A stretch of 64,000 nt of DNA, taken from positions 1 through 64,000 of the forward strand of contig JAPJBO010001027.1 of assembly GCA_030068145.1 (NCBI GenBank). The letters run 5' to 3'. Positions within the stretch are counted from its first letter, which is position 1; every line of letters starts with the position of its first letter. Both the position numbers and the translations under genes were made by a program. Positions 1 through 64,000 of the stretch are shown here, one piece after another. The notes below the pieces were generated by a model that was given only the letters and a program-made list of their open reading frames with translations, did no database searches and had not been told where the DNA came from. The DNA comes from Diplonema papillatum. Its lineage: Eukaryota; Euglenozoa; Diplonemea; Diplonemida; Diplonemidae.

Positions 1-533
1 TGGTATCTGGCATGGGAAGTAGATGACAGTGGACTATTTGCATCTTGAGCACGGTGACAGATGCCAAAACTAAACCCCATCACTTTGTTCATGAACTGAA
101 TGGGGCTGATGCCTGTGTGGCCATCCAGAGCTGTGCCACCTGTCTCACGTCTCATTGCTTCACAGAAGACTGTGCTGCCGTCAGTTGAACGTTTGCATGT
201 TTTAGATGTGCAAGCCCAGCAAGGCCACCCATTTGCGCCACATATCCACTCACTTGTAATAGTCCCACACCCACACTTCACTGTCTCTGGGAGCAGACCG
301 TATCCTTGCATCACACTCACAACGCCATCCAATCCAAGCAGAGCAACTTGCAGGAGTGACAACTCTGGCTTTGCTCTTCTCTTCAAGTGAGCAGATCCAC
401 AGTAGTGAAGTTTTTCTCTCTCCTCCTTCTGTACACCTTCCATCCAACGACCCTTCCCTCTTTGAACATGTTGCTGGATGTTGCCTGCCATAATGTATAT
501 TCTTCCTTTTTCCTGTTGAGTTTGAGAGTTCAT
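1..533 (-). CDS. Partial Cys-rich protein cut by the window edge, function unknown
   Basis: An open minus-strand frame runs from an ATG at 531-533 to the first base of the window, about 177 codons with no stop, so the C-terminus lies outside. The product starts MNSQTQQEKG and has a basic stretch (LKRRAKPEL) around residues 65-73. It then has a dense Cys cluster (KCGCGT, WICGANGWPCWAC, KTCKR, VFCEAM), probably a zinc-binding module. The same frame stays open upstream of the ATG to about 555, so the real start may be a splice junction. I recognise no family. Cys-rich N-terminal modules of this type occur in large DNA-transposon proteins such as KDZ-type transposases, but that link is only a guess. 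The open length and clustered cysteines favour real coding. Confidence 0.45.
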   Translation of the reverse strand, partial: MNSQTQQEKGRIYIMAGNIQQHVQRGKGRWMEGVQKEEREKLHYCGSAHLKRRAKPELSLLQVALLGLDGVVSVMQGYGLLPETVKCGCGTITSEWICGANGWPCWACTSKTCKRSTDGSTVFCEAMRRETGGTALDGHTGISPIQFMNKVMGFSFGICHRAQDANSPLSSTSHARY

Positions 534-960
534 GAACGCACATCTTGTCTTTCACTGGTGGTCTTGCACTGGTGATTGTCAGGCCTGTGGTACTCAAAAC
601 CTGAAGGGAAAGGATGAACATTGTAGAGGGAACAAAAAAAGTTGAAATGAATGGAAAGGATTGAACTGTAGAACAGGAAATGAAAAGAATGAACTGAACA
701 AGTGACTGACTTCAGAAACTGTCTCCTGAAAGGCTGCCGCGTTTTTTTAACCAAATAGAAAATTTTGGCATGCCCCAGTGCAAAAAACTCGCGAATTTTC
801 CGAGATTTTTTTCAAAAATTTTCAGAAAATTTTTCAGGAATTTTTTTGAAAAATTTTCTTAGAAATTTTCTTGAATTTTTTTCTGAAAAATTTCAGAACC
901 AAAACTTTGAACCCAAATCTCTTCCCTTTTTCGAACCAAGTTTTCCAGACCTTTACTCTG
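534..960. repeat. Gene-free stretch with AT-rich degenerate direct repeats
   Basis: No convincing coding potential is visible. From about 781 to 930 the sequence is made of degenerate copies of a T-rich unit close to ATTTTTCAGAAAATTTT, on both strands, giving local self-complementarity. Confidence 0.5.
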
Positions 961-1010
961 CAGGATAGAGATTCAAAAGTTTGCCCAAGATTTTAGCGAT
1001 CTTTACCCCG

Positions 1011-1165
1011 CGGAGTCAAGGTCGGCGGAGTCAAGATCGGCGGAGTCAAGGTCGGCGGAGTCAAGGTCGGCGGAGTAAAGGTCGGCGGAGTAAAGGTCCG
1101 ACGGAGTAGAGATCCACCCAAGGCAAAACACTAAAAATGCCGGAGTAAAGATTCGCCGGGGTAGA
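1011..1165 (+). repeat. 15-bp tandem repeat (GTCGGCGGAGTCAAG)
   Basis: Five to six near-identical copies of a 15-bp unit lie between 1011 and 1090. They fade into diverged units (GCCGGAGTAAAGATTC and similar) to about 1165. Late copies carry a C-to-A change in GAGTCAAG, indicating local duplication of sub-variants. Confidence 0.8.
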
Positions 1166-1491
1166 GACCTGCCCGGAAAGAGGAAGTTGTGATAGATTGG
1201 GACACGACCCCAAAGGGCAAACGTGCAAATCCCTTTTCCCCCTCACGTTGGACGGTCATAACGGGCGATCTGACCTCGGAGATAGCGACTCTTTTCCAGG
1301 GCATGGGCGTGTTTCGGCAACTAACACATGTAGACACCGCCATGCTCAACGTATTGTGGAAAAAAGACCATGGTTTTCCGGCCACAGTATCAAACGCGGA
1401 GCAGTGTCGTTCCTTTTCAAGTTAATGTCTCGGGGTGTTCCCCTCCAAGAGTGGCTAGTGGTTCGATTAGCAAAGCATCAAGAGAAGATAG

Positions 1492-1702
1492 CATGCAGGG
1501 TCAAAACCTTGTGTCTTTTTAAAACGCTCCCGCGGGGCCGATGGAGCCCTAAAAAAAATTTTGGAAAAAAAAAATTTTGCTCAACTTCCTCAAAAATTAC
1601 TGCAGAGTTTGTTCCAAACTTTTAAAATTCAAAAAACCCATTTTTTTTCCGGAATTTTTTTTTGGCCATTTCCAAAAAGACACAAGGTTTTGACCCTGCA
1701 TG
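1492..1702 (+). mobile_element. MITE family A, copy 1 (211 bp, TSD ATAG)
   Basis: Terminal inverted repeats (TIRs) begin CATGCAGGGTCAAAACC and run about 29 bp. The ends are flanked by a perfect 4-bp duplication ATAG (1488-1491 and 1703-1706). The interior is AT-rich, non-coding and strongly self-complementary. A 4-bp TSD fits superfamilies such as Sola, Ginger or Academ better than Tc1, hAT or PIF. No autonomous partner is recognised in the window. Confidence 0.9.
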
Positions 1703-1793
1703 ATAGGGTTTTCCGACATGACAATCCGGTATGGGGGCGACCCGATTGCTATGGCGCGTACTCTGAGGACGGGGGAAGTGACACAGTATTTAT

Positions 1794-2005
1794 CATGCAG
1801 GGTCAAAACCTTGTGTCTTTTTAAAACGCTCCCGCGGGGCCGATGGAGCCCTAAAAGTTTTTTTGGAAAAAAAAAATTTAGCTCAACTTCCTCAAAAATT
1901 ACTGCAGAGTTTGTTCCAAACTTTTAAAATTCGAAAAACCAATTTTTTTTCCGGAATTTTTTTTTTTGCCATTTTCAAAAAGACACAAGGTTTTGACCCT
2001 GCATG
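1794..2005 (+). mobile_element. MITE family A, copy 2 (212 bp, TSD TTAT)
   Basis: Same TIRs and interior as the copy at 1492-1702, in the same orientation. It is flanked by TTAT at 1790-1793 and 2006-2009. The two copies differ at few positions, suggesting recent amplification. It splits the reverse transcriptase host gene. Confidence 0.9.
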
Positions 2006-2679
2006 TTATAAATACACATAGGAAACATACACTGACCCGACGCGCGCATAGTTCTAGGATTCCGTTAACAGTTGAAGAGAAAAGTGCGCCGCTACATGCA
2101 ACAAAAGTTCAACCTTTACAGGTTGAAAAACTAAAGGTAAGAATGAAAGACTCCGTGCGGAAGAGGTTTGACCTTGTGTGGAGCGCAACCTTTTATCCCT
2201 CATCCTCTCGTCCGTCATACCGAAGAGGCGTAAATGAGCGTTCTTCACTGAATCCAGCTCATGCGGAGCGGTTGGTGGAGTGCGATATTGCCGCCCCAGC
2301 CACCAAACCGGGTACACTGTGCTCAGTACCTTTCACAGTGTTGGAAGAGAAACCTTCGGGTCTGAGACAACGTTTCATTTTATGGACACGCGAGGCGAAC
2401 GAGCAGTTGGAGGACTCGTATAGAGCAAACGTACCATTGGAACACGTCTCGCAGTATTTGCATGTAGTTTCAGATGAATGTGCATCGCTGCGAGATCTAC
2501 GGTGCGGGTTTTACCAGGTAGAAATACCTGAGATATCTCGGAAACATTTCAGGTTCACCGACAGTCGAGGCAGGTGGTTCGAACTGACTCGGCTACCGAT
2601 GGGGCACAGTTGCGCTCCTGAAATTATGCATACCATGCAGGGTCAAAACCTTGTGTCTTTTTGAAAATGGCAAAAATAT

Positions 2680-2891
2680 CATGCAGGGTCAAAACCTTGT
2701 GTCTTTTTGGAAAATGGCCAAAGTTTTGTTTCTGGAAAAAAAATGGGTTTTTTGAATTTTAAAAGTTTGGAACAAACTCTGCGGTAATTTTTGAGGAAGT
2801 TGAGCAATTTTTTTTTTTCCAAAATTATTTTCAGGGCTCCATCGGCCCCGCGGGAGCGTTTTAAAAAGACACAAGGTTTTGACCCTGCATG
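2680..2891 (-). mobile_element. MITE family A, copy 4, nested in copy 3 (TSD ATAT)
   Basis: A full 212-bp element flanked by ATAT at 2676-2679 and 2892-2895. It inserted into the interior of the split copy at 2634-3742, giving a readable order of events: reverse transcriptase gene, then copy 3, then copy 4. Confidence 0.9.
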
Positions 2892-2897
2892 ATATAC

Positions 2898-3573
2898 GTT
2901 CTCTCACTGGTCAAAGTGGGAGAAATTGGGGAAAACCCACTGTAGTGAGTTTTTGTTTTTCGGGTTGAGGGGGCCTTGTAGAGGTCCCGAGGGGGTGGAA
3001 AAGGCCTCGAGGCAGGGAAAACGGTCGCCACGAGGGGCCCCGAAGGGGTCCCGAGTGGCGACCGTTTTCCCTGCCGAGAGGCCTTTTCCACCCCCGAGGG
3101 ACCTCGGAAAGGCCCCCGAAACCCGAAAAACAAGAAACGAACGCACAGTGGGGATTTTTCCCCAATTTCCGACCACATTTGACCAGTGAGAGACTTTTTT
3201 TCTCTCACAATGGAAGTTTTTTGAACTGGCAGGTGCCAGGTTTGCCACACCACCAGATAGTGCTGGTTTGGTAGTGTGTTTGGGTGGGGGGGGCGTGGTT
3301 CAGCATGATTTAGCCGGGGTAGCCAAAACTGCATACTACTGCACTTTTGACCTGTTAAAAATGGGGGAAAAAAAAAATTGGTACCAGTGAAAAAAAAATT
3401 TTTTTTTTCACTAGTGAAGAAAAAAAGTTTTTTTTTCACTAGTGAAAAAAAAACTGGGTGTTTTTTTTCACTAGTGAAAAAAAAAATTTTTTTTTCACTA
3501 GTGAAAAAAACACAGTGGGTAAAATTGGTTTTTTGCCCACTGCCAGTGAAAAAAACTTCTCAGAGTGAGAGAA
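2898..3573. mobile_element. Foldback-type insertion with long hairpin and CACTAGTG palindrome array
   Basis: The ends read TTCTCTCACT (2899) and AGTGAGAGAA (about 3563-3572). Arms of roughly 130 bp at 2900-3031 and 3057-3193 pair around a GC-rich centre (GAGGGGCCCCGAAGGGG). A second part (3370-3520) is an array of palindromes with core TTTTCACTAGTGAAAA. No protein is encoded. It sits inside the split MITE at 2634-3742. A target duplication was not identified, so the exact ends are uncertain. Confidence 0.65.
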
Positions 3574-4616
3574 AGAATTTTCCGGAAAAAAATTGGGTTT
3601 TTTGAATTTTAAAAGTTTGGAACAAACTCTGCAGTAATTTTTGAGGAAGTTGAGCAAAAAATTTTTTTTCCAAAATTTTTTTTGGGGCTCCATCGGCCCC
3701 GCGGGAGCGTTTTAAAAAGACACAAGGTTTTGACCCTGCATGATACTCTGACTTCAGTTATCGGAGGACATCCGGACTATGTCAAGGAGGACTTTCGTGC
3801 ATGCAACGTTACAGTCCATACATGGATCGATAACATTCGGTTGACGGGGAGTAAATCGTCAGTAGAGGCAGAAACCGTTCGTCTGGATAAGACGGCGTGT
3901 GAAGCCCGGGTGACCTGGAAACCGGAGGACAGCGAGGACGTTGTCTCAATGTATGACTTCATTAGTGTAAAGTTTGACCACACGAAAGCTGAGGTAGCTC
4001 CGTCAAAAAGAATGTTAGTGAAGCTAGAAAGCGTGAGATTTGAGAGAGTGACAGCAGGCGAATTAGAATCATTCGGAGGCCGGCTCATGCACGCTAGTGC
4101 GGTTTCGGGAATTCTTCTCGGAAGATTCTGGTTTGCTATAAAGTATTTACGAAGAGTTATTAACGGGCTTAACTCAGGGAAAATAAACACTTCGACACCT
4201 GTTGCTGTTCCACCTTCCGTTCAGAGGGAGTTTAATACTTGGCGCGCTGCTGTCAGCAAGCCGCTCAAAGTGAAGAAGCTTTTCCCGTGCATCCCATCCA
4301 CGGTTTTCGTGGATGCTTCTCTGAAAGGATGGGGAATGGTGGCGATCGATAGCCGCACAAAGGAGGTTATAGTAGCTGGCAATTCCTGGACCAAATCAGA
4401 GTCCGTACTACACATAAATGTACTAGAAGCGCTGGCTTTTCGCAACTCTATCTTTGCACTTCCCCCGGCTTTTTTGAAAAGTAGTATCGATTTTAAGGTC
4501 GACAACACGACAGTAGCGTCGGCGGCGAGGAAGGGCGCATGCGTGCCCTCAAAGCCTTTGAACGAAGCAATCGTGGCAGCGTTGACACGCTTGTCAGAAT
4601 TTGACACACAATTTAC

Positions 4617-4823
4617 CATGCAGGGTCAAAACCTTGTGTCTTTTTGAAAATGGCAAAAAAAAAAATTTCCAGAAAAAAATTGGGTTTTTTGAATTTTAAA
4701 AGTTTGGAACAAACTCTGCAGTAATTTTTGAGGAAATTGAGCAAATTTTTTTTTTTTCAAAATTTTTTTTAGGGCTCCATCGGCCCCGCAGGAGCGTTTT
4801 AAAAAGACACAAGGTTTTGACCC
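4617..4823 (-). mobile_element. MITE family A, copy 5, right tip missing
   Basis: The left TIR starts at 4617 after TTAC. The right TIR reads inward correctly but stops at GACCC (4823) and is directly joined to LINE sequence starting GGGAATTC. The last few bases and the second TSD copy are lost. The reverse transcriptase host sequence does not resume after it. Confidence 0.85.
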
Positions 4824-4982
4824 GGGAATTCTGTATCGCAAGGCACTCTCCCACAGGTTACCTTACCCCTCCCGTACACTTCGATCCCCGTTCTTTTCCC
4901 ACCCATCCCGCCCTGTAGGTTCGTTCTCGTTCAGAAGGTCTTTTTCGCCCTGTCTGGCCGAGACGTTCATCCCCTTCGCTTA
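4824..4982 (+). pseudogene. LINE ORF2 scrap, inverted relative to the LINE at 6.8-9.5 kb
   Basis: The sequence from 4824 to about 4897 is almost identical to the reverse complement of 6950-7025. It translates as GILYRKALSHRLPYPSR, the same peptide as the tail of the endonuclease ORF on the minus strand there. The frame stops at 4980. It is a non-functional fragment joined to the broken MITE end. Confidence 0.75.
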
Positions 4983-5045
4983 GTTAACCTTTCTGGTTTC
5001 CCGTTTTCCCCGTTTATCTTTACACCAGCCGCGCGAAGAAGAATT

Positions 5046-5525
5046 CCCCAGCCGCCCAGCCAGCTGCCCAGCCAGTCGCCCAGCCAGTCGCCCAGCCAGT
5101 CGCCCAGCCAGTCGCCCAGCCAGTCGCCCAGCCAGCTGCCCAGCCAGTCGCCCAGCCAGTCGCCCAGCCAGTCGCCCAGCCAGTCGCCCAGCCAGTCGCC
5201 CAGCCAGTCGCCCAGCCAGTCGCCCAGCCAGCCGCCCAGCCAGTCGCCCAGCCAGTCGCCCAGCCAGTCGCCCAGCCAGTCGCCCAGCCAGTCGCCCAGC
5301 CAGTCGCCCAGCCAGTCGCCCAGCCAGTCGCCCAGCCAGTCGCCCAGCCAGTCGCCCAGCCAGTCGCCCAGCCAGTCGCCCAGCCAGTCGCCCAGCCAGT
5401 CGCCCAGCCAGCGCCCAGCCAGTCGCCCAGCCAGTCGCCCAGCCAGTCGCCCAGCCAGTCGCCCAGCCAGCTGCCCAGCCAGTCGCCACAGCCAGTCGCC
5501 CAGCCAGCTGCTCAGCCAGCCGCCA
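5046..5525. repeat. 12-bp minisatellite (CCCAGCCAGTCG), about 40 copies
   Basis: A very homogeneous 12-bp tandem array with rare variants (AGCTGCCC, AGCCGCCC) and one unit shortened by 1 bp near 5410. Because the unit is a multiple of three and has no stop in most frames, it is open in several frames (for example AGRL or QSPS repeats). This is not evidence of a gene. Confidence 0.95.
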
Positions 5526-5881
5526 GGACAACACCCTTGTGAGCTGGTGGCAGGGAAGGCCGAGGCGAGCCATCCAGTGCATCAGCACAAGAAACGCAAG
5601 GTCGCTTGCACATTGGCCCCTTGCCAAGATGAACATCACAGGTGGTCAGAAAGTACTGGAGGTGTTGGCAAGGCCAGTGTCTTTACCTCGCCCGAAATGG
5701 GTCCAAAGGGCCGCGTGCAGCGCGAACCACAACCGCAGTTGGGCTTGCGCGCAGAAAACGGGAGTTCGGCTCAAGAAAACGTCAGCGTTGTGCACCATCA
5801 TTATAACAATAAAAAGTGACACCCCCTACTCCATACAACTTCTATCAAACTTCTATATTCAGCGGGCATTGTGGGTAACAC
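5526..5881 (+). other. Short open frame continuing out of the minisatellite, coding doubtful
   Basis: The plus frame that reads QSPS through the array continues to a stop at 5817-5819, with about 95 non-repetitive residues including HQHKKRKVAC and ending VHHHYNNKK. No family is recognised and no ATG start is visible. An AATAAA-like hexamer (acaataaaaag) follows at about 5806. It could be the end of a repeat-containing protein or chance. Confidence 0.25.
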
Positions 5882-6004
5882 CAAACTTCCTCAAAAATTA
5901 CTGCAGAGTTTGTTCCAAAATTTCAAAATTCAAAAAACCCAATTTTTTTCCGGAATTTTTTTTTTTGCCATTTCTAGAAAGACACAAGGTTTTGACCCTG
6001 CATG
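5882..6004 (+). mobile_element. MITE family A, copy 6, left half deleted
   Basis: Only the right half is present, from the ACTTCCTCAAAAATTACTGC segment to the terminal CATG at 6001-6004. The left TIR is absent, and CA-rich repeat begins right after the element. Confidence 0.85.
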
Positions 6005-6180
6005 CTACACCCACTCACACCCACCTCACTCCACACCACCCATTAACACCACTCACACCACACCACCCACCTCACCCACCCCACTCTCACCCACACCAGC
6101 CACTCACACCCACTCACCCATACCACCCATTCACACCCACCCACACCCACCACCCTCATTGAGCCCACCCACACACACAA
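6005..6180 (+). repeat. CA/CACTC-rich low-complexity tract
   Basis: Degenerate CACTCACACC-type repeats. A similar tract in the same orientation lies at 6625-6790, so the GATCCAG array between them may have been inserted into one longer tract. Confidence 0.8.
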
Positions 6181-6195
6181 CACCAACTGGACCAA

Positions 6196-6495
6196 AAATT
6201 GATCCAGTTTTTTTTGACCATATTGATCCAGTTTTTTTTTGATCCAGTTTTTTTTTGATCCAGTTTTTTTGACCATATTGATCCAGTTTTTTTTGATCCA
6301 GTTTTTTTTGATCCAGGCATACCCACCTGAAAAAAAGTGGATCAAAGTTTGATCCAGGTGTACCCACCTGAAAAAAACTGGATCAACTTTTCTGGTCGAA
6401 AACTGGATCAATAAAAACTGGATCAAAAAGTTGATCCAGTTTTTTCGGCCATATTGATCCAGTTTTTATTGATCCAGATTGGGTTGATCCAGACC
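6196..6495. repeat. Palindromic array of GATCCAG-T(n) units
   Basis: Repeats of TTGATCCAGTTTTTTT run in one direction to about 6318. They are then met by the reverse complement (AAAAACTGGATCAA) and revert again near 6430. The block can fold on itself over its whole length. It is non-coding. Confidence 0.8.
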
Positions 6496-6624
6496 CGCCC
6501 ATGTGACCTTGTTCTCCACAAGGCTTTCTTGTTTCTTCCACAACGTTTGTCTAAGATCCTGAGCTTGTTTCTCATTTGCCTTCTTCTTATTTCTACGTGG
6601 CTGAAAGCGCAGGGAAGACGATTC

Positions 6625-6790
6625 CCCACCACACTCACACCAACCCACCCCACTCACTCACACCCACTCACACCAATCCACTCCACTCACCACCCCTAAC
6701 CCCCCACACTCACACACCTCACACCACACACTACACCACCACCCCCACCTCACTCACACCAACCCACCCCACTCACTCACACTCACACCA
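6625..6790 (+). repeat. CA/CACTC-rich low-complexity tract, second copy
   Basis: Same composition and orientation as the tract at 6005-6180. The intervening 6500-6620 is unique sequence in which I see no gene. Confidence 0.75.
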
Positions 6791-7777
6791 ATCCACCCCA
6801 TCGATTCCGGATCTGAGGATGAGGTACTCTTCCGCAGCTCGCGAAGTCCGTTGCCAGAGGAAGTTCCCGGGGGCTACCTTCGAGCCCGGGGGGGCAAGGG
6901 TAGAGCGGCAGAAGCGACTTCGTTGGTGAGAAGAAGGTCGATGCGTGACGGCTGAAAAGAACGGGGATCGAAGTGAGCGGGAGGGGTAAGGTAACCTGTG
7001 GGAGAGTGCCTTGCGATACAGAATTCCCTCAGTTAAACTACGATAACATGTAAACTCTGCGGGACTTCCCAGGGCTTCAGCTTGCAGCACGGCAGAGTCC
7101 GACCAGCCGTTGCGCAAGGCGAAACGGCGCGCCGGGGAACCGAGGGGGGTCGTGTTGAAATCGCCGGCGGCGACAAGGGGCACAGCACCCAAGCGCTGGC
7201 GCAATCCCCGCAGGGATCCCTCGATCAACCTTTCCCGCTCGGGTTTTTCGGAAATGCCACAGTGACCGTACAATGACACCACGTGTACGGCTCCTTTACC
7301 TACACCTGTCGCGACACGTACATGCAAGAAGCGGGCCGATTCGTAGGCACGTTGCTCGGCTGCGTCAAAAGGCTCGACGATACATGCAGGCAAGCCTTTC
7401 TTGACGAAAATCGCGACTCCTGCACTACCTCCTGTAACCTGGGATGGGACGCTGTTGCCGCACTTCCGCCCAACACAGCAGCTGCCGAAGAAGGGTTGCC
7501 ATACATCAAGGGCGCCGGCTTGTTTCAGGGCCATCCGGATACTTCTCTGCCCGGCACTCGTCAACTTCGTTTCTTGAACACAGATGATGTCCGCCGCTAT
7601 GCAGATGAGGAGGTACAGGTTCTTCATCAAGGACGTGACATTTATAGTCACAATTCGAATTGGTGGAGGGCCAGGGTTGGGTTCGATACCTTGAGTCACG
7701 AGAAGCGCGTACGCTACGAGGGCCAGATAGAACTCTCTCGTCGGCTGGGGGGACAAATCGTTGGCGTGGATCACCAT
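6791..7777 (-). CDS. LINE ORF2 N-terminus: 2A-like motif + APE-type endonuclease, truncated
   Basis: It starts at the ATG 7777-7775, overlapping the ORF1 stop. Residues 16-37 are a hydrophobic stretch leading to TQGIEPNPGP, matching the 2A/StopGo core (E-x-N-P-G-P), as reported at the start of many LINE ORF2 proteins. The APE-like endonuclease follows at about residues 41-235: N46 (RIVTINVTS), E69 (CVQETKL), Y170 (VSLYGHCG), D206/N208 (GDFNTT). The C-terminal S-D-H motif is not seen. After residue about 240 (EFTCYRS) the frame runs through sequence shared with 4824-4897 and ends at a stop near 6773 inside CA-rich repeat, so the tail is not native. This enzyme class nicks target DNA to prime reverse transcription. 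This copy has no RT and is inactive as it stands. Confidence 0.88.
7771..7777 (-). promoter_or_regulatory. ORF1/ORF2 stop-start overlap (ATGGTGA), likely termination-reinitiation site
   Basis: On the minus strand the ORF2 ATG and the ORF1 TGA fall within the same seven bases. Such overlaps allow coupled translation of downstream ORFs in some LINEs. Here it is inferred from sequence only. Confidence 0.7.
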
Positions 7778-9493
7778 TGTGACTCCGGGGGGGGGACGTC
7801 GGCGGTCGCCTGCGCGGGCGAGGGAGATGAAGTTGGCGGCGTGGCCCGCGACTTAGTCCAGCATGCGTGACAGATTGCAGCCTGGCAGGGGCCGTGCGCG
7901 CAAAGCCGCTTGGCTTGTCCGACCTGCATGCCTTTGGCGCAGACCACGCAGAGGAAAGCTTCGGCGTTCGAGTGTGCTTCCTGCCAGCTGGTGTGCCGGC
8001 AGTCGGTGACCATGTTGTCCTTGCCGTCCACCCGTGCTAGCTTTTCCTGGGACTCAGTTGTCTCATCCTCTGTGCGTCCCCTCTTTTGGCCCGGAGACGG
8101 CTCGGGCCGTTCGTTGAGGCTAGCGAAGAACTCGGGTGGGAGTTTGACCTTCTCCCGCTGACACTGCGTGGAGAATCCCTTCCGTTGCCTCGCGTCAGTG
8201 GAGCGGTCGTATTTCCTTATCGAAATAGACGCGCGATCGAGCCGGAAGAACACGGGTGCAGGTGGGCCCGTGTCGGCGATGACGATGCACACGGTCTTAC
8301 CTTGTCGCTTGAAGGCCCCGGCTTGTTCGACCTTCCAGCCGGCAGCAGCGCAGGCGGCAAGGAGGTCGGTCGCGTGTTCCGAAGCGCACGCGGTGGTGAC
8401 CACGTATTTGTCGCCACGCAGTTGGCGCTTCGACAGCTTTTTTCCGACCGCGGATTCGGTGGCGGCAACGTGTTCCGGGGTCGTCCGAATGCCGAAGACA
8501 CCCGTCTTTGTGCCCGCGATTACCCCGAACGTATTCGGAGTCAGTGCCGCCAGCCGTCGCGCCTCTTCAAGGGTGCAGTCACTCACCCACACCGCCGGCA
8601 TGGTGTCCGTCCCGTTGACGAAGGACAAGGCCTTCCAGAATGTTCCGGCTTTGCCGGAGCTCCGCAGCAGCTTCTGCACGTCAACGATCGGGACGCGCAC
8701 GCTCACCTCACAGACTCCTTGCCGGCGGTGCACCTTTGTGAACACTGCGCTCCAATCCATGCGCAGTCCTTCCGCTTCTGCGGCCTTCTTCGCCATAATC
8801 CGCACAGATTGTGCGGCCTTCATCGCGGTATCCCAGGTGGCCGCGTGGACGTAGGCGGCGCGCACCTGGAACAGGCAAACCTGTGTCGTCGGCTGGAGGG
8901 TGTTGACTGCTTTGCAATGCACCGTGGGCAGGGCCAGGTTTTGGAACCGCGACCATACGTCCTGATGACCGCCGTCAGACAAGGTGACGAGGTGCCTCAC
9001 TGAATCGTCCCACGGAACGCTGCAGACGACGGCAACCTTCGCTTCGGGGTAAACCGCGACGGTGTCGAGGGCCGCACCCCATGCGGATTCCGCATCTTCG
9101 ATACTTGCAGCCACGAGTAGGCCGCCCTTTGCGTTCCTCAACTCGTCGGTTGACCCGACCTTCGCCACTTGCCACCATACTGGCCTTCGGACGGGTGCGG
9201 CGTGTCCTCTCCGACCACGTGCTAGGCACCTGCGGTTGCTTCGTCGATGTAGAGCGGCGCATTCTTTCCGCCCATGAATCTTCGGTGGAGGGGTCCGGTC
9301 GCTTCTCGGATACCGGTCGCTTATCGGACACCGAACGCTTCTCGGATACCGGAGGTCGAGCCTCTTGTGCCCCGGAGCCATGCGTCGAAGGGGGCGCGGG
9401 TTTCTGGGCGCCAAGCGGTGCGGGCGACGATCCGGCCATCCCTGTCCCGACCAAGGACAGGATGACGTCTTTGTAAATATTAAGAGAATGCAA
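7771..9493 (-). CDS. LINE ORF1, RNA-binding-type protein with C-terminal PHD/RING-like finger, frameshifted
   Basis: The C-terminal two thirds (9180 to 7771) are one open frame, ending PPPESQW before TGA at 7773-7771. That frame is open back to an ATG at 9540. However, from about 9493 to 9170 the more protein-like frame is a different one (MAGSSPAPLG, repeated VSEKRPVSEKR, low-complexity Ser/Arg/Pro), so a frameshift near 9170-9190 probably separates the halves. Near the C-terminus is a Cys/His cluster (FLCVVCAKG, RLCAHGPC, ICHACW), spaced like the PHD fingers seen in ORF1 of CR1/L2-type LINEs. In such elements ORF1 binds element RNA. The frameshift may be a mutation, a sequencing error or programmed. 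The stop overlaps the ORF2 start. Confidence 0.6.
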
Positions 9494-9507
9494 ATATTAG
9501 AAAAATA

Positions 9508-9534
9508 TGTAAATATTAAGCGACAGGGGGGTTT
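9508..9534 (+). repeat. G-tract boundary motif, copy 1 (TGTAAATATTAAGCGA + G-run + TTT)
   Basis: Three window positions share TGTAAATATTRAGCRA followed by seven to nine G and TTTR. This one sits just upstream of the LINE 5' end and is preceded by further TAAATATTA units. Confidence 0.7.
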
Positions 9535-9606
9535 GACCATTTTTTCACGGAGGGAGTGAAGACATTTTGCGCAGGGGATTATACGGGCTTAGTTTAGCGG
9601 TCTGAG

Positions 9607-10461
9607 AGACCGGAACTCAAATTCTTCCGGTCTGGGGGAAAAAAAAAAAAAAACCACATAGCGTTCGGGTTGGGGCTTACCGGGTGGGAGCGGTAACGGG
9701 AGGGCCAGTATGCCACCAAAGAAGCTACAGCGTGTGGATCCAAAGAAGGAGGGGATTCCCCGGGACATCGCAAGCATGTTCGGGCTCGCATCTCGGCAAA
9801 CAGGACGGCAGACCAACGTCCCGAAAGAGGGGACAAACACGGAGTACGAGCGGTGGACAAAGGAGTCGTACTCAGAAGTTGAGAAGGCCAACTCCCTGCA
9901 CGACTTTCTGCACGAAAATCACCCGACCTACTTCCTTTGCGATGTCGTGATAAACCGCGCAACTGAAGGTTTAGCAGGCTTTACCCGCGTGACACCCCAG
10001 ACAGTCCAGGCCTATCATGCCGAAGTGGCCACGCCCTACGTTAACGGGCTAATCTCTGACCTTCGTTCGGGTTTGAAGAGCAACCTGGGTGTCATGGAGG
10101 GATTCAGCCTTTTTGACCTGAGTGGGCCTGTGGCTGGAAACCAACCTGAGGCGGTCAGACTTGTTGATATTCTTGTCGCCCATTACGGCGAGGAAAAGGT
10201 CCGACCAACCCAGGAAGGCAGATCCGCACGTTCTCCTCCCTTTCTCAATGCCCGCTTCATTGCAGATTTCAGGAATGAGGTTTTTCCCCGAGCCGACGAC
10301 GAGCACAGATCTGTTCTCGAGGAGCTCAAAACCTTTCGACACCTCTCGGAACGGCATCAGTTGAAAGACTGTTCAGTTTGATGAAGCTGATCAAAACGAG
10401 GCAAAGGTGGCATACAGCATGCAGTTGCAGCAAAAAAAAAACAAGCCAAGACCGGAACTCA
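9607..10461 (+). mobile_element. Retrocopy-like insertion with 13-bp direct repeats and A-run
   Basis: The 13-bp sequence AGACCGGAACTCA occurs at 9607-9619 and again at 10449-10461. The second copy follows an A-run at 10432-10441, the arrangement left by LINE-mediated insertion of an mRNA. A second A-run at about 9640-9653 near the 5' end is unexplained. The first repeat is also part of a short hairpin (9607-9634). Confidence 0.5.
9710..10381 (+). CDS. Hypothetical 223-aa protein, possibly hAT-transposase derived
   Basis: ATG at 9710 to a stop ending at 10381, intronless. It starts MPPKKLQRVDPKKEG. The middle section (AYHAEVATPYVNGLISDLRSG then VMEGFSLFDLSGP) resembles the linker region of hAT-derived proteins, where a helical segment precedes a short x-x-F-D/L-P motif. 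No RNase-H-fold DDE residues or C-terminal dimerisation region are seen, so it is at most a fragment. It lies inside the retrocopy-like insertion at 9607-10461, which would explain the absence of introns. Family assignment is by pattern only. Confidence 0.5.
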   Translation: MPPKKLQRVDPKKEGIPRDIASMFGLASRQTGRQTNVPKEGTNTEYERWTKESYSEVEKANSLHDFLHENHPTYFLCDVVINRATEGLAGFTRVTPQTVQAYHAEVATPYVNGLISDLRSGLKSNLGVMEGFSLFDLSGPVAGNQPEAVRLVDILVAHYGEEKVRPTQEGRSARSPPFLNARFIADFRNEVFPRADDEHRSVLEELKTFRHLSERHQLKDCSV

Positions 10462-11344
10462 GGATTTTTTCGAAGCCCCGTATAAACCCCTGATTTTGCG
10501 ACCCATGCAAAAAAATATATAACGGAAGCTGGGAAAATATTTATAACGGAAGCAGCTTCCGATATATATTTTTCCGACTTAAGTGCTTCCCTTATGGTTA
10601 AGTCCGATGTAAATATTGAGCGAGGGGGGGGGGTTTACATGAATTCAACAGATGTTAAATTGGCGGATGGAGAAGGAACAGCGGCTCCGAGTGACTCTCT
10701 CTAAGGAGGCAATTTTACACCAACAAAAACCAAAAGAACTAGAATACTCTATCCCGCTGGCAAAGCAGAGCGAGCAACCCGCCGTGACCTGAAAAAGACC
10801 GCCGGGTCGGAACTGCACTGAAGGTGACGCGACAACGATGAGCGCACGGGAGCTCGCATCTGTCTCTTTTGCTTCATTCAATCAGATTCTCTTGAATATC
10901 ACACGTTTAGAGGAAAGGCTAAATGAAGGGTAAGCGCATGACGGCGGTGGCCACGTCTAGCATCGTCTTCGCCAACGACAGTCTCTTCGGCAAACGAGTG
11001 GCACAGAAGAACGCACTCAAAGCGTGGAAAAGGGAAGGCAGTGTCCGACGCATTGCAAATGACAACGCCTAACAGAAGAACGGCCAGTGGCGAGGTCCGT
11101 GCTTCTTTGAGGAACAATAGGGTCGTCTGATTCGGGCAGGCTGGGCGTAGGTTTGTTGTGCAGTCATGTGTCGTCGGGGGGCTCTGATGCTTCCAAGTGT
11201 TCCCCTAACTGACATGTATCCATCGCAAAGCTCCCGCATTTACAACGCTTGACGCCACACGACCGACACACATTGCGAAATTAGTGGGTTAGAAAACTCT
11301 GTTAGGGTCATTGCTGTAAGTTTCAAAAAGGAACCACCAAAGAA
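10462..11344. other. Gene-free interval with hairpin and G-tract motif copy 2
   Basis: A hairpin pairs AAATATATAACGGAAGCT (about 10510) with AGCTTCCGATATATATT (about 10550-10570). The G-tract motif (TGTAAATATTGAGCGA, then Gs and TTTAC) lies at 10608-10636. The remaining 700 bp up to the parvulin gene show no recognisable gene and presumably include its promoter. Confidence 0.6.
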
Positions 11345-11704
11345 ATGCCGCCGAAGAAGCCTGTCCCGAAGCCGGTCAAAAAGAAGAAGGAGATAGAGCT
11401 GAAGCTCAGGCATATCCTGAACAGGGAGCAGAAAAAGCTTGACGACCTTTACGCGTTTTGGAACGACACGTACCTCTCCAAAGGTGAAGACATCCCTGTC
11501 GACGTTTTTGGCGCAGCTGCTAAGAAGATGTCGGAGTGCCCGTCAGCAAAAAAAGATGGCCAACTAGGTTGGTTCGGCAAAGGAAAGCTAGAAGACGATT
11601 TCGAGAAGCACGCTTTCTGCATGCGGGAGAAGACCGTCTGCGAGCCTTTCAAAGGTTCGAAAGGTTTCCACATAATATATGTGGAGCAGAGCCGTGAGAA
11701 GTAG
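11345..11704 (+). CDS. PIN4: Par14/Pin4-type parvulin peptidyl-prolyl isomerase
   Basis: A complete intronless gene, 119 codons plus stop, matching the family length. The Lys-rich N-terminal tail (MPPKKPVPKPVKKKKE, residues 1-16) is typical of Par14, where it serves nuclear and nucleic-acid binding. The parvulin fold follows: RHIL (22-25), a helix with NREQKKLDDLYAFW, then GQLGWFGKG (72-80), HAFCM (89-93) and the terminal strand GFHIIYVE (107-114). No WW domain is present, which separates it from Pin1. These enzymes catalyse cis-trans isomerisation before proline. Par14 relatives act in chromatin and ribosome biogenesis. The start sits in a favourable context (AAGAAATGCC). It is the only clear housekeeping gene in the window. 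Confidence 0.92.
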   Translation: MPPKKPVPKPVKKKKEIELKLRHILNREQKKLDDLYAFWNDTYLSKGEDIPVDVFGAAAKKMSECPSAKKDGQLGWFGKGKLEDDFEKHAFCMREKTVCEPFKGSKGFHIIYVEQSREK

Positions 11705-13030
11705 GAAGGGCTCAGAGCGCAATACTTGACACTTCGCCGACTTTATTTGGCCCATCTTCCAGTGCACCACCCAGCACCCCAAGAAGACTTGCTGACATCT
11801 CCGTGCTGGCATGTGCGCGATCATGTCTCACGATCACGAGCGCCCTCATTCGAACTCCTGCGAACTCTTTCTCCAGAAAAGCAGCACCACTGGCGGTGTT
11901 ACTCCCAAAAGCGAGGACACCATCAGGTTGTATCTCACTTGGTTGTTCTCTCTCTCATAGTCTCTCTCTCTCTCTCGGGAAAAATCAGCGCGGTAGCGAT
12001 GACCACGAGAACACATACAGGTGGGTGGGAAGAGGCCCTGGGACTGCTAAGGGTGACTAGCCACACCCTTTGACTTGTTTTGATGTGTTCTCTCTCTCTC
12101 TCTCTCTCCCTGACCGACTCTTTTCTTCGAGCACTTCTCACGCATTCTTCGAGCTGAAGACTCAACCTGCACCTCCAATTAGTTCACCGCGTTGCAAATG
12201 GACGCTACTGGCGTTTCCACGACACTGCTAAACGCAAAGAGCAGCACTGGTGAGACAGCTATTGGTGCGTGTTACCGTCCGTGTTAGCCCGTTCGAGTCC
12301 AGCCGAACCAACTATTGTAGGATGTCCACAATCGAGGAATTGCGTCTTTAGGATTGTCACCCAGGGCGTAATAGAGAGGGAGTCCTTTGCAAGCCTCCAT
12401 TATCGTCCCCCCGTAGGATACTTGCGGATGACATGCTACTTCCTCACACTCTTTTCCCTTTGGCGCTTGAACCATTGGTGCTGCAAACGGCAACCCGTGT
12501 ACTGAGCTCTGCGGAGTTAACGTCGCAGATTGCCACCGAAAAGACTATTCAGCACAGCTGTGGGGACCTTCTGCGCAAGTTGGCTTTGCATGTGCTAGCA
12601 AGGATGGTTCTAGTCCTGGCGGTGGCGAGCTACGACATCCGTCTGGCAAACCAGACTCAATCCGCTGTCTCGTCTGCAGAGGTTCCGCGCTTATGATGAC
12701 CTGTCGTATGTATTCGGGGCTACTCGAGGTGTAAATGGGACCAGTGCAGTATTGAGCTCCAAGCACGTTTTTGCAGACCCCCCTTTAACACAGTCTCTTT
12801 ACGGGTGCCGATTCATCAAAGCGAACGGGGTGCTATTGTGGACATTCAGCCTCAATTGCACGCCCTTTAACAGTTTTGCGGGATCAGGGCCTCAACCCCC
12901 GACATGGGAAAATTGCGAGAATGGGACCTAATGTATGCCTACAGACTCCTAGCATACACGCAAAACCAACACTACAGGAAAAGGAATTACAAGTTTGTGG
13001 GTGATTCAAAAGCAGAAGGGCCACAAGTAA
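11705..13030. other. Gene-free interval with CT microsatellites and a dispersed repeat
   Basis: CT-rich tracts lie at about 11945-11980 and 12088-12112. A dispersed repeat occupies 12640-12786. Small open frames here look random. The last few hundred bases should contain the promoter of the 13.0-16.9 kb gene. Confidence 0.5.
12640..12786 (+). repeat. Dispersed repeat family C, copy 1
   Basis: Shares CAAACCAGACTCA, GTCTGCAGA, GGGACCAGTGC and CCAAGCACGT in order with 52138-52304, and the second half with 50999-51095. It is non-coding and more diverged than the two right-hand copies. Confidence 0.65.
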
Positions 13031-16000
13031 ATGGCCGTCAGTTCCAGGTCCGTCTACGGACGTGGACGGCCGAGCACAGACGATACTGCCGAGGATGATG
13101 CACGCTTTGCAGTACTTATTCTCCTCATGTTCGTAGCCTTTGGTCTTCTCATCCTAAAAAATCGCTCGAAAGATAAACGAGCTCGCCGCCAGCCTGCTCA
13201 AAAGTCGAAGGAATCCGCCAACTTCACAGCCACCCTCCTCCCTTCTGCAGTCACCGCCATCAAAGCCAAAGTCGAGGCGAAGCTCACCACCAAAAAAGAA
13301 AATGCCACAACGCTGAGCGCGAAGAAGCCAATGGGAAAAGGTCAACGCCGCACTTCAAACCCGAGCATCAAAGTGGAGTCCGATAGCGGAAAAATAAAGT
13401 GCAAGCCTGACACACCATTGACAACTGCACAGACAAAGCCTGGGCGGGAAGGAGCCGCTGCCGCTGGGAAGCCAGTTAAAGACAAGAAGGAGCGCGATAA
13501 AGCAGTTGACAAGGATCACAGGCGGGCCTCGGTTGCATCCTCAACGACCGCCTCATCGAAAGAGCAACCAAAAGAGCCTGCCAGGAAAAGTGTGTCGTCG
13601 GCTCAAAGTAAGCCGCCTCGGGGTCCCGCACCAGAATGGCATCGGCCTTCACAAGCCAGCTTCAAAAACGATTCAGATGACATTGTTCTGACAAACATGG
13701 CCGTCCAAGATCCTCACACCTTGCCGCCAACTCTTCATGTCGATGCGGTACTTCGATCGACACATTCAAAGGGGCCCAGAGAGGATCAAGAGCGCAAGTT
13801 AGCGGCAACAGGAACCGTGCAAAATGTTTCATGCGAGTTGTCAGCGTCGGAAGAGACTGCTTCACCCCCGCATCTGGTGAAAGTTCAGCATGCTCAGAAT
13901 ACAGATTGTTCTAAGTCTACCGCACCGGGGGACCAAGCGATTGAAAAGAGCGAACCGCAAAATCAGAAGGAAGAAGTAATCGAGGCCATACCGAATGGGG
14001 GCCGTGCCAGAACCGAGACTCACCGGGGCAAGATTGCAACTGGCGGAAAAGGAGGCCTTGAAGAGCGAACCGTCAACGAGGGGCTAAAGAAAGATGCGCC
14101 GATGAAAGCGAATGATGGTCATGCAACAGGGAAGAAGAGGGAGGCCCCATCGAAGACGATGACAAAAGAAGAGCAGGGGAAAGACGGAAAAGAAGGAGTC
14201 GGAGTCGAGGCCGCAAAAGACAAGAAGAAGCTTGAAAAAGAGACAAAGCTGAAGAAAGATTCTAAGGAAAAAGACACAGAGTCCCCCAAGGACAAACAGA
14301 ACGCGAAGGAAGTGAAGGTCGAAAACGTCAAGGAGAGGAAAGAGACAGCCAAGGAAAAGAAGGAGGTGTTTCAGAATCTGCAAAACAGCAAGGATGGAGA
14401 ACTAACAAGCGACAGGGCAACCGAGAAGGGGCCGGCGAAGGCACAATCACTGGACAAGTCTGTTGACAAGAAAGAAGTCACACCCGCGGCCGATGCCACG
14501 ATTCTGAAACATCCGGAAACGAAGGCGGCAAACACGTCGCCCGAGGCTTCGAGTGAACTAAAGGACGGTATGACGACCCAGACGGCGAAAAAGGTGGCCC
14601 CAGAGGAGAAGAAGAAACAAAAAGGATCGGAAACGAAGGCAGCTAACGAGAGCGAGAAAAAGCAAGGTAGAGAACCGGAAGAGAAGACAGAGATTTCGAA
14701 TGCGACACAGAAGAGCTTGGCTGGCTCGTTCGTAATGTCATGGGCGGAAGACGAGGAAGGTTTAGACGATGGTCCTTTGGAGATGTTTCCAACAAACGGT
14801 TCGATGGTCGGGCCGTTGAACGCATCTCTCCGCCGGGATGAAAAACAGCCCAAGAGCTCTGGAACCGACCACGTTATCCACCGCGTTGTATCTGGCGCCC
14901 GAAGGCACAGCGACGCTTTAGTGTCCCTCCCGCAATTGTACACGAAAAACCTCTCCCCCGATGACATGCAAACTGACGCGAGTACAACGAACGACGATGA
15001 ACCTGTTACTCCAACGGCACTTTTAGCACCCCCAACGCCCCTCGGCCACAACGGTGGTAGCTACCTCGTAAGAGGACCATCCACAAACCTGCAAAGTGAA
15101 GATAGGACCGGGCTGTCTCTTGGAAGGGCCAACTGGGGACAGAGTTCGCAGCAAGCTTCATCAGGGGAAGACGCTGCCGACAAGCATGAACGCACGAGCA
15201 GGCGGCAGCGGCCGGAAGCAAAAGTGACCACAGACAGGAACGCTGCAGCTGTTGAGAAGGTTCGCCCTACATCGATTCGCGCCGCAAGCGCAGGATTGTC
15301 CTCGAGAAGGCTGAACGGAAGCGACGCCGTCGATGCAGTCGACGCCAAGCCGGAGAGAAAGGTCTCCACGGCCGGTTTGGAGACGAAGGGAACCCGCGAC
15401 GATGCGGATGTCGTCGTCGGCAAGCAGCTGTGGTCGTCCAACCGTCATTCGGGGGCAGAGAAGATTAGGCGAATGATTGAAGAGCCTCACGGTGCGGCCG
15501 CGACGACTGGTCGGAAAAAGTCAGAATCCACCAGTGTTGAACCGGTTGCGCAAGAAGGTAGAAAGAACGCACGCCCGGCTTCGAGTGGGCAGGCATCAAA
15601 CAAAGCATGCGACGAGACAGTATCGGCCGGACAAAGGGACCAAAAGGATCTTTCGAAGTCGTTCAACGACAGCGTTGCAGAAGAAGGCCACGACGTACTG
15701 AATGCATCCATCTCCTCGTCAAATTCGTGCCAACCGCCCCCGTCGACTACACCACCGATCCCAACCGGCTCTGTTGTAACCGGTGCACCTCTGACACACC
15801 CTCCTGCGCACCTCGCCCATCCAACAGGTTACGCGATGCCCCTCCAGCCTCCCATGTACCACCCGCACCCCTCCATGTACTATCAGTACCCTCCAAACCC
15901 CTACTACAATGCAGCCTATGGTCAGCCCCTGCCACAACTACCTCAACAACCTCATGGCCAGCCTCTCAGGCAAGCAAATGATGGAAGCGGGAATCCTGTG

Positions 16001-16900
16001 TTGGAAACACATTCTCACCCCCCTGCAACAGCTGCCGTGCCTGTGTCAGTGTATGGAGGACGATCACCGTACGATTTGCAACTCCCACAAGCATCGCTTG
16101 TCAGCCGCCCGAGCACCTTGCCCGGACCATCGAACACTTCCAACCAGCCTCCCGCAAGTGGCAAGCCACACACGCAATCGTCAGGAGGCGTTCCTACATC
16201 CACTGCCGGCTCCCTTGCCCAGCAGGGACCGGCGGCAAGTTATGCGAAGCCGTCTCTACCCATGTGTCCAAACGATGGCAACTGCCTGCTGGTGAATAAC
16301 AACGCTCACTACGAAGTCTACCGCCACACGTGCTGCATCGCGGGTTGCACCCTCGGCGATGAGCAGTGGCACACTGACTTCTTCATCCACTCAAGTAGCC
16401 CGAAAAACCGCAACAACAGCGCCTCCCCGCGGTCCACAGCACATTTTCCCATTCCCGCAACCACTGTGAGCACCTCTGCTGGCACGAAGAAGACGGCAAG
16501 TCCGGCAAGCAGCGATAGCGGGTCACCTACCGTTATCGCTCCTCTCAATAGTGCAGACCAGTACACGGGCACGAGGGATGCCAAGAAGGGACAGTCCGAG
16601 GTTCTCGTGCACAACACCGACACCCGCACCAACCTTTACGTTACGGCAAACTGGTCCGAGGTGACCGCTACGCGGCTGAGGGATTTCATTGCGAGAGAGT
16701 TCAACATTCCAACGCATCTCCAGCTTCTTAGCAGCACCAAAGGCGCGCGCATCGGCTTTGATGACACGCCGTGCTCCTCCTACCTCAGCTCAAGCGATGT
16801 CGCAGTCGTGGTAACCAAAATGCCAGCGTCAGGACTCGGGTATGCTTCTGAGAACTTTCGTGCATGTGTGCACCGTAAGGGCATTTTTTTTTTTTTTTGA
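13031..16900 (+). CDS. Large membrane-anchored, low-complexity protein with C-terminal Cys/His cluster, unknown function
   Basis: A single open frame of 1289 codons from ATG 13031. Residues about 26-43 (AVLILLMFVAFGLLIL) form one transmembrane helix followed by RSKDKRARR, predicting a large cytosolic C-terminal part. Residues 50-600 are Lys/Glu/Ala/Thr-rich and probably disordered or coiled coil. Residues 930-1000 are Pro/Tyr/Gln-rich. A Cys/His cluster follows near 1078-1120 (MCPNDGNC, YRHTCCIAGC, EQWHTDFFIH), likely binding zinc and loosely recalling CxxxxxC...H...H fingers of the PBZ type. The last folded stretch, about 1190-1265 (LRDFIAREFNIPTHLQLLSS), has ubiquitin-like-fold character. 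The final residues read into a T-run (GIFFFF), so the last codons may be wrong. I recognise no named family. Sustained openness over 3.9 kb makes coding very likely. Confidence 0.75.
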   Translation: MAVSSRSVYGRGRPSTDDTAEDDARFAVLILLMFVAFGLLILKNRSKDKRARRQPAQKSKESANFTATLLPSAVTAIKAKVEAKLTTKKENATTLSAKKPMGKGQRRTSNPSIKVESDSGKIKCKPDTPLTTAQTKPGREGAAAAGKPVKDKKERDKAVDKDHRRASVASSTTASSKEQPKEPARKSVSSAQSKPPRGPAPEWHRPSQASFKNDSDDIVLTNMAVQDPHTLPPTLHVDAVLRSTHSKGPREDQERKLAATGTVQNVSCELSASEETASPPHLVKVQHAQNTDCSKSTAPGDQAIEKSEPQNQKEEVIEAIPNGGRARTETHRGKIATGGKGGLEERTVNEGLKKDAPMKANDGHATGKKREAPSKTMTKEEQGKDGKEGVGVEAAKDKKKLEKETKLKKDSKEKDTESPKDKQNAKEVKVENVKERKETAKEKKEVFQNLQNSKDGELTSDRATEKGPAKAQSLDKSVDKKEVTPAADATILKHPETKAANTSPEASSELKDGMTTQTAKKVAPEEKKKQKGSETKAANESEKKQGREPEEKTEISNATQKSLAGSFVMSWAEDEEGLDDGPLEMFPTNGSMVGPLNASLRRDEKQPKSSGTDHVIHRVVSGARRHSDALVSLPQLYTKNLSPDDMQTDASTTNDDEPVTPTALLAPPTPLGHNGGSYLVRGPSTNLQSEDRTGLSLGRANWGQSSQQASSGEDAADKHERTSRRQRPEAKVTTDRNAAAVEKVRPTSIRAASAGLSSRRLNGSDAVDAVDAKPERKVSTAGLETKGTRDDADVVVGKQLWSSNRHSGAEKIRRMIEEPHGAAATTGRKKSESTSVEPVAQEGRKNARPASSGQASNKACDETVSAGQRDQKDLSKSFNDSVAEEGHDVLNASISSSNSCQPPPSTTPPIPTGSVVTGAPLTHPPAHLAHPTGYAMPLQPPMYHPHPSMYYQYPPNPYYNAAYGQPLPQLPQQPHGQPLRQANDGSGNPVLETHSHPPATAAVPVSVYGGRSPYDLQLPQASLVSRPSTLPGPSNTSNQPPASGKPHTQSSGGVPTSTAGSLAQQGPAASYAKPSLPMCPNDGNCLLVNNNAHYEVYRHTCCIAGCTLGDEQWHTDFFIHSSSPKNRNNSASPRSTAHFPIPATTVSTSAGTKKTASPASSDSGSPTVIAPLNSADQYTGTRDAKKGQSEVLVHNTDTRTNLYVTANWSEVTATRLRDFIAREFNIPTHLQLLSSTKGARIGFDDTPCSSYLSSSDVAVVVTKMPASGLGYASENFRACVHRKGIFFFF

Positions 16901-17697
16901 TCCCACAACCAGGGTATTAGTTTGAAGGCTTCCGGGATTTGCAGATTTAGACCGTTACTATGGGGTGGTTTTGGGCGGTGTTTCGGTGCCGTTTTCGCCG
17001 ATGTACGGCGTCTTGGGGCAGAGCCGACACATCTCCACAACTTCGTTCGGCAAAAGAGGGGTCTTCATGGGTCCTTTATGGGTCAATTATGGTCACCCCG
17101 TCAGTTTGGCGACACATTTTGCGGGCGTTTTTTCAACGTACACCAGCCTGGATCAAGCTTTTCGGGGGTTTCCGAATGCTTCTGGGTTCCCTGTGGGGGG
17201 GTTCCATATGGGGACGCGCTCCAAAAACAGTTAAAATCGTAAACAGACAGTCTCGTCAGGCAGCTGAAGGGGGGTGACCTGGGGACCTATTTTCCTATGA
17301 TTCCTATGATAATAGGTCCACGGTTTTGGTGTGCACCGCCGTGCTTACAACAACATTTTTAGCGTTATTTTTAGCAACATCGCGCCGAAGGCGCGACGGA
17401 AAATTTGGGCAAAAAGTGTGTGGGCAACTCTTAGCTCGTGTGGGATACTCAACTGTCAAACAGGACCTTGGCCCGGTAATGAAGCACAGTGGCTGCCGAC
17501 CCGAAGCTGAACCCAATTGAACGGCAGCGGCTGGGTCTCAGCAGCGGAGGCTCAGCAGCCATCCAGCACCTTCAGCACACCCCCCGCCTATATTTACTTT
17601 GAACACCGTTTTTTGAACATTTTTTTTTTTCCCCGGCCAAGTCCGGTTTGCAGATTTAGACCGTCGGTCTAAATCTGCAACGGAAACTAATCCCCTG
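16901..17697. other. Gene-free interval with short palindrome
   Basis: A palindrome GCAGATTTAGACCGTCGGTC (from about 17649) pairs around its centre. Its arm GCAGATTTAGACCG also occurs at about 16941-16954. Short open frames lie on both strands without recognisable content. Confidence 0.4.
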
Positions 17698-17705
17698 CCC
17701 ACAAC

Positions 17706-18354
17706 CAGTGCTCCCGCTAACCTCACTTTAGGTGAGGAATTCAAAAACCTGTTTTGGGCTTGTATTTTTTTTGTGCTCCCCAAAAAAAATCACCCCCGTG
17801 TTGTGCAGGTTATTAGCTTCGTTTTTGCCTTGGATTCCCGGCCAACTTTCTTTTGCCGCTCTGAGACCGAGAAAGCTTTTCCTCAGGGGGGGTCCGGGGG
17901 CGTTGCCCCCCGGCGAACGGTATGGTACAGGTGGAGAAAGATTGCACTTGTCAGTCTGTTTGTCACAATAAACACTGCACATTCCTGGAGGCAACAGCCC
18001 ATTTCAAATTCAACCACCACTCGACACTGCGTGCTGGTAAATCATTGGCACGAGTAGACGCAGACCAGAGATCACGTGGAACAAGGCACTTGCGTCGACT
18101 CGGAGAGAATCTGCCAAGAAATCCGGGGCTGCTTCTGATCCTCGACTCTCTTTCTTGGCTCCAGCCTCCGTGGCAGCCCCAGACTTCTGCCCGCCAGCCC
18201 ACGAGTCTACAGACTGTGATGCAGTGCTTTGGCTACACGATACCACCAACGGGAAAAAGGTGAGGAATTCCTCATGAGGAATTCCTCACCCTCTTTTTTC
18301 GAGCCTCTTTTTTTTTGAGGAATTCCTCGCACTTTTTCGTTAGCGGGAGCACTG
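17706..18354 (+). mobile_element. Non-autonomous hAT-type element 1 (649 bp, 8-bp TSD CCCACAAC)
   Basis: The ends are CAGTGCTCCCGCTAAC and its exact inverse, flanked by a perfect CCCACAAC duplication (17698-17705 and 18355-18362). TIRs beginning CAGTG plus 8-bp duplications are the hAT signature. The subterminal GTGAGGAATTCCTC palindromes near 18262-18335 are typical hAT binding-site clusters. No transposase is encoded. Confidence 0.92.
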
Positions 18355-18364
18355 CCCACAACTG

Positions 18365-19081
18365 CAGGCTATTAGCTTCATTTTGCCTCAGTTTTCCAAA
18401 TTCCGTCTCAATAGCCAATGCCACTCAGGTGGCAAACAGTGCCACCAGTACCATGGTCGTATGTTTAACGCGACAAACGGACTGAGAAGTGCAAACTCTT
18501 TCTCCACCTGAATGTACCATATCGTTTGCCGGGGGGCGGAGCCCCCGGACCCCCCCTTTTGGAAGGTTCGGGTGGCCCAAACAAAGGCTTCTCGGTTTCA
18601 GAGCGGGAAAAGCAACTCGCCCCGCACCCCCGGGTGCACATTCCTGAAGCCAACAGCCCATTTCAAATTCATCCACAACTCATATACTGTGTGCTGGTAA
18701 ATCATTGGCACGAGTTGATGCAGACCGGAGATTACACGGAACAAGGCACTTGTGTCAACTCAGAAAGAATCTGTCAAGAACTCCGGGCTGCTTCTGAGCC
18801 CCGACTCCCTCACTCGGCTCAGCTCCCGCGGCAGCCCCACTTCTGCCAGCCAGCCCACCATGCCCAGCGGCGACCCACCGATGCCCAGCCCCTGACCGCC
18901 AGCCCAGCCCTTGATCGCCAGCCAGCTTCCTGGCACAGCGGTCTAACCCACGCCTCCACCGGATCCCCACGACTTTTTTAATCGAAGGTCGTTTTTTGCT
19001 TTTTTCTTTTTATTTTTTGAGCCGCCCGGATTTCCAAATTCCGTCAGCTGACGGAATTTGGAATGGGAAGCTAATGCCCTG
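18365..19081 (+). mobile_element. Non-autonomous hAT-type element 2 (717 bp, 8-bp TSD CACAACTG)
   Basis: The ends are CAGGCTATTAGCTTC and the inverse of CAGGGCATTAGCTTC, flanked by CACAACTG at 18357-18364 and 19082-19089. The left duplication overlaps the right duplication of element 1, so one element landed at the edge of the other. A related sequence at about 29835-29850 retains a single CACAACTG followed by CACG, i.e. the unoccupied site. It shares interior blocks with element 1, some inverted. Confidence 0.92.
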
Positions 19082-19505
19082 CACAACTGCACGTTTATGT
19101 ATCCGACAGGATGCACCTCTTTGTGGTTGTCACTACTGTCCATCACAGAGACTGTCCTTCGGAAGCAAAAGAGCCATGCGAAGAAGGCGAGTGTTGGGGT
19201 ACTTTAGCAGTGTGCCGGGATCATTCAAGAACACTTGGCAGTAATCTGCAACAGCAGGGCGGACAGCCGCGGTCTTCGCTTTCTTGGCAACACGTCATGA
19301 AACAATATACAAGCCAGAAATACCAGCGCCGCAGGCGCGGAATTTTTTTTCAAGCTATTGGGCCAGTCGCTGGTTCCAAAATTGAGGCTGTACGTTGCTT
19401 CAACGATGATCCAAAGGTGCAGTAACCGGTGCTGTGTACTGCTAGTGTGACTGCTGTACTGTAGCATTACTACTGGGCCCCTCAGCCAGGGCATTCTGTG
19501 CTTTT
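19082..19505 (+). repeat. Dispersed duplicate block, copy A, with conserved reading frame
   Basis: About 420 bp nearly identical to the reverse complement of 29428-29850. Both keep a frame reading EAKEPCEE, then CWGT, HSRTLGSNLQQQGGQPRSS, SWQHV, QYTSQKYQRRRR and finally DDPKVQ then stop. Copy A carries an extra 10 bp (AGAGACTGTC at about 19149) that shifts the upstream frame. Homology ends at a T-run (19502-19511). It is either a repeated gene fragment or an uncharacterised mobile element. No family is recognised. Confidence 0.7.
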
Positions 19506-19734
19506 TTTTTTGTCGTATAAGACGCTAGTCTTAGAAGATTAATATTAACCGACTAATGATATACTGTGAAACAGGGCCTCTCGCTCCACACAACCGCTCA
19601 CGCTCTTGCTTACCCGCAAACCCGCAAACCCGATGGAAATGTGGCAAACACACGAAGATCATTAACAGTTGGTTCGTTTTCTACTTACCCTTTTACGCAG
19701 CGGCACTGAGACTGGAGCTAATTGCAGCACGAGA

Positions 19735-20577
19735 CGCACACCAACTAACCTCACTTTTGGTGAGGAATTCCAAAACCTGCTTCTGGACTTTTTTTTTTCT
19801 TGTGCCTCCAGTGTTCGCTTTAAGACCGGTGGCCCAGTCATTTTTCAAAACTGCCTCTGGGCAGTTTTTTATTTCGAAGCATCTCAGGCGTGTGGCTTTT
19901 TTTACTAGTGTTCGTCTTCCAGGGGTTTCAGTGCAGGCAGCCACGTACACAGTGGAGCTTACCTGCAGCCTGGATACGGCCGAGTCGCGAGCCCCCTCCC
20001 CAGTCGCTGAGTCAGCTTCGTCAGAATGGCGTAAGGAAAGAGTTCTAGGCATGACCCATCTGGGTTAACTGGACCAAGGTTCGTGCAAAATGCCGTCGAT
20101 AGCTATTCGGTTATCCTTCGGCTGGTTGAGGCATTTGTGCTCTATCTGTGGTGGCTGGGTTGCTTCTGACTGCAGGATCCTTCCCCGAACAAAAAGATTT
20201 GCTCCAGTCGTTAGCTATCATTATATGATAGCTGCTGGCTTTCCTTCTGGACATCGCGACATTTCTGGACAATTTCACCCGCCAGCCCGCGAGATCACGT
20301 GGAACAAGGCACTTGCGTCGACTCGGAGAGAATCTGCCAAGAAATCCGGGGCTGCTTCTGATCCTCGACTCTCTTTCTTGGCTCCAGCCTCCGTGGCAGC
20401 CCCAGACTTCTGCCCGCCAGCCCACGAGTCTACAGACTGTGATGCAGTGCTTTGGCCACACGATACCACCAACGGGAAAAAGGTGAGGAATTCCTCATGA
20501 GGAATTCCTCACCCTCTTTTTTCGAGCCTCTTTTTTTTTGAGGAATTCCTCGCACTTTTTCGTTAGCGGGAGCACTG
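19735..20577 (+). mobile_element. hAT-type element 1 relative, left end decayed
   Basis: 20289-20577 is almost identical to the right part of element 1, including the terminal inverse of CAGTGCTCCCGCTAAC. About 19741-19810 matches its left interior (CTAACCTCACTTTTGGTGAGG). The left TIR has diverged and no 8-bp duplication is found. The central 400 bp differs from element 1. Confidence 0.75.
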
Positions 20578-20932
20578 ATACAGGATAATCCCTGCACATG
20601 TGCTTCCACATGTGGACCCAGGTAGGTCCACATGCAGGGAAGTCCAGCGTTGGACAGGGGCCCAGGAAGGGCCCACCGGCGACCCAGTCGGTCGGACAGG
20701 GGCCCGCTCGACCGAAAGGAGAAGACTCAGGCAGGTGACTCCAGTGGTGGCGTGTCAGCTAAGCCGACCATCGAATCGAAGGGGGTTCATTGTGATTTCG
20801 CATTGCCCCTGCTGGATCACGACAGGTGACACCCCCCCCCAGTGCTGATGCTAAGGCCCCTAAACTCGGCATCGTTGTCAGCCGGACGGCAACGAGGGTG
20901 GGTGGGTCCCCCCCCCCCCCTAAACCTAAGTT
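20578..20932. other. Gene-free interval with CACATG hairpin and C-run
   Basis: An imperfect hairpin CCTGCACATGTGCTTCCACA ... TCCACATGCAGGG lies at 20590-20638. A C-run followed by TAAACC is at 20908-20926. The motif CACATGTGCTT recurs at about 52325. Confidence 0.5.
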
Positions 20933-22191
20933 GGATGGAAACGCCGTTTCTTTTAGTTTTTTCGAAATATGGAAACGGAAACGGAAACGGAAACGGAAAC
21001 GGAAACGTTTCCGTTTCTTTTAAAAGAAACGCCGGAAGGCTCCTCATGCTGAGGGGTCCTATAGGATACCACTTCGCGGGTCCTTCTGTGTGTCCGTCGG
21101 GTGTCCGTTTCCAGCCAAATTTTGGCTTTCCTTTCAGAGGGCGGGATCACCTTCTTCTTTTGATCTACCAGCGGGCACTTCTCTTCCTCCGTCTTCTGGC
21201 GGGCTCTCTGACTCTTCAGGGCCCTTCCTGGGCTGTTCTTCGACTTGGCTCGGCCCCTTCTTGTGTGTCGTCGCGGTCTCGTTTGTGCAGAGCAGTCGCC
21301 GGTGCTCACCGCTTTCACAAACAAAACTACGCATTTCTTTCGTCGGCGATCTGGCACGAGCAAATTGGTAACCACAAGCTAGTGATGCAGAATGTCGTCT
21401 CGTGTGGATGTCTTCTGACACCAGATTCCACTCTGTGCCTACCACTTCGTCTTCTGCTGCTTCCAACCCATGAGTGGGGCTTTTTGAATCTGCCGTCCTC
21501 TTCTGCATTGTTGGTGGTTCTTCCTGCCGTCGTTGTCTATGCTCCGACAACACCGCCCGATGGCGCCCCTTCCGGTGACGGTTGCTACCCGTCGTCGTAT
21601 GCAAGGTGCACTGTGGCAAGTGATGTTTAACGCACACGTTGCTGCGTGGCCATCGCTTTTCTGGCGGGTTCAACATTGCCCCGGCATACGTGTGCCCTTC
21701 TCACCTCCTGATGCTGATTGCACTCCCTCTTTGTCTTACGCCGCCGAAAAACCCCGGTCTTGTAGCCTGTGGCGCTGAACGATCGTATCTGTAGAGTCTA
21801 TTATTGGAAGCGGATGTGCTTTCCCGATCGTCTTCAGCGCGTTGGCCAACGGCCTCGCATAACAGAGCATCGTCGCCACAGCCATTGGTGTAAAGAGCTG
21901 CAGATCTCAAAGTCATCACAACCGGATGCGTGTGGTTGCGTCTGCTCCACGCGGTCGCAACTCTTATGCTTCTTTCCTCCCTCCTTTTCGGAGCCTCCTT
22001 GTCCATGGTTTCCCACTGGATTGCGGGGTCCGCCGTTCGGAACACATTTCCGGTCGGACCTTCAGCCAGTATACTAGTGGCATACCAGCCGTTTCTTTTG
22101 AAAAGAAACGGCGTTTCCATCCACCGCCAAAGAGAAGGAAACGGAAACGGAAACGGAAACGGAAACGGAAACGTTTCCAACGTTTCCATCC
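20933..22191. mobile_element. Candidate element with inverted GGAAAC-array ends (about 1.26 kb)
   Basis: The left end GGATGGAAACGCCGTTTCTTT is followed by a GGAAAC hexamer array (20971-21012). The right end has the same array (22137-22175) and closes with the inverse CGTTTCCATCC. Each array collapses into a palindrome (GGAAACGTTTCC), and a GTTTCTTTTRAAAAGAAAC hairpin lies beside each. No target duplication was found, so its status as one element is inferred. The interior has scattered open frames but no recognised protein. Confidence 0.6.
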
Positions 22192-23227
22192 TACATAGCC
22201 CTAAACACCCACCCCCCCCCCCCCCCCCCCCCCTCCTGCAGGGCCTGTGTGCAGCAGGGTGGTGACCGCTCTAAGGTGGTTTCCTCAGCAGCGACCAAGA
22301 AAAAAAAATTTTTTTTTTGGCCCAAATCCTCCCAAAAAAGCACTCGAAAAAAAAAGATTTTTGACCCACTTTTTCCACCATTTCACCTTCATAGGCGCGC
22401 ATCACCACGTCAAGCTAAATGGCGAGCCTGCTGGCTCGCCATTTACGGCTTTTTGTTGAGACCGGCCATGTTCTTCCTTCCAGCGTCGGAGAGATGTCAG
22501 GTTGACGTGCATCTCAAGTGCCGGGTGAATCGGCGTCTGCACAATACTCGTCAGCCTCATCGCGCTCTTCATCGCATCCGACTTCGCAGTTGCCGAGTCC
22601 CGATACTCGGCTGTCGCCTTCCACCACCCGCTTCCCGTGTCACCACACCCCCCGTGTTTGACCGCACCTCACCCAATGCAGAGACACCCGCGACCACGGT
22701 ACCAGGGAAAGCCTGCTACACGGGAGCCAAGCTTCACGTGTTCGGTGGTACTGCCAGGGTCAAGTGGCTACCGTTTCCCAAACTAAAGCATCAAGGCTTG
22801 GCGCACCTTGGGGCTTGGCGCTCAAGCCACAGAAGTCATCGTCGCAAGGTCACAGCTTTGCAGTATTCTGTTAAACGTGCACGCTTCTTGGCACCATTGT
22901 TCTCCCTGCGTCTCTTTCAGCTGCTGGGTTGCTGGCGGGGTTGGTCATGCTCTGATGTGGTCTCTCCAGGGGTTAAGGGCATCGAACACAAGATGTTTGA
23001 TATCTCACCAGATAGTGAACTTCCGAAGCCGTCGCAGACACCGGCTGCTTCTTGCTCGGCCCGGACAACGGATAATCTGGCCCGTGATGCCAGTCCCTCG
23101 AAGGCGTCTTCACCTTCTCCAGTGTCTTCGTCCGATACGATGGAGCTTGCACACGAGCACTGCAAACACCATCTTCCGATGGCAGGTCAGTCATTTCTTG
23201 GGGTTGCTATGGTGAGATTTCGGGTTT
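22192..23227 (+). other. Interval with long C-run and an open frame of doubtful coding value
   Basis: A C-run of about 25 lies at 22208-22234. An open plus frame of 327 codons (22249-23232) starts in A/T-rich low complexity and ends SFLGVAMVRFRVL. It has a Ser/Pro/Asp-rich stretch (KASSPSPVSSSDT) but no motif I recognise. Other frames are also open over parts of the same stretch, so chance is likely. Confidence 0.25.
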
Positions 23228-23337
23228 TGTAAATATTTAGGGCAGAGTCTCATAATATTTACAAAACCTCATAATATTTACAATGCTCATAATATTTACA
23301 AAAAAGAATGTAAATATTAAGCAAGGGGGGGGGTTTA
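23228..23337 (+). repeat. CATAATATTTACAA tandem units plus G-tract motif copy 3
   Basis: Three to four copies of CATAATATTTACAA, their inverse GTAAATATTAAG, and then nine Gs and TTTAG. It is the third occurrence of the motif at 9508-9534 and 10608-10636. Confidence 0.7.
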
Positions 23338-26300
23338 GTAGTATTTGAAGAACACTGAGTTGAGATGACCACTACACTACATTAGAGGGCCACACATGTT
23401 ACGACCATTAGTTAGAGTGCGTGGTGTGTAACTCCATTCTTCTACTGTACTCAGAGACAAGATGTTGTGGTACCGGGGGTTGAAGAGAACGAAGTTATAC
23501 AATCACACAGGCTTCAGTTGAAGACGGGCGCCGAACCTTTCTTCCCCGCGAATAGCCTCGTGCACAACATACCGAAGCAGCAACCAGGTACGATCTTGTG
23601 CTGTAAGTTCCCAGGCTCTACACATGGGCGCCCAATCACAGACGTCAGGACCCCCTGTGCAGTACGTACTGATAGGAAGACGAGCTGCGACTGCGTGCGA
23701 CTAGGTTGGACTAGAGGTACCTAATTTTGCGGTGTAATTTTGCGGTAAAAACGGCGCTTTCCCTGTTGAAAAATCCTTAACATTCACTTCAGTCAAAATA
23801 AGATAAGACCAGCGACACCAACGCAGCAACAAGGTGTAGATATCTAGGTAGACTACTCCTCATGGTTTCGGGGGTGTGCCATGCACTGCATCTTCTGTTC
23901 GTTCCAAAAGCGACACGACACACCACACCTCCTTTATCACAGGCTTTCTGAGCACCCACAGTCCGTAGACCTACGTATTTAGCAAGGACGCATAGCGCTT
24001 GGAGGACGCTGACTTTGCTTTGCGAAAGCCAGCCTCGCGGCTTGTGACCACGCGCGGGCGGAGGGACACGCATGTACTAGTTTCCAACGTAGTGATCAAT
24101 GCTCGCCGTCCCGACCGTTCGTTTGATACCGGCAAACCCAGACCTCGGTCCGACTGGTCCGATCGCTTATTCATCTCATCTGGACATGTTTGTTTTCACC
24201 ACCAGGCACGTCAATGGTGCACGCCTACCTCTAAGCTACTAGTTTCGCCCTTCAAAGCGGCGTATCCAATCATGCTCTGACGCCGAGCTCGATAGAGCTG
24301 TATTTCTTTGAAGCAGCGAGCGGCTAGCTAGGATCCATCTGTTCGACCTCTGAATCGAGTCGGTGGTACAGAGAGGACGAAATGCTGCACAACATTCTCT
24401 TTCCACTTGGTTGCTTTTGCACGGTCTCATGGTATCGGCAGGGGGAATGCTCGCTGACGAACTGAGATCTTTTAATACCTAGACCCGCAGCTCGATCCTA
24501 CGAATATTGTCGCACAGAGTCGAGATAGCTTATTCTGACCTGCAGACCGGTTTTTTTTGCTCGAGACAACTACTACAAAGCGTCTTCCCTGACGGGAAAG
24601 ACCCCGTGTCGTCTGGATCTCAGCAACATTGTCATTTCTTTCGGGTGTGGTCAAAGGCCGCAGGCCTGCCAATGCCCCCGCGAATGCAACACGAGCCCCT
24701 GCATGAACATGCCCATTGGAGTGACCTAGCCTCGTCGGTGGTGACTTCGTTGTTGTATCTGTTACCACTGTTCCGCTGGAGGTTTCAGGGGCGGGACCCC
24801 TGAGTACTTTTTGAGTGAAGGCGTCACGCAAACCAACGAACAGACAGCGCTTGTCACAGCCGCGGCTGCACTCTGTCAAAGGATGATACGTAACACGGAG
24901 AAAAGGGTCGAACCTATGCGCCCGCAGGGTCGTCGGAAAAACGAAACGCAAGAAGCGGGGAAAGAGGAGCGGGTGCTGCTGCCGTTCTTACCTCCCCGAT
25001 GGCACCCCGACTCCACACTGCCCCCTTTCCCATCTATCCCAAATAGCAGAGCAACCCCGTTTTAGGGACAAGGCAAGACTTGGCACAGACCATCGAGTTC
25101 GTTGTTGTGGCGGCACACGGGTCGTGCGCCTTTCTTATTGTCCACCGCGGCGAAAGCCACCTGCGACCCCGAAGGAATGCCCGGGGTCGACGAATCGCTG
25201 GCGAACAAAAGGAACTGAGGAAAAGAAAGTAGCACCCGATGCTAGAAGCTGAAAACGCCTTCCTGCCCTGCACCGCTGGATGGGGCTGAGGGAAAAAGAA
25301 CATACAAAGTGAAGTTGTACTAAGTGCTTTCCACCCATCTTAACCCACTCGGTAGGGTGCCCTGCTGGCCGGCGCCTCCTCCTTCCAACGTTTTTATTGA
25401 GGCCGACGTTTTGGGGCAAGATGCCGACCGGAGCTTCCAAACCCTTTTCGCTACGCGACGGAAATGAAAGAAACCATCCCTGCTCCCTTCAGCGAACGAA
25501 GGACGGCAGCCCGGGCTCTTAGCTGGCAGAACAAACAAGGTATCCGCCGCGCGAACAAGCAAGGCGCTCCTTTTGGTATCCAGTCTGAACGTCCGACGCA
25601 GAGTCGTCTCCGCACTACTCGCAGTGTGACTTCTGTCGACTAGCAAGAACAGAGAAGCCCGGAGGCGTGGGAAAACAAGATAGTCGGCGGAGCCATGCCT
25701 CCTGTCTGCGCATGGCCTGCCGTTCAAATACAAGTACCGACCAAGCGATAGATCACATCTCCAAAGAAGGTTCAATCTAATCCAAAAACATGGGAGATTC
25801 GACCTGTCAGAACGAAACCCTTTCATCTGCGATAACTTCGTTACTATTGCCTCCCATGCAATTTAAGGCTCGCACAGATTGGCTCGGAAAAGTCACAAAG
25901 TGAACCAGCGAGGGAAACGAATTACAAACCTATCTCCAAAAGAAAGCCACGAGAAAAAAGGACGCCCTTTTTGTTGTGGTTGTCATACAAAAGAAAATAA
26001 ATTGCCTGGCTGGGTAAAAGCCGCACCCCAAAACGGGCCTGGGTGTTCGCAGGTTTACCCCTTTCCAGCAATCAGCGGAGGTTTTTGTACTGAGCAGTCC
26101 CCCTCATCCTCGGTGTTCTCGGGTTTGTTACGTGTTCCAAGTTTACCCGGTCCGTCATCAACCCGTCTTCAATGTTTTGCTCGTTCTGGCACGTTCCGCA
26201 TCCGGTGGATTTCATAGCGAGTGAGCCGACAAGAAAACCATGCATGGCGAGAAGGAGACCAAGCACGGGGGAGGGGTTTCACCGGCACACACGTTTGCGC

Positions 26301-29264
26301 GCTGAAGTTTTTCGCTCGTACTTGGTAGATGCCCCCCCTCCGCGCACATGAGCTCAGCTTTCCTTCTCCCTTGCTCAGGGCCCGCAGCAAAGGCCCACGC
26401 TGAAACTCCATCGCAGAATACTGTGACGGGGCACCGGGGTCTACTTCTGCAGCAGTCGGAATGAAGCGACGTCTCTGCGCCGTTGTGCGAAAAACTTTCT
26501 CTACAAAAATTGTACCCGGCACGAAAGCCGGAAGGCGAAGACCGACCTCCGGCGCGTAGCTGGCAGGCGTTTCTTTCATTCACGGGCTGTGCAGAACCCT
26601 TCCCGCATCGCGCGGAACCCGCCGCTTGACGAAACCAATCAAACCCAAAGGCTGGAGACCAAGACAGTTTTCAGGTGCAGGAAATCGTAGAATATTGAAA
26701 TTCGTTCGTTTCCCCAGCGCCAAGAGGCTGCGTTTCGTTTCCCCTTCATCTCTCTCTCTCTCTCACAAGCATGGACGAGAGGCAGTGTTTTGCCTCAACA
26801 CGAAAAAGACGAAATTAAGATTACCCCCCCCCCCATTTTTTCCCTTCATTTTCTGCGACTTTCGTTCAGTTCCGCAGCTCTCTGTCTCCCTCTTCGGCTG
26901 TCGAAGAGGACACCAGACGCAAGAAGCCCCGATTCGACCACTTCCCGCAAGTCCTGTCTGACAAAAAAGTCTACACCACCGAAGACCGACAATAATATTC
27001 CCATTTCAAAGATCGGTGGCGAACGCAGGCAGAAGCGGGCCAGTTGGCAGTTGTCTGGAGGCGGCACTCTACAACCATTACTCGCTCGCAAGCGCAGCGT
27101 GCACAACACTTGCCTTGCAGCGCCGCCTGTTCTTCCAACCTTTCTTACAAAGCTCTTGGGGATCTTTTCACTACAGGAAGGCCGTAGCGCGTGCGTGCAG
27201 TGACAGCAAGGCGTGGCCAAACAGAAAGATCCCGCATCCCTACCTCCTTGGCGTCTTTTCTCCTATTCTTTTGACTAAACGGCGCCTCCCCTGGTACACT
27301 CACGTTCTATGAGCGTTGCCACTCTCCGGGATTGTGTCGGGCTCTATGTGTCTCCTGTCAGCCGCTTTGCTGTGTGCCCAGTCTGCGCCAGACCTCTCAT
27401 AATGAAGCGCCTTCCAGAGCATGTGCACGGTAGCGGTGCGGACGCACCACACACGGCTTGTGGACTCTCTCTTCAGGCACAACGTTCAGCACCATTCCAC
27501 GCACGCAACAACGCCCCCGCCCCCAATTTCACCCACCCTTCGTCTCCCATTTTCACTTGTCTCTACGAAACGGAAATTCCGGAGCAATTCCGTTCTACAA
27601 TATGTTCTTATTATGCGCTCCGAGACGGCACACTGTAATCATCCAATGCAACCTCGTGGAAAACATCCCCCCGCCCCGCCCCCGGTGAATTCCTTTTTTC
27701 CGGAGGGTTTGTCTCCCCGCTACAGCTTCCCGGGGGGAATGCCATCACCCTGCACTCCCCCCCATAGAAGCCCCTCTAGTCACAGGCAATCGAAGAGAAA
27801 AGGCTTGTGCAGATTCTGAACCGTTTCAGTCCAAGAGCAACCAAGGGCAACCTGGGCCAATCCACCCCCTGCCCGAACGTCGTGAGCCTTAGCCTTGTAG
27901 TTTGGGTTAGAATGCAAAAAATAATCTGTGGCGATAATCCGCATCCGCGTAATCGAGCGTAAGAGGCCGCTTTCAGGGGAGGGTAGGTGAATTGGCTCAG
28001 GGCAACCCTCGTCATCTCTGACTGTAGGGGACGAATCGCATGTTCCATTTGCAGTCCGTGCCCGGGAACTTTGTCCACGTGGCTTTGACAACAAAAACGA
28101 CTGCACGGTGGAAGTCCCTGAAACCCCGAAGCGCCGAAGCGCTGACAAAAGCAATCTTTTCAACCAACCAAGAGAGTTCGTCTCGCCAACATACGGTGCC
28201 CGTCGGTTCTTTGAGCAGCAGTTTCACCTGTCAAAGATTTGGCCTAAGCAAACACGACCCACGAAGTTCCCGAGGGCGTTGCTTTGGGTTTCTTCTATGC
28301 CTCGGCGCTTCAAAAACCATACGTTGTGAGTGAAGGTTGCGATTGAAGCATCTGTTGGATAGTCGTCGCCTGAGCTCGACGCTTCCTCTTTCCCACCATA
28401 CTGGTACGGGCTCATCACAGCGCCGGCAGTCGGCCTAATCTCTTGCGTTCATGTGCCATTAGGAGCGTCGCAGTGCGACCCGCTAATGGCACACGCGTTC
28501 GCAACGGTGGGCACAAGCCCGCAACACGTGCCTGCGGAGTCTTCCTTCAGCAGCCGCCGTCTGCAAGAGCTTTGAATAGCGCAGAAGCCCGTCAACAACG
28601 CAAGGACCCGGCACCCACAAAGTTCCCAATACGATGCGACGGGATAAATCCAAGTGGACAAGCAACCACTGGATCGAGCACATGCAAAGATGTGTGTTCA
28701 GTTGCTAGGGATGATTGAGACACACGCGATGCTCAATGACAAGATGAGGAAAGCGAAAGGAAGCAACCGCCGTGAAAGTCGCCCCTGGCAGCGATACCAC
28801 GATGAGACATAGAAAATGGAAAAAGGAAAGAGCTCGACCGCACTCCCAACCACAAAGGAAAGTACTCCAGTACTCTGGCAGCGAACCAGCGATAGATAGA
28901 CAGAACGTGACCGGGTGAGTGGAGTTCGATAATATGTTTTTGTTCTTCTAGGCTGTTCATTTTTTTCTTCTCGAAAAGCGGTCTCTCACTTGTGCGTACC
29001 CGTGAATATGACGTGCCGAGTTCAGCTCGTGAAACGAATCATCGCTCGCGGAATGAGCTCGAACCCGAACTAAGCGCTTGGTCCTCATTTGTTGCCCCCT
29101 GACTTCACCTGTACTACTACCCCAGGTATTTCGGTTTTGCAGAGTCGCTGGCGCGCGACCCGTGCCACCAACTGAGTAAATCGAAATGACCGCACCCTGT
29201 CCCCACCTCACGTTTTCCTGAGAATATAACAAACGAGAAAATTAGAGAAAAATCCACGAATAAT
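23338..29264. other. About 5.9 kb with no recognisable gene
   Basis: Only short overlapping open frames on both strands, none with a recognisable motif. A TAATTTTGCGGT direct repeat lies at about 23722-23745. A CT tract lies at 26748-26764, followed by a TTTTGCCTCAACAC motif that recurs in variant form near 30925, 49935 and 53921. Spliced genes with short exons cannot be excluded. Confidence 0.4.
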
Positions 29265-29325
29265 CAGGGCATTAGCTTCCCATTCCAAATTCCGTCAGCT
29301 GACGGAATTTGGAAATCCGGGCCAG
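29265..29325 (-). mobile_element. End of a hAT-type element 2 relative
   Basis: CAGGGCATTAGCTTCCCATT followed by the palindrome CCGTCAGCTGACGG is identical to the inverted right end of the element at 18365-19081. The matching other end was not found. Confidence 0.75.
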
Positions 29326-29427
29326 AGAAGTCGCTTCATATACCCGGTGTTGACCCCATACGACTCGACGATTATCCGGTTCAGTGGCTTATATATGGGT
29401 CTGGTGCTCGGACCAAGTCCGAGCAAC

Positions 29428-29850
29428 CAAAAAAAAAAAAGGACAGAAGGCCCCGGCTGAGGGGCCCAGTAGTAGTGCTACAGTACAGCAGTCACACTAG
29501 CAGTACACAGCACCGGTTACTGCACCTTTGGATCATCGTTGAAGCAACGTACAGCCTCAATTTCGGAACCTGTGACTGGCCCAATAGCTTGAAAAAATTT
29601 TCGGCGCCTGCGGCGCTGGTATTTCTGGCTTGTGTATTGTTTTATGACGTGTTGCCAAGAAAGCGAAGACCGCGGCTGTCCGCCCTGCTGTTGCAGATTA
29701 CTGCCAAGTGTTCTTGAATGATCCCGGCACACTGCTACAGTACCCCAACACTCGCTTTCTTCGCATGGCTCTTTTGCTTCCGAAGGTGATGGACAGTAGT
29801 GCCAACCACAAAAAGGTGCACCCTGTCGGATACATAAACGTGCAGTTGTG
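29428..29850 (-). repeat. Dispersed duplicate block, copy B
   Basis: Minus-strand counterpart of 19082-19505, starting at an A-run (29430-29441). On the minus strand its frame extends further upstream (to about 30011, without an ATG) than in copy A and reads CGTTARLCIRQGAPFCGWHYC before the shared part, ending DDPKVQ at 29517. It lacks the 10-bp insertion of copy A and keeps the single CACAACTG site that was the target of hAT-type element 2. Confidence 0.7.
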
Positions 29851-31280
29851 CCGCAACTGGGATTTTTAGTAACTCCGAGCAACTTGTGGACAGTTACGTG
29901 GGAGGAATTTTTACATATAAGGCCCTGATCCGGTTCAGTAAAAAAAGAAGTCTGCAACCGTTTTTGTGTTTGAGCGTGCCACGATGCCGATTTCACCCTC
30001 GGCGAGCACACGTAGCGGTTGCACCACAGAAAGGAGCTATCCGGGACGAAAACAGAAAGACTGTGGTGCTCGCGTTGGCAACCACGTAGCCAGGGTGCAG
30101 CTATGTAGCCTCACCTCCGGTAAAGCGACCGGCCGGCTTTTTTTTGTCATCGCGACAAGCCGGCCTTTCTTGTCGGAGTCCAGCAAAAGGAGGAGCTCAT
30201 GCCGACCAACGAGTCCGGAATCGACGGCAGATTAGGGAGCGGATGTCTGACTACGACTTGCTGTGTTGCCCCATTCAAGGCTTCTGTCGGTCGACGGTGC
30301 CGACGACGTCAACCGACCTGACGCACGTAGCACGACTGCACGACGGAGCCCGAATCGGGCAGCAGGAACAATTCGTGAAGCGGCACACCCTCAAGCGACG
30401 ACTTCGTAAAACGTCGAGCTTCGGGTCGGAAACGCGTGTTGTTAGGATTACGAGGCAAGTCGTGTCTCCAAGCAACCTGAGCATCACGGTTTCGCGTGAC
30501 GCTGCAGTACCCGCGTGCCAAATGCGGGTGCAAGATGCAGCTGTTGCCGTGGCGCAGAAAGCGATGGGAATACAGCAACAAACCTTGAGTCGGTCTATCA
30601 CAGCCACCTTGTAGCGGCTTCAGCGCGAGCACTACATAAGAAGCCAAAAAAATACAAAAGACAAAAATACTCTCTGTTCCAAAGTCTGACTCTTGGACGG
30701 TCTCCGTGCACTTCACAGGTCAGCATCACTACTTCAAAACGTTAAGAAAAGGGAAACAACCACGGAGAAAACTCTAACTCCAAAAACCGGGGCTAATTTT
30801 AGTGGCGCTTTAGAAGCCCCCCGGAGTCTTGTACCTCTTTTTCTTCTTTTTCCTCTCTCTTTCTCTGAGACATCATTGTTGAAGAAAACTGCTGGCATCA
30901 GGCATGCATGGGAGGCATCGTTCTGCCTGAACACTATACCTTCCCGCTTGAGAATTGATGAGTATTTTCTCCCCGAAGTCGTAGCACCGGTGGGGGTTGC
31001 ACACGAGCCACAACCCAAACCTTACAGATATTGCCCTCGTTTGTGTCAACGCCGATCAAACTTACCGGTAGTAGATAAGTCAGGCGTCGGGAACTTCGCA
31101 ACAAGCATGCAACCCGGTGAACATACTTGAGTCCGGGTTAGCGTCACAACACCGTAATAAAAGTAGAACGACCACCACCACCCAATCCCCAGCACCCACT
31201 GAACGCCTTACGAGAAGCCCAATGACGGAGTGAGAAATCGGCCTACACGCGCACATTAGCGGTTTCCCCACCTTGACTCC

Positions 31281-31312
31281 CAGCCTCAACGGCCAACAGG
31301 AGACTCTCAAGT
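31281..31312 (+). repeat. Dispersed motif CAGCCTCAAYGGYCAACCGG, copy 1
   Basis: Recurs at 51446 and 58343 with the continuation AGACTCTAAAACAC. The three copies lie in otherwise unrelated sequence. Confidence 0.65.
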
Positions 31313-32534
31313 ACTGGCCCTGAACTCTCGAAATACCCTGCCTTTTTTTTCGAAGCTACTCTACGCACCGTAGCGCTAACGTCAAAGAGCCCCAAAGGAC
31401 ACGAAAAGTGGTCGAACGAGCAAACGACAGCACGGGTACTTACTTACACTCTCTGCACGTGTTGCTTGTGCGCTGACGCGATTGAAAGATAACCTCAACT
31501 GTTGAATGTCGCCCGGACTGAACCCCTAGAGTTTCATCCTCGAAAGAAAAGCCGTCTAAACGTACGTCCCGCAAACAAGAGGCCGTTCAACGTTCGCGAC
31601 GCAGTCCCGATACTAAAGACAATTCTCGCCCGTCGACCCGGCCTGTTTCGCCCAGCTCCTTCTTTCTTGTGTGGTAGATCCTGCCTTCTCAAAAAAGAAA
31701 AATGCGGAGTTTCTTTTTAAAAGTGAACTTTCCACTCTAACAAACCAACAAAAAACAACTCTAAAAAAAAAGAACCCCCTCCCCCCTTCTTGCAGATACA
31801 CTCACGTCTTCCTGCCAGAATGCGCAATGAAGCAAGGCCAGCCGTGCCCGTTTCAGTGTGCAGTCGCACATCGCTACTGGCCGCCGCTCTGCTTCCACCC
31901 CGCCCAAGGATTACGATCGAAAGCCAAAATAACAGCAGGTCATCCGCAGCAAAACTGCGGTTCGGAATGAAGGTGGGAGCGGAACGAAAACAAATGCAAG
32001 GACTCCAGCCTCTTCCCCGCTTTACAACATTCCTGCCTAACGGAGGCTCGCACCCCCATCGCTCTTTGTGCGAAAGACACTAAACTAAGTTTCTCCCCAA
32101 CGGGGACTCTTTTACATACAGCAAGCATGGACCGGTTTCCAACTTTACCAGGGGCGTAGTCCATGCATGCGTACTCGGTTGATCGGTTTCACCGTGTAGT
32201 GTCGTCGTGTGCTCGAATTCATGACTTACAGTGCGTGAGAATAGGTCGAGGAAGCGATTTCCCATGCCTCCAATCATTCGCTTTACCTGGCGAAACTCCT
32301 GTTTTGTTTCTAGCTATCCTGAGGGAAACTTCGGAGTGAACCAGCTACTAGATGGTTCGATGGGTCTTTCGCCCCTATACCCTGCTTTGACGAGCGTTTT
32401 GCACGTCAACACAGCACAGGATTCCACAGGTTGGTTCTGAGTTTCTGACACGCTACTTGGGGGTGGGGCGAGATTCTTCGGGGATGAATCGAGCCGGTGA
32501 GGTTGAGCTTCTCCACCCAGCGTTCGGTTCAAAA

Positions 32535-32569
32535 CCCCGGAGTTTCAAGCGAACTTTCACTCTAAAAAA
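32535..32569 (+). repeat. Dispersed motif CCCCGGAGTTTCAAGCGAAC, copy 1
   Basis: Recurs at 53880-53915 with the shared continuation TTTCACTCTA and, more diverged, at about 31703 and 44585. Function unknown. Confidence 0.65.
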
Positions 32570-33214
32570 CGGCCAATCATATCAAGTCCCAAACCATGGT
32601 ACAAACTTTACCCCGATATAAATAAGATTGGACCAGAACGTGTCCGTCGAGTTGAGAAGCTGCGCACAAGTTTCCTGCAAAGGGTCTTGGCAACAATGAG
32701 TTGCGTCTGACAGCATCAGTAGGAAGGCTCAGAAAGATGCGCCTTGTTGCCACATGGCTGAGAACCAGGTTTAGGGCCTGTTTGCGTTTTAGAAACAATA
32801 TAGCCCCGCTCCGGTCAAAATAAGACAAGTAGACGACACGATACCCGGCCATGCAGCTTCAATTACAAGCAGAAACTGCGCGCAACCATCACTGTATGTT
32901 GTAATAAGCTAGCACCGACAGAACTCAGCCTCAGCACCAGCTCATGACCTACAGACGTGGGCCTTGTGCGACCACAAACAGTCTTAGGCACAGTAGCGGT
33001 GGTCGAAAACACGAGACAGCCATGGGACCGATTTCACACCTTGTTCCCTGACTGCTCAAGGATACAACCTGCCCAAGTTTCATCCACTGCACTCTCCAAG
33101 TTTCATCCACTGCACTCTCCAAGTTTGAGGCTGAATCACAACCTTGCAGCCTGCCTTCCCCTCCCCGAAGCCCCTTACTTCCTCCAAAACCAAATCCAAC
33201 TACAACGACTCCCC

Positions 33215-33275
33215 TCAGGGGTACCTGTAATCCGGGGCCCGGGCCCTGGAAAAATTTCCAGGGTTTTTGGCCCTG
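33215..33275. repeat. GGGCCCGGGCCC palindromes beside a GGTACCTGTAA motif, left copy
   Basis: Inverted counterpart of 35398-35465. Both have GGGCCCGGGCCCTGG next to TACAGGTACC or its inverse. The LINE fragment lies between them. Confidence 0.6.
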
Positions 33276-33515
33276 AACGATTACCAAAGGAAAAACTCTT
33301 TGGTACAAGCTGCAATTCGTTTACAATTCCATTCCAGGGCCCCAGACTGCCCTTGAGCTCAACGGATTCAAAAGCGTTCAAAAACGTCCTCGGAATGTAT
33401 TTTTCGACACAGCCACGAAACCTGAAGAAGGTTTTCAGGTTCTGGCAGGTCTAGCTGGCTGCCTAAAGGGTACCACGGCTCACCCAAGGTCACAGGTGGC
33501 AAGGTGGGCGTTGAA

Positions 33516-35132
33516 TTTTTTTTTTTTTTTTTTTGGAGCGCGGGACACTGTACTTGCCTTCTTGGTACAGCGGGGCTGCCGGTATCCGGTTGCTTCCGGA
33601 GCGGTAGTCCAAAGAAATGCTTCTTCAGCACACAGTGAACGCCACCTCACTGCGACCTGGGCTGGCCTGCATCTGAGTGCAGGTCCGACCAGGTAAAAAA
33701 ACCCGCGATGCAGTGACTCTTCCCCCTGCATCAGGGTGGATTCGCTTCGTCCGGTCGCGCCCCACCAGATGCAATTACGATCCTCGCCACCCCTTGGGCT
33801 ATAGAAAAGCTCAAGCGGTGGAAGAGGTCCTGGCAGGCGGCCGAAGCGGTCCGGTCTTCACGGAGGGCGTTCGCGCGGGCGATGTGCCGCAGCTCCGTGA
33901 TTGCTCCTGGGCACCAGGCCCCGAACGTGTCTACAACTAGCGGCACCGCTCGCCACTCCCGCGGGTCCGGCTCATTTGCGATGATCCTGTTGTAGACACG
34001 CTCCTTGACGGCAACAGCATACGCGGCTGCTGCGCCCCCTGGCTCCGCTGCGGCCCTGGTCGCGTAGTGGGGCTGCGAGAGCTGTAGGGGGTATGTGACT
34101 GCGACGTCAAGTAGGACGGTGGTGCCGTCCCGGACGTAGCTGATGTCCGGGCGCTTGCGCCGCGTGTTCGCGAACACGGCTCGCTCGATCGAGGGGCCCA
34201 GCAGCCCTCGACGTGCGAAGTCGGCGACAATGTCCCGAAGCGCGTTGTGCAGGCGCGTCCGGCGGCCGCTGCCGAAACACGTTTGGGCGTGCGAGCCGAT
34301 GACGTCGGTCGCCCCGTGCCCGCAGAGGCGGCACTCCCCTGGCGCGGCCGCAATTGGCAGCCCCAGCCGAAGGCGTACTGCCACCGCCAGTTCGGCCGAG
34401 GACAACCACATCCCGGTATCCGCTTCCGGGTTGCCGTACAGCCACGCCGAGGCGTGCTTGCCGGAGCTGCTTTGGATCCTCGCCCGGATCCGGTCTTGCG
34501 CCTGGGACAGGGCCGCTCCCTGCAGTTGGCTCGAGCGGGCGAGCTCCTCCGTTAGCAGGTCGAGGAGGTTCTTCCGCTTCTCGGTGGCCAAGGCGGACGA
34601 CCACACCTTCTGTCCTCGCCCCTCGTACTGGGTCCGCGCCTGCATGACGTCCTGGATCTTCTCCAGGACGGACTCATACGTTGCAAGGCGCGGGTCCGCG
34701 AGGGACGCTTGGACGGTGTCGTCCTGCTGCCACGTGAGGCGTGGCCCCAGGGCCTCGGACACGAGGGCGGGGAGATGCGTCCCCCCATCTAGTGCCGCCG
34801 CGATGTGCGCAATCCCTGTCACGTCTGCGCAGCTGTGGAGGCCGAGGCCACCCATCCTGACCGGGAGGGACGCTTGTGTCCACGCCGCCTCGTCGGTCTG
34901 TATCCCGGTGATAGTCGCGAGACAGGACTGGGTGGCCCGGTCGACTCCCGCGAAGTCGAAGACGGACCCCGTCGCGCGCATGAGATGTACTACGCCGACG
35001 AAGCCCGCACAGAACTTCGTTAGCGTGAGCGCCACGTGCGCGTCGGGCAGGGACGCTATCATCCTCAGCTTCCTCTCCGCACCCTGTGCCGCCCGCTCGA
35101 CGAACGCGTGGATGAATTTTTTTTTTTTTTTT
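33516..35132 (-). mobile_element. 5'-truncated LINE fragment with A-tail
   Basis: The minus-strand coding tail of a reverse transcriptase is followed by about 200 bp of 3' untranslated sequence and an A-run (T-run 33516-33534 on plus). The 5' break is at a second homopolymer run (35117-35132). A clear target duplication was not found. Whether it belongs to the same family as the LINE at 6.8-9.5 kb cannot be judged, because the two fragments do not overlap. Confidence 0.8.
33731..35116 (-). pseudogene. LINE ORF2 C-terminus: RT thumb, zinc knuckle and PD-(D/E)xK-like domain
   Basis: About 460 codons open on the minus strand from the truncation to a stop at 33731-33733. The first codons beyond 35116 come from foreign sequence. 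After RT-thumb-like sequence comes VRMGGLGLHSCADV, a conserved signature just past the RT domain of non-LTR elements. A C-x2-C...H...C finger (CRLCGHG ... SHAQTCFG) follows. Then RRKRPDISYVRDGTTVLLDVAVTYP has the P-D...D-x-x layout of restriction-like nuclease domains at LINE C-termini, although the catalytic Lys is not evident. The palm with the Y-x-D-D box is absent, so this copy is dead. Confidence 0.82.
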
Positions 35133-35209
35133 GGGCCGGAATCCCTAAAAACCCGCATTTCGGAAAGTTTTTGTCCTACATTTTTCCCAGGGCATTTTGA
35201 CCATTTCAC

Positions 35210-36500
35210 CTTAGAGCCTCCGCCTGCTCAGCCCCATATGGTAAATGCACGACTGTGAGCTTTTTTTATCAAATTTTATCAAGCTTATTTCTTGATTTTT
35301 CTCGTCTTGCTCTCCGCTTGTTGTGGAAGCTGCAATATTGAAGATTCCATCCTTGGATGGCGTGATTACCGTGGGCCTGGACCCTATCTGGACCCTAGCG
35401 CTAACCCGGGGCCCGGGGCCCGGGGCCCGGGCCCTGGAGGCCCTGGATTTACAGGTACCCTTGACTCCCTCCCCCCCAAAACCCCCCCCCCCCCCCCCGA
35501 GGGTATTCCAGTCTTAAAAAAACACATGTGGCCCATGATCACAAGTCATTCCGCATTTTTCAAGAGAACATTCTCCATTTTTCCTAACCGTCCTGCTATA
35601 CGGAAACAAGTGCACCTTTCTTCCGATAGTTAGACAAAATGCCCTGCCGCGAGGTCAAACGCAGAGCAATATCGCCTCTCTGCTGTTACCTGGTTATCGT
35701 GGAGTCTTGACTCCGTAGCTCATCCGTCTCCAACGACAAACGAACTTCGGCTCGGACGGTCTTCGTTGGGTTAGTGAAGCTGTCTCAGCGATGGACTTTG
35801 AGAGAAAAAAAAAAAAAAAACGATGGACCGGAGCAAGCCTGAGCCACCCTTCCTTTTTCGGCCGGCATCTCTCTTTTCTTCGTCCAATAGGTAACTTTGT
35901 ACACGCTGTCGGTGCAGCGTCGACCCGCTGCAGAAATTAACAGTTCCGACGCGCACGCGCGGTGGGTCCGTTTCCTTATTATTAGTTTGGATTGAAGTGT
36001 TGCGGTTCGGCATTGCGTGAACTTTTTTTTTTTTTTTTTTTTTTTGTTTTTTTTTTAATTTTGAAGCAAGCACCAGCAGCAACAAACGAGAACGGAAGAC
36101 AAGAATCCCCGAAAAGAAAAAAAGCACCCTGGTGTGGTCGGTGGGCCAGTTCCCCGTAGTTCCCCCGTAGTTCAACCAGGGGGGGGGGTGTCGTTTTTTT
36201 TTTTTGCTTTTTCAGTTTTTGCTGAGTACTTCAGGGCTGTGATTCTTGATCTTGGCGAGCACTTCCTAGCGACTTTGCACCTTTCTGTCACACAATGTGG
36301 ACAATTCTGATGATATTTGGCCCACGAAGGTCGGAAAGCCAAGAGGATGAAGAAGAAGACACTGCGTAAAAACAAAATAAAACGACCAAAAAACAAGACG
36401 GCACACGTCCTCCGGAAATTGGAAAGCGAAATTTGTGGGATCTCGACGGTCAAACGGTTCCAACATCTTGATGAAATAACCCAGTCTGCAAACCTGTGAC
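35210..36500. other. Gene-free interval with GC palindromes and homopolymer runs
   Basis: 35398-35465 holds tandem GGGGCCC palindromes and TACAGGTACC, the inverse of 33215-33275. A C-run is at 35481-35499, a T-run at 36023-36045. A segment GGCCAGTTCCCCGTAGTTCC (36144-36171) recurs at 40733-40760. No gene is recognised. Confidence 0.5.
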
Positions 36501-36509
36501 GTTTCTGCG

Positions 36510-38816
36510 CTACATCTCCTCGCTGCTTTCACTATCCTCGCTATTAGCTGTCTCGAAGCGCACCTTTTTCAGGGGGGGCTCGTCTTCTTGGGGTTGCTTC
36601 TTTCGCTGCCGGGAGGGAGACCTCGGACGCGGCAAAGCCTCGGGTTCTTCGGTTTTTGCATCCTTCTGTTCCAGGTCATGGAGCAACTTGCCAGCAACAA
36701 CATTAGCCCGGAATCGCATGCTTCGGGCAAGGGCGTGCTGTTTTAGCTCGTCAAGAAGCAACTTCTCATCAGCTTCCTGACATGCAGACACAAGCTTGTC
36801 TTTGCTCCAGTTTTGGCAGGACTTGATACCTCGCCGTTCAGCTTGCTGCACAAGCGCATCCTTTCGCCAATGACTGTCTGCATCGAATCGCCAAGGAATC
36901 CTTTTGATGAAGTCATTGCGTTCTGCCTGCCACTTTTTCCTGTCGTCATGAGAAACTTGCTTCGCCTTGTAGTGGGTCAACTTCAGCAAACCGCATCGGT
37001 CTTTCCTCGCCTGGATAGTTTCTATCCTTTGCGCAGCATATTGCTGAATTGTCTTTGGGTAGGGCTGGTGAATGCTCAGGTGAGCGTTGGTGCTCGATAG
37101 CTTTGCCCTGATGCATTCATCGCGGATGCGCGTGTTTGTCTGCTGTTGCAGGTGACGTTTCATGGATCCAACGGTGCCCTCTATGAGACTCGGTCCTAGC
37201 TTTACGGGTCTTGGGGTATCCGCTGTTGCCTTGCTGTACATGGTCAGCTCTGCAACAATGCCGCAGGCAAACCTGTGGGCAACAGAAGACAGGAAAGCTG
37301 AATCTGTTGCCTCGTCTATGGGTTTAATGGTTGGCATCTGCACGCCGGGACCTCCGTAATAGCTCGCAATAGAGCCAGCCGCGTCTAAGTGGGCTTTCAT
37401 ACGCCGAATGAACTGCTGAACGGAGTTCCGCTGGCACACAAACTTTACTTCCGGGGCCTTCGTAGGAAATGTCACACCTCGTCTCGCTTTTTCCATCCAC
37501 AGCGGATTCCCGAAAATGTCCTTTCCAGTTCGAATTTTTGTGAAATAGAGACCCAGGGTAGCCATCAAATCGCTGGCAAAGCCGGCAGTAAAGTCGTCGT
37601 CGAGTACTTCTTCCCCAGCGTACTGCCAGATTCGCCTCAACGCCGGATATGCAATGATCTCAAATGCTAAACCTATTCGACGGAAGCGCTCCTGGGTACC
37701 ACGAGGAGTCAGGTACATGACGATATTCTTCTTTTTTTTCGAATACTCTGTCGTTTCATCAAAGCTGCCGAGGAAGTCCAAGTACCATCCCAATAGGGTC
37801 TTCTGACCAACGGTGCATGATAGAGACCACGCGGCTGCCCAGGACGTTCCGAATCTCCCTGTCGTCGCCCTCTGCCACAACACACCTTTCAACTCCGGGC
37901 CGCCCTGTTCCCGCAGCCATACAGCAAATGCAGGTGAAGATGCCACGTCGTTCGCTGCTGCACACAGGAACGTCATCTCCTTCCCAATCTTGAGCTCGGT
38001 CACAACCCTGCTCATCGTCCGATGCAACCTGTGCACTGGTTCGTATACCCGGGGTTGTTTGAGGCCCCCCACACCTGCTCCGCGGTCCGTAAACATACAG
38101 CAGAAGCGGTCTTGCTCGAAAAAGGCATCAGGGCCGAGAACGCCAAGCCCTCGAAGTTCTTGCGTGAGAGACGAGAAGTAGCAACAGATTTCTGTCACTG
38201 CGTCTTCCACCATGCTGCCATCGTGCACGGTTGAAAGGCACGCCTTCAGGAAATGGTGCCTTTGTGATGTTCCTTGCATCCAAGTTGCTGTCAAGTGGAT
38301 TGCATGCCAATTCTCGTTAACAGGTGTGCTATCGTGCTGCAAGGCGACATCCTTGTCTTCGATGGCACACAAAAACGAGATATCACGCGCAACCAGGTTG
38401 CTCTGCCATGCTCGCTCAACCCTGAAACGACTCACTTTTACTCGCTGGATAATGAGGAGTACCCGGGGTATGCGTCGGATCTTGACATCTTCCGCCATCA
38501 GGCTGTCTACGATACCTCGCAGTTCTCCGTCGGCCAGGCCTCCGCCGTCCGTCACCACAGCGCGATTCTTGTCGAGGACTGGTACAAGCACGCAATGGCC
38601 GCAACTGAGCTTCCACAAGTCCTCTCTGAGAACAACAGGACAGTCGGCCAGACAAACTGTTGAAGGGGGGCCGGTAGCGAGGCGCACATATGTCCCAGCA
38701 AGCGCGTAGCCAACCGACTTCGCAAGTCCTACGATAGCGTTCCAGTCAGCATTCTCGACGAGAAAACCTTCATGGCGCATTCCACACGGCTTCACGAAAG
38801 TAACGTCAATCTTCAT
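36510..38816 (-). CDS. Unrecognised 768-aa protein with SAP-like C-terminal region and NLS
   Basis: A long uninterrupted minus-strand frame. The first ATG in frame is at 38816-38814 (MKIDVTFVKPCGM). The frame is open about 100 bases further upstream without an ATG and contains TTTGTTGCAG before GAAAAGG, which looks like a 3' splice site, so an upstream exon is possible. No named domain is visible in the first 640 residues. A segment TTGRFGTSWAAAWSL vaguely recalls the T/R-R-F-G/S motif of hAT transposases, but no DDE set can be assigned. Residues about 652-681 (KDALVQQAERRGIKSCQNWS) look like a SAP-type DNA-binding helix pair. The tail has RSPSRQRKKQ and LKKVRFE (nuclear localisation) and ends in acidic Ser/Glu. 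It may be a transposase-derived or chromatin protein. Confidence 0.65.
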   Translation of the reverse strand: MKIDVTFVKPCGMRHEGFLVENADWNAIVGLAKSVGYALAGTYVRLATGPPSTVCLADCPVVLREDLWKLSCGHCVLVPVLDKNRAVVTDGGGLADGELRGIVDSLMAEDVKIRRIPRVLLIIQRVKVSRFRVERAWQSNLVARDISFLCAIEDKDVALQHDSTPVNENWHAIHLTATWMQGTSQRHHFLKACLSTVHDGSMVEDAVTEICCYFSSLTQELRGLGVLGPDAFFEQDRFCCMFTDRGAGVGGLKQPRVYEPVHRLHRTMSRVVTELKIGKEMTFLCAAANDVASSPAFAVWLREQGGPELKGVLWQRATTGRFGTSWAAAWSLSCTVGQKTLLGWYLDFLGSFDETTEYSKKKKNIVMYLTPRGTQERFRRIGLAFEIIAYPALRRIWQYAGEEVLDDDFTAGFASDLMATLGLYFTKIRTGKDIFGNPLWMEKARRGVTFPTKAPEVKFVCQRNSVQQFIRRMKAHLDAAGSIASYYGGPGVQMPTIKPIDEATDSAFLSSVAHRFACGIVAELTMYSKATADTPRPVKLGPSLIEGTVGSMKRHLQQQTNTRIRDECIRAKLSSTNAHLSIHQPYPKTIQQYAAQRIETIQARKDRCGLLKLTHYKAKQVSHDDRKKWQAERNDFIKRIPWRFDADSHWRKDALVQQAERRGIKSCQNWSKDKLVSACQEADEKLLLDELKQHALARSMRFRANVVAGKLLHDLEQKDAKTEEPEALPRPRSPSRQRKKQPQEDEPPLKKVRFETANSEDSESSEEM

Positions 38817-39082
38817 CTCCCCGTTGTTCCAGGCTTTCCTGACTCGCTCTCGTTCCTTTTCCTGCAACAAACCCCTGCATTGGTTTTGAACACACCGACA
38901 TTACAAACGTTAATTTCTCTTCGTCAGCTAGTCGAATACCCGAGTTGCCGCCGGATAGACAGGCCGTCGCTTCCAATGGACATCCAGAACAAAAGAGAAT
39001 TGAGACAACAAAAAACTATAATTGATCGTCGGGAACACACAAAAAAAGAAATGCCTTTACGATGGAGGCTATCACCAGAAAG

Positions 39083-40036
39083 CTAGATTTTTGCCTCTTT
39101 GCGTGGGTTCTCGACCTCTGCTTCCTCGTCTGCCTTTCGTTTGAAGCCAACCATTTCAAACATCTTTTTGGCGTTGGCCTTTTCTTGTTCGGACATGCCC
39201 CTTGTGAGATCCTTCCTGGCCGCCACCTTCTTCTTATTTTTAGCAGCTTCTTTTTCTCTGAAAGCTTTTAGGTCTGCTTTCGCGTTCTTTGACAGCTTCT
39301 TGGCGAACTTCGGGCATCGACAACCGTGTCGTACAAACGACGTCCCGTCAGAAAGCCTGTCCGGCGGGTTGCTGACCTTTGTGCCACAAATACAAAGCAC
39401 CCAAGAGGGTCCGAACTTCAGCCCCACCTTGCCGAACCTGTCACACAGCGCCTCCTCCAACTTGTTCGTAATCATCGAGCTACTGTCCGCCCGCGATGTG
39501 TATGAGTTGTCGTGCACTTCCGCGTCGTGTGTTAGCAGGTGCTTTCGGACGTGCTTTGCCGAGTGCTTTTTCAGCTCCAAACGGACCACTATATGGAGGT
39601 TCAACTTCTTTTCGACGACCTTTTGTAGTCCCGCGTCGTTGAGCACTTCCGTCTCGTCGTCGCGCTCCTTATAAAACCAGCGACGTGCGACACCGGTAGC
39701 CCCCCTAAGGAAAGGAGCGTCTTTCTTTTCTGCAAGCTGGTTTCCGCATTCCAGCAGGTGCGGCCGTATTGTGGACTCGTGGAACGTTTGCAGCGAGCCG
39801 TTAGTCATAAAGTCGGCGTTGTACTTCATGTCTTCTTCCTTCAGGTCGATGGTGTCGCTTTCTTCGGTCTCGCTGTTGTCGTTCTCCTCACGCTCTTCCG
39901 TCGTGCGGACTTGGAGATATTTCGTAAAGCAGTGAAACGTAACGCCGATACAGAATTGCATTTTACGCTTTTGAATTTTGTTTCGTGCCTTTATTTGGGT
40001 ACTTTCTTTTGTAGCCAGTTCAATGGAAACGATCAT
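39083..40036 (-). CDS. Unrecognised 317-aa basic protein with CxC...CxC motif
   Basis: ATG 40036-40034, stop at 39083. It has an acidic patch (residues 47-70), then a mixed-charge central region rich in His/Lys (KKHSAKHVRKHLLTHD). A paired CxC motif follows (C215/C217 and C239/C241, in VLCICGTK and HGCRCPKF), likely one metal site. The Lys/Ala/Glu-rich helical tail carries KNKKKVAARK. The composition suggests a nuclear nucleic-acid-binding protein. It lies immediately upstream of and co-directional with the 768-aa gene (266 bp to its ATG), so the two may form one element or share a transcript. No relatives are recognised. Confidence 0.6.
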   Translation of the reverse strand: MIVSIELATKESTQIKARNKIQKRKMQFCIGVTFHCFTKYLQVRTTEEREENDNSETEESDTIDLKEEDMKYNADFMTNGSLQTFHESTIRPHLLECGNQLAEKKDAPFLRGATGVARRWFYKERDDETEVLNDAGLQKVVEKKLNLHIVVRLELKKHSAKHVRKHLLTHDAEVHDNSYTSRADSSSMITNKLEEALCDRFGKVGLKFGPSWVLCICGTKVSNPPDRLSDGTSFVRHGCRCPKFAKKLSKNAKADLKAFREKEAAKNKKKVAARKDLTRGMSEQEKANAKKMFEMVGFKRKADEEAEVENPRKEAKI

Positions 40037-40172
40037 TTTACGAGAGAGATGATTTGCGCTTTATTTAGAGTTCGAGCTCGCTTGAGATTCCGGATGCAAA
40101 AGTCACCTGTAAGGCGATTGCATCGTATTGGGGTCACATTTCGTTTAGGCTACAGCAGCAGATGTTAGAACA

Positions 40173-40223
40173 CAGAGAAGCATTTCATAAAGCTGTCTAG
40201 CTTTATTATGCAATGCTTCTCTG
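40173..40223. repeat. 51-bp hairpin
   Basis: CAGAGAAGCATTTCATAAAG pairs with the inverse ending AATGCTTCTCTG, with a short loop and a central bulge. It abuts the element at 40224. It is too short to be sure it is more than part of that element's surroundings. Confidence 0.6.
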
Positions 40224-40581
40224 TTAAATTTAGGGTCAACGACAAAACGGATTCTATATAACTGGATTACGACAAAGTGGATTATTAGTGGATTATAATC
40301 CAGTAATAATCCACTTTGTCGCTTTTGATAATCCACTTTGTCGCTTCTGACAACCGGCATGAATTATATAGGGGGACCCTTTCACAAAAAGTTCCCACAG
40401 GGAAAGTGACTATTTTGAGCTGTTTGAGTTCATTGAAACCATCAAAAGTGAGCTTAGGTCCGTCATACGGGGCGACAAAGTGGATTAGGCGACAAAGTGG
40501 ATTGGCGACAAAGTGGATTATAATCCACTTTGTCGTAATCCAGTTATATAGAATCCACTTTGTCGTTTTCCCTAAATTTAA
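40224..40581. mobile_element. MITE with TTAA-bounded ends and GACAAAGTGGATTA palindromic arrays (358 bp)
   Basis: The ends TTAAATTTAGGG and the inverse CCCTAAATTTAA bracket matching arms that continue with TCTATATAACTGGATTACGA. Each arm contains several GACAAAGTGGATTA units in both orientations, so each arm also folds locally. The terminal TTAA could be a target duplication of piggyBac or Kolobok type, or simply the first bases of the repeat. The interior (40350-40470) is non-coding. Confidence 0.8.
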
Positions 40582-41016
40582 ACGCGCCGGTTTGAAGACC
40601 CCTGGCGCCCCTGTCCACCAACACCCCCAAAAAGCCCCAAACCCTTTAACTAACTCCAAAGCCCCCGCAGTCTGAGGGAAACATGAGACCTATGCCCCTC
40701 AAGAACCACCAAAAAAAAAAAGGACACCCCAAGGCCAGTTCCCCGTAGTTCCCCCGTAGTACCCCATGGTTATACCGATCACACCACACCCGCCGTTTTT
40801 TTTTCTTTTACTCGAACTGAAGTACCAAGCAAACAAAGATCGCAAGACACCAAACTGATTGTCTCTCAGGATCGACGGCAACCCAAAACGCACGCCCATA
40901 CGGGATCGTCGGAAACACCAGAAAGCCCAGAAGAACGGAACGGAAACATTGTCGCCCCATCGGGCCGTTGCAGTTGCGCCTTGACATCCTGTCTGCATGC
41001 GAGTGAATACAATTGG
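40582..41016. other. Gene-free interval with two dispersed motifs
   Basis: GGCCAGTTCCCCGTAGTTCC (40733-40760) is shared with 36144-36171, each beside a homopurine run. The segment around 40892-40920 (CGCCCATACGGGATCGTCGG) recurs near 41720 and 44545. Confidence 0.55.
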
Positions 41017-43125
41017 CATAGATGGCCGTTATATAACGTTATATAACGTTATATAACGTTATTCCCGGAGTTATTTGTTACCCCCCCCCTTAATCCAGAA
41101 AAACCGTTATTGACCGTTATAAAACCGTTATTTGCCATTTTTGGTCGAAAAATAACGTTATTTGACCGTTATAACGTTATATAACGTTATATAACGTTAT
41201 AATAACGGTATAATAACGTTATATAACGTTATAATAACGTTATATAACGTTATATAACGGTTTTTTACCAATCCATGGGAGGTCACACTGTCCTCCAGAT
41301 TTTGGTCATTTTTGGCCATTTTTGCCACATTTTCCAGATTTTGGCCAATTTTGGTTATTTTTGCCAATTTTTCCAGATTTTGGTCAATGTTGACCAGTTT
41401 TGCCGTGTTTTCCAGATTTTGGCCCATTTTGGCCGTTTTTACCGATTTGGCCAGGATTGGCCATTTTTGCCATGTTTTTCAAAAATTTGGCTATTTTTGC
41501 CGATTTTTCCAGGTTTTGGTCATTTTTGGCCAGTTTTGCCATGTTTTCCAGACTTTGCCCATTTTGGCCGTTTTTGCCGATTTTTCCAGGGTTTTGGTCA
41601 TTTATGCCCTGCCCCTCACCAGAGCTATTCTTGTCTGAGTTTCTTAAACCCGCACAAGCTCGAACAGGCAGTCCGTGCGCGGAAAAAAAAAAAGGTCGAA
41701 AGACACCAATCTGTACACCCATTCGGGATCGTCGGAAACACAAAAACACGTGTACCGCCCCACCCGCTTCGATTTCAGCCACACTAGTCTTTCCAAAGGG
41801 AATATCGACTATGCCTGCGAAAAGCTCCCCGAAGGTCCAGCCGAAGCCGAAGGTTCAACCTAAAGCTCAGCCGAAAGCTCAGCCGAAGACCCCAGGTACA
41901 CAGCGCAAACGGCCTCGCGCCGAAAGTACGGATAGCAACAGCAGCAGCAGCAGCGCCTCGGTTGCAAAGGCGCGACGCGGAAGGAAGAAGGTGGCGGAAA
42001 CGCTGCGCGTCGAGGCCTTGTCCCGCGACCTGGCATTGACTGGCCCCAGCGTTCTCCCTGTCACGAAACCACCAAGTAAGAGCCCGGAACAACGATTCAT
42101 CGACCGGATCAAGAAAACCGACCCCGGGCTGGCTGGGTTCTACGGGAAGCGCCAGCTGTGACTGCTCGACTTTGCATGTCTCGTGCTCATCATGCACCCA
42201 TATTTGGTACTGGGACCTTGTCTGACTGGCATAGTACGCAACGGTCTGCCGAGTGGACAAGCTTGGACAAGTTGGACTCCAGTGGCCGGATCATGCTGGT
42301 GACATCTGCTGCCTCACGAAGGACACTGCAAACGACCGTTACGGGCCACCGACTGAGGGACACGCGCCGGAAACCCAAAACTGCAGACATCCACATCCCA
42401 AGAACAACATCGCACAGTGAAAGAGTCATGTGAATCCGGAAGGATCGCGTTTGTCGCGCTTGGGTGGAAGTCCGCAAGAAAATAAGTAAAAGAGAAAAAG
42501 CTCTGGGGAGGGGCTATACGGACCCCTGAGGACCGGTTACTACGAATTCTTTTCGGACCAGGGTTTGTTTCCGAACAGTTTTTGTGACCGGGATCCAAAA
42601 ATCGGCAAAAGTCTGGAAAAATTGGCAAAAATGGCCGAAATTGACCAAAATCTGGAAAATCGGGAAATCTGGAAAAATCGGAAAAAATGGCCGAAATTGA
42701 CTGATCTGGATAAATCGGCCAGAGTGGCCAAAATCTCAAAATTGTCCAAAATCTTGAAAAATCGGCAAAAATGGCCGAAATCTGGAAAAATCGGCAAAGA
42801 TTGCCGAAATCTGGAAAAAATCGGCAAAATGGCCAAAACCTGAAAAAATCGGCAAAAGTCTGGAAAAATTGGCTAAGATTGACCAAAATCTGGCAAAAAT
42901 GGCCAAAATCGGAAAAAATGGCCGAAATGGACCAAAATGAGGAAAAAATGACAAAAATCTGGAAACATGGCCAAAATCGGAAAAATTCTAAAAACCGTTA
43001 TTTGCGTTATTTTTTCCGTTATTTTGCGTTTTCGACCGTTATATAACGTTATATAACGTTATATAACGTTATCACCGTTATAACGTTATATAACGTTATA
43101 TAACGTTATCAACCGGCCATCTATG
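41017..43125. mobile_element. Foldback-type transposon with palindromic-array ends and a cargo gene (2109 bp, TSD AATTGG)
   Basis: The terminal repeats CATAGATGGCCG and the inverse CGGCCATCTATG are flanked by AATTGG (41011-41016 and 43126-43131). Inward of each end is an array of the self-complementary unit AACGTTATAT (41029-41270 and 43000-43118). Further in is a long degenerate tandem repeat of about 30 bp (core TTTGGCCATTTTTGCC) at 41285-41610, whose exact inverse type is at 42590-42980. The unique centre holds one small gene. No transposase is recognised, so it is probably mobilised in trans. Confidence 0.82.
41811..42161 (+). CDS. Small Lys/Pro-rich histone-H1-like protein carried by the foldback transposon
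   Basis: ATG 41811 to a stop at 42159-42161, 116 residues. The N-terminal 26 residues are four PKxQPK-type repeats (SPKVQPKPKVQPKAQPKAQP). Then come TQRKRPRAES, a Ser run, a basic ARRGRKK motif and a less biased C-terminal half (LRVEALSRDLALTGPS, then QRFIDRIKKTDPGLAGFYGK). This resembles H1 tails or other DNA-compacting proteins but has no globular winged-helix signature. It sits at the unique centre of the inverted-repeat element. A conserved CCATWCGGGATCGTC motif lies about 90 bp upstream, in a position compatible with a promoter or 5' untranslated region. It may be cargo or an element-encoded DNA-binding protein. Confidence 0.5.
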   Translation: MPAKSSPKVQPKPKVQPKAQPKAQPKTPGTQRKRPRAESTDSNSSSSSASVAKARRGRKKVAETLRVEALSRDLALTGPSVLPVTKPPSKSPEQRFIDRIKKTDPGLAGFYGKRQL

Positions 43126-45799
43126 AATTGGGGTCTTTTCGAAAACCCCTGGGGTCTGCTGCGAGCGGTGCACGTAAAGACGCATTTTGAGTGCATGCGC
43201 CTCAGGTCCGCCACGACGACCCGGTCTGTACACAGTACACGACCCTTGCTAGCACGTAAGTGCATGCTAATCCATGTGGTTCATGTACTCATTGGCACTT
43301 GTCCACGTGGCTGCAGGCGGACACGAGGATATGCAAGGCTTCCTTCGGGCACAGGGAGATCTACACTAGCTTCCAGCGAGTGTTTCCTTACACGCGGCAC
43401 CTCGGGTCATGACCCTGCCCTCGTGGCTCGATTGTTCATAAGCCGACGCCGAGGGGCCAGGGACAGCCAGCGCATTGTTCACGTTTGCTTCACGTGCACA
43501 CCTTTGACATGGATTTTGCAAACGCAAACGAAACGTTCAAGCGTACTACGTTGTTGGCCACATACTGATCTAGACGGCCATTCCCACCGGTTTGCGGGTT
43601 CTTCTTCTCCGATGGACGCAACGTTTCCGTCCCGTAGTTCTTTGGGTGGGAGTCGCATCGCGAGCCTAGGGTGTCGGGGACGAGGCAGTTTCTACACATG
43701 TTGGACCTCACGAACCAGTTCTACGTTCGGTAAGTCTGTTCACGTGCCGGTTTCGGGGGCATCAATCGAAGGGCACGTTTGAAAGACTCGACTGCAGACA
43801 ACACACGGGATCGTAACTGCACGCCTGCTGGGGGGGCTTTTGAATCAGCAAAAAACGAATTGTCAATCACCAACGCGGAGAGATAAAGAACCTTTTATAC
43901 GAGAACACTACCCTTTTGGCGCCCGTGTTCATGTCGGGAAGGCATGTCCTAACTTCGAGCCTGCAGTCGAAGTCGATGGTTTCTTCTCGCCTGAGTTGAT
44001 TCGTGTCCAGCTTTATGACTGCCTTTCCGGGCTGCTCGCATGGCAACGGTAAACGGTCTTGACTTAATTTGTGACCGCCTTGTACCGGCCCCCTGGGTAG
44101 AGCCTGGTTCCGGGAATCGAAAAACGGTCGGTTGTCAAAAACTGACCGAGATCTGCCTGTTTGACTACGACCGCCCACTGCGCTCTACGCGGCTCAACGC
44201 TACCGCTGCAGCATTGAACCCGGAACTGCTTCCAAGAGTACACTGTTTCTCAGCCCCTTGAGTTCTTCCAATACTCCTTCTGCGCGGTCGAGGCTAATGG
44301 GCTTCTCGATGTTGAACGTCTCGTCCGTCAAGCTGTGTGTGTTGCGCAGTGGGTTACATGGCCTTCATTCGGGCGGGTTCGCGTTTTGGACAGTTGACTT
44401 TGCAAGGGGGGACGTGGCTGAGTATAGGCACACAGTGGATTCCAGCTTCCCTGGTGGTAGCTCAAGAATTGGCCGACACCAGAAAACATGCATCAGAAAG
44501 CAAAACGTCCTCACACGCACAAAGTTCGAAAGGCACCAATCCGTACGCCCATACGGGATCGTCCGAAACATAAACTATGGGGACCCGGAGTTTCAGGCTA
44601 GCTTTCGCTCCAAAAAGAAAAAGAACCATCAGCAGATTCAAGAAGTACGAACATCCCAAGAGAAAGTGAACCGAGAAAAAAACTCAGATTGCGAAGAAGG
44701 AAGAAGAAAGGGACGGGGGGCAGCCTCCGGAAAGGAAAAGCACTGCGCCCGATTGCTGCCCAAGCTTATCCACGCACTTGCCACCCCTCCAATGGAACCG
44801 TTTCCCCCGAATTCCCGCCTTTTCCTTTTCCGGAAGTGATGGGGGTAGGGTTGTTCGCGGCGAGGCACATTCCCTCAATTGCGCACCCGATGTGAAACAT
44901 CATCTCCCGTGCACCCCGTCTGCCAAATACTCCGTTTTAACATTTTTTTGTCTCCTTCGGGGTTTGGATTTTTTCCATTGCCAAATTTTGGAACCCTCTG
45001 CTACAATATGAAACTAGGACATCCTCGTAGCGACGCGGGGGAACCCCTGGTGGTCCGTTGCGGTGTCGGCGTGCAATTCGCTTCACAAAACTGGGGTTTG
45101 GGGCGAAAGACCCGTTGCACCGTCCAGTAGCTGTTTCACTCGAGCGCCACCGAAGAGCTGGCGGGGAGGTTTGCTTTTTTGGTGGCTAGTATGGTACTCA
45201 TTTGCATGCACTCAAAGGACACTGTTTCGTGAAGTTCAGAGCTATGCCATTCGTAGCCTAAAGTTTAGACATTACAGGGTGGCGAAACAGATGCATGGCG
45301 ATGGGGGCAAAAGCTATCTGCGACATCCTTCGGGAAGTGCCGTGGGCACTCAACAGAGCTTTGGGGGTTCTCCTTCCAAGATTGCGCGTCATGCGGCCCT
45401 ACTCAATGGAGTATTTCAACACGCAATTTGCTCGGATCACGAGCTGAGCTGCCGATAATTTCTTCTGAGAGCTGAACCCGCCAAGTCAGCGCTGGATGAT
45501 TCATAGCTGTCCTGCGCTAGATCGAATGCGAAACCTCAGCGAGTTCCAGCCAACGCAGGCAAGAGCAATTTTTGTGTGTTGATCCTGTTGGAATTGCATT
45601 CTGCCGTTGTACAGAGTCTGAACGTCGCTTCATTCAGGGTGCAAGAAATACCAGATAGCACGCAACACCCCTACTGGCGTACACATCGGTCGGTGACCCC
45701 GGCTGCAGACTCGCCTCTGTGCTGGGCATCTGCGCTCCGCGAACTGCACCGCACTCTGCCGGTTGCGTGACGTTGACGCTGAGCTTCACGAATACATGA
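43126..45799. other. About 2.7 kb with no recognisable gene
   Basis: Short open frames only. A copy of the CGCCCATACGGGATCGTCCG motif lies at 44525-44572, followed by the ACCCGGAGTTTCAGG motif at about 44582. Confidence 0.35.
44525..44572 (+). repeat. Dispersed motif GRCACCAATCYGTACRCCCA, third copy
   Basis: It is nearly identical over about 45 bp to 41695-41742 and, in its second half, to 40890-40918, continuing WCGGGATCGTCSGAAACA in all three. Two of the three are near the foldback element or inside it. Confidence 0.7.
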
Positions 45800-45868
45800 G
45801 TCACATACCCCAGATGCACAGCATCGTGCTTTGCGAGAGTTCTTGCTGCCCAAACCCCCTCCCACGCT
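45800..45868 (-). repeat. Single arm of foldback MITE family B
   Basis: CCCCAGATGCACAGCATCGT, GCTTTGC and CTGCCCAAACCCCC match the right arm of the elements at 50770-51123 and 53028-53279. No left arm is seen. Confidence 0.6.
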
Positions 45869-48800
45869 GACAGCCTACCATATTACATTTTTTCGAGGCT
45901 GCCGAGTGGGCTGTTGAGTCTCCGTCGGCCTCGCCGGAAGGACTCCGCCTGAAGTACGCCAGTTGTTGTTAATTGAGACTGTTCCTGATTGTGCCCTCCA
46001 TCCTTCCGCCTGTTCCCACTAAGCGTCAATTTATCCACGCACTCGACTACTATACATAGTCCGTTTGCCCCGGGAATCAGTAGGGCTACCACGCTCCACA
46101 CATCCCCGAACCGACGTATTCAGAGCATGTGCACGCTCGGTGCAGCATCGAAGCAGCGCATGCTCAGCAAATGCCAACGGAATGGAACTGCGGCCAAGCT
46201 TAATTATTCGGAAAGCAACCCAAACGGGCACCCCCTCGCACACGTGCGCGTAAAAGGAAAAAAGAAAACGACAAACGCGTGCAAAAACTGCCGTTTGCTG
46301 TGATACCCCCCCCCCCCCCCCCCCCCCCCCGCTTCTGCTTCTTCTCAAAGAGCCGAAGGGCTTACTTGTTATACGTTCCGTTCATGGTTTCCTTCCCCAT
46401 CCAAAAAAAAAGTCGCCAGACATCAGAACGACGTTTTTCGTCAACCGCACAAAAGTCAATTTAGCTCCTCCTACGAGGAAGACGTTCGGAAGAAAAAAAA
46501 CTGAACCCACCCAAAAGCACCTCTACGGTACACCTCAGCCGAAGACCTGGCGCTTCGAACTTCAAAATGCTCCGGGGAAACTTCTGAGGACGAAGAGCAC
46601 GCTACGCGAAGGTTCTGGAACGAAACCAAAGAAAATGGACCCGGACCAGCGCACATGCGCTTTTATCTCACGAAATGGGGGGGGAGTGTGGGTGGGTGGG
46701 TGGGGTAGGCAAAAAGGGGGAGCGGCACGCTACACGCTGGGGTCCAGCCTCAAAGACCGGAGCGAAAAAGCGGTTGTGTCGCACACCTCTTTCCGGGTGT
46801 GCATATCCACCAGGGCACTACACTAGTTACATGACGACCGGCATTTGCACTTTCTTTTTGTAGGAAAAGAAACTTGTTTTATTATTGCTCTGACAGCTCC
46901 AATTCAAAAGTTCTGAGTCCGGTCAGATTCGTAAACAGAAACCAACTCCCTGATTTACACGCGGTTTGGTTAGTTGTAGCAGACCCGCTTTTTCGGACAC
47001 CACCGTGTAGCTTTTCCGACCCCCGCAATTGTGAACATCACAAAGTCAAGAGCCTGCAGATAATATGCATGCTTTCAAGAACAGAAACGGCAAAGGAACC
47101 CCGGAGAAAGCGAACCTTAACCACATATGCGGAGGGTGATGTTAGTCTTGGGAAAATGGACTTTTCGAACACCTTGGGTCATACTCAAAAAGGGGTTTCG
47201 TAGGTCAAAAATGGGAACCGAGGGGCGCATTTGAAAGGTTTCGCGGCAGATCTTTCAAACGCGCACCCCGACACTGAATGAATACACATGGAAGTGACCC
47301 AGGACGGGCACCCGTGCCTCTTGCAGATACTCCCGAATTAACTTGAATGAACTACTCCATGTGGCGTAGTTCGTCCGTATGTGGTTAACTCTAAAAACTA
47401 AGAGGGTGGCGAGTGTCAAACCGAGCTGGCACCTTCTCCCTCTCGAATTTGCGAAATAATACCGAAGTGCTGCGAGCTGGATATGCCCACTTTTCTCCCA
47501 AAGGGCTTGCATCGCCCGTAAGCTCTCAGGTTGCCATCCGTGCCAAGGGTAATCGTGTCGCTGACGCTGACCACGCAGTTCAAACAAAGCTGAAATAGTG
47601 GCGAAGTGCTGCGAGGTTCTTGTCGTAAGACCACGATTTCCCAGGGCGCGTTGCGCCCGGCTGCAATTCGCTCAAGTGTCAAGGGGAACGCCCGTTTCAC
47701 CAGGAAGGTAGCAATTTTAGCTCAGACACTCCAGTACTGCTGCCTCTGCTCTGAAGGTGCGTGTACGTTGAGGTTTGAGTGCGTGGAGCCTCCGGAGAAG
47801 TGCGGCTATCGCTCGGTGTTGGACAGAACACCGCAATTTGACATGACCGCTCAAGTGTTGAGGGAACACGCGCCGCGGACTGCAGTTTAACAGAGCTCCC
47901 GACCGTGGCTGTAATCCTAAAACGAACTGCTGCGAGCTGGTTACGAAACATCTTCTCCAAGCGCCACGATTCGAGGGACCACTGGAAGTGTGCTGCGACA
48001 GCAACACAGCAGCACCGTCAATCCGTGGGCTCTTGAGTCGCCGTTCAACAAGGAAGACCGTGTGGGTTGCGCACGCAGTCAGAGCTCCTGGCCGTGAGAT
48101 ACGAGCTGGGAACCACCTTTTCCGTGTACAATTAGGGTTCGGAGCTAAACCTGGGACCTTTGACGGTTGCGGACAGTAGCCTTTTCGATGCAAAACCTTT
48201 CTCATTACAAAAAGCGTGCTCAGGCCGTTCAGAGCAACGCGTCTCGTCCACGTCCTGGCTTCTACAAAAGCGGCCCTTACGTCTGAGTGTACTACAGTTT
48301 TCTGTCAAGTAGTCGGCAAGCAGCCGGAAATCCTAATCTTGAGCCGGGCACTCTCGCAGGTAGGTACACGCCCACCCAGTCGGCCACCCCCCCCTTTCTG
48401 CCTGGCCGTTAAACTATCGCAGCGAGGCACACCCACTATCGGTTCCAGTATTAATGGTCTAATGGTCTGTTCGTTTGGTACACAACCCGCAGGGCATCTT
48501 CATGCAGGGAGGAAGGTCCTTCCTCTTGCGGTGTGTCTGCAGCTGGAGCATGGGTCATTGGGCAGGTTGCTCGAGCCAGAGTAGTAGTTTCTGCTGTTCA
48601 GTGTTCAGGATTCAGCTGGCCGAATTGCAGGGGGGTGTCGTCCTGGCCCGGGGTGCCTGGAACCTGGGACGTGCACTTATTTTTGCGTCCGCCAAATGCA
48701 ATTTGTTGAACGCAAAGACCGATCGGCAGCGTACTGTCCCACTCCCGTTGCATCAAGAAACAGGCTGAAGGAAGTGCGCACGACAGTCCTGCGCCCCGGC

Positions 48801-50769
48801 CCTGTACTACCACGACACCCTTATACCATTAGACACCCATGATGTAGTCATTGTTTGAACTAGACTGAGGCTGGCACTATCCCTGGCGTCCACCACTCCG
48901 AGAGACGTGGAGGAGCTAGAAGGCCAAGCGTACGATCCTCATTTTGTGGGGAGCCAGCGCCAGTGATTTACCCAAGAGTTTGTCTCCAGAAGTTGGATGT
49001 GCAGGATTTTTTTCCAGAGCCCAGCCGGAGCCCGCGCTTCTTGCTGATCTGGATCGCTCGATTCGCCGGCTAGGCGGCAGAAATCCTCGCAAACCCGGTT
49101 CCCTTGTGGTGGCGGGTCTTGTGCAGGGCATGCACCTCACGTACCCACGACGCGATTCAACAGGGGGGTCTTCGAACCACATGGACTTGCATGCACTATC
49201 TCACGCTACGTTTACCTTTGTGACGTCGTCGTCGCCTGCTATAAGATCGAGTATTTATGAAGTTAGTTGCGGGCTAGACCTTGCGTTTCTGATGCATTTG
49301 ATAGACTCAAGCGGTCCAGCAGACTGCCCGGCTTTAGCAGAATCAGCTCCTCTGGGAAATCAACCTCGATTCTCTGTTGCTGAAGTGTGCACCCCGTTGT
49401 CCCTATATTGCATTCCAATATCTGGCACCAGTCGTAGTTTAAAAGAGTCGGCGTAGTTATGCAGCATCATGAATCGACCTGCATAATGAGTCCCCCCTTC
49501 TAAACGGTCCAGCCTATCAGCAGTCTATGGGCAGGGGAGTAATGGGATCCCCTCACCCCCTTGTCCCGGAGTGAAACAGTGCCAATGCATTCTTCGAAGG
49601 AGTACCCAGGGCAGCCGGGATGCATTGGCGCTAGATTGTGGACTTGAAGGGAAAGCAAAATACCGGTAACTATGAACGGTCGATCGAAGACTTGAGCACG
49701 CCGGTCCTCGAAGCCTCAACAGACTATACAGCACCGCTGACTTCTGACTATTTAGCGGTGTGACGGCACTCCCGTCCCCCATGTTTCATCTCTACGGAGC
49801 CTTTCGCTCTCTCTCTATCTCTCGAATCAAGAACATGTCGCCCCCAACGAACAAGTAAAACAACACAACAAAACCACGCATCTCTATTTTGCGAAGCAGC
49901 GCTGATGCCAGCATCAACGGGTCGACGGGTAGCATTCTGCCTAAATATTAAACCAACTCCCCTTCCTCCCCCCTTTCGCCACCTCGACGGTCACCACAAT
50001 CAACCATCCTCGGGAAAAATGAAAGGAATGCGTAAAAGACAGAATCTTGTTTTTTACCGGTTGAAGTCGAAACCCCTCTTGTCTGGGGCAGTGGTGTACC
50101 ATCTCTCTCTCTTTTTTATGACGGCTCGGCTTTGAGCCGTCGACGGGACTTGTTGGGGTGGGGTTGTGCCTAGCACATTCTTTCTTGCACGTGGACGCAA
50201 TCTATTCCGTTAAATGAGGCGGGAACAGGTGGACCCAGTATTTTGTGTTAACAATGCAGTATTGGTACTCAAAGTTAGTAGTTGGCAGCGTACTACATGA
50301 AACTTATCAACGCAGGTGGAGTTCAGCTAGTTGTGCACAGGCAAAAGAAAGCGCCATACAAAGTCTTTGCAGTTTTACCCGAAAAGAGTGTCATCGCAAT
50401 GCGGGAATCCGCACGTTCATCCAGCGATGCACCTGTTCGCGACCCGAAAAGGAACACAGCCGAATCGTTCGTGTGCCAGTGCATCATCACGTTCAGTGTC
50501 GTTCAATCGTTCCAAGGATGCGTGAAAGGAGCCGCTACATTTGCCGGCAGGAATAGGCTCGGGTTCTCTGTTTTATAAAGAGACCTGCCATCCCCCACCA
50601 AAAGTGGCCCAATTCCAAGGGCCACGGCATTCCTTTCTTTGGCACGCCCGGCTCCTGACTCGCGCCCACTCTAACCGGAAACGACCCACGGTACCGCCGG
50701 AACCAGTGGGTGCTCGCTGGCGGAGAGCCAGAAGGGGGAGCACCGAAGGGGGCTACATAGATATGCGAC
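45869..50769. other. About 4.9 kb with no recognisable gene
   Basis: A C-run of about 26 lies at 46303-46330. CT tracts lie at 49806-49826 and 50101-50113. TTCTGCCTAAATATTAAAC at 49935 belongs to the same loose repeat as 30925 and 53921. Open frames are short and mostly overlapping on opposite strands. Confidence 0.35.
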
Positions 50770-51123
50770 GATGCCAGAAGGGGGAGTTTGGGCAGCAATA
50801 TTTCTGGCAGTACGATGCTGTGCATGTGGGGTGTTCAGGTTCTGTAGCCAACATGGACTCGTAAGCCCAGAGAAACGGGGGTTTATACTCAAAAAGGCTC
50901 CCCGGATGGAATTGGTACCCCCATTCGGGTAGCATACCCCACGTGCACAGCATCCTGCTTTGCCAGAATCTTTCTGCCCAAACCCCTCCCCCTATCGCCT
51001 GATGGTCCGCCTTATGTGTTATGTGTCCGTGGCTCGGGACCAGTGCGGTGTTGAGCACATAACCATTCCAAGCACGTCCTTGCAATTCCCAACACGAAAC
51101 TATGTTTCTCCCCTTCTGGCATC
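50770..51123. mobile_element. Foldback MITE family B, copy 1, with a nested family C repeat
   Basis: It starts GATGCCAGAAGGGGGAG and ends with the inverse CCCCTTCTGGCATC. Arms carrying TTTGGGCAG, TTCTGGCA and GATGCTGTGCATGTGGGG fold around a 100-bp centre. A family C repeat (50999-51095) interrupts the right arm. Confidence 0.75.
50999..51095 (+). repeat. Dispersed repeat family C, copy 2
   Basis: GATGGTCCGCCTTATGTGT to CCAAGCACGTCCTTGCAA, nearly identical to 52196-52304 apart from a missing internal segment. Confidence 0.75.
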
Positions 51124-52137
51124 CTTCCATACCTGCGCTGCGAATCGGCCCTCTGTTTTCTGCAACTGGTCTCACGACGACTCTTGCGAATCCCAGTGAC
51201 TTTCCCCTTCTACGTCGCCGAGTGTTTTGCCGTCGCTTGCGTCCAGCACAACAGAGTCACAGGGAGCATGTTCATAAGCCACCTCTTGTAGCTGGGACTC
51301 CCCGGTCTCTGTCTTAAAAGTGTCCCAATCACGGCTTGCCATGAAAACCTGCTTCCAAAATTGTCTCGGGTGGCACGGTGAACCAGTACTCAGAGATGTA
51401 CTGCTTCACCGAAGACGCATCAGATTAATACTAATTTACCCGACTCAGCCTCAATGGTCAACCGGAGACTCTAAAACACCGGACCTTGAGCCTCAAAGAA
51501 ACGCTAGCAATACTGCTATGGTCAGTGAGTGCTACGACTAACCGGGTTTGAGAGAATTGACGTGCAGAAGTGCTTCAGGTTGCTGTGTTAGAGTGAGTGC
51601 CTGCTGGTAAACCACGTTGCGTCCTCCTCCCTCCCTCTTTTTCTCTCTCTTTTGCGCACTCTTTAAATGCGCCGCCGCCATCGTCAGCCGACAATTGCCC
51701 ACCCGAAATAGTCCGCTCTTCTCCTCTTCCCCCACGGGCCGGAAGCAACACGCGCTTTTTTTCTTTCAAAGATCTAGTACCGGCGCAAGCAACAACACCC
51801 GCCGCCCGAATCCCGAAAAGAAGGCGCATCCCAGCTTGCGGTTTCCTTTTGATGTATTTTGTTCATTCGTCTCTCTTCACCGTTACACACCAGGGTGTCC
51901 AAGGTTCGTTTTGTACAGACGCTTTATGATGGAGAGCGGAATTTCCTATTCTGCCATCCGCCCTGTTGTCTCTCAGTGCTGTAGTGGTCCTGTAGGCAGG
52001 AAACCTGAAGGGCAATGTAGTCGTGCTTGGGCAAACAGCTAGTGCCGCCAGGGCGTACGCTCCACGTGTGGAACGTGGATTTCCACACGTTTTTTTTTTG
52101 TGGATTCCCCCCCCCCCCCCCACATGCTACGAACAGC
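51124..52137. other. Gene-free interval
   Basis: Contains the CAGCCTCAATGGTCAACCGG motif at 51446, CT-rich sequence at 51630-51655 and a C-run at 52108-52121. Nothing resembling a conserved protein is seen. Confidence 0.35.
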
Positions 52138-52304
52138 CGCCTGACAAACCAGACTCACACCGCAGTCCTGTCTGCAGACACTCAGGCTCCACGCTGATGA
52201 TGGTCCGCCTTATGTGTCCGTGGCTTAAAGGACCGAAACACGGCGCAGACGGGACCAGTGCGGTGTTGAGCACATACCCATTCCAAGCACGTTCTTGCAA
52301 CCCC
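52138..52304 (+). repeat. Dispersed repeat family C, copy 3 (longest), ends in a C-run
   Basis: It has all blocks of the family (CTGACAAACCAGACTCA, TCTGCAGA, GATGGTCCGCC, GGGACCAGTGCGG, CCAAGCACGTTC) and runs directly into a C-run of more than 20 at 52302-52324. Confidence 0.75.
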
Positions 52305-52789
52305 CCCCCCCCCCCCCCCCCCCCACATGTGCTTGTCACATGCAGGGGAGTCTAGGCCCACAAGGCGCTACGGCTGCACAGCCAGGTGTCGCCATGTCCA
52401 GTAGTAGCGCTTTTTTTTTTGCCCGCCGCACATAAGGGGAATAGGGGTTTCCCCTCGAACCTTAAGTGTCCAAATGTGGACCTCACGCATTTTCTCTGAG
52501 ACCGAAAACGGAGCGCAAGCCCTGAGTGCCGCGGCACTTTCCTTATTAAATTTGCTGAAAATCTAGGTAGCCCACCCGGCGGCGCTGCCTAGCTTCTTTT
52601 CTTCTGGGGGGGTGTGCCTGCTTTGGGGTGCAACTAGGTACCTCGGGGCAGGCGGCACTTGCGTATTGTCGAGTGTTGGTTGTAGGAAACGCTCTGCAGA
52701 CCCAATGCCCAGCCAGCGAAGAGGACTGGGTGGCTTCGTGTCCCTGATGATGCCTGGATTCCGTTCCGAAGCCCGGCAAGGAGTTTTCA

Positions 52790-52824
52790 GTGTCAGCCGA
52801 AGCTTTACCAGCTTCGGCTGACAC
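52790..52824. repeat. Perfect 15-bp hairpin (GTGTCAGCCGAAGCT, 5-base loop)
   Basis: Stem arms at 52790-52804 and 52810-52824. No adjacent gene is recognised, so its role as an RNA structure or a short inverted-repeat footprint cannot be decided. Confidence 0.75.
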
Positions 52825-53027
52825 CGGACTCCTGATGTGTGTTTCCTCGGGACGGTGTCACGCTTCGTGTGGATGGGAAATGTCTCAGCTACCGCACTGC
52901 CTGCACCGGAACGAGGACCCTAGCAGCTCTTATCTATTCTAGAAACGTTGATAGATCGTTTTTGGCACGGAACACCCGATACTCAGCGGACAGGCGGTAG
53001 GAGTGCACCAGTTTGAATTTGATACGA

Positions 53028-53279
53028 GACGATGCCAGAGGGACGGCGGGGTTCGGACAGACATACTTCTGGCAAAGCACGATGCTGTGCATATGGGTTG
53101 TACAACAGGGACCCCTAATCCCAGCGAAACGGGGGTTTCTGCTGAGAAGAAGGCTTCACGGATGGATTTGGGACCTCCATTCCGTTCGCGAGGGTGGAGG
53201 TCGCATACCCCCACGTGCACATCATCCTGCTTTGCCAGAATCGTTTCTGCCCAAACCCCCCTCTCCTCCTTTTGGCATC
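53028..53279. mobile_element. Foldback MITE family B, copy 2 (252 bp)
   Basis: The ends are GATGCCAG and TTGGCATC. The arms match the copy at 50770-51123 at about three bases in four, and the loop region shares GGGGGTTT and CGGATGGA with it. No flanking duplication is evident. Confidence 0.75.
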
Positions 53280-56200
53280 CTTCCATATGCAGCAACATTC
53301 TGTGACGGTGGCCTGCACATAGTGGTAGTAGTCGTACATTCCTCAAGGGAATGGCCTGGGGGAAGAGAGCAGCGGTGCTCCCACAGGTTCGCCGCCTTCG
53401 TTGGGTAGAGCGACGCTGTACCCAGCTGACTGCGGCCCTCAGCAGTTCTGCTGCGCCCTGTCGGAACTTCTCTCACGGCTGTCGCCTCGCTGAGTTCTAT
53501 CACGGACACCCGCTCCGGAAGAATGGGTGACATGGCCGCGAGTTTGGTTGTCGTTTCATCCAAGGGAAATATGTTCAGCGCCGCGATGCGGCGCGGTCAC
53601 CTCCCTACTACCAATGCCCGAAAGGAACTTGGAACAGAGGTGTGTATGGCACCGGGACAGTGTCCTGCACTGCCAGGTCTGCAAGAGTGCGCTGTCGGCA
53701 CACCGTGACCAGAGAATCCAGCAATGTCTCCCCTGTGGACGCATCTCCTTCCGAGAGTGCTTGAAAGTACCCATATCAAGTGGACGGACCCTCGTACCTA
53801 CCTCCTTCTCTCATGCATGATTGATGCTAGCATCAAGTCCGTTGCATAGAAAAGGGATGCAAAAATAGAAAACTTTAAACCCCGGAGTTTTTAAGCGAAC
53901 TTTCACTCTAGAAAAAGGGGTTCTGCCTAAACATTAAACTAAGGCTCCCCCCACCCGCAAAAATTAAACTAAGATTCCCCCACCCGAACCTCTTCCCGTC
54001 CGCTTGGAGTTGAACGAACAGCAGAAGCAAGCAACAATTCTGCGGGGACCACCTCGTGTGAGCAAAAAAGAGAAGAAAAAAAGGCCTTCTTAGCAGCAGC
54101 CGGCGTGCTGGCGGCGGCCGACTACTCTCAACACCTGCGGGGCTCCCCCCGCATTCTTCGCGGCTGCGGCGGTGTCCTTAAAGACGTCGGCAGCAGTCAG
54201 GCATCGATCCTCTCGAGGCTCTTCAGTGTTTGTGGGTGGGTGGGGGGGTGGCGCTTGCCGCGTCGACTTCGTGAGCGTGCCGCAGCCGAAAGACAGTTCA
54301 GCTGTCCCGGGACCATTTGCTTCCGCTGTGGAAATCCTCACAATCGATGAAGCGGCGCAACCCGTCCAGGCGGAGGGGGGTGCACGTCCTATTCGGAGGA
54401 CTCTCGATTCTTGACAGTTCCCCTTCGGTATGGCCGAGTTGCCGTGTCAGGGCGGCCCTACCTAACTAGTTTGTCTTGCGGGAAAGTTCAGATAGGGCAG
54501 TCCCTACCTGCCTGCCCTACGTGGCTTTTTTTATTCTTCTTTATAGCTCAAAGCATCCGCAGAATAACACGACAAGCCTCCAGGCAAAAAACCGTTTGCG
54601 CATTTCTTCCCGTGCCAGAGTGGTGCATCCCAGTCACGCCCTGTACGTAGCGCACTCTGTCCACACACAGCTCGCAACTGTGACACAGCGACGAAACAGG
54701 CATTGGGAACTGGACCCCACACCCCCTTCGAATATGAGGCAGCAGCTGTTGACAGCGTTTCCTTGTCGTTGGCGACAATCTCGGGAAGCCTTTTTTATTC
54801 TGGGAAAAAAGTCTATTTGCCCTCCTCAAGATGTCGTAAAAAAAAACCAATTCTACCCCCTCTGAGATGTTGTACAACCAGTTCTAGCCCTTTGAGGCTA
54901 AGTCCAGCCCTACCTAATTACGCCCTGGAGCCGAAACTGAGCTACAGCACTGCCCGAAGACTGTCGTACTGGGTTCTCAAGCGAACGATCACTCTGAATC
55001 GCGCCTCCAAGGGCAGACCCGTTCGGCCAAGCGAAACGGGGGGGAGCCTGCTGCCACGGCATCGCTTCACGCGGTAAGACGAGAGCTGGGACCATGCCCA
55101 GCAATTTCTGCAATCAAACGCATCAGGGCGCGGCGAAGTCCCAACGAGGCGGTCCCCCGCCACCCTGATAGTTGAGCTTACTAGTTTCATCTCGCTTTGC
55201 ATTTCTTCTTCCAACAACTCTCGATGGCAAAAGTCCGTTCTTTTTTTCTCGTATGTCCGTGTCTTCATGCGCGTGGATATGAGGAGTAACCCGAAGACGG
55301 GACTCGGGTCCCCTCTGTCGGGAAATGGGAGAGAAATTCTCTGGATGTCTTCGCGGGCCATGCCCTTGCACCACTATTCCTTTTCGTGTGTTCGGGCTTC
55401 ATTTTACCCACATTACAATGTGCCAAGTTGTATACGTCAGATCCAGCCCCTACACAATGCGCGGGGAAGCGCCACTCTCATTCATTCACAGGCACCCGCG
55501 CCGTGGTCTTACCTTGTACATTTTGAGACTCCTATGGTACTACCTTACGGCCACCAGTGTCAGCAGGAACATAGTTTTGCAATTCTCAGACCACGCGTAC
55601 CAGGACCTCGTGCTTCCTTCAGCAAGGCACAACTCTCTCTCAGCGTTGGCATTCAGGGTACTGGACATCAGCCACGCATCACTCGGCAGGCCTGTGATGA
55701 AGCGAAATGCTGCGGTTTACGTTACCAGTTGGATTCCTCTTGCTCGCAACAGTTCCAAGCCGACACTTCATTGCAGGCACAGCATGCAAGTAGTGCACGG
55801 CACATAGCCATGGGGCCGAGACGCAGTTTTTGCCGCGAAACCTCGGCCCACGAGCACGGACACTCACATGCACCCACTCACACATGCACCCACTCACACA
55901 CACACACACATCGGAGGCTGCGGCTTCCAAAACCATCGCATATCCGTACATCGTTTCTGCTTTCCTCCCCTCCTGATTTTGGCAGGCAACGCAAGGGAAG
56001 TCGCATCGAAAGTCGTCTCGCCCCGAAAGCTAACGAGAAAGGTTTTTTCCCCTTTCTCCGCTGAGAAGAGTCAAGTTCCAGCGGGGCGGGACCGGTGTCC
56101 CAAGACGTCGTCGTTCGTCATTCCCGGAGCCCGTTTTTCAGCTATCGGGAAATGTGGGGGAGGGGGTGGCGTTGCCTCCCTTTCCGCATCCACCCCCCCC

Positions 56201-58515
56201 TTTACCAAACTAAGGTTCCCCACGCCGCCCGACAGGCGTCCCCATCTTTTTTTTCCCGTTTCTCTTCACCTTTGTTTTAGATTTCACACACCACGAGGTC
56301 ACCACGTCGGCAGCAGGGAGTTGATGCTCCATAGAGATCCGTCGATCCATCCTCCTGCCGACGTTTTTAGACGCCAGTGGTCCATCTCAGAGCCCTTGCG
56401 GTGTCTGTCGCTCTCTCTCTCTCTCTTTCTCTTTTTCTAGCAAATTTGTTTGAGCATCTTCGGCGCGTCTCGGGGGGGGGGGCGGCGAGCTGAGGGCAAA
56501 AAGAGAGATGGGCATTCCACATCGGACAACGCGTTCTGAGTGTTTCAAGTCGCTGGGCAGGTTGGAAGAGATCGGTTGGAAACGGGCTCAGAGTTCGCAA
56601 ATAGCACCGGCAGTTTCTCCCTCCCTGTTTCCGGGCCTCGTCGGCCCCAGTGATAGCGACGAACACATGTGCCGGAGGGTCGCATTGCGTCTATCGGTTC
56701 TCTCTCCCTCTCTTCGGCCTCTCCCCTTGATTACCTGGAAGTAGAACGGGCTTCTTGTCACGCGATCCCAGGGCGAGCGAGCTTTCGTCGTTGGGACGCG
56801 CGCAGGGATCATGGGTACGGGTTTCTTTCTCCTTCAACAAAACTAAACACTATATTCTTCTTCCTTTTTGCTCCTGAAGCGAAGGATCCTGCCTTTTCTT
56901 GCATCCATTTTATACCCTGCTTCTTCGTGTCTGGAGCATTCCGCCTTTTTCGCGTTCAGGAACACCATACAAAACCCTCAACTGCGAAAGAGAGAAGTAT
57001 AATCACTCCCCACCATAAAAAGCAAGCCAAAATAAATAAATGAAAAATGGAAGGGTACCAGCGAAAGAAAGGAAAATCAACCATCAACAGAAGTATTTTC
57101 AATATTTTTTAAGCAAAGAGAAACAAGCTCAATGGGGGGCGCAAGCGAGAAAAAAAAAAAAAAAAAACGAAAAAAAGACGCTCCCCATTCCTTTCTAACG
57201 CAGATTCTCCTGTGGTTCGGGGATTCTCTCTTGAGACCCGTGCAGCGTTGAAGTAGTTGCTTAGAAGCCTTGGCGCCCCAAATGCGGAACTTACTCTGTC
57301 TGCAACCACATCGAATGCCAAGGTGCACTCGAGTCCAGAAGCACCCAAGAAACAGTCTGTCGAGACAGCCCGCCCTTGCTGACTTATTCTGTAGAGTGCA
57401 GCTGTTACGATGCTGCAGAACGGCATTTGTCAAGCGGCTTCAATTAAAAGGTCGTGAAGCTCTCAAGAAACCCAAATGCCGATCCCAATACTGCCAACAA
57501 ACATAGTCTGGATGCATATGCTCACAAGGCTGCGAACGCAGTGGCTTAGTTCGTGACGACATCAGTTTCACAATAATGTCCTGGACGCATGTTGAAGACG
57601 CGCGCTGTGCGAACACTCGTTTTGACAGGTCCAAATACCACAACACACACCATGGAGTCCGTTTTACCCGTCGTCCGAAATTTGGTCGAAGAGGTATGCA
57701 ATCGCAAAAATCTTCAACGGCAGCAGAGAGAGACACACGCTTCGTCGCGTTGAACCTCGCAGCTCTGTGAGTGTTGTCACTGTGCTTTCGATCCTGTTTC
57801 CTCCGTAAAACAGTAGTGTAAAGTTGTTGCATTAGTGTGAATGGTCAGTACCCTGAGCAACGCACTATGATCACTCCGTGTCTACGTCACAGCAGATGGA
57901 ACGCGTTTGTTGCGCCGCCGCGGGGGCGCCTACGAGTGGGTGACGTTGTGGCCTCCCGGCCGGAGCCATCGTTGGATGACCCCTCGCTCGTTTCTTCGCG
58001 TTTGCGTCGGTTGGCGCGCCGGGTGGACGCAGCCCGGGGGGAAAATAGTAAATGCAGCGCGCGTTTGCCCGGAGACACTTGCGAGTGTCAACCGCTCCCA
58101 AACTCTCAATCAAACCAGGTCGGAAGTTCAAACGACGAAGATACGAAGCGCATAGAAAAATACCTCGCCGCCGACAACATGTCCGAAGAGGAGAAAACAA
58201 AGTATGCTTCTTCCAGGGAGGTGGAATTTCTGGGGGTTGGCTGGAGGCGCAATGATAACACCGTATGTGTGTGTAATCTTTTGTTCACTTGAAAACATGC
58301 AACTCCTGCAGGGAATGGTCGACGAAGAATAGCCTGAGAACCCAGCCTCAATGGCCAACCGGAGACCCTGAAACACTGAACACGACGGCGGCGAGTACTT
58401 TCTTATTTTCCCCCCCTGAGTTTTCTTTTTAACACTTTCTCTCGTAATCCTGGCGTGCGTTTTCCTCCGGTGGAAACCCAGTCCGCAAAAATAACCCATA
58501 ATACATCCTCCTTTC
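53280..58515. other. About 5.2 kb with no recognisable gene
   Basis: Holds the CCCGGAGTTTTTAAGCGAAC motif (53880) directly followed by TTCTGCCTAAACATTAAAC (53921), a CA tract (55855-55910), a long pyrimidine tract ending in TAG (56408-56440, which could be a 3' splice site) and CAGCCTCAATGGCCAACCGG (58343). Candidate exons such as the minus-strand frame at 54090-54341 have no recognisable motif. Confidence 0.35.
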
Positions 58516-58622
58516 TATTAGCCAACTGCACCCTGAAGGCTGTGTGAAGTTCTCTTAGCCAATGCGAAACTCTGCTTTTTCTATTAGCCAACTGCACCCT
58601 GAAGGCTGTGTAAAGTTCTCTT
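58516..58622 (+). repeat. Tandem direct repeat, two copies of about 63-bp spacing
   Basis: TCTATTAGCCAACTGCACCC and its continuation through AAGTTCTCTTA occur twice (58516 and 58579) with few differences, a recent local duplication upstream of the acidic ORF. Confidence 0.85.
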
Positions 58623-58796
58623 ATCAAGTTTCGTGGTGCGTCAACTCCCTCGGTGAATCTGCGAGTGAGTGGGGCAGCGTGGCACTGCCCAGGCAGGCCG
58701 TTCGTCGCCGCGCATCTCTCGTTGGGGGTTTGATCCACAGGCCGACACTCGGTGCTGTGCGCAGCAGTAAATACGACCCACCTTAGGTACACCGCC

Positions 58797-59207
58797 ATGG
58801 TGAACGACGCAGAGACGAAGGACGGCGCGTTGGAAGCGGTGGCCAAGGACTTGAAGGAACGCGACGCGAAAGGTGACGCAGACAAGGAGGGCAAGATGGA
58901 GTGCGCGGCAGGTGAGGCGTCCGCAGGTGAGAATGACGCGCCGCCGAGTGACAAAGAAGAGGGGGTGACACAACAACAAGTCGAGGCGGAAGTCGGTGTC
59001 ATCAAGCCAACGGCCGAACAAGACGCAGACGAGACGCTTCCAGCCCCTGAAGCGCCAGCCGACGCCCCTCCGAGTGATCGACAGAATGAAAAAGACACGT
59101 CCCGGTCTCCAGAGGCCGATGACGAAGAGCACGACGTCCCACTAGGCGACTCATTCAAGCCCTCTGCAGCCGAAGCCGTTGTATCGGTATTGCTTTACTT
59201 ACTATAA
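58797..59207 (+). CDS. Small acidic low-complexity protein, possibly a first exon
   Basis: ATG 58797 in a good context (CCGCCATGGTG) opens 136 codons rich in Asp, Glu, Ala and Lys (for example KDLKERDAKGDADKEGK and EADDEEHDVPLGDSF). The frame ends VVSVLLYLL just after GTATCG and GTATTG sequences that could be 5' splice sites, so the last residues may be intron. No domain is recognised and the protein would be disordered. Strong codon-phase bias toward acidic residues supports coding. The gene lies 160 bp outside the MULE left array. Confidence 0.45.
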   Translation: MVNDAETKDGALEAVAKDLKERDAKGDADKEGKMECAAGEASAGENDAPPSDKEEGVTQQQVEAEVGVIKPTAEQDADETLPAPEAPADAPPSDRQNEKDTSRSPEADDEEHDVPLGDSFKPSAAEAVVSVLLYLL

Positions 59208-59368
59208 AGCAGCGAGAAAGAAGAAAAAAAGCCTGCAACACCGACCAAGGCCAGTCCTTTCAGTGCCTGTGTTTAAGCATTTTGCTACGTGTCACGCTCA
59301 CCGCAATCCAGCCGTAAATGTTGGATGCGGAGTGAGGCCATGCAAACCACCTTTCTTTTTGGAGTGAA

Positions 59369-59865
59369 ATGTCGTACATGTCCGACATAGTTTCAAAAGT
59401 TGTCCTATATGTCCGACATAGTTTCAAAAGTTGTCCTATATGTCCGACATAGTTTCGGAAGTTGTCTTATATGTCCGACATAGTTTCAAAGTTGTCTTAT
59501 ATGTCTGACAAAGTTTCAAAGTTGTCTTATATGTCCGACATAGTTTTGGATGTCCGACAAAGTTTCAAAAGTTGTCTTATATGTCCGACATAGTTTTGCG
59601 ACTACATGTCCGACATAGTTTCATTAGTTGCCTTATATGTCCGACATAGTTTCAAAAGCTGTCGTATATGTCCGACACAGTTTCAAAAGTTGTCAAAGGT
59701 GTCCGACATTATTTCAAAGTTGTCTTACATGTCTGACAAAGTTTCAGAAGTTGTCTTACATGTCCGACATAGTTTCTGAGCATGTCCGACATAGTTTTAT
59801 TAGTTGTCTTATATGTCCGAAATCGTTTCAGAAGTTGTCTTTCACGTCCACAGCATAGTTCTCGG
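59369..59865 (+). repeat. MULE left array, about 17 units, diverged
   Basis: Units of mostly 29-31 bp (TGTCCGACATAGTTTCAAAA then GTTGTCYTATA), with several shortened units and point variants. There are no non-repeat spacers. The outer edge has ATGTCGTACATGTCCGACAT, itself partly palindromic. Confidence 0.92.
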
Positions 59866-60414
59866 ATTTCTACTTCAACCGGGGTCTGCATGTTCCCCTT
59901 TCCCACCCTTCTATTTTCCCTCGGGTGTTTATTGTGGTGTTAAAAAGCAATATCTGTGGACCAAAATAGCAAGAACCTGACCCTAAGGAAAAGGCCAGAA
60001 CGTTGTTTGATGTTCCCAGGGTTGGAAGGTGTTCTCTTGTATTCCTGATTAGGGATACTGTACGCGGGTGTAGCACCTTGTCCGCCTCTATTTCATTTGC
60101 AGCCGCCTTGCTCCTCCCGACGCAGTTGACTGGAGGGTTTCGTGACCAGTACCCGACACCGCCATGATTCGAGCTGTTCGAGAAGAACGGGGAGGAAACG
60201 TGGTCTGCATCGTAAAGAAGAAATGACGGTTCCCGATTGAAGGTTCTTCAGGACAACAATGAGGTTGAAGAATGGGGGTGATTACCAGGCCTTTTCGCGC
60301 AGGCTCTGGGGGTGACGCCTCACTTGACTGGTGTCTCTAAACGAGGGGTCACGGACCGTGGAAAAATGAGGACACGTCACCAAAAAACAGTAAAAATGAT
60401 GAGGGGTGGAAATC

Positions 60415-60475
60415 GCTTTTCGGCATCGGCATCCGAGCATTAGGGGACGGGCATCGGCATCCGAGCATTAGGAGG
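60415..60475 (+). repeat. Two-copy direct repeat in the MULE 3' region
   Basis: GGCATCGGCATCCGAGCATT plus AGGRGRCGGG occurs twice in tandem. It sits between the transposase stop and the left array. The rest of 59866-60559 shows no gene. Confidence 0.8.
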
Positions 60476-60559
60476 CGGGGAATAACTGATCCAGCTTTAC
60501 TAGACACTGGGTGATTTCTGGCTGAGGGGGCCAATGTTGTTTCGGTTCCGCATCTACGA

Positions 60560-63319
60560 CTACATGGCCAACTGTACGACAGAGCGATGATTCTGCTTGA
60601 TGCCCTGCAGCAGGCGAGTGGGTCTCGTCGTCATCAACCAGTACTGCCCCTGGTCATTAAGGAGAGGGATGGAGGTGACCGTGCTTCCTGGTGGCACTGT
60701 GTTCGTCAGCTTCCACTGAACGTTCCTTGTACCAATCTCGCATGTGAAGACGGCGAGTTGAACCTTGAACGCGCACGCCATGAGCAGCAGGGTCATGGCA
60801 TCCGGGGGTGTGCCAACCCTATTCTGAACTCGTTTCCACCCACTGTAGGCATCGCTTCCGCCCATCTGCCTTTCAAATCTTTGCACAATATCCGCACTCA
60901 GGGGCTGCGCGAATAGATTCTTCTGCAAGAGGGCATGGGGGTTAGCCTTCTCTCGGAACTGAAAGAAATACCAAAAGTTAGCTGCTGTTAAGCAGCTGTA
61001 GAAGGACCCGTTCTTAGGTGTGGTCGGTGAAAGTTTCACCCCTGACTTTACTATGGCTTCGCGCAGCTGACGGGAACAAGTTTCACCCACCACAACCTGT
61101 CCCACTGGCTGCACCAGAGCTTCTTCCCCGTGCGTGTCTTCTCTTTCTGGTATGGGAGGGTTTGCAGGTGGGTTTGTGCACCTCCGTTTGTTGTGCCCGG
61201 TCTTCAGACAGCGCGAACAAAGTGAGCGTCTCTTGGCGAGAGGTAGCTGGGCTTCTTCGTCTGCACCCGGCAGGCGCTTCTTCTTCCGTCCTCTTCGCTT
61301 GAATACAGGGGGTGGTTGGAGCTCGTCATCTTCGAGATCCAGTTCTGGAAGAGGCAGAACTCCGTTCGCGTACAGCTGGTTGTATGCCTCGACCTTGAAA
61401 CACCCAGGAACATACTGCTCGGGATCCTTTTCTGCCTTGCGCATTGCCGCAATGGCGTGGACACAGGGAAGCCCGGTGACCCGTTCTGTGCGCATGCATG
61501 TGCACGAGAAACTTTCATCTGTCAGTACGACAGCATGCCGCGTGCCGTGCCTCTTCGTCTCCGCGACTTCAAACTTCGTCCGCGTGGATACCGTCACGAC
61601 CCACTGGTCCCACTCATGCTGCACACGCGCCAGTTTCAGCGCAACCTTCGGTGTAGGCTCTGTGTTGCTGTGCATGTGCAAGGCGCCCCTCCTTTCTGAG
61701 AACGTCCCCATGGTACGGGAACGAAGCACCTCAAACACCGAAAGGATGTCGCGGGCCTGTCTTGCCGCTCGCACAACATTGTTGTGCGATTCCGACCTGT
61801 TGGTCGTGTACTCCTCGTACCGGCACGTTCCGGTGTACGCGTCGGAGAGGACGTCCTTCAGAGGAGCCAGGTAGTCGGCCACGACGGGACGCTTCTCCCG
61901 GAGTTCTTTAAGGACTTTCCGGTATGCCCTGGCGGTTGGTGCCTCCGCTAGTTTCGCAACGTAGTGCGCGTGTTTCCTTCCGAACTGCGTCTTCACGTTG
62001 CGCTTCACGTGTTCCGAGCAAGCCAGGTGCTTGCAGTTCGGAAACACGGCCGGAAGGGCGGCCGCCAGACCTTTGTCGCGGTCGGATATCACCGTAAACT
62101 CGCGAGCAGACGCGTCCTTTAGACACTCCAAGAAGCGTGTCCAGTTGGCGGTGTCTTCCGTTGTGCCCAGACCGTACGCGACGGGGACAGTGAGACCGTT
62201 GGCATCGGTCCCCACAGCGATGAACATAGTCTCGCCCCCTGCTGTGTGGCACGCGTCAGTCGAAAGAATCGGTCTGATCCACTCGGTTGCTTTCCTCATG
62301 GCGCCGAGGGCCATAAAAGCGAAAGAAAAAACCTCCGTACCGTTCTCCTCTGTGGTGTGATGCACACTGCAGTGCGCATCCGGGTCCGATTGGACGATGG
62401 CCTCGAAATACGACCTGAGCTTCGCATAAGAGGATTTACCATTCAGCATGTACAGGCTGGAGGCGGCTAGGAGAGCGTTGTACGCTACCGTTTTTGTAAT
62501 GGCCAGAGAGAAATCTCTCTGAACGCGGCTCTTCACGTTGGCGGCGGTCAGGGCGGGGACATCCCACAACCACGTACAGATGAGCCGTCCTAGCCACTTT
62601 GCCACCCCTCTGCCCTGCAACTTTGTAGGCTCGTTTCGAAGGGAGCACGTGTGCTCGTGCACCTTTGACACACACAACAAGCCAGCAGCCCGTACCGACA
62701 CCCGCGCCTTGCAGGTAAACTTACATGCGTCATTTGTACTGGTTTTGTTTGTGCAGGAGAATTCGATTCTATCTGTCCACCGCTTCCTGGAAATGCAGAG
62801 GTGGCCATCCTTCAAACAGGATAGCCGGACGGTGTCGCAAAACACCTCTTCCGACACGAATCGCTTGCCTATCATGGGCATCGTGTTCTCAGCAAGGACG
62901 ACTTCTTCATCTTTTTCGTTGTCGCCGGCATCTGCAAGCGCGGCATCTTCGTCGTCGCATTCGTCGCCTTCTTCGTCGTCGTCTTCTTCGTTGTCTTCTT
63001 CGTTGTCTTCTTCGTCGTCTGCTTCGTCGTCTTCTTCGTCGTCTTCTTCGTCGTCTTCTTCGTCGTCTTTTTCGTCGTTTTCTTCGTCGTCGTTGTCTGC
63101 AGACACGCGGTCGTCGTCACTGTCTCCGGGCCCGCGGTCGTCGAGGGGGTTTGCCCGAGTCAGGCTGCAGAGTGTCCGCACAAGACGTTCTGGCCTGTGC
63201 TTCATTGCGACAACCAGTTCATTCACCTCCTCTTTGTGCTGGGCGGTGTAGGCCATAACCCTGGCGGCGTCTTCCTCGTTCTCAAATGGAAGCTCGTCCA
63301 CTGTAACGAGTAGATCCAT
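60560..63319 (-). CDS. MULE transposase with SWIM finger, zinc knuckle and degenerate OTU-like domain
   Basis: 919 residues from ATG 63319-63317. The frame is open upstream, but that part is repeat-derived (KVEFDCF / KVEFEYR), so the internal ATG is preferred. Order: Asp/Glu-rich tract (about 66-140), MuDR-type Cys/His DNA-binding region (about 160-225, ending HEHTC), and an RNase-H-fold DDE core with D355 (ILSTDACH), D413 (VISDRDKG), the HLACSEH motif (431-437) and E510 (NRSESHNN). Then a SWIM finger (C606, C608, C619, H621), basic KRRGRKKKR and a C-x2-C-x4-H-x4-C knuckle (701-714). Residues about 745-895 look OTU-like, but the expected D-G-x-C is replaced by NGSFYSC and the terminal His by GQYWL, so protease activity is doubtful. 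The enzyme would cut and join at the array ends. The catalytic core looks intact. Confidence 0.92.
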   Translation of the reverse strand: MDLLVTVDELPFENEEDAARVMAYTAQHKEEVNELVVAMKHRPERLVRTLCSLTRANPLDDRGPGDSDDDRVSADNDDEENDEKDDEEDDEEDDEEDDEADDEEDNEEDNEEDDDEEGDECDDEDAALADAGDNEKDEEVVLAENTMPMIGKRFVSEEVFCDTVRLSCLKDGHLCISRKRWTDRIEFSCTNKTSTNDACKFTCKARVSVRAAGLLCVSKVHEHTCSLRNEPTKLQGRGVAKWLGRLICTWLWDVPALTAANVKSRVQRDFSLAITKTVAYNALLAASSLYMLNGKSSYAKLRSYFEAIVQSDPDAHCSVHHTTEENGTEVFSFAFMALGAMRKATEWIRPILSTDACHTAGGETMFIAVGTDANGLTVPVAYGLGTTEDTANWTRFLECLKDASAREFTVISDRDKGLAAALPAVFPNCKHLACSEHVKRNVKTQFGRKHAHYVAKLAEAPTARAYRKVLKELREKRPVVADYLAPLKDVLSDAYTGTCRYEEYTTNRSESHNNVVRAARQARDILSVFEVLRSRTMGTFSERRGALHMHSNTEPTPKVALKLARVQHEWDQWVVTVSTRTKFEVAETKRHGTRHAVVLTDESFSCTCMRTERVTGLPCVHAIAAMRKAEKDPEQYVPGCFKVEAYNQLYANGVLPLPELDLEDDELQPPPVFKRRGRKKKRLPGADEEAQLPLAKRRSLCSRCLKTGHNKRRCTNPPANPPIPEREDTHGEEALVQPVGQVVVGETCSRQLREAIVKSGVKLSPTTPKNGSFYSCLTAANFWYFFQFREKANPHALLQKNLFAQPLSADIVQRFERQMGGSDAYSGWKRVQNRVGTPPDAMTLLLMACAFKVQLAVFTCEIGTRNVQWKLTNTVPPGSTVTSIPLLNDQGQYWLMTTRPTRLLQGIKQNHRSVVQLAM

Positions 63320-63477
63320 TTTGCACTGCAGAACAGATACAGAGGCCACCCCTGCCTGTGACCAGTGACAAGGTACCCAGGTCGGCCGTGGGGGGTGTTT
63401 GGGGTTTTGTTTGGTAGGCTGCATGGCTATTTTGCCGTCCCACATGTCAACGTAAAAACTCATCCTCGATCGATACT

Positions 63478-63560
63478 CGAACTCAACTTTTGTGTACATA
63501 ATTTGGTTCAAAAAGCAGTCGAACTCAACTTTTGTGGTAATGTGGTTCAAAGAGCAGGTT
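63478..63560 (+). repeat. Two-copy direct repeat upstream of the MULE transposase
   Basis: CGAACTCAACTTTTGTG followed by TTGGTTCAAA or TGGTTCAAAG, twice in about 80 bp. It explains the repeated peptide at the start of the extended frame and argues that translation starts downstream. Confidence 0.75.
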
Positions 63561-63618
63561 CAGAAGGTGCGTGGTTCAGGGGTGTGTAAGCAAAGTGATA
63601 GGATAGCTGGAGAAGTCT

Positions 63619-63873
63619 TCAGAAGGTGGTGAGGGTCATGACTGTGTTCGTTTGATCTGCCAGAAGGACAGATGGTGAGTAACCTAAAAGTATATACGAC
63701 AACTTCTGAGACGTTCTGGCCTGTCGACACGAATTGCATTCCACAGACAGGAGGTCGACTTCTTCGTCTTCGTCTCTGTCGTCGTCGTCGGAAGTCTTCG
63801 TCGGCGCCTCTTGTGGCAACTCTCGCGGGTTAGCCCATGAAGGTATACCAAAGCTATCGGACATATAAGACAA
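63619..63873 (-). other. Short upstream open frame in the MULE leader, possible first exon
   Basis: 84 codons on the minus strand, starting in the array (MSYMSDSFG) and containing an acidic run (KTSDDDDRDEDEEVDLL) and CNSCRQAR. The acidic character resembles the transposase N-terminus, so it might be a spliced leader exon. The only evidence is composition. Confidence 0.3.
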
Positions 63874-64000
63874 CTCTTCAAACTATGTCGGACATGTAAG
63901 ACAACTCTCCAAACTATGTCGGACATGTAAGACAACTCTCCAAACTATGTCGGACATGTAAGACAACTCTCCAAACTATGTCGGACATGTAAGACAACAT
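63856..64000 (-). repeat. MULE right array, at least 4 homogeneous 31-bp units, continues past the window
   Basis: Exact 31-bp period (ATGTCGGACATGTAAGACAA, then CTCTCCAAACT), nearly invariant, in contrast to the diverged left array. Decayed fragments occur inward to about 63697. Confidence 0.93.

Follow-up and report, generated by a model that had tools for sequence, protein, structure and literature searches.

The element at positions 41017–43125 of the window, a 64,000-nt stretch of the Diplonema papillatum genome, is almost certainly a non-autonomous, internally deleted (Ds-like) derivative of a ≈5.2-kb hAT transposon that makes 6-bp target-site duplications (TSDs). Its ends are common to the derivative and an autonomous-looking element in the same genome, and an internal deletion is present between them. 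It is an ordinary, recently active derivative, and its odd appearance is due to its long and regular subterminal arrays, which the parent also has.

The 2109-bp unit is bounded by two AATTGG hexamers (41011–41016 and 43126–43131, unstranded), the 6-bp duplication that an earlier, sequence-only reading of this DNA had proposed for a mobile element. The 46-nt terminal arms, one at 41017–41062 on the plus strand, beginning CATAGATGGCCG, and the other at 43080–43125 on the minus strand, are 93% complementary, which bears out the short terminal inverted repeats (TIRs) of that reading. In a scan of the 64-kb window, CATAGATGGCCG was found with up to one mismatch only at the two ends of the element. 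The outer subterminal arrays (41027–41262 on the left and 42993–43115 on the right, unstranded) consist of ATAACGTTAT, palindromic as had been described, together with CCGTTAT units on the left, where the period is 10 bp, and CCGTTAT variants on the right. All 17 exact copies of ATAACGTTAT in the window fell within the element (11 left and 6 right), compared to a mean of 0.01 in shuffled sequences.

A second shell of inverted arrays had been described with a unit of about 30 bp. The inversion is real: allowing one mismatch, the TTTTGGCCA motif occurred 14 times on the plus strand at 41300–41600, within the left inner array (41294–41606, plus strand), and 13 times on the minus strand at 42623–42976, within the right inner array (42598–42988, minus strand). 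The unit had to be revised to a TTTTGGCCA-type motif phased at ≈10 bp, with higher-order periods near 20, 29 and 39 bp, of which the 39-bp period is strong on the left. The self-match at the best lag was 0.68 for the left array and 0.56 for the right, while the largest values among 500 shuffles of each were 0.42 and 0.39. The motif itself is not rare (49 matches with at most one mismatch across the window, with 28.5 expected and 45 in the largest shuffle); its significance lies in its clustering and strand polarity.

Between the arrays lies the unique core, all of it annotated on the plus strand. It comprises a leader (41637–41810) that the parent also has upstream of the transposase ATG, the expected 116-aa open reading frame (ORF; 41811–42161), rich in basic residues and proline (16 Lys and 11 Arg, i.e., 27 Lys+Arg, with 15 Pro and 14 Ser), and a 3′ unique core (42145–42597) whose homologue in the parent is 3′ non-coding sequence.

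The parent was found in the assembly to which the window belongs (271 Mb). Fourteen stretches were fetched around 13 parent-type protein matches, with two of the stretches overlapping on one locus. At four loci (L039, L040, L041 and L042) there was an intact 793-aa frame, and its N-terminal part corresponds to the “H1-like” ORF of the window. L040 is a complete element of 5203 bp with the same ends as the window element and a 6-bp duplication, TCATTT. L041 is also complete (5194 bp); one of its end bases differs and there is no exact duplication. At L039 and L042, the frame and the left end were present and the right ends were not found in the fetched stretches. Over ≈4.7 kb from the left end, the four loci differed from each other by 0–3 substitutions and 20–84 gap positions.

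When the window element was aligned to L040, its nucleotides 1–1128 matched 1–1154 of the parent and 1125–2109 matched 4270–5203. The window copy thus carries a single internal deletion, in which ≈3.1 kb of the parent is missing, at a 4-bp microhomology, TACG (42141–42144, plus strand), that fuses L040 positions 1151–1154 with 4270–4273. What had been read as a 116-aa gene consists of the beginning of the 793-aa frame, which encodes the N-terminal basic region of the transposase, and of the codons GKRQL and a stop, read from beyond the junction. Seven other internal deletions were present in the fetched set (L044, L045, L047 outer copy, L048, L049, L050 second copy and L051). Four of their junctions had an overlap of 2–4 bp, one had none, and two contained 11 and 23 nt that did not align to the parent. 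L047 contained one copy inserted within another, and both were flanked by separate 6-bp duplications.

The element is multicopy; a single-copy element is what had been named in advance as counting against the sequence-only reading. The genome contained 146 occurrences of the exact deletion junction and 14 of the undeleted site; there were 164 and 160 matches for two pieces of the 3′ unique core and 297 for the right-end 14-mer, with none for any of the reversed controls. The difference between 297 right ends and 160–164 cores means that ≈130 right-type ends belong to something that lacks the 3′ core, perhaps further non-autonomous relatives. In a DNA search, all 40 matches scored, out of 1571 candidates, were long copies with 95–100% identity. 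In a protein search, 150 of 235 candidates were scored and none had a stop inside the matched part; by hand count from the table, 137 were derivative-type and 13 parent-type. Among the former, 101 matches were 348 nt long, 28 were 336 nt, three were 345 nt and five had other lengths, and all extended to residue 116 except one that ended at residue 105. The parent-type matches covered residues 1–114 only, and four of them were in 832-codon frames.

Target duplications were counted in 36 distinct copies for which both ends were found, after removal of five loci present in duplicate, three cases in which the ends of nested or neighbouring copies had been cross-paired, and loci at which only one end was found with at most one mismatch. 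The duplication was exactly 6 bp in 31 of the 36, while one copy had an 8-bp match and four had none. These exceptions are a counterpoint to the proposed derivation, as is the fact that L040 is the only one of the four intact-frame loci that is complete with an exact TSD. The near-identity of the four intact-frame loci, and of 35 derivative cores, points to a family that has been active recently.

We considered the possibility that the 116-aa product is a functional regulator, for which a KP-like repressor offers a comparison: a truncated transposase would poison oligomers or compete for the arrays, and the derivative would spread while the parent was damped. The junction was identical in all 35 derivative cores (≈940 bp), and the ORF was open in every one (116 aa in 34 and 112 aa in one), as it was in the matched part of the 150 scored protein matches, although the core sample leans towards good ORFs, with L009–L038 being the 30 best of the ORF search and L001–L008 the eight best of the DNA search. 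Moreover, of the eight deletions seen, amplification is known for the window-type deletion alone, and the coding part has diverged less from the parent (6/330 differences) than the leader and 3′ core (31/587; Fisher p = 0.013). Set against this, the six coding differences comprise four non-synonymous and two synonymous changes (read by hand), a ratio that gives no impression of purifying selection; the coding alignment also has 21 in-frame gap positions. The distance of the terminal arrays from the parent is about that of the ORF, with 5/250 differences in the left outer array, 10/341 in the left inner array and one in the last 159 bp. Divergence from the parent is thus lower in the ORF than in the non-coding core, but not lower than in the terminal sequences. 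Neither the BED-like finger of the full protein nor its C-terminal dimerisation domain is present in the fragment.

The lower coding divergence could mean that there is some constraint, but this can largely date from the stage of the full transposase. Selection would not yet be visible in copies this young: with the exception of the divergent L013 (96% identical), the non-coding core was nearly as invariant across copies as the ORF, leaving a comparison of the two without power. The expectation that the ORF would be conserved across copies therefore held for its openness, which is explained by recent amplification, and not for purifying selection, which was not demonstrated. There is no clear sign of selection on the 116-aa ORF in these alignments, and we regard a regulatory role as unlikely.

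The 793-aa protein matched the Pfam hAT dimerisation family (Dimer_Tnp_hAT, PF05699) at E = 7.1e-10, with 39 bits against a cut-off of 21.4, and this was the only Pfam family above its cut-off. By itself, the protein matched the Hermes transposase at only E = 0.077. We built a profile from five related proteins of the genome, consisting of the 793-aa protein and four frames from three further lineages (L053 and L057, which are close to each other, L055, and L056). These lineages have long open frames that are 19–26% identical to the 793-aa protein. The profile matched four distinct Hermes chains at 1.1e-10 to 1.3e-10, with nothing else below 0.07. Among the further lineages, the Pfam hAT domain was above the cut-off in L056 and below it in L055 (0.0015), and the L053/L057 lineage matched no Pfam family at E ≤ 0.1. 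The related family represented by L053 and L054 (≈25% identical) has shared block ends, but no clear TIR or TSD was apparent by eye. Relatives were also sought in viral contigs, where none of seven pattern matches was confirmed.

A CxxC pair, D279, a CxxH motif (C367/H370), R408/W412 and D736-x2-F-S were invariant in the five sequences; D343 of the 793-aa protein was unaligned in one of them (L055). A candidate zinc finger, C146-x2-C149 … H167-x3-H171, was picked out by eye. The Hermes finger aligned to it at only 2.6 bits, and zf-BED was not among the Pfam matches at E ≤ 10. The significant family match comes from the C-terminal domain only; the finger and the RNase H-like core are putative, assigned on motifs and a weak alignment. 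The Hermes residue opposite D736 is E572 (the position was counted by hand in the alignments), which we take to be the catalytic glutamate. The putative third catalytic position is Asp in all five sequences, representing four hAT lineages, and Glu in Hermes. In a limited literature search, we recognised nothing on point for an Asp-type hAT active site, which may be published nonetheless.

A superfamily other than hAT with 6-bp TSDs, either IS3EU or Dada, the latter also a superfamily with duplications of this length, is very improbable here. The usual hAT target duplication is 8 bp, in contrast to the 6 bp found in 31 of the 36 copies. This does not exclude hAT, because groups with 5-, 6- and 7-bp TSDs (hAT5, hAT6 and hAT7) are recognised within it, as given in the available portion of PMC12730594, where Blackjack and other animal hATs share a lineage with hAT5 and hAT6. 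The combination of a hAT transposase and a 6-bp TSD that defines hAT6 (Kapitonov & Jurka 2007, cited in PMC12730594) is present in this family, a likeness by these traits and not by branch placement. The IS3EU families in the same portion of PMC12730594 likewise have 6-bp TSDs, and their TIRs of >30 bp are comparable to the 46-nt arms. However, those families end in TAYGG..CCRTA, while the window element ends in CATAG..CTATG, and both the sole Pfam match above the cut-off and the Hermes match of the clade profile argue against any superfamily other than hAT.

A foldback element with a captured host histone-like cargo gene, as the sequence-only reading had it, accounts for the long repeat-built arms inverted around a unique core, but it can practically be dismissed, since the transposase-bearing parent contains the ORF and both core flanks in colinear order, and what looked like a cargo gene is the start of a hAT transposase cut by an internal deletion. 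The 116-aa ORF matched no Pfam family at E ≤ 0.1, including any linker-histone domain, and its best matches in the PDB were photosystem chains at E = 0.72. The identity of the Foldback (FB) elements of Drosophila rests on long inverted termini of tandem repeats. Long repeat-built inverted termini are present in both, but the window element has a hAT parent and a transposase, and the likeness is of shape only.

For the internally deleted hAT derivative, the following course of events may be proposed. The transposase made by the parent would bind the arrays and terminal repeats, excise the element and insert it by cuts staggered by 6 bp. Internal deletions could arise when repair of the gap left by excision is interrupted, and one deletion that kept all terminal sequences may have been moved in trans by the parental transposase and then spread; the 6-bp TSDs found at many sites lead us to infer mobilisation in trans. 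By analogy with Hermes, whose BED domains bind subterminal repeats (available portion of PMC10368747), the arrays are probably repeats of this kind, bound by the transposase. The outer palindromic and inner phased arrays may recruit several transposase subunits through their BED-like fingers (C146, C149, H167 and H171 in the parent). The 116-aa product, if made, would comprise only the basic N-terminal part of the transposase, with neither finger nor catalytic domain, and would presumably be a by-product. A more elaborate proposal is that the family represents a DDD hAT clade, in which the third acid has changed from Glu to Asp and whose studied member has a 6-bp stagger, and that the 2.1-kb derivative owes its spread to an effect of the N-terminal fragment it retains on transposition of the parent, with the fragment reading the 10-bp-phased double arrays. 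We think it quite unlikely that this holds as a whole.

In the Ac/Ds system of maize, copies with internal deletions retain both ends and spread, with a complete element supplying the transposase. The same relationship is described for BuT2 and its deletion-derived MITEs in the available portion of PMC3942097. Both systems have an 8-bp TSD, in contrast to the 6 bp of the window family, and, compared to what is given there, the window derivative keeps an open N-terminal frame and, at ≈2.1 kb, is no miniature element. The likeness to Hermes (PDB 2bw3, 4d1q, 6dww and 8edg) extends to the C-terminal domain (≈1e-10), the CxxH motif, the BED-like finger (weak) and the presence of subterminal repeats. 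The 793-aa protein differs from Hermes in having Asp at the E572 position and a long Lys/Pro/Ser-rich N-terminal extension, and the arrays of the window family are more regular and denser.

Several other repeated features were observed in the window. At 60563–63550 on the minus strand there is a Mutator-like transposase frame (PF00872 at 1.7e-12; MULE at 7.1e-12), flanked by ≈31-bp tandem arrays at 59370–59841 and 63857–63998 whose consensus units are inverted by eye. The region 59370–63998 may be a second element of this design, with inverted ends made of arrays, and would belong to another superfamily. In the region 36400–40570, long minus-strand frames of 786 and 317 aa, with no Pfam family above its cut-off, lie beside inverted runs of CGACAAAGTGGATTA and TAATCCACTTTGTCG at 40240–40566, possibly representing another transposon. 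The string GGGATCGTCGGAAACAC had five matches with up to three mismatches (40902–40918, 41725–41741, 44555–44571, 39022–39038 and 24926–24942), with 0.23 expected; one is in the leader of the hAT ORF and one in the flank, and similar strings occur in the 3′ part of the parent. Identical short tandem arrays of TGAGGAATTCCTCA and GGAAAC are paired at 18261–18288 and 20484–20511, and at 20971–21007 and 22137–22173, perhaps through local duplication or as the ends of another element. Beyond the window, a search of the genome that was blind to introns detected no light-harvesting family, and the organism is perhaps not photosynthetic.

The layered element can thus be understood as one partner in an ordinary autonomous/non-autonomous pair, observed shortly after it amplified. 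With near-identical parents, 146 copies of one junction and seven deletions not known to have spread, the family provides a clean natural case for asking why one derivative wins. Should the Asp at the third catalytic position of the four hAT lineages be confirmed in other genomes, it would be a variation of the hAT active site open to direct testing.
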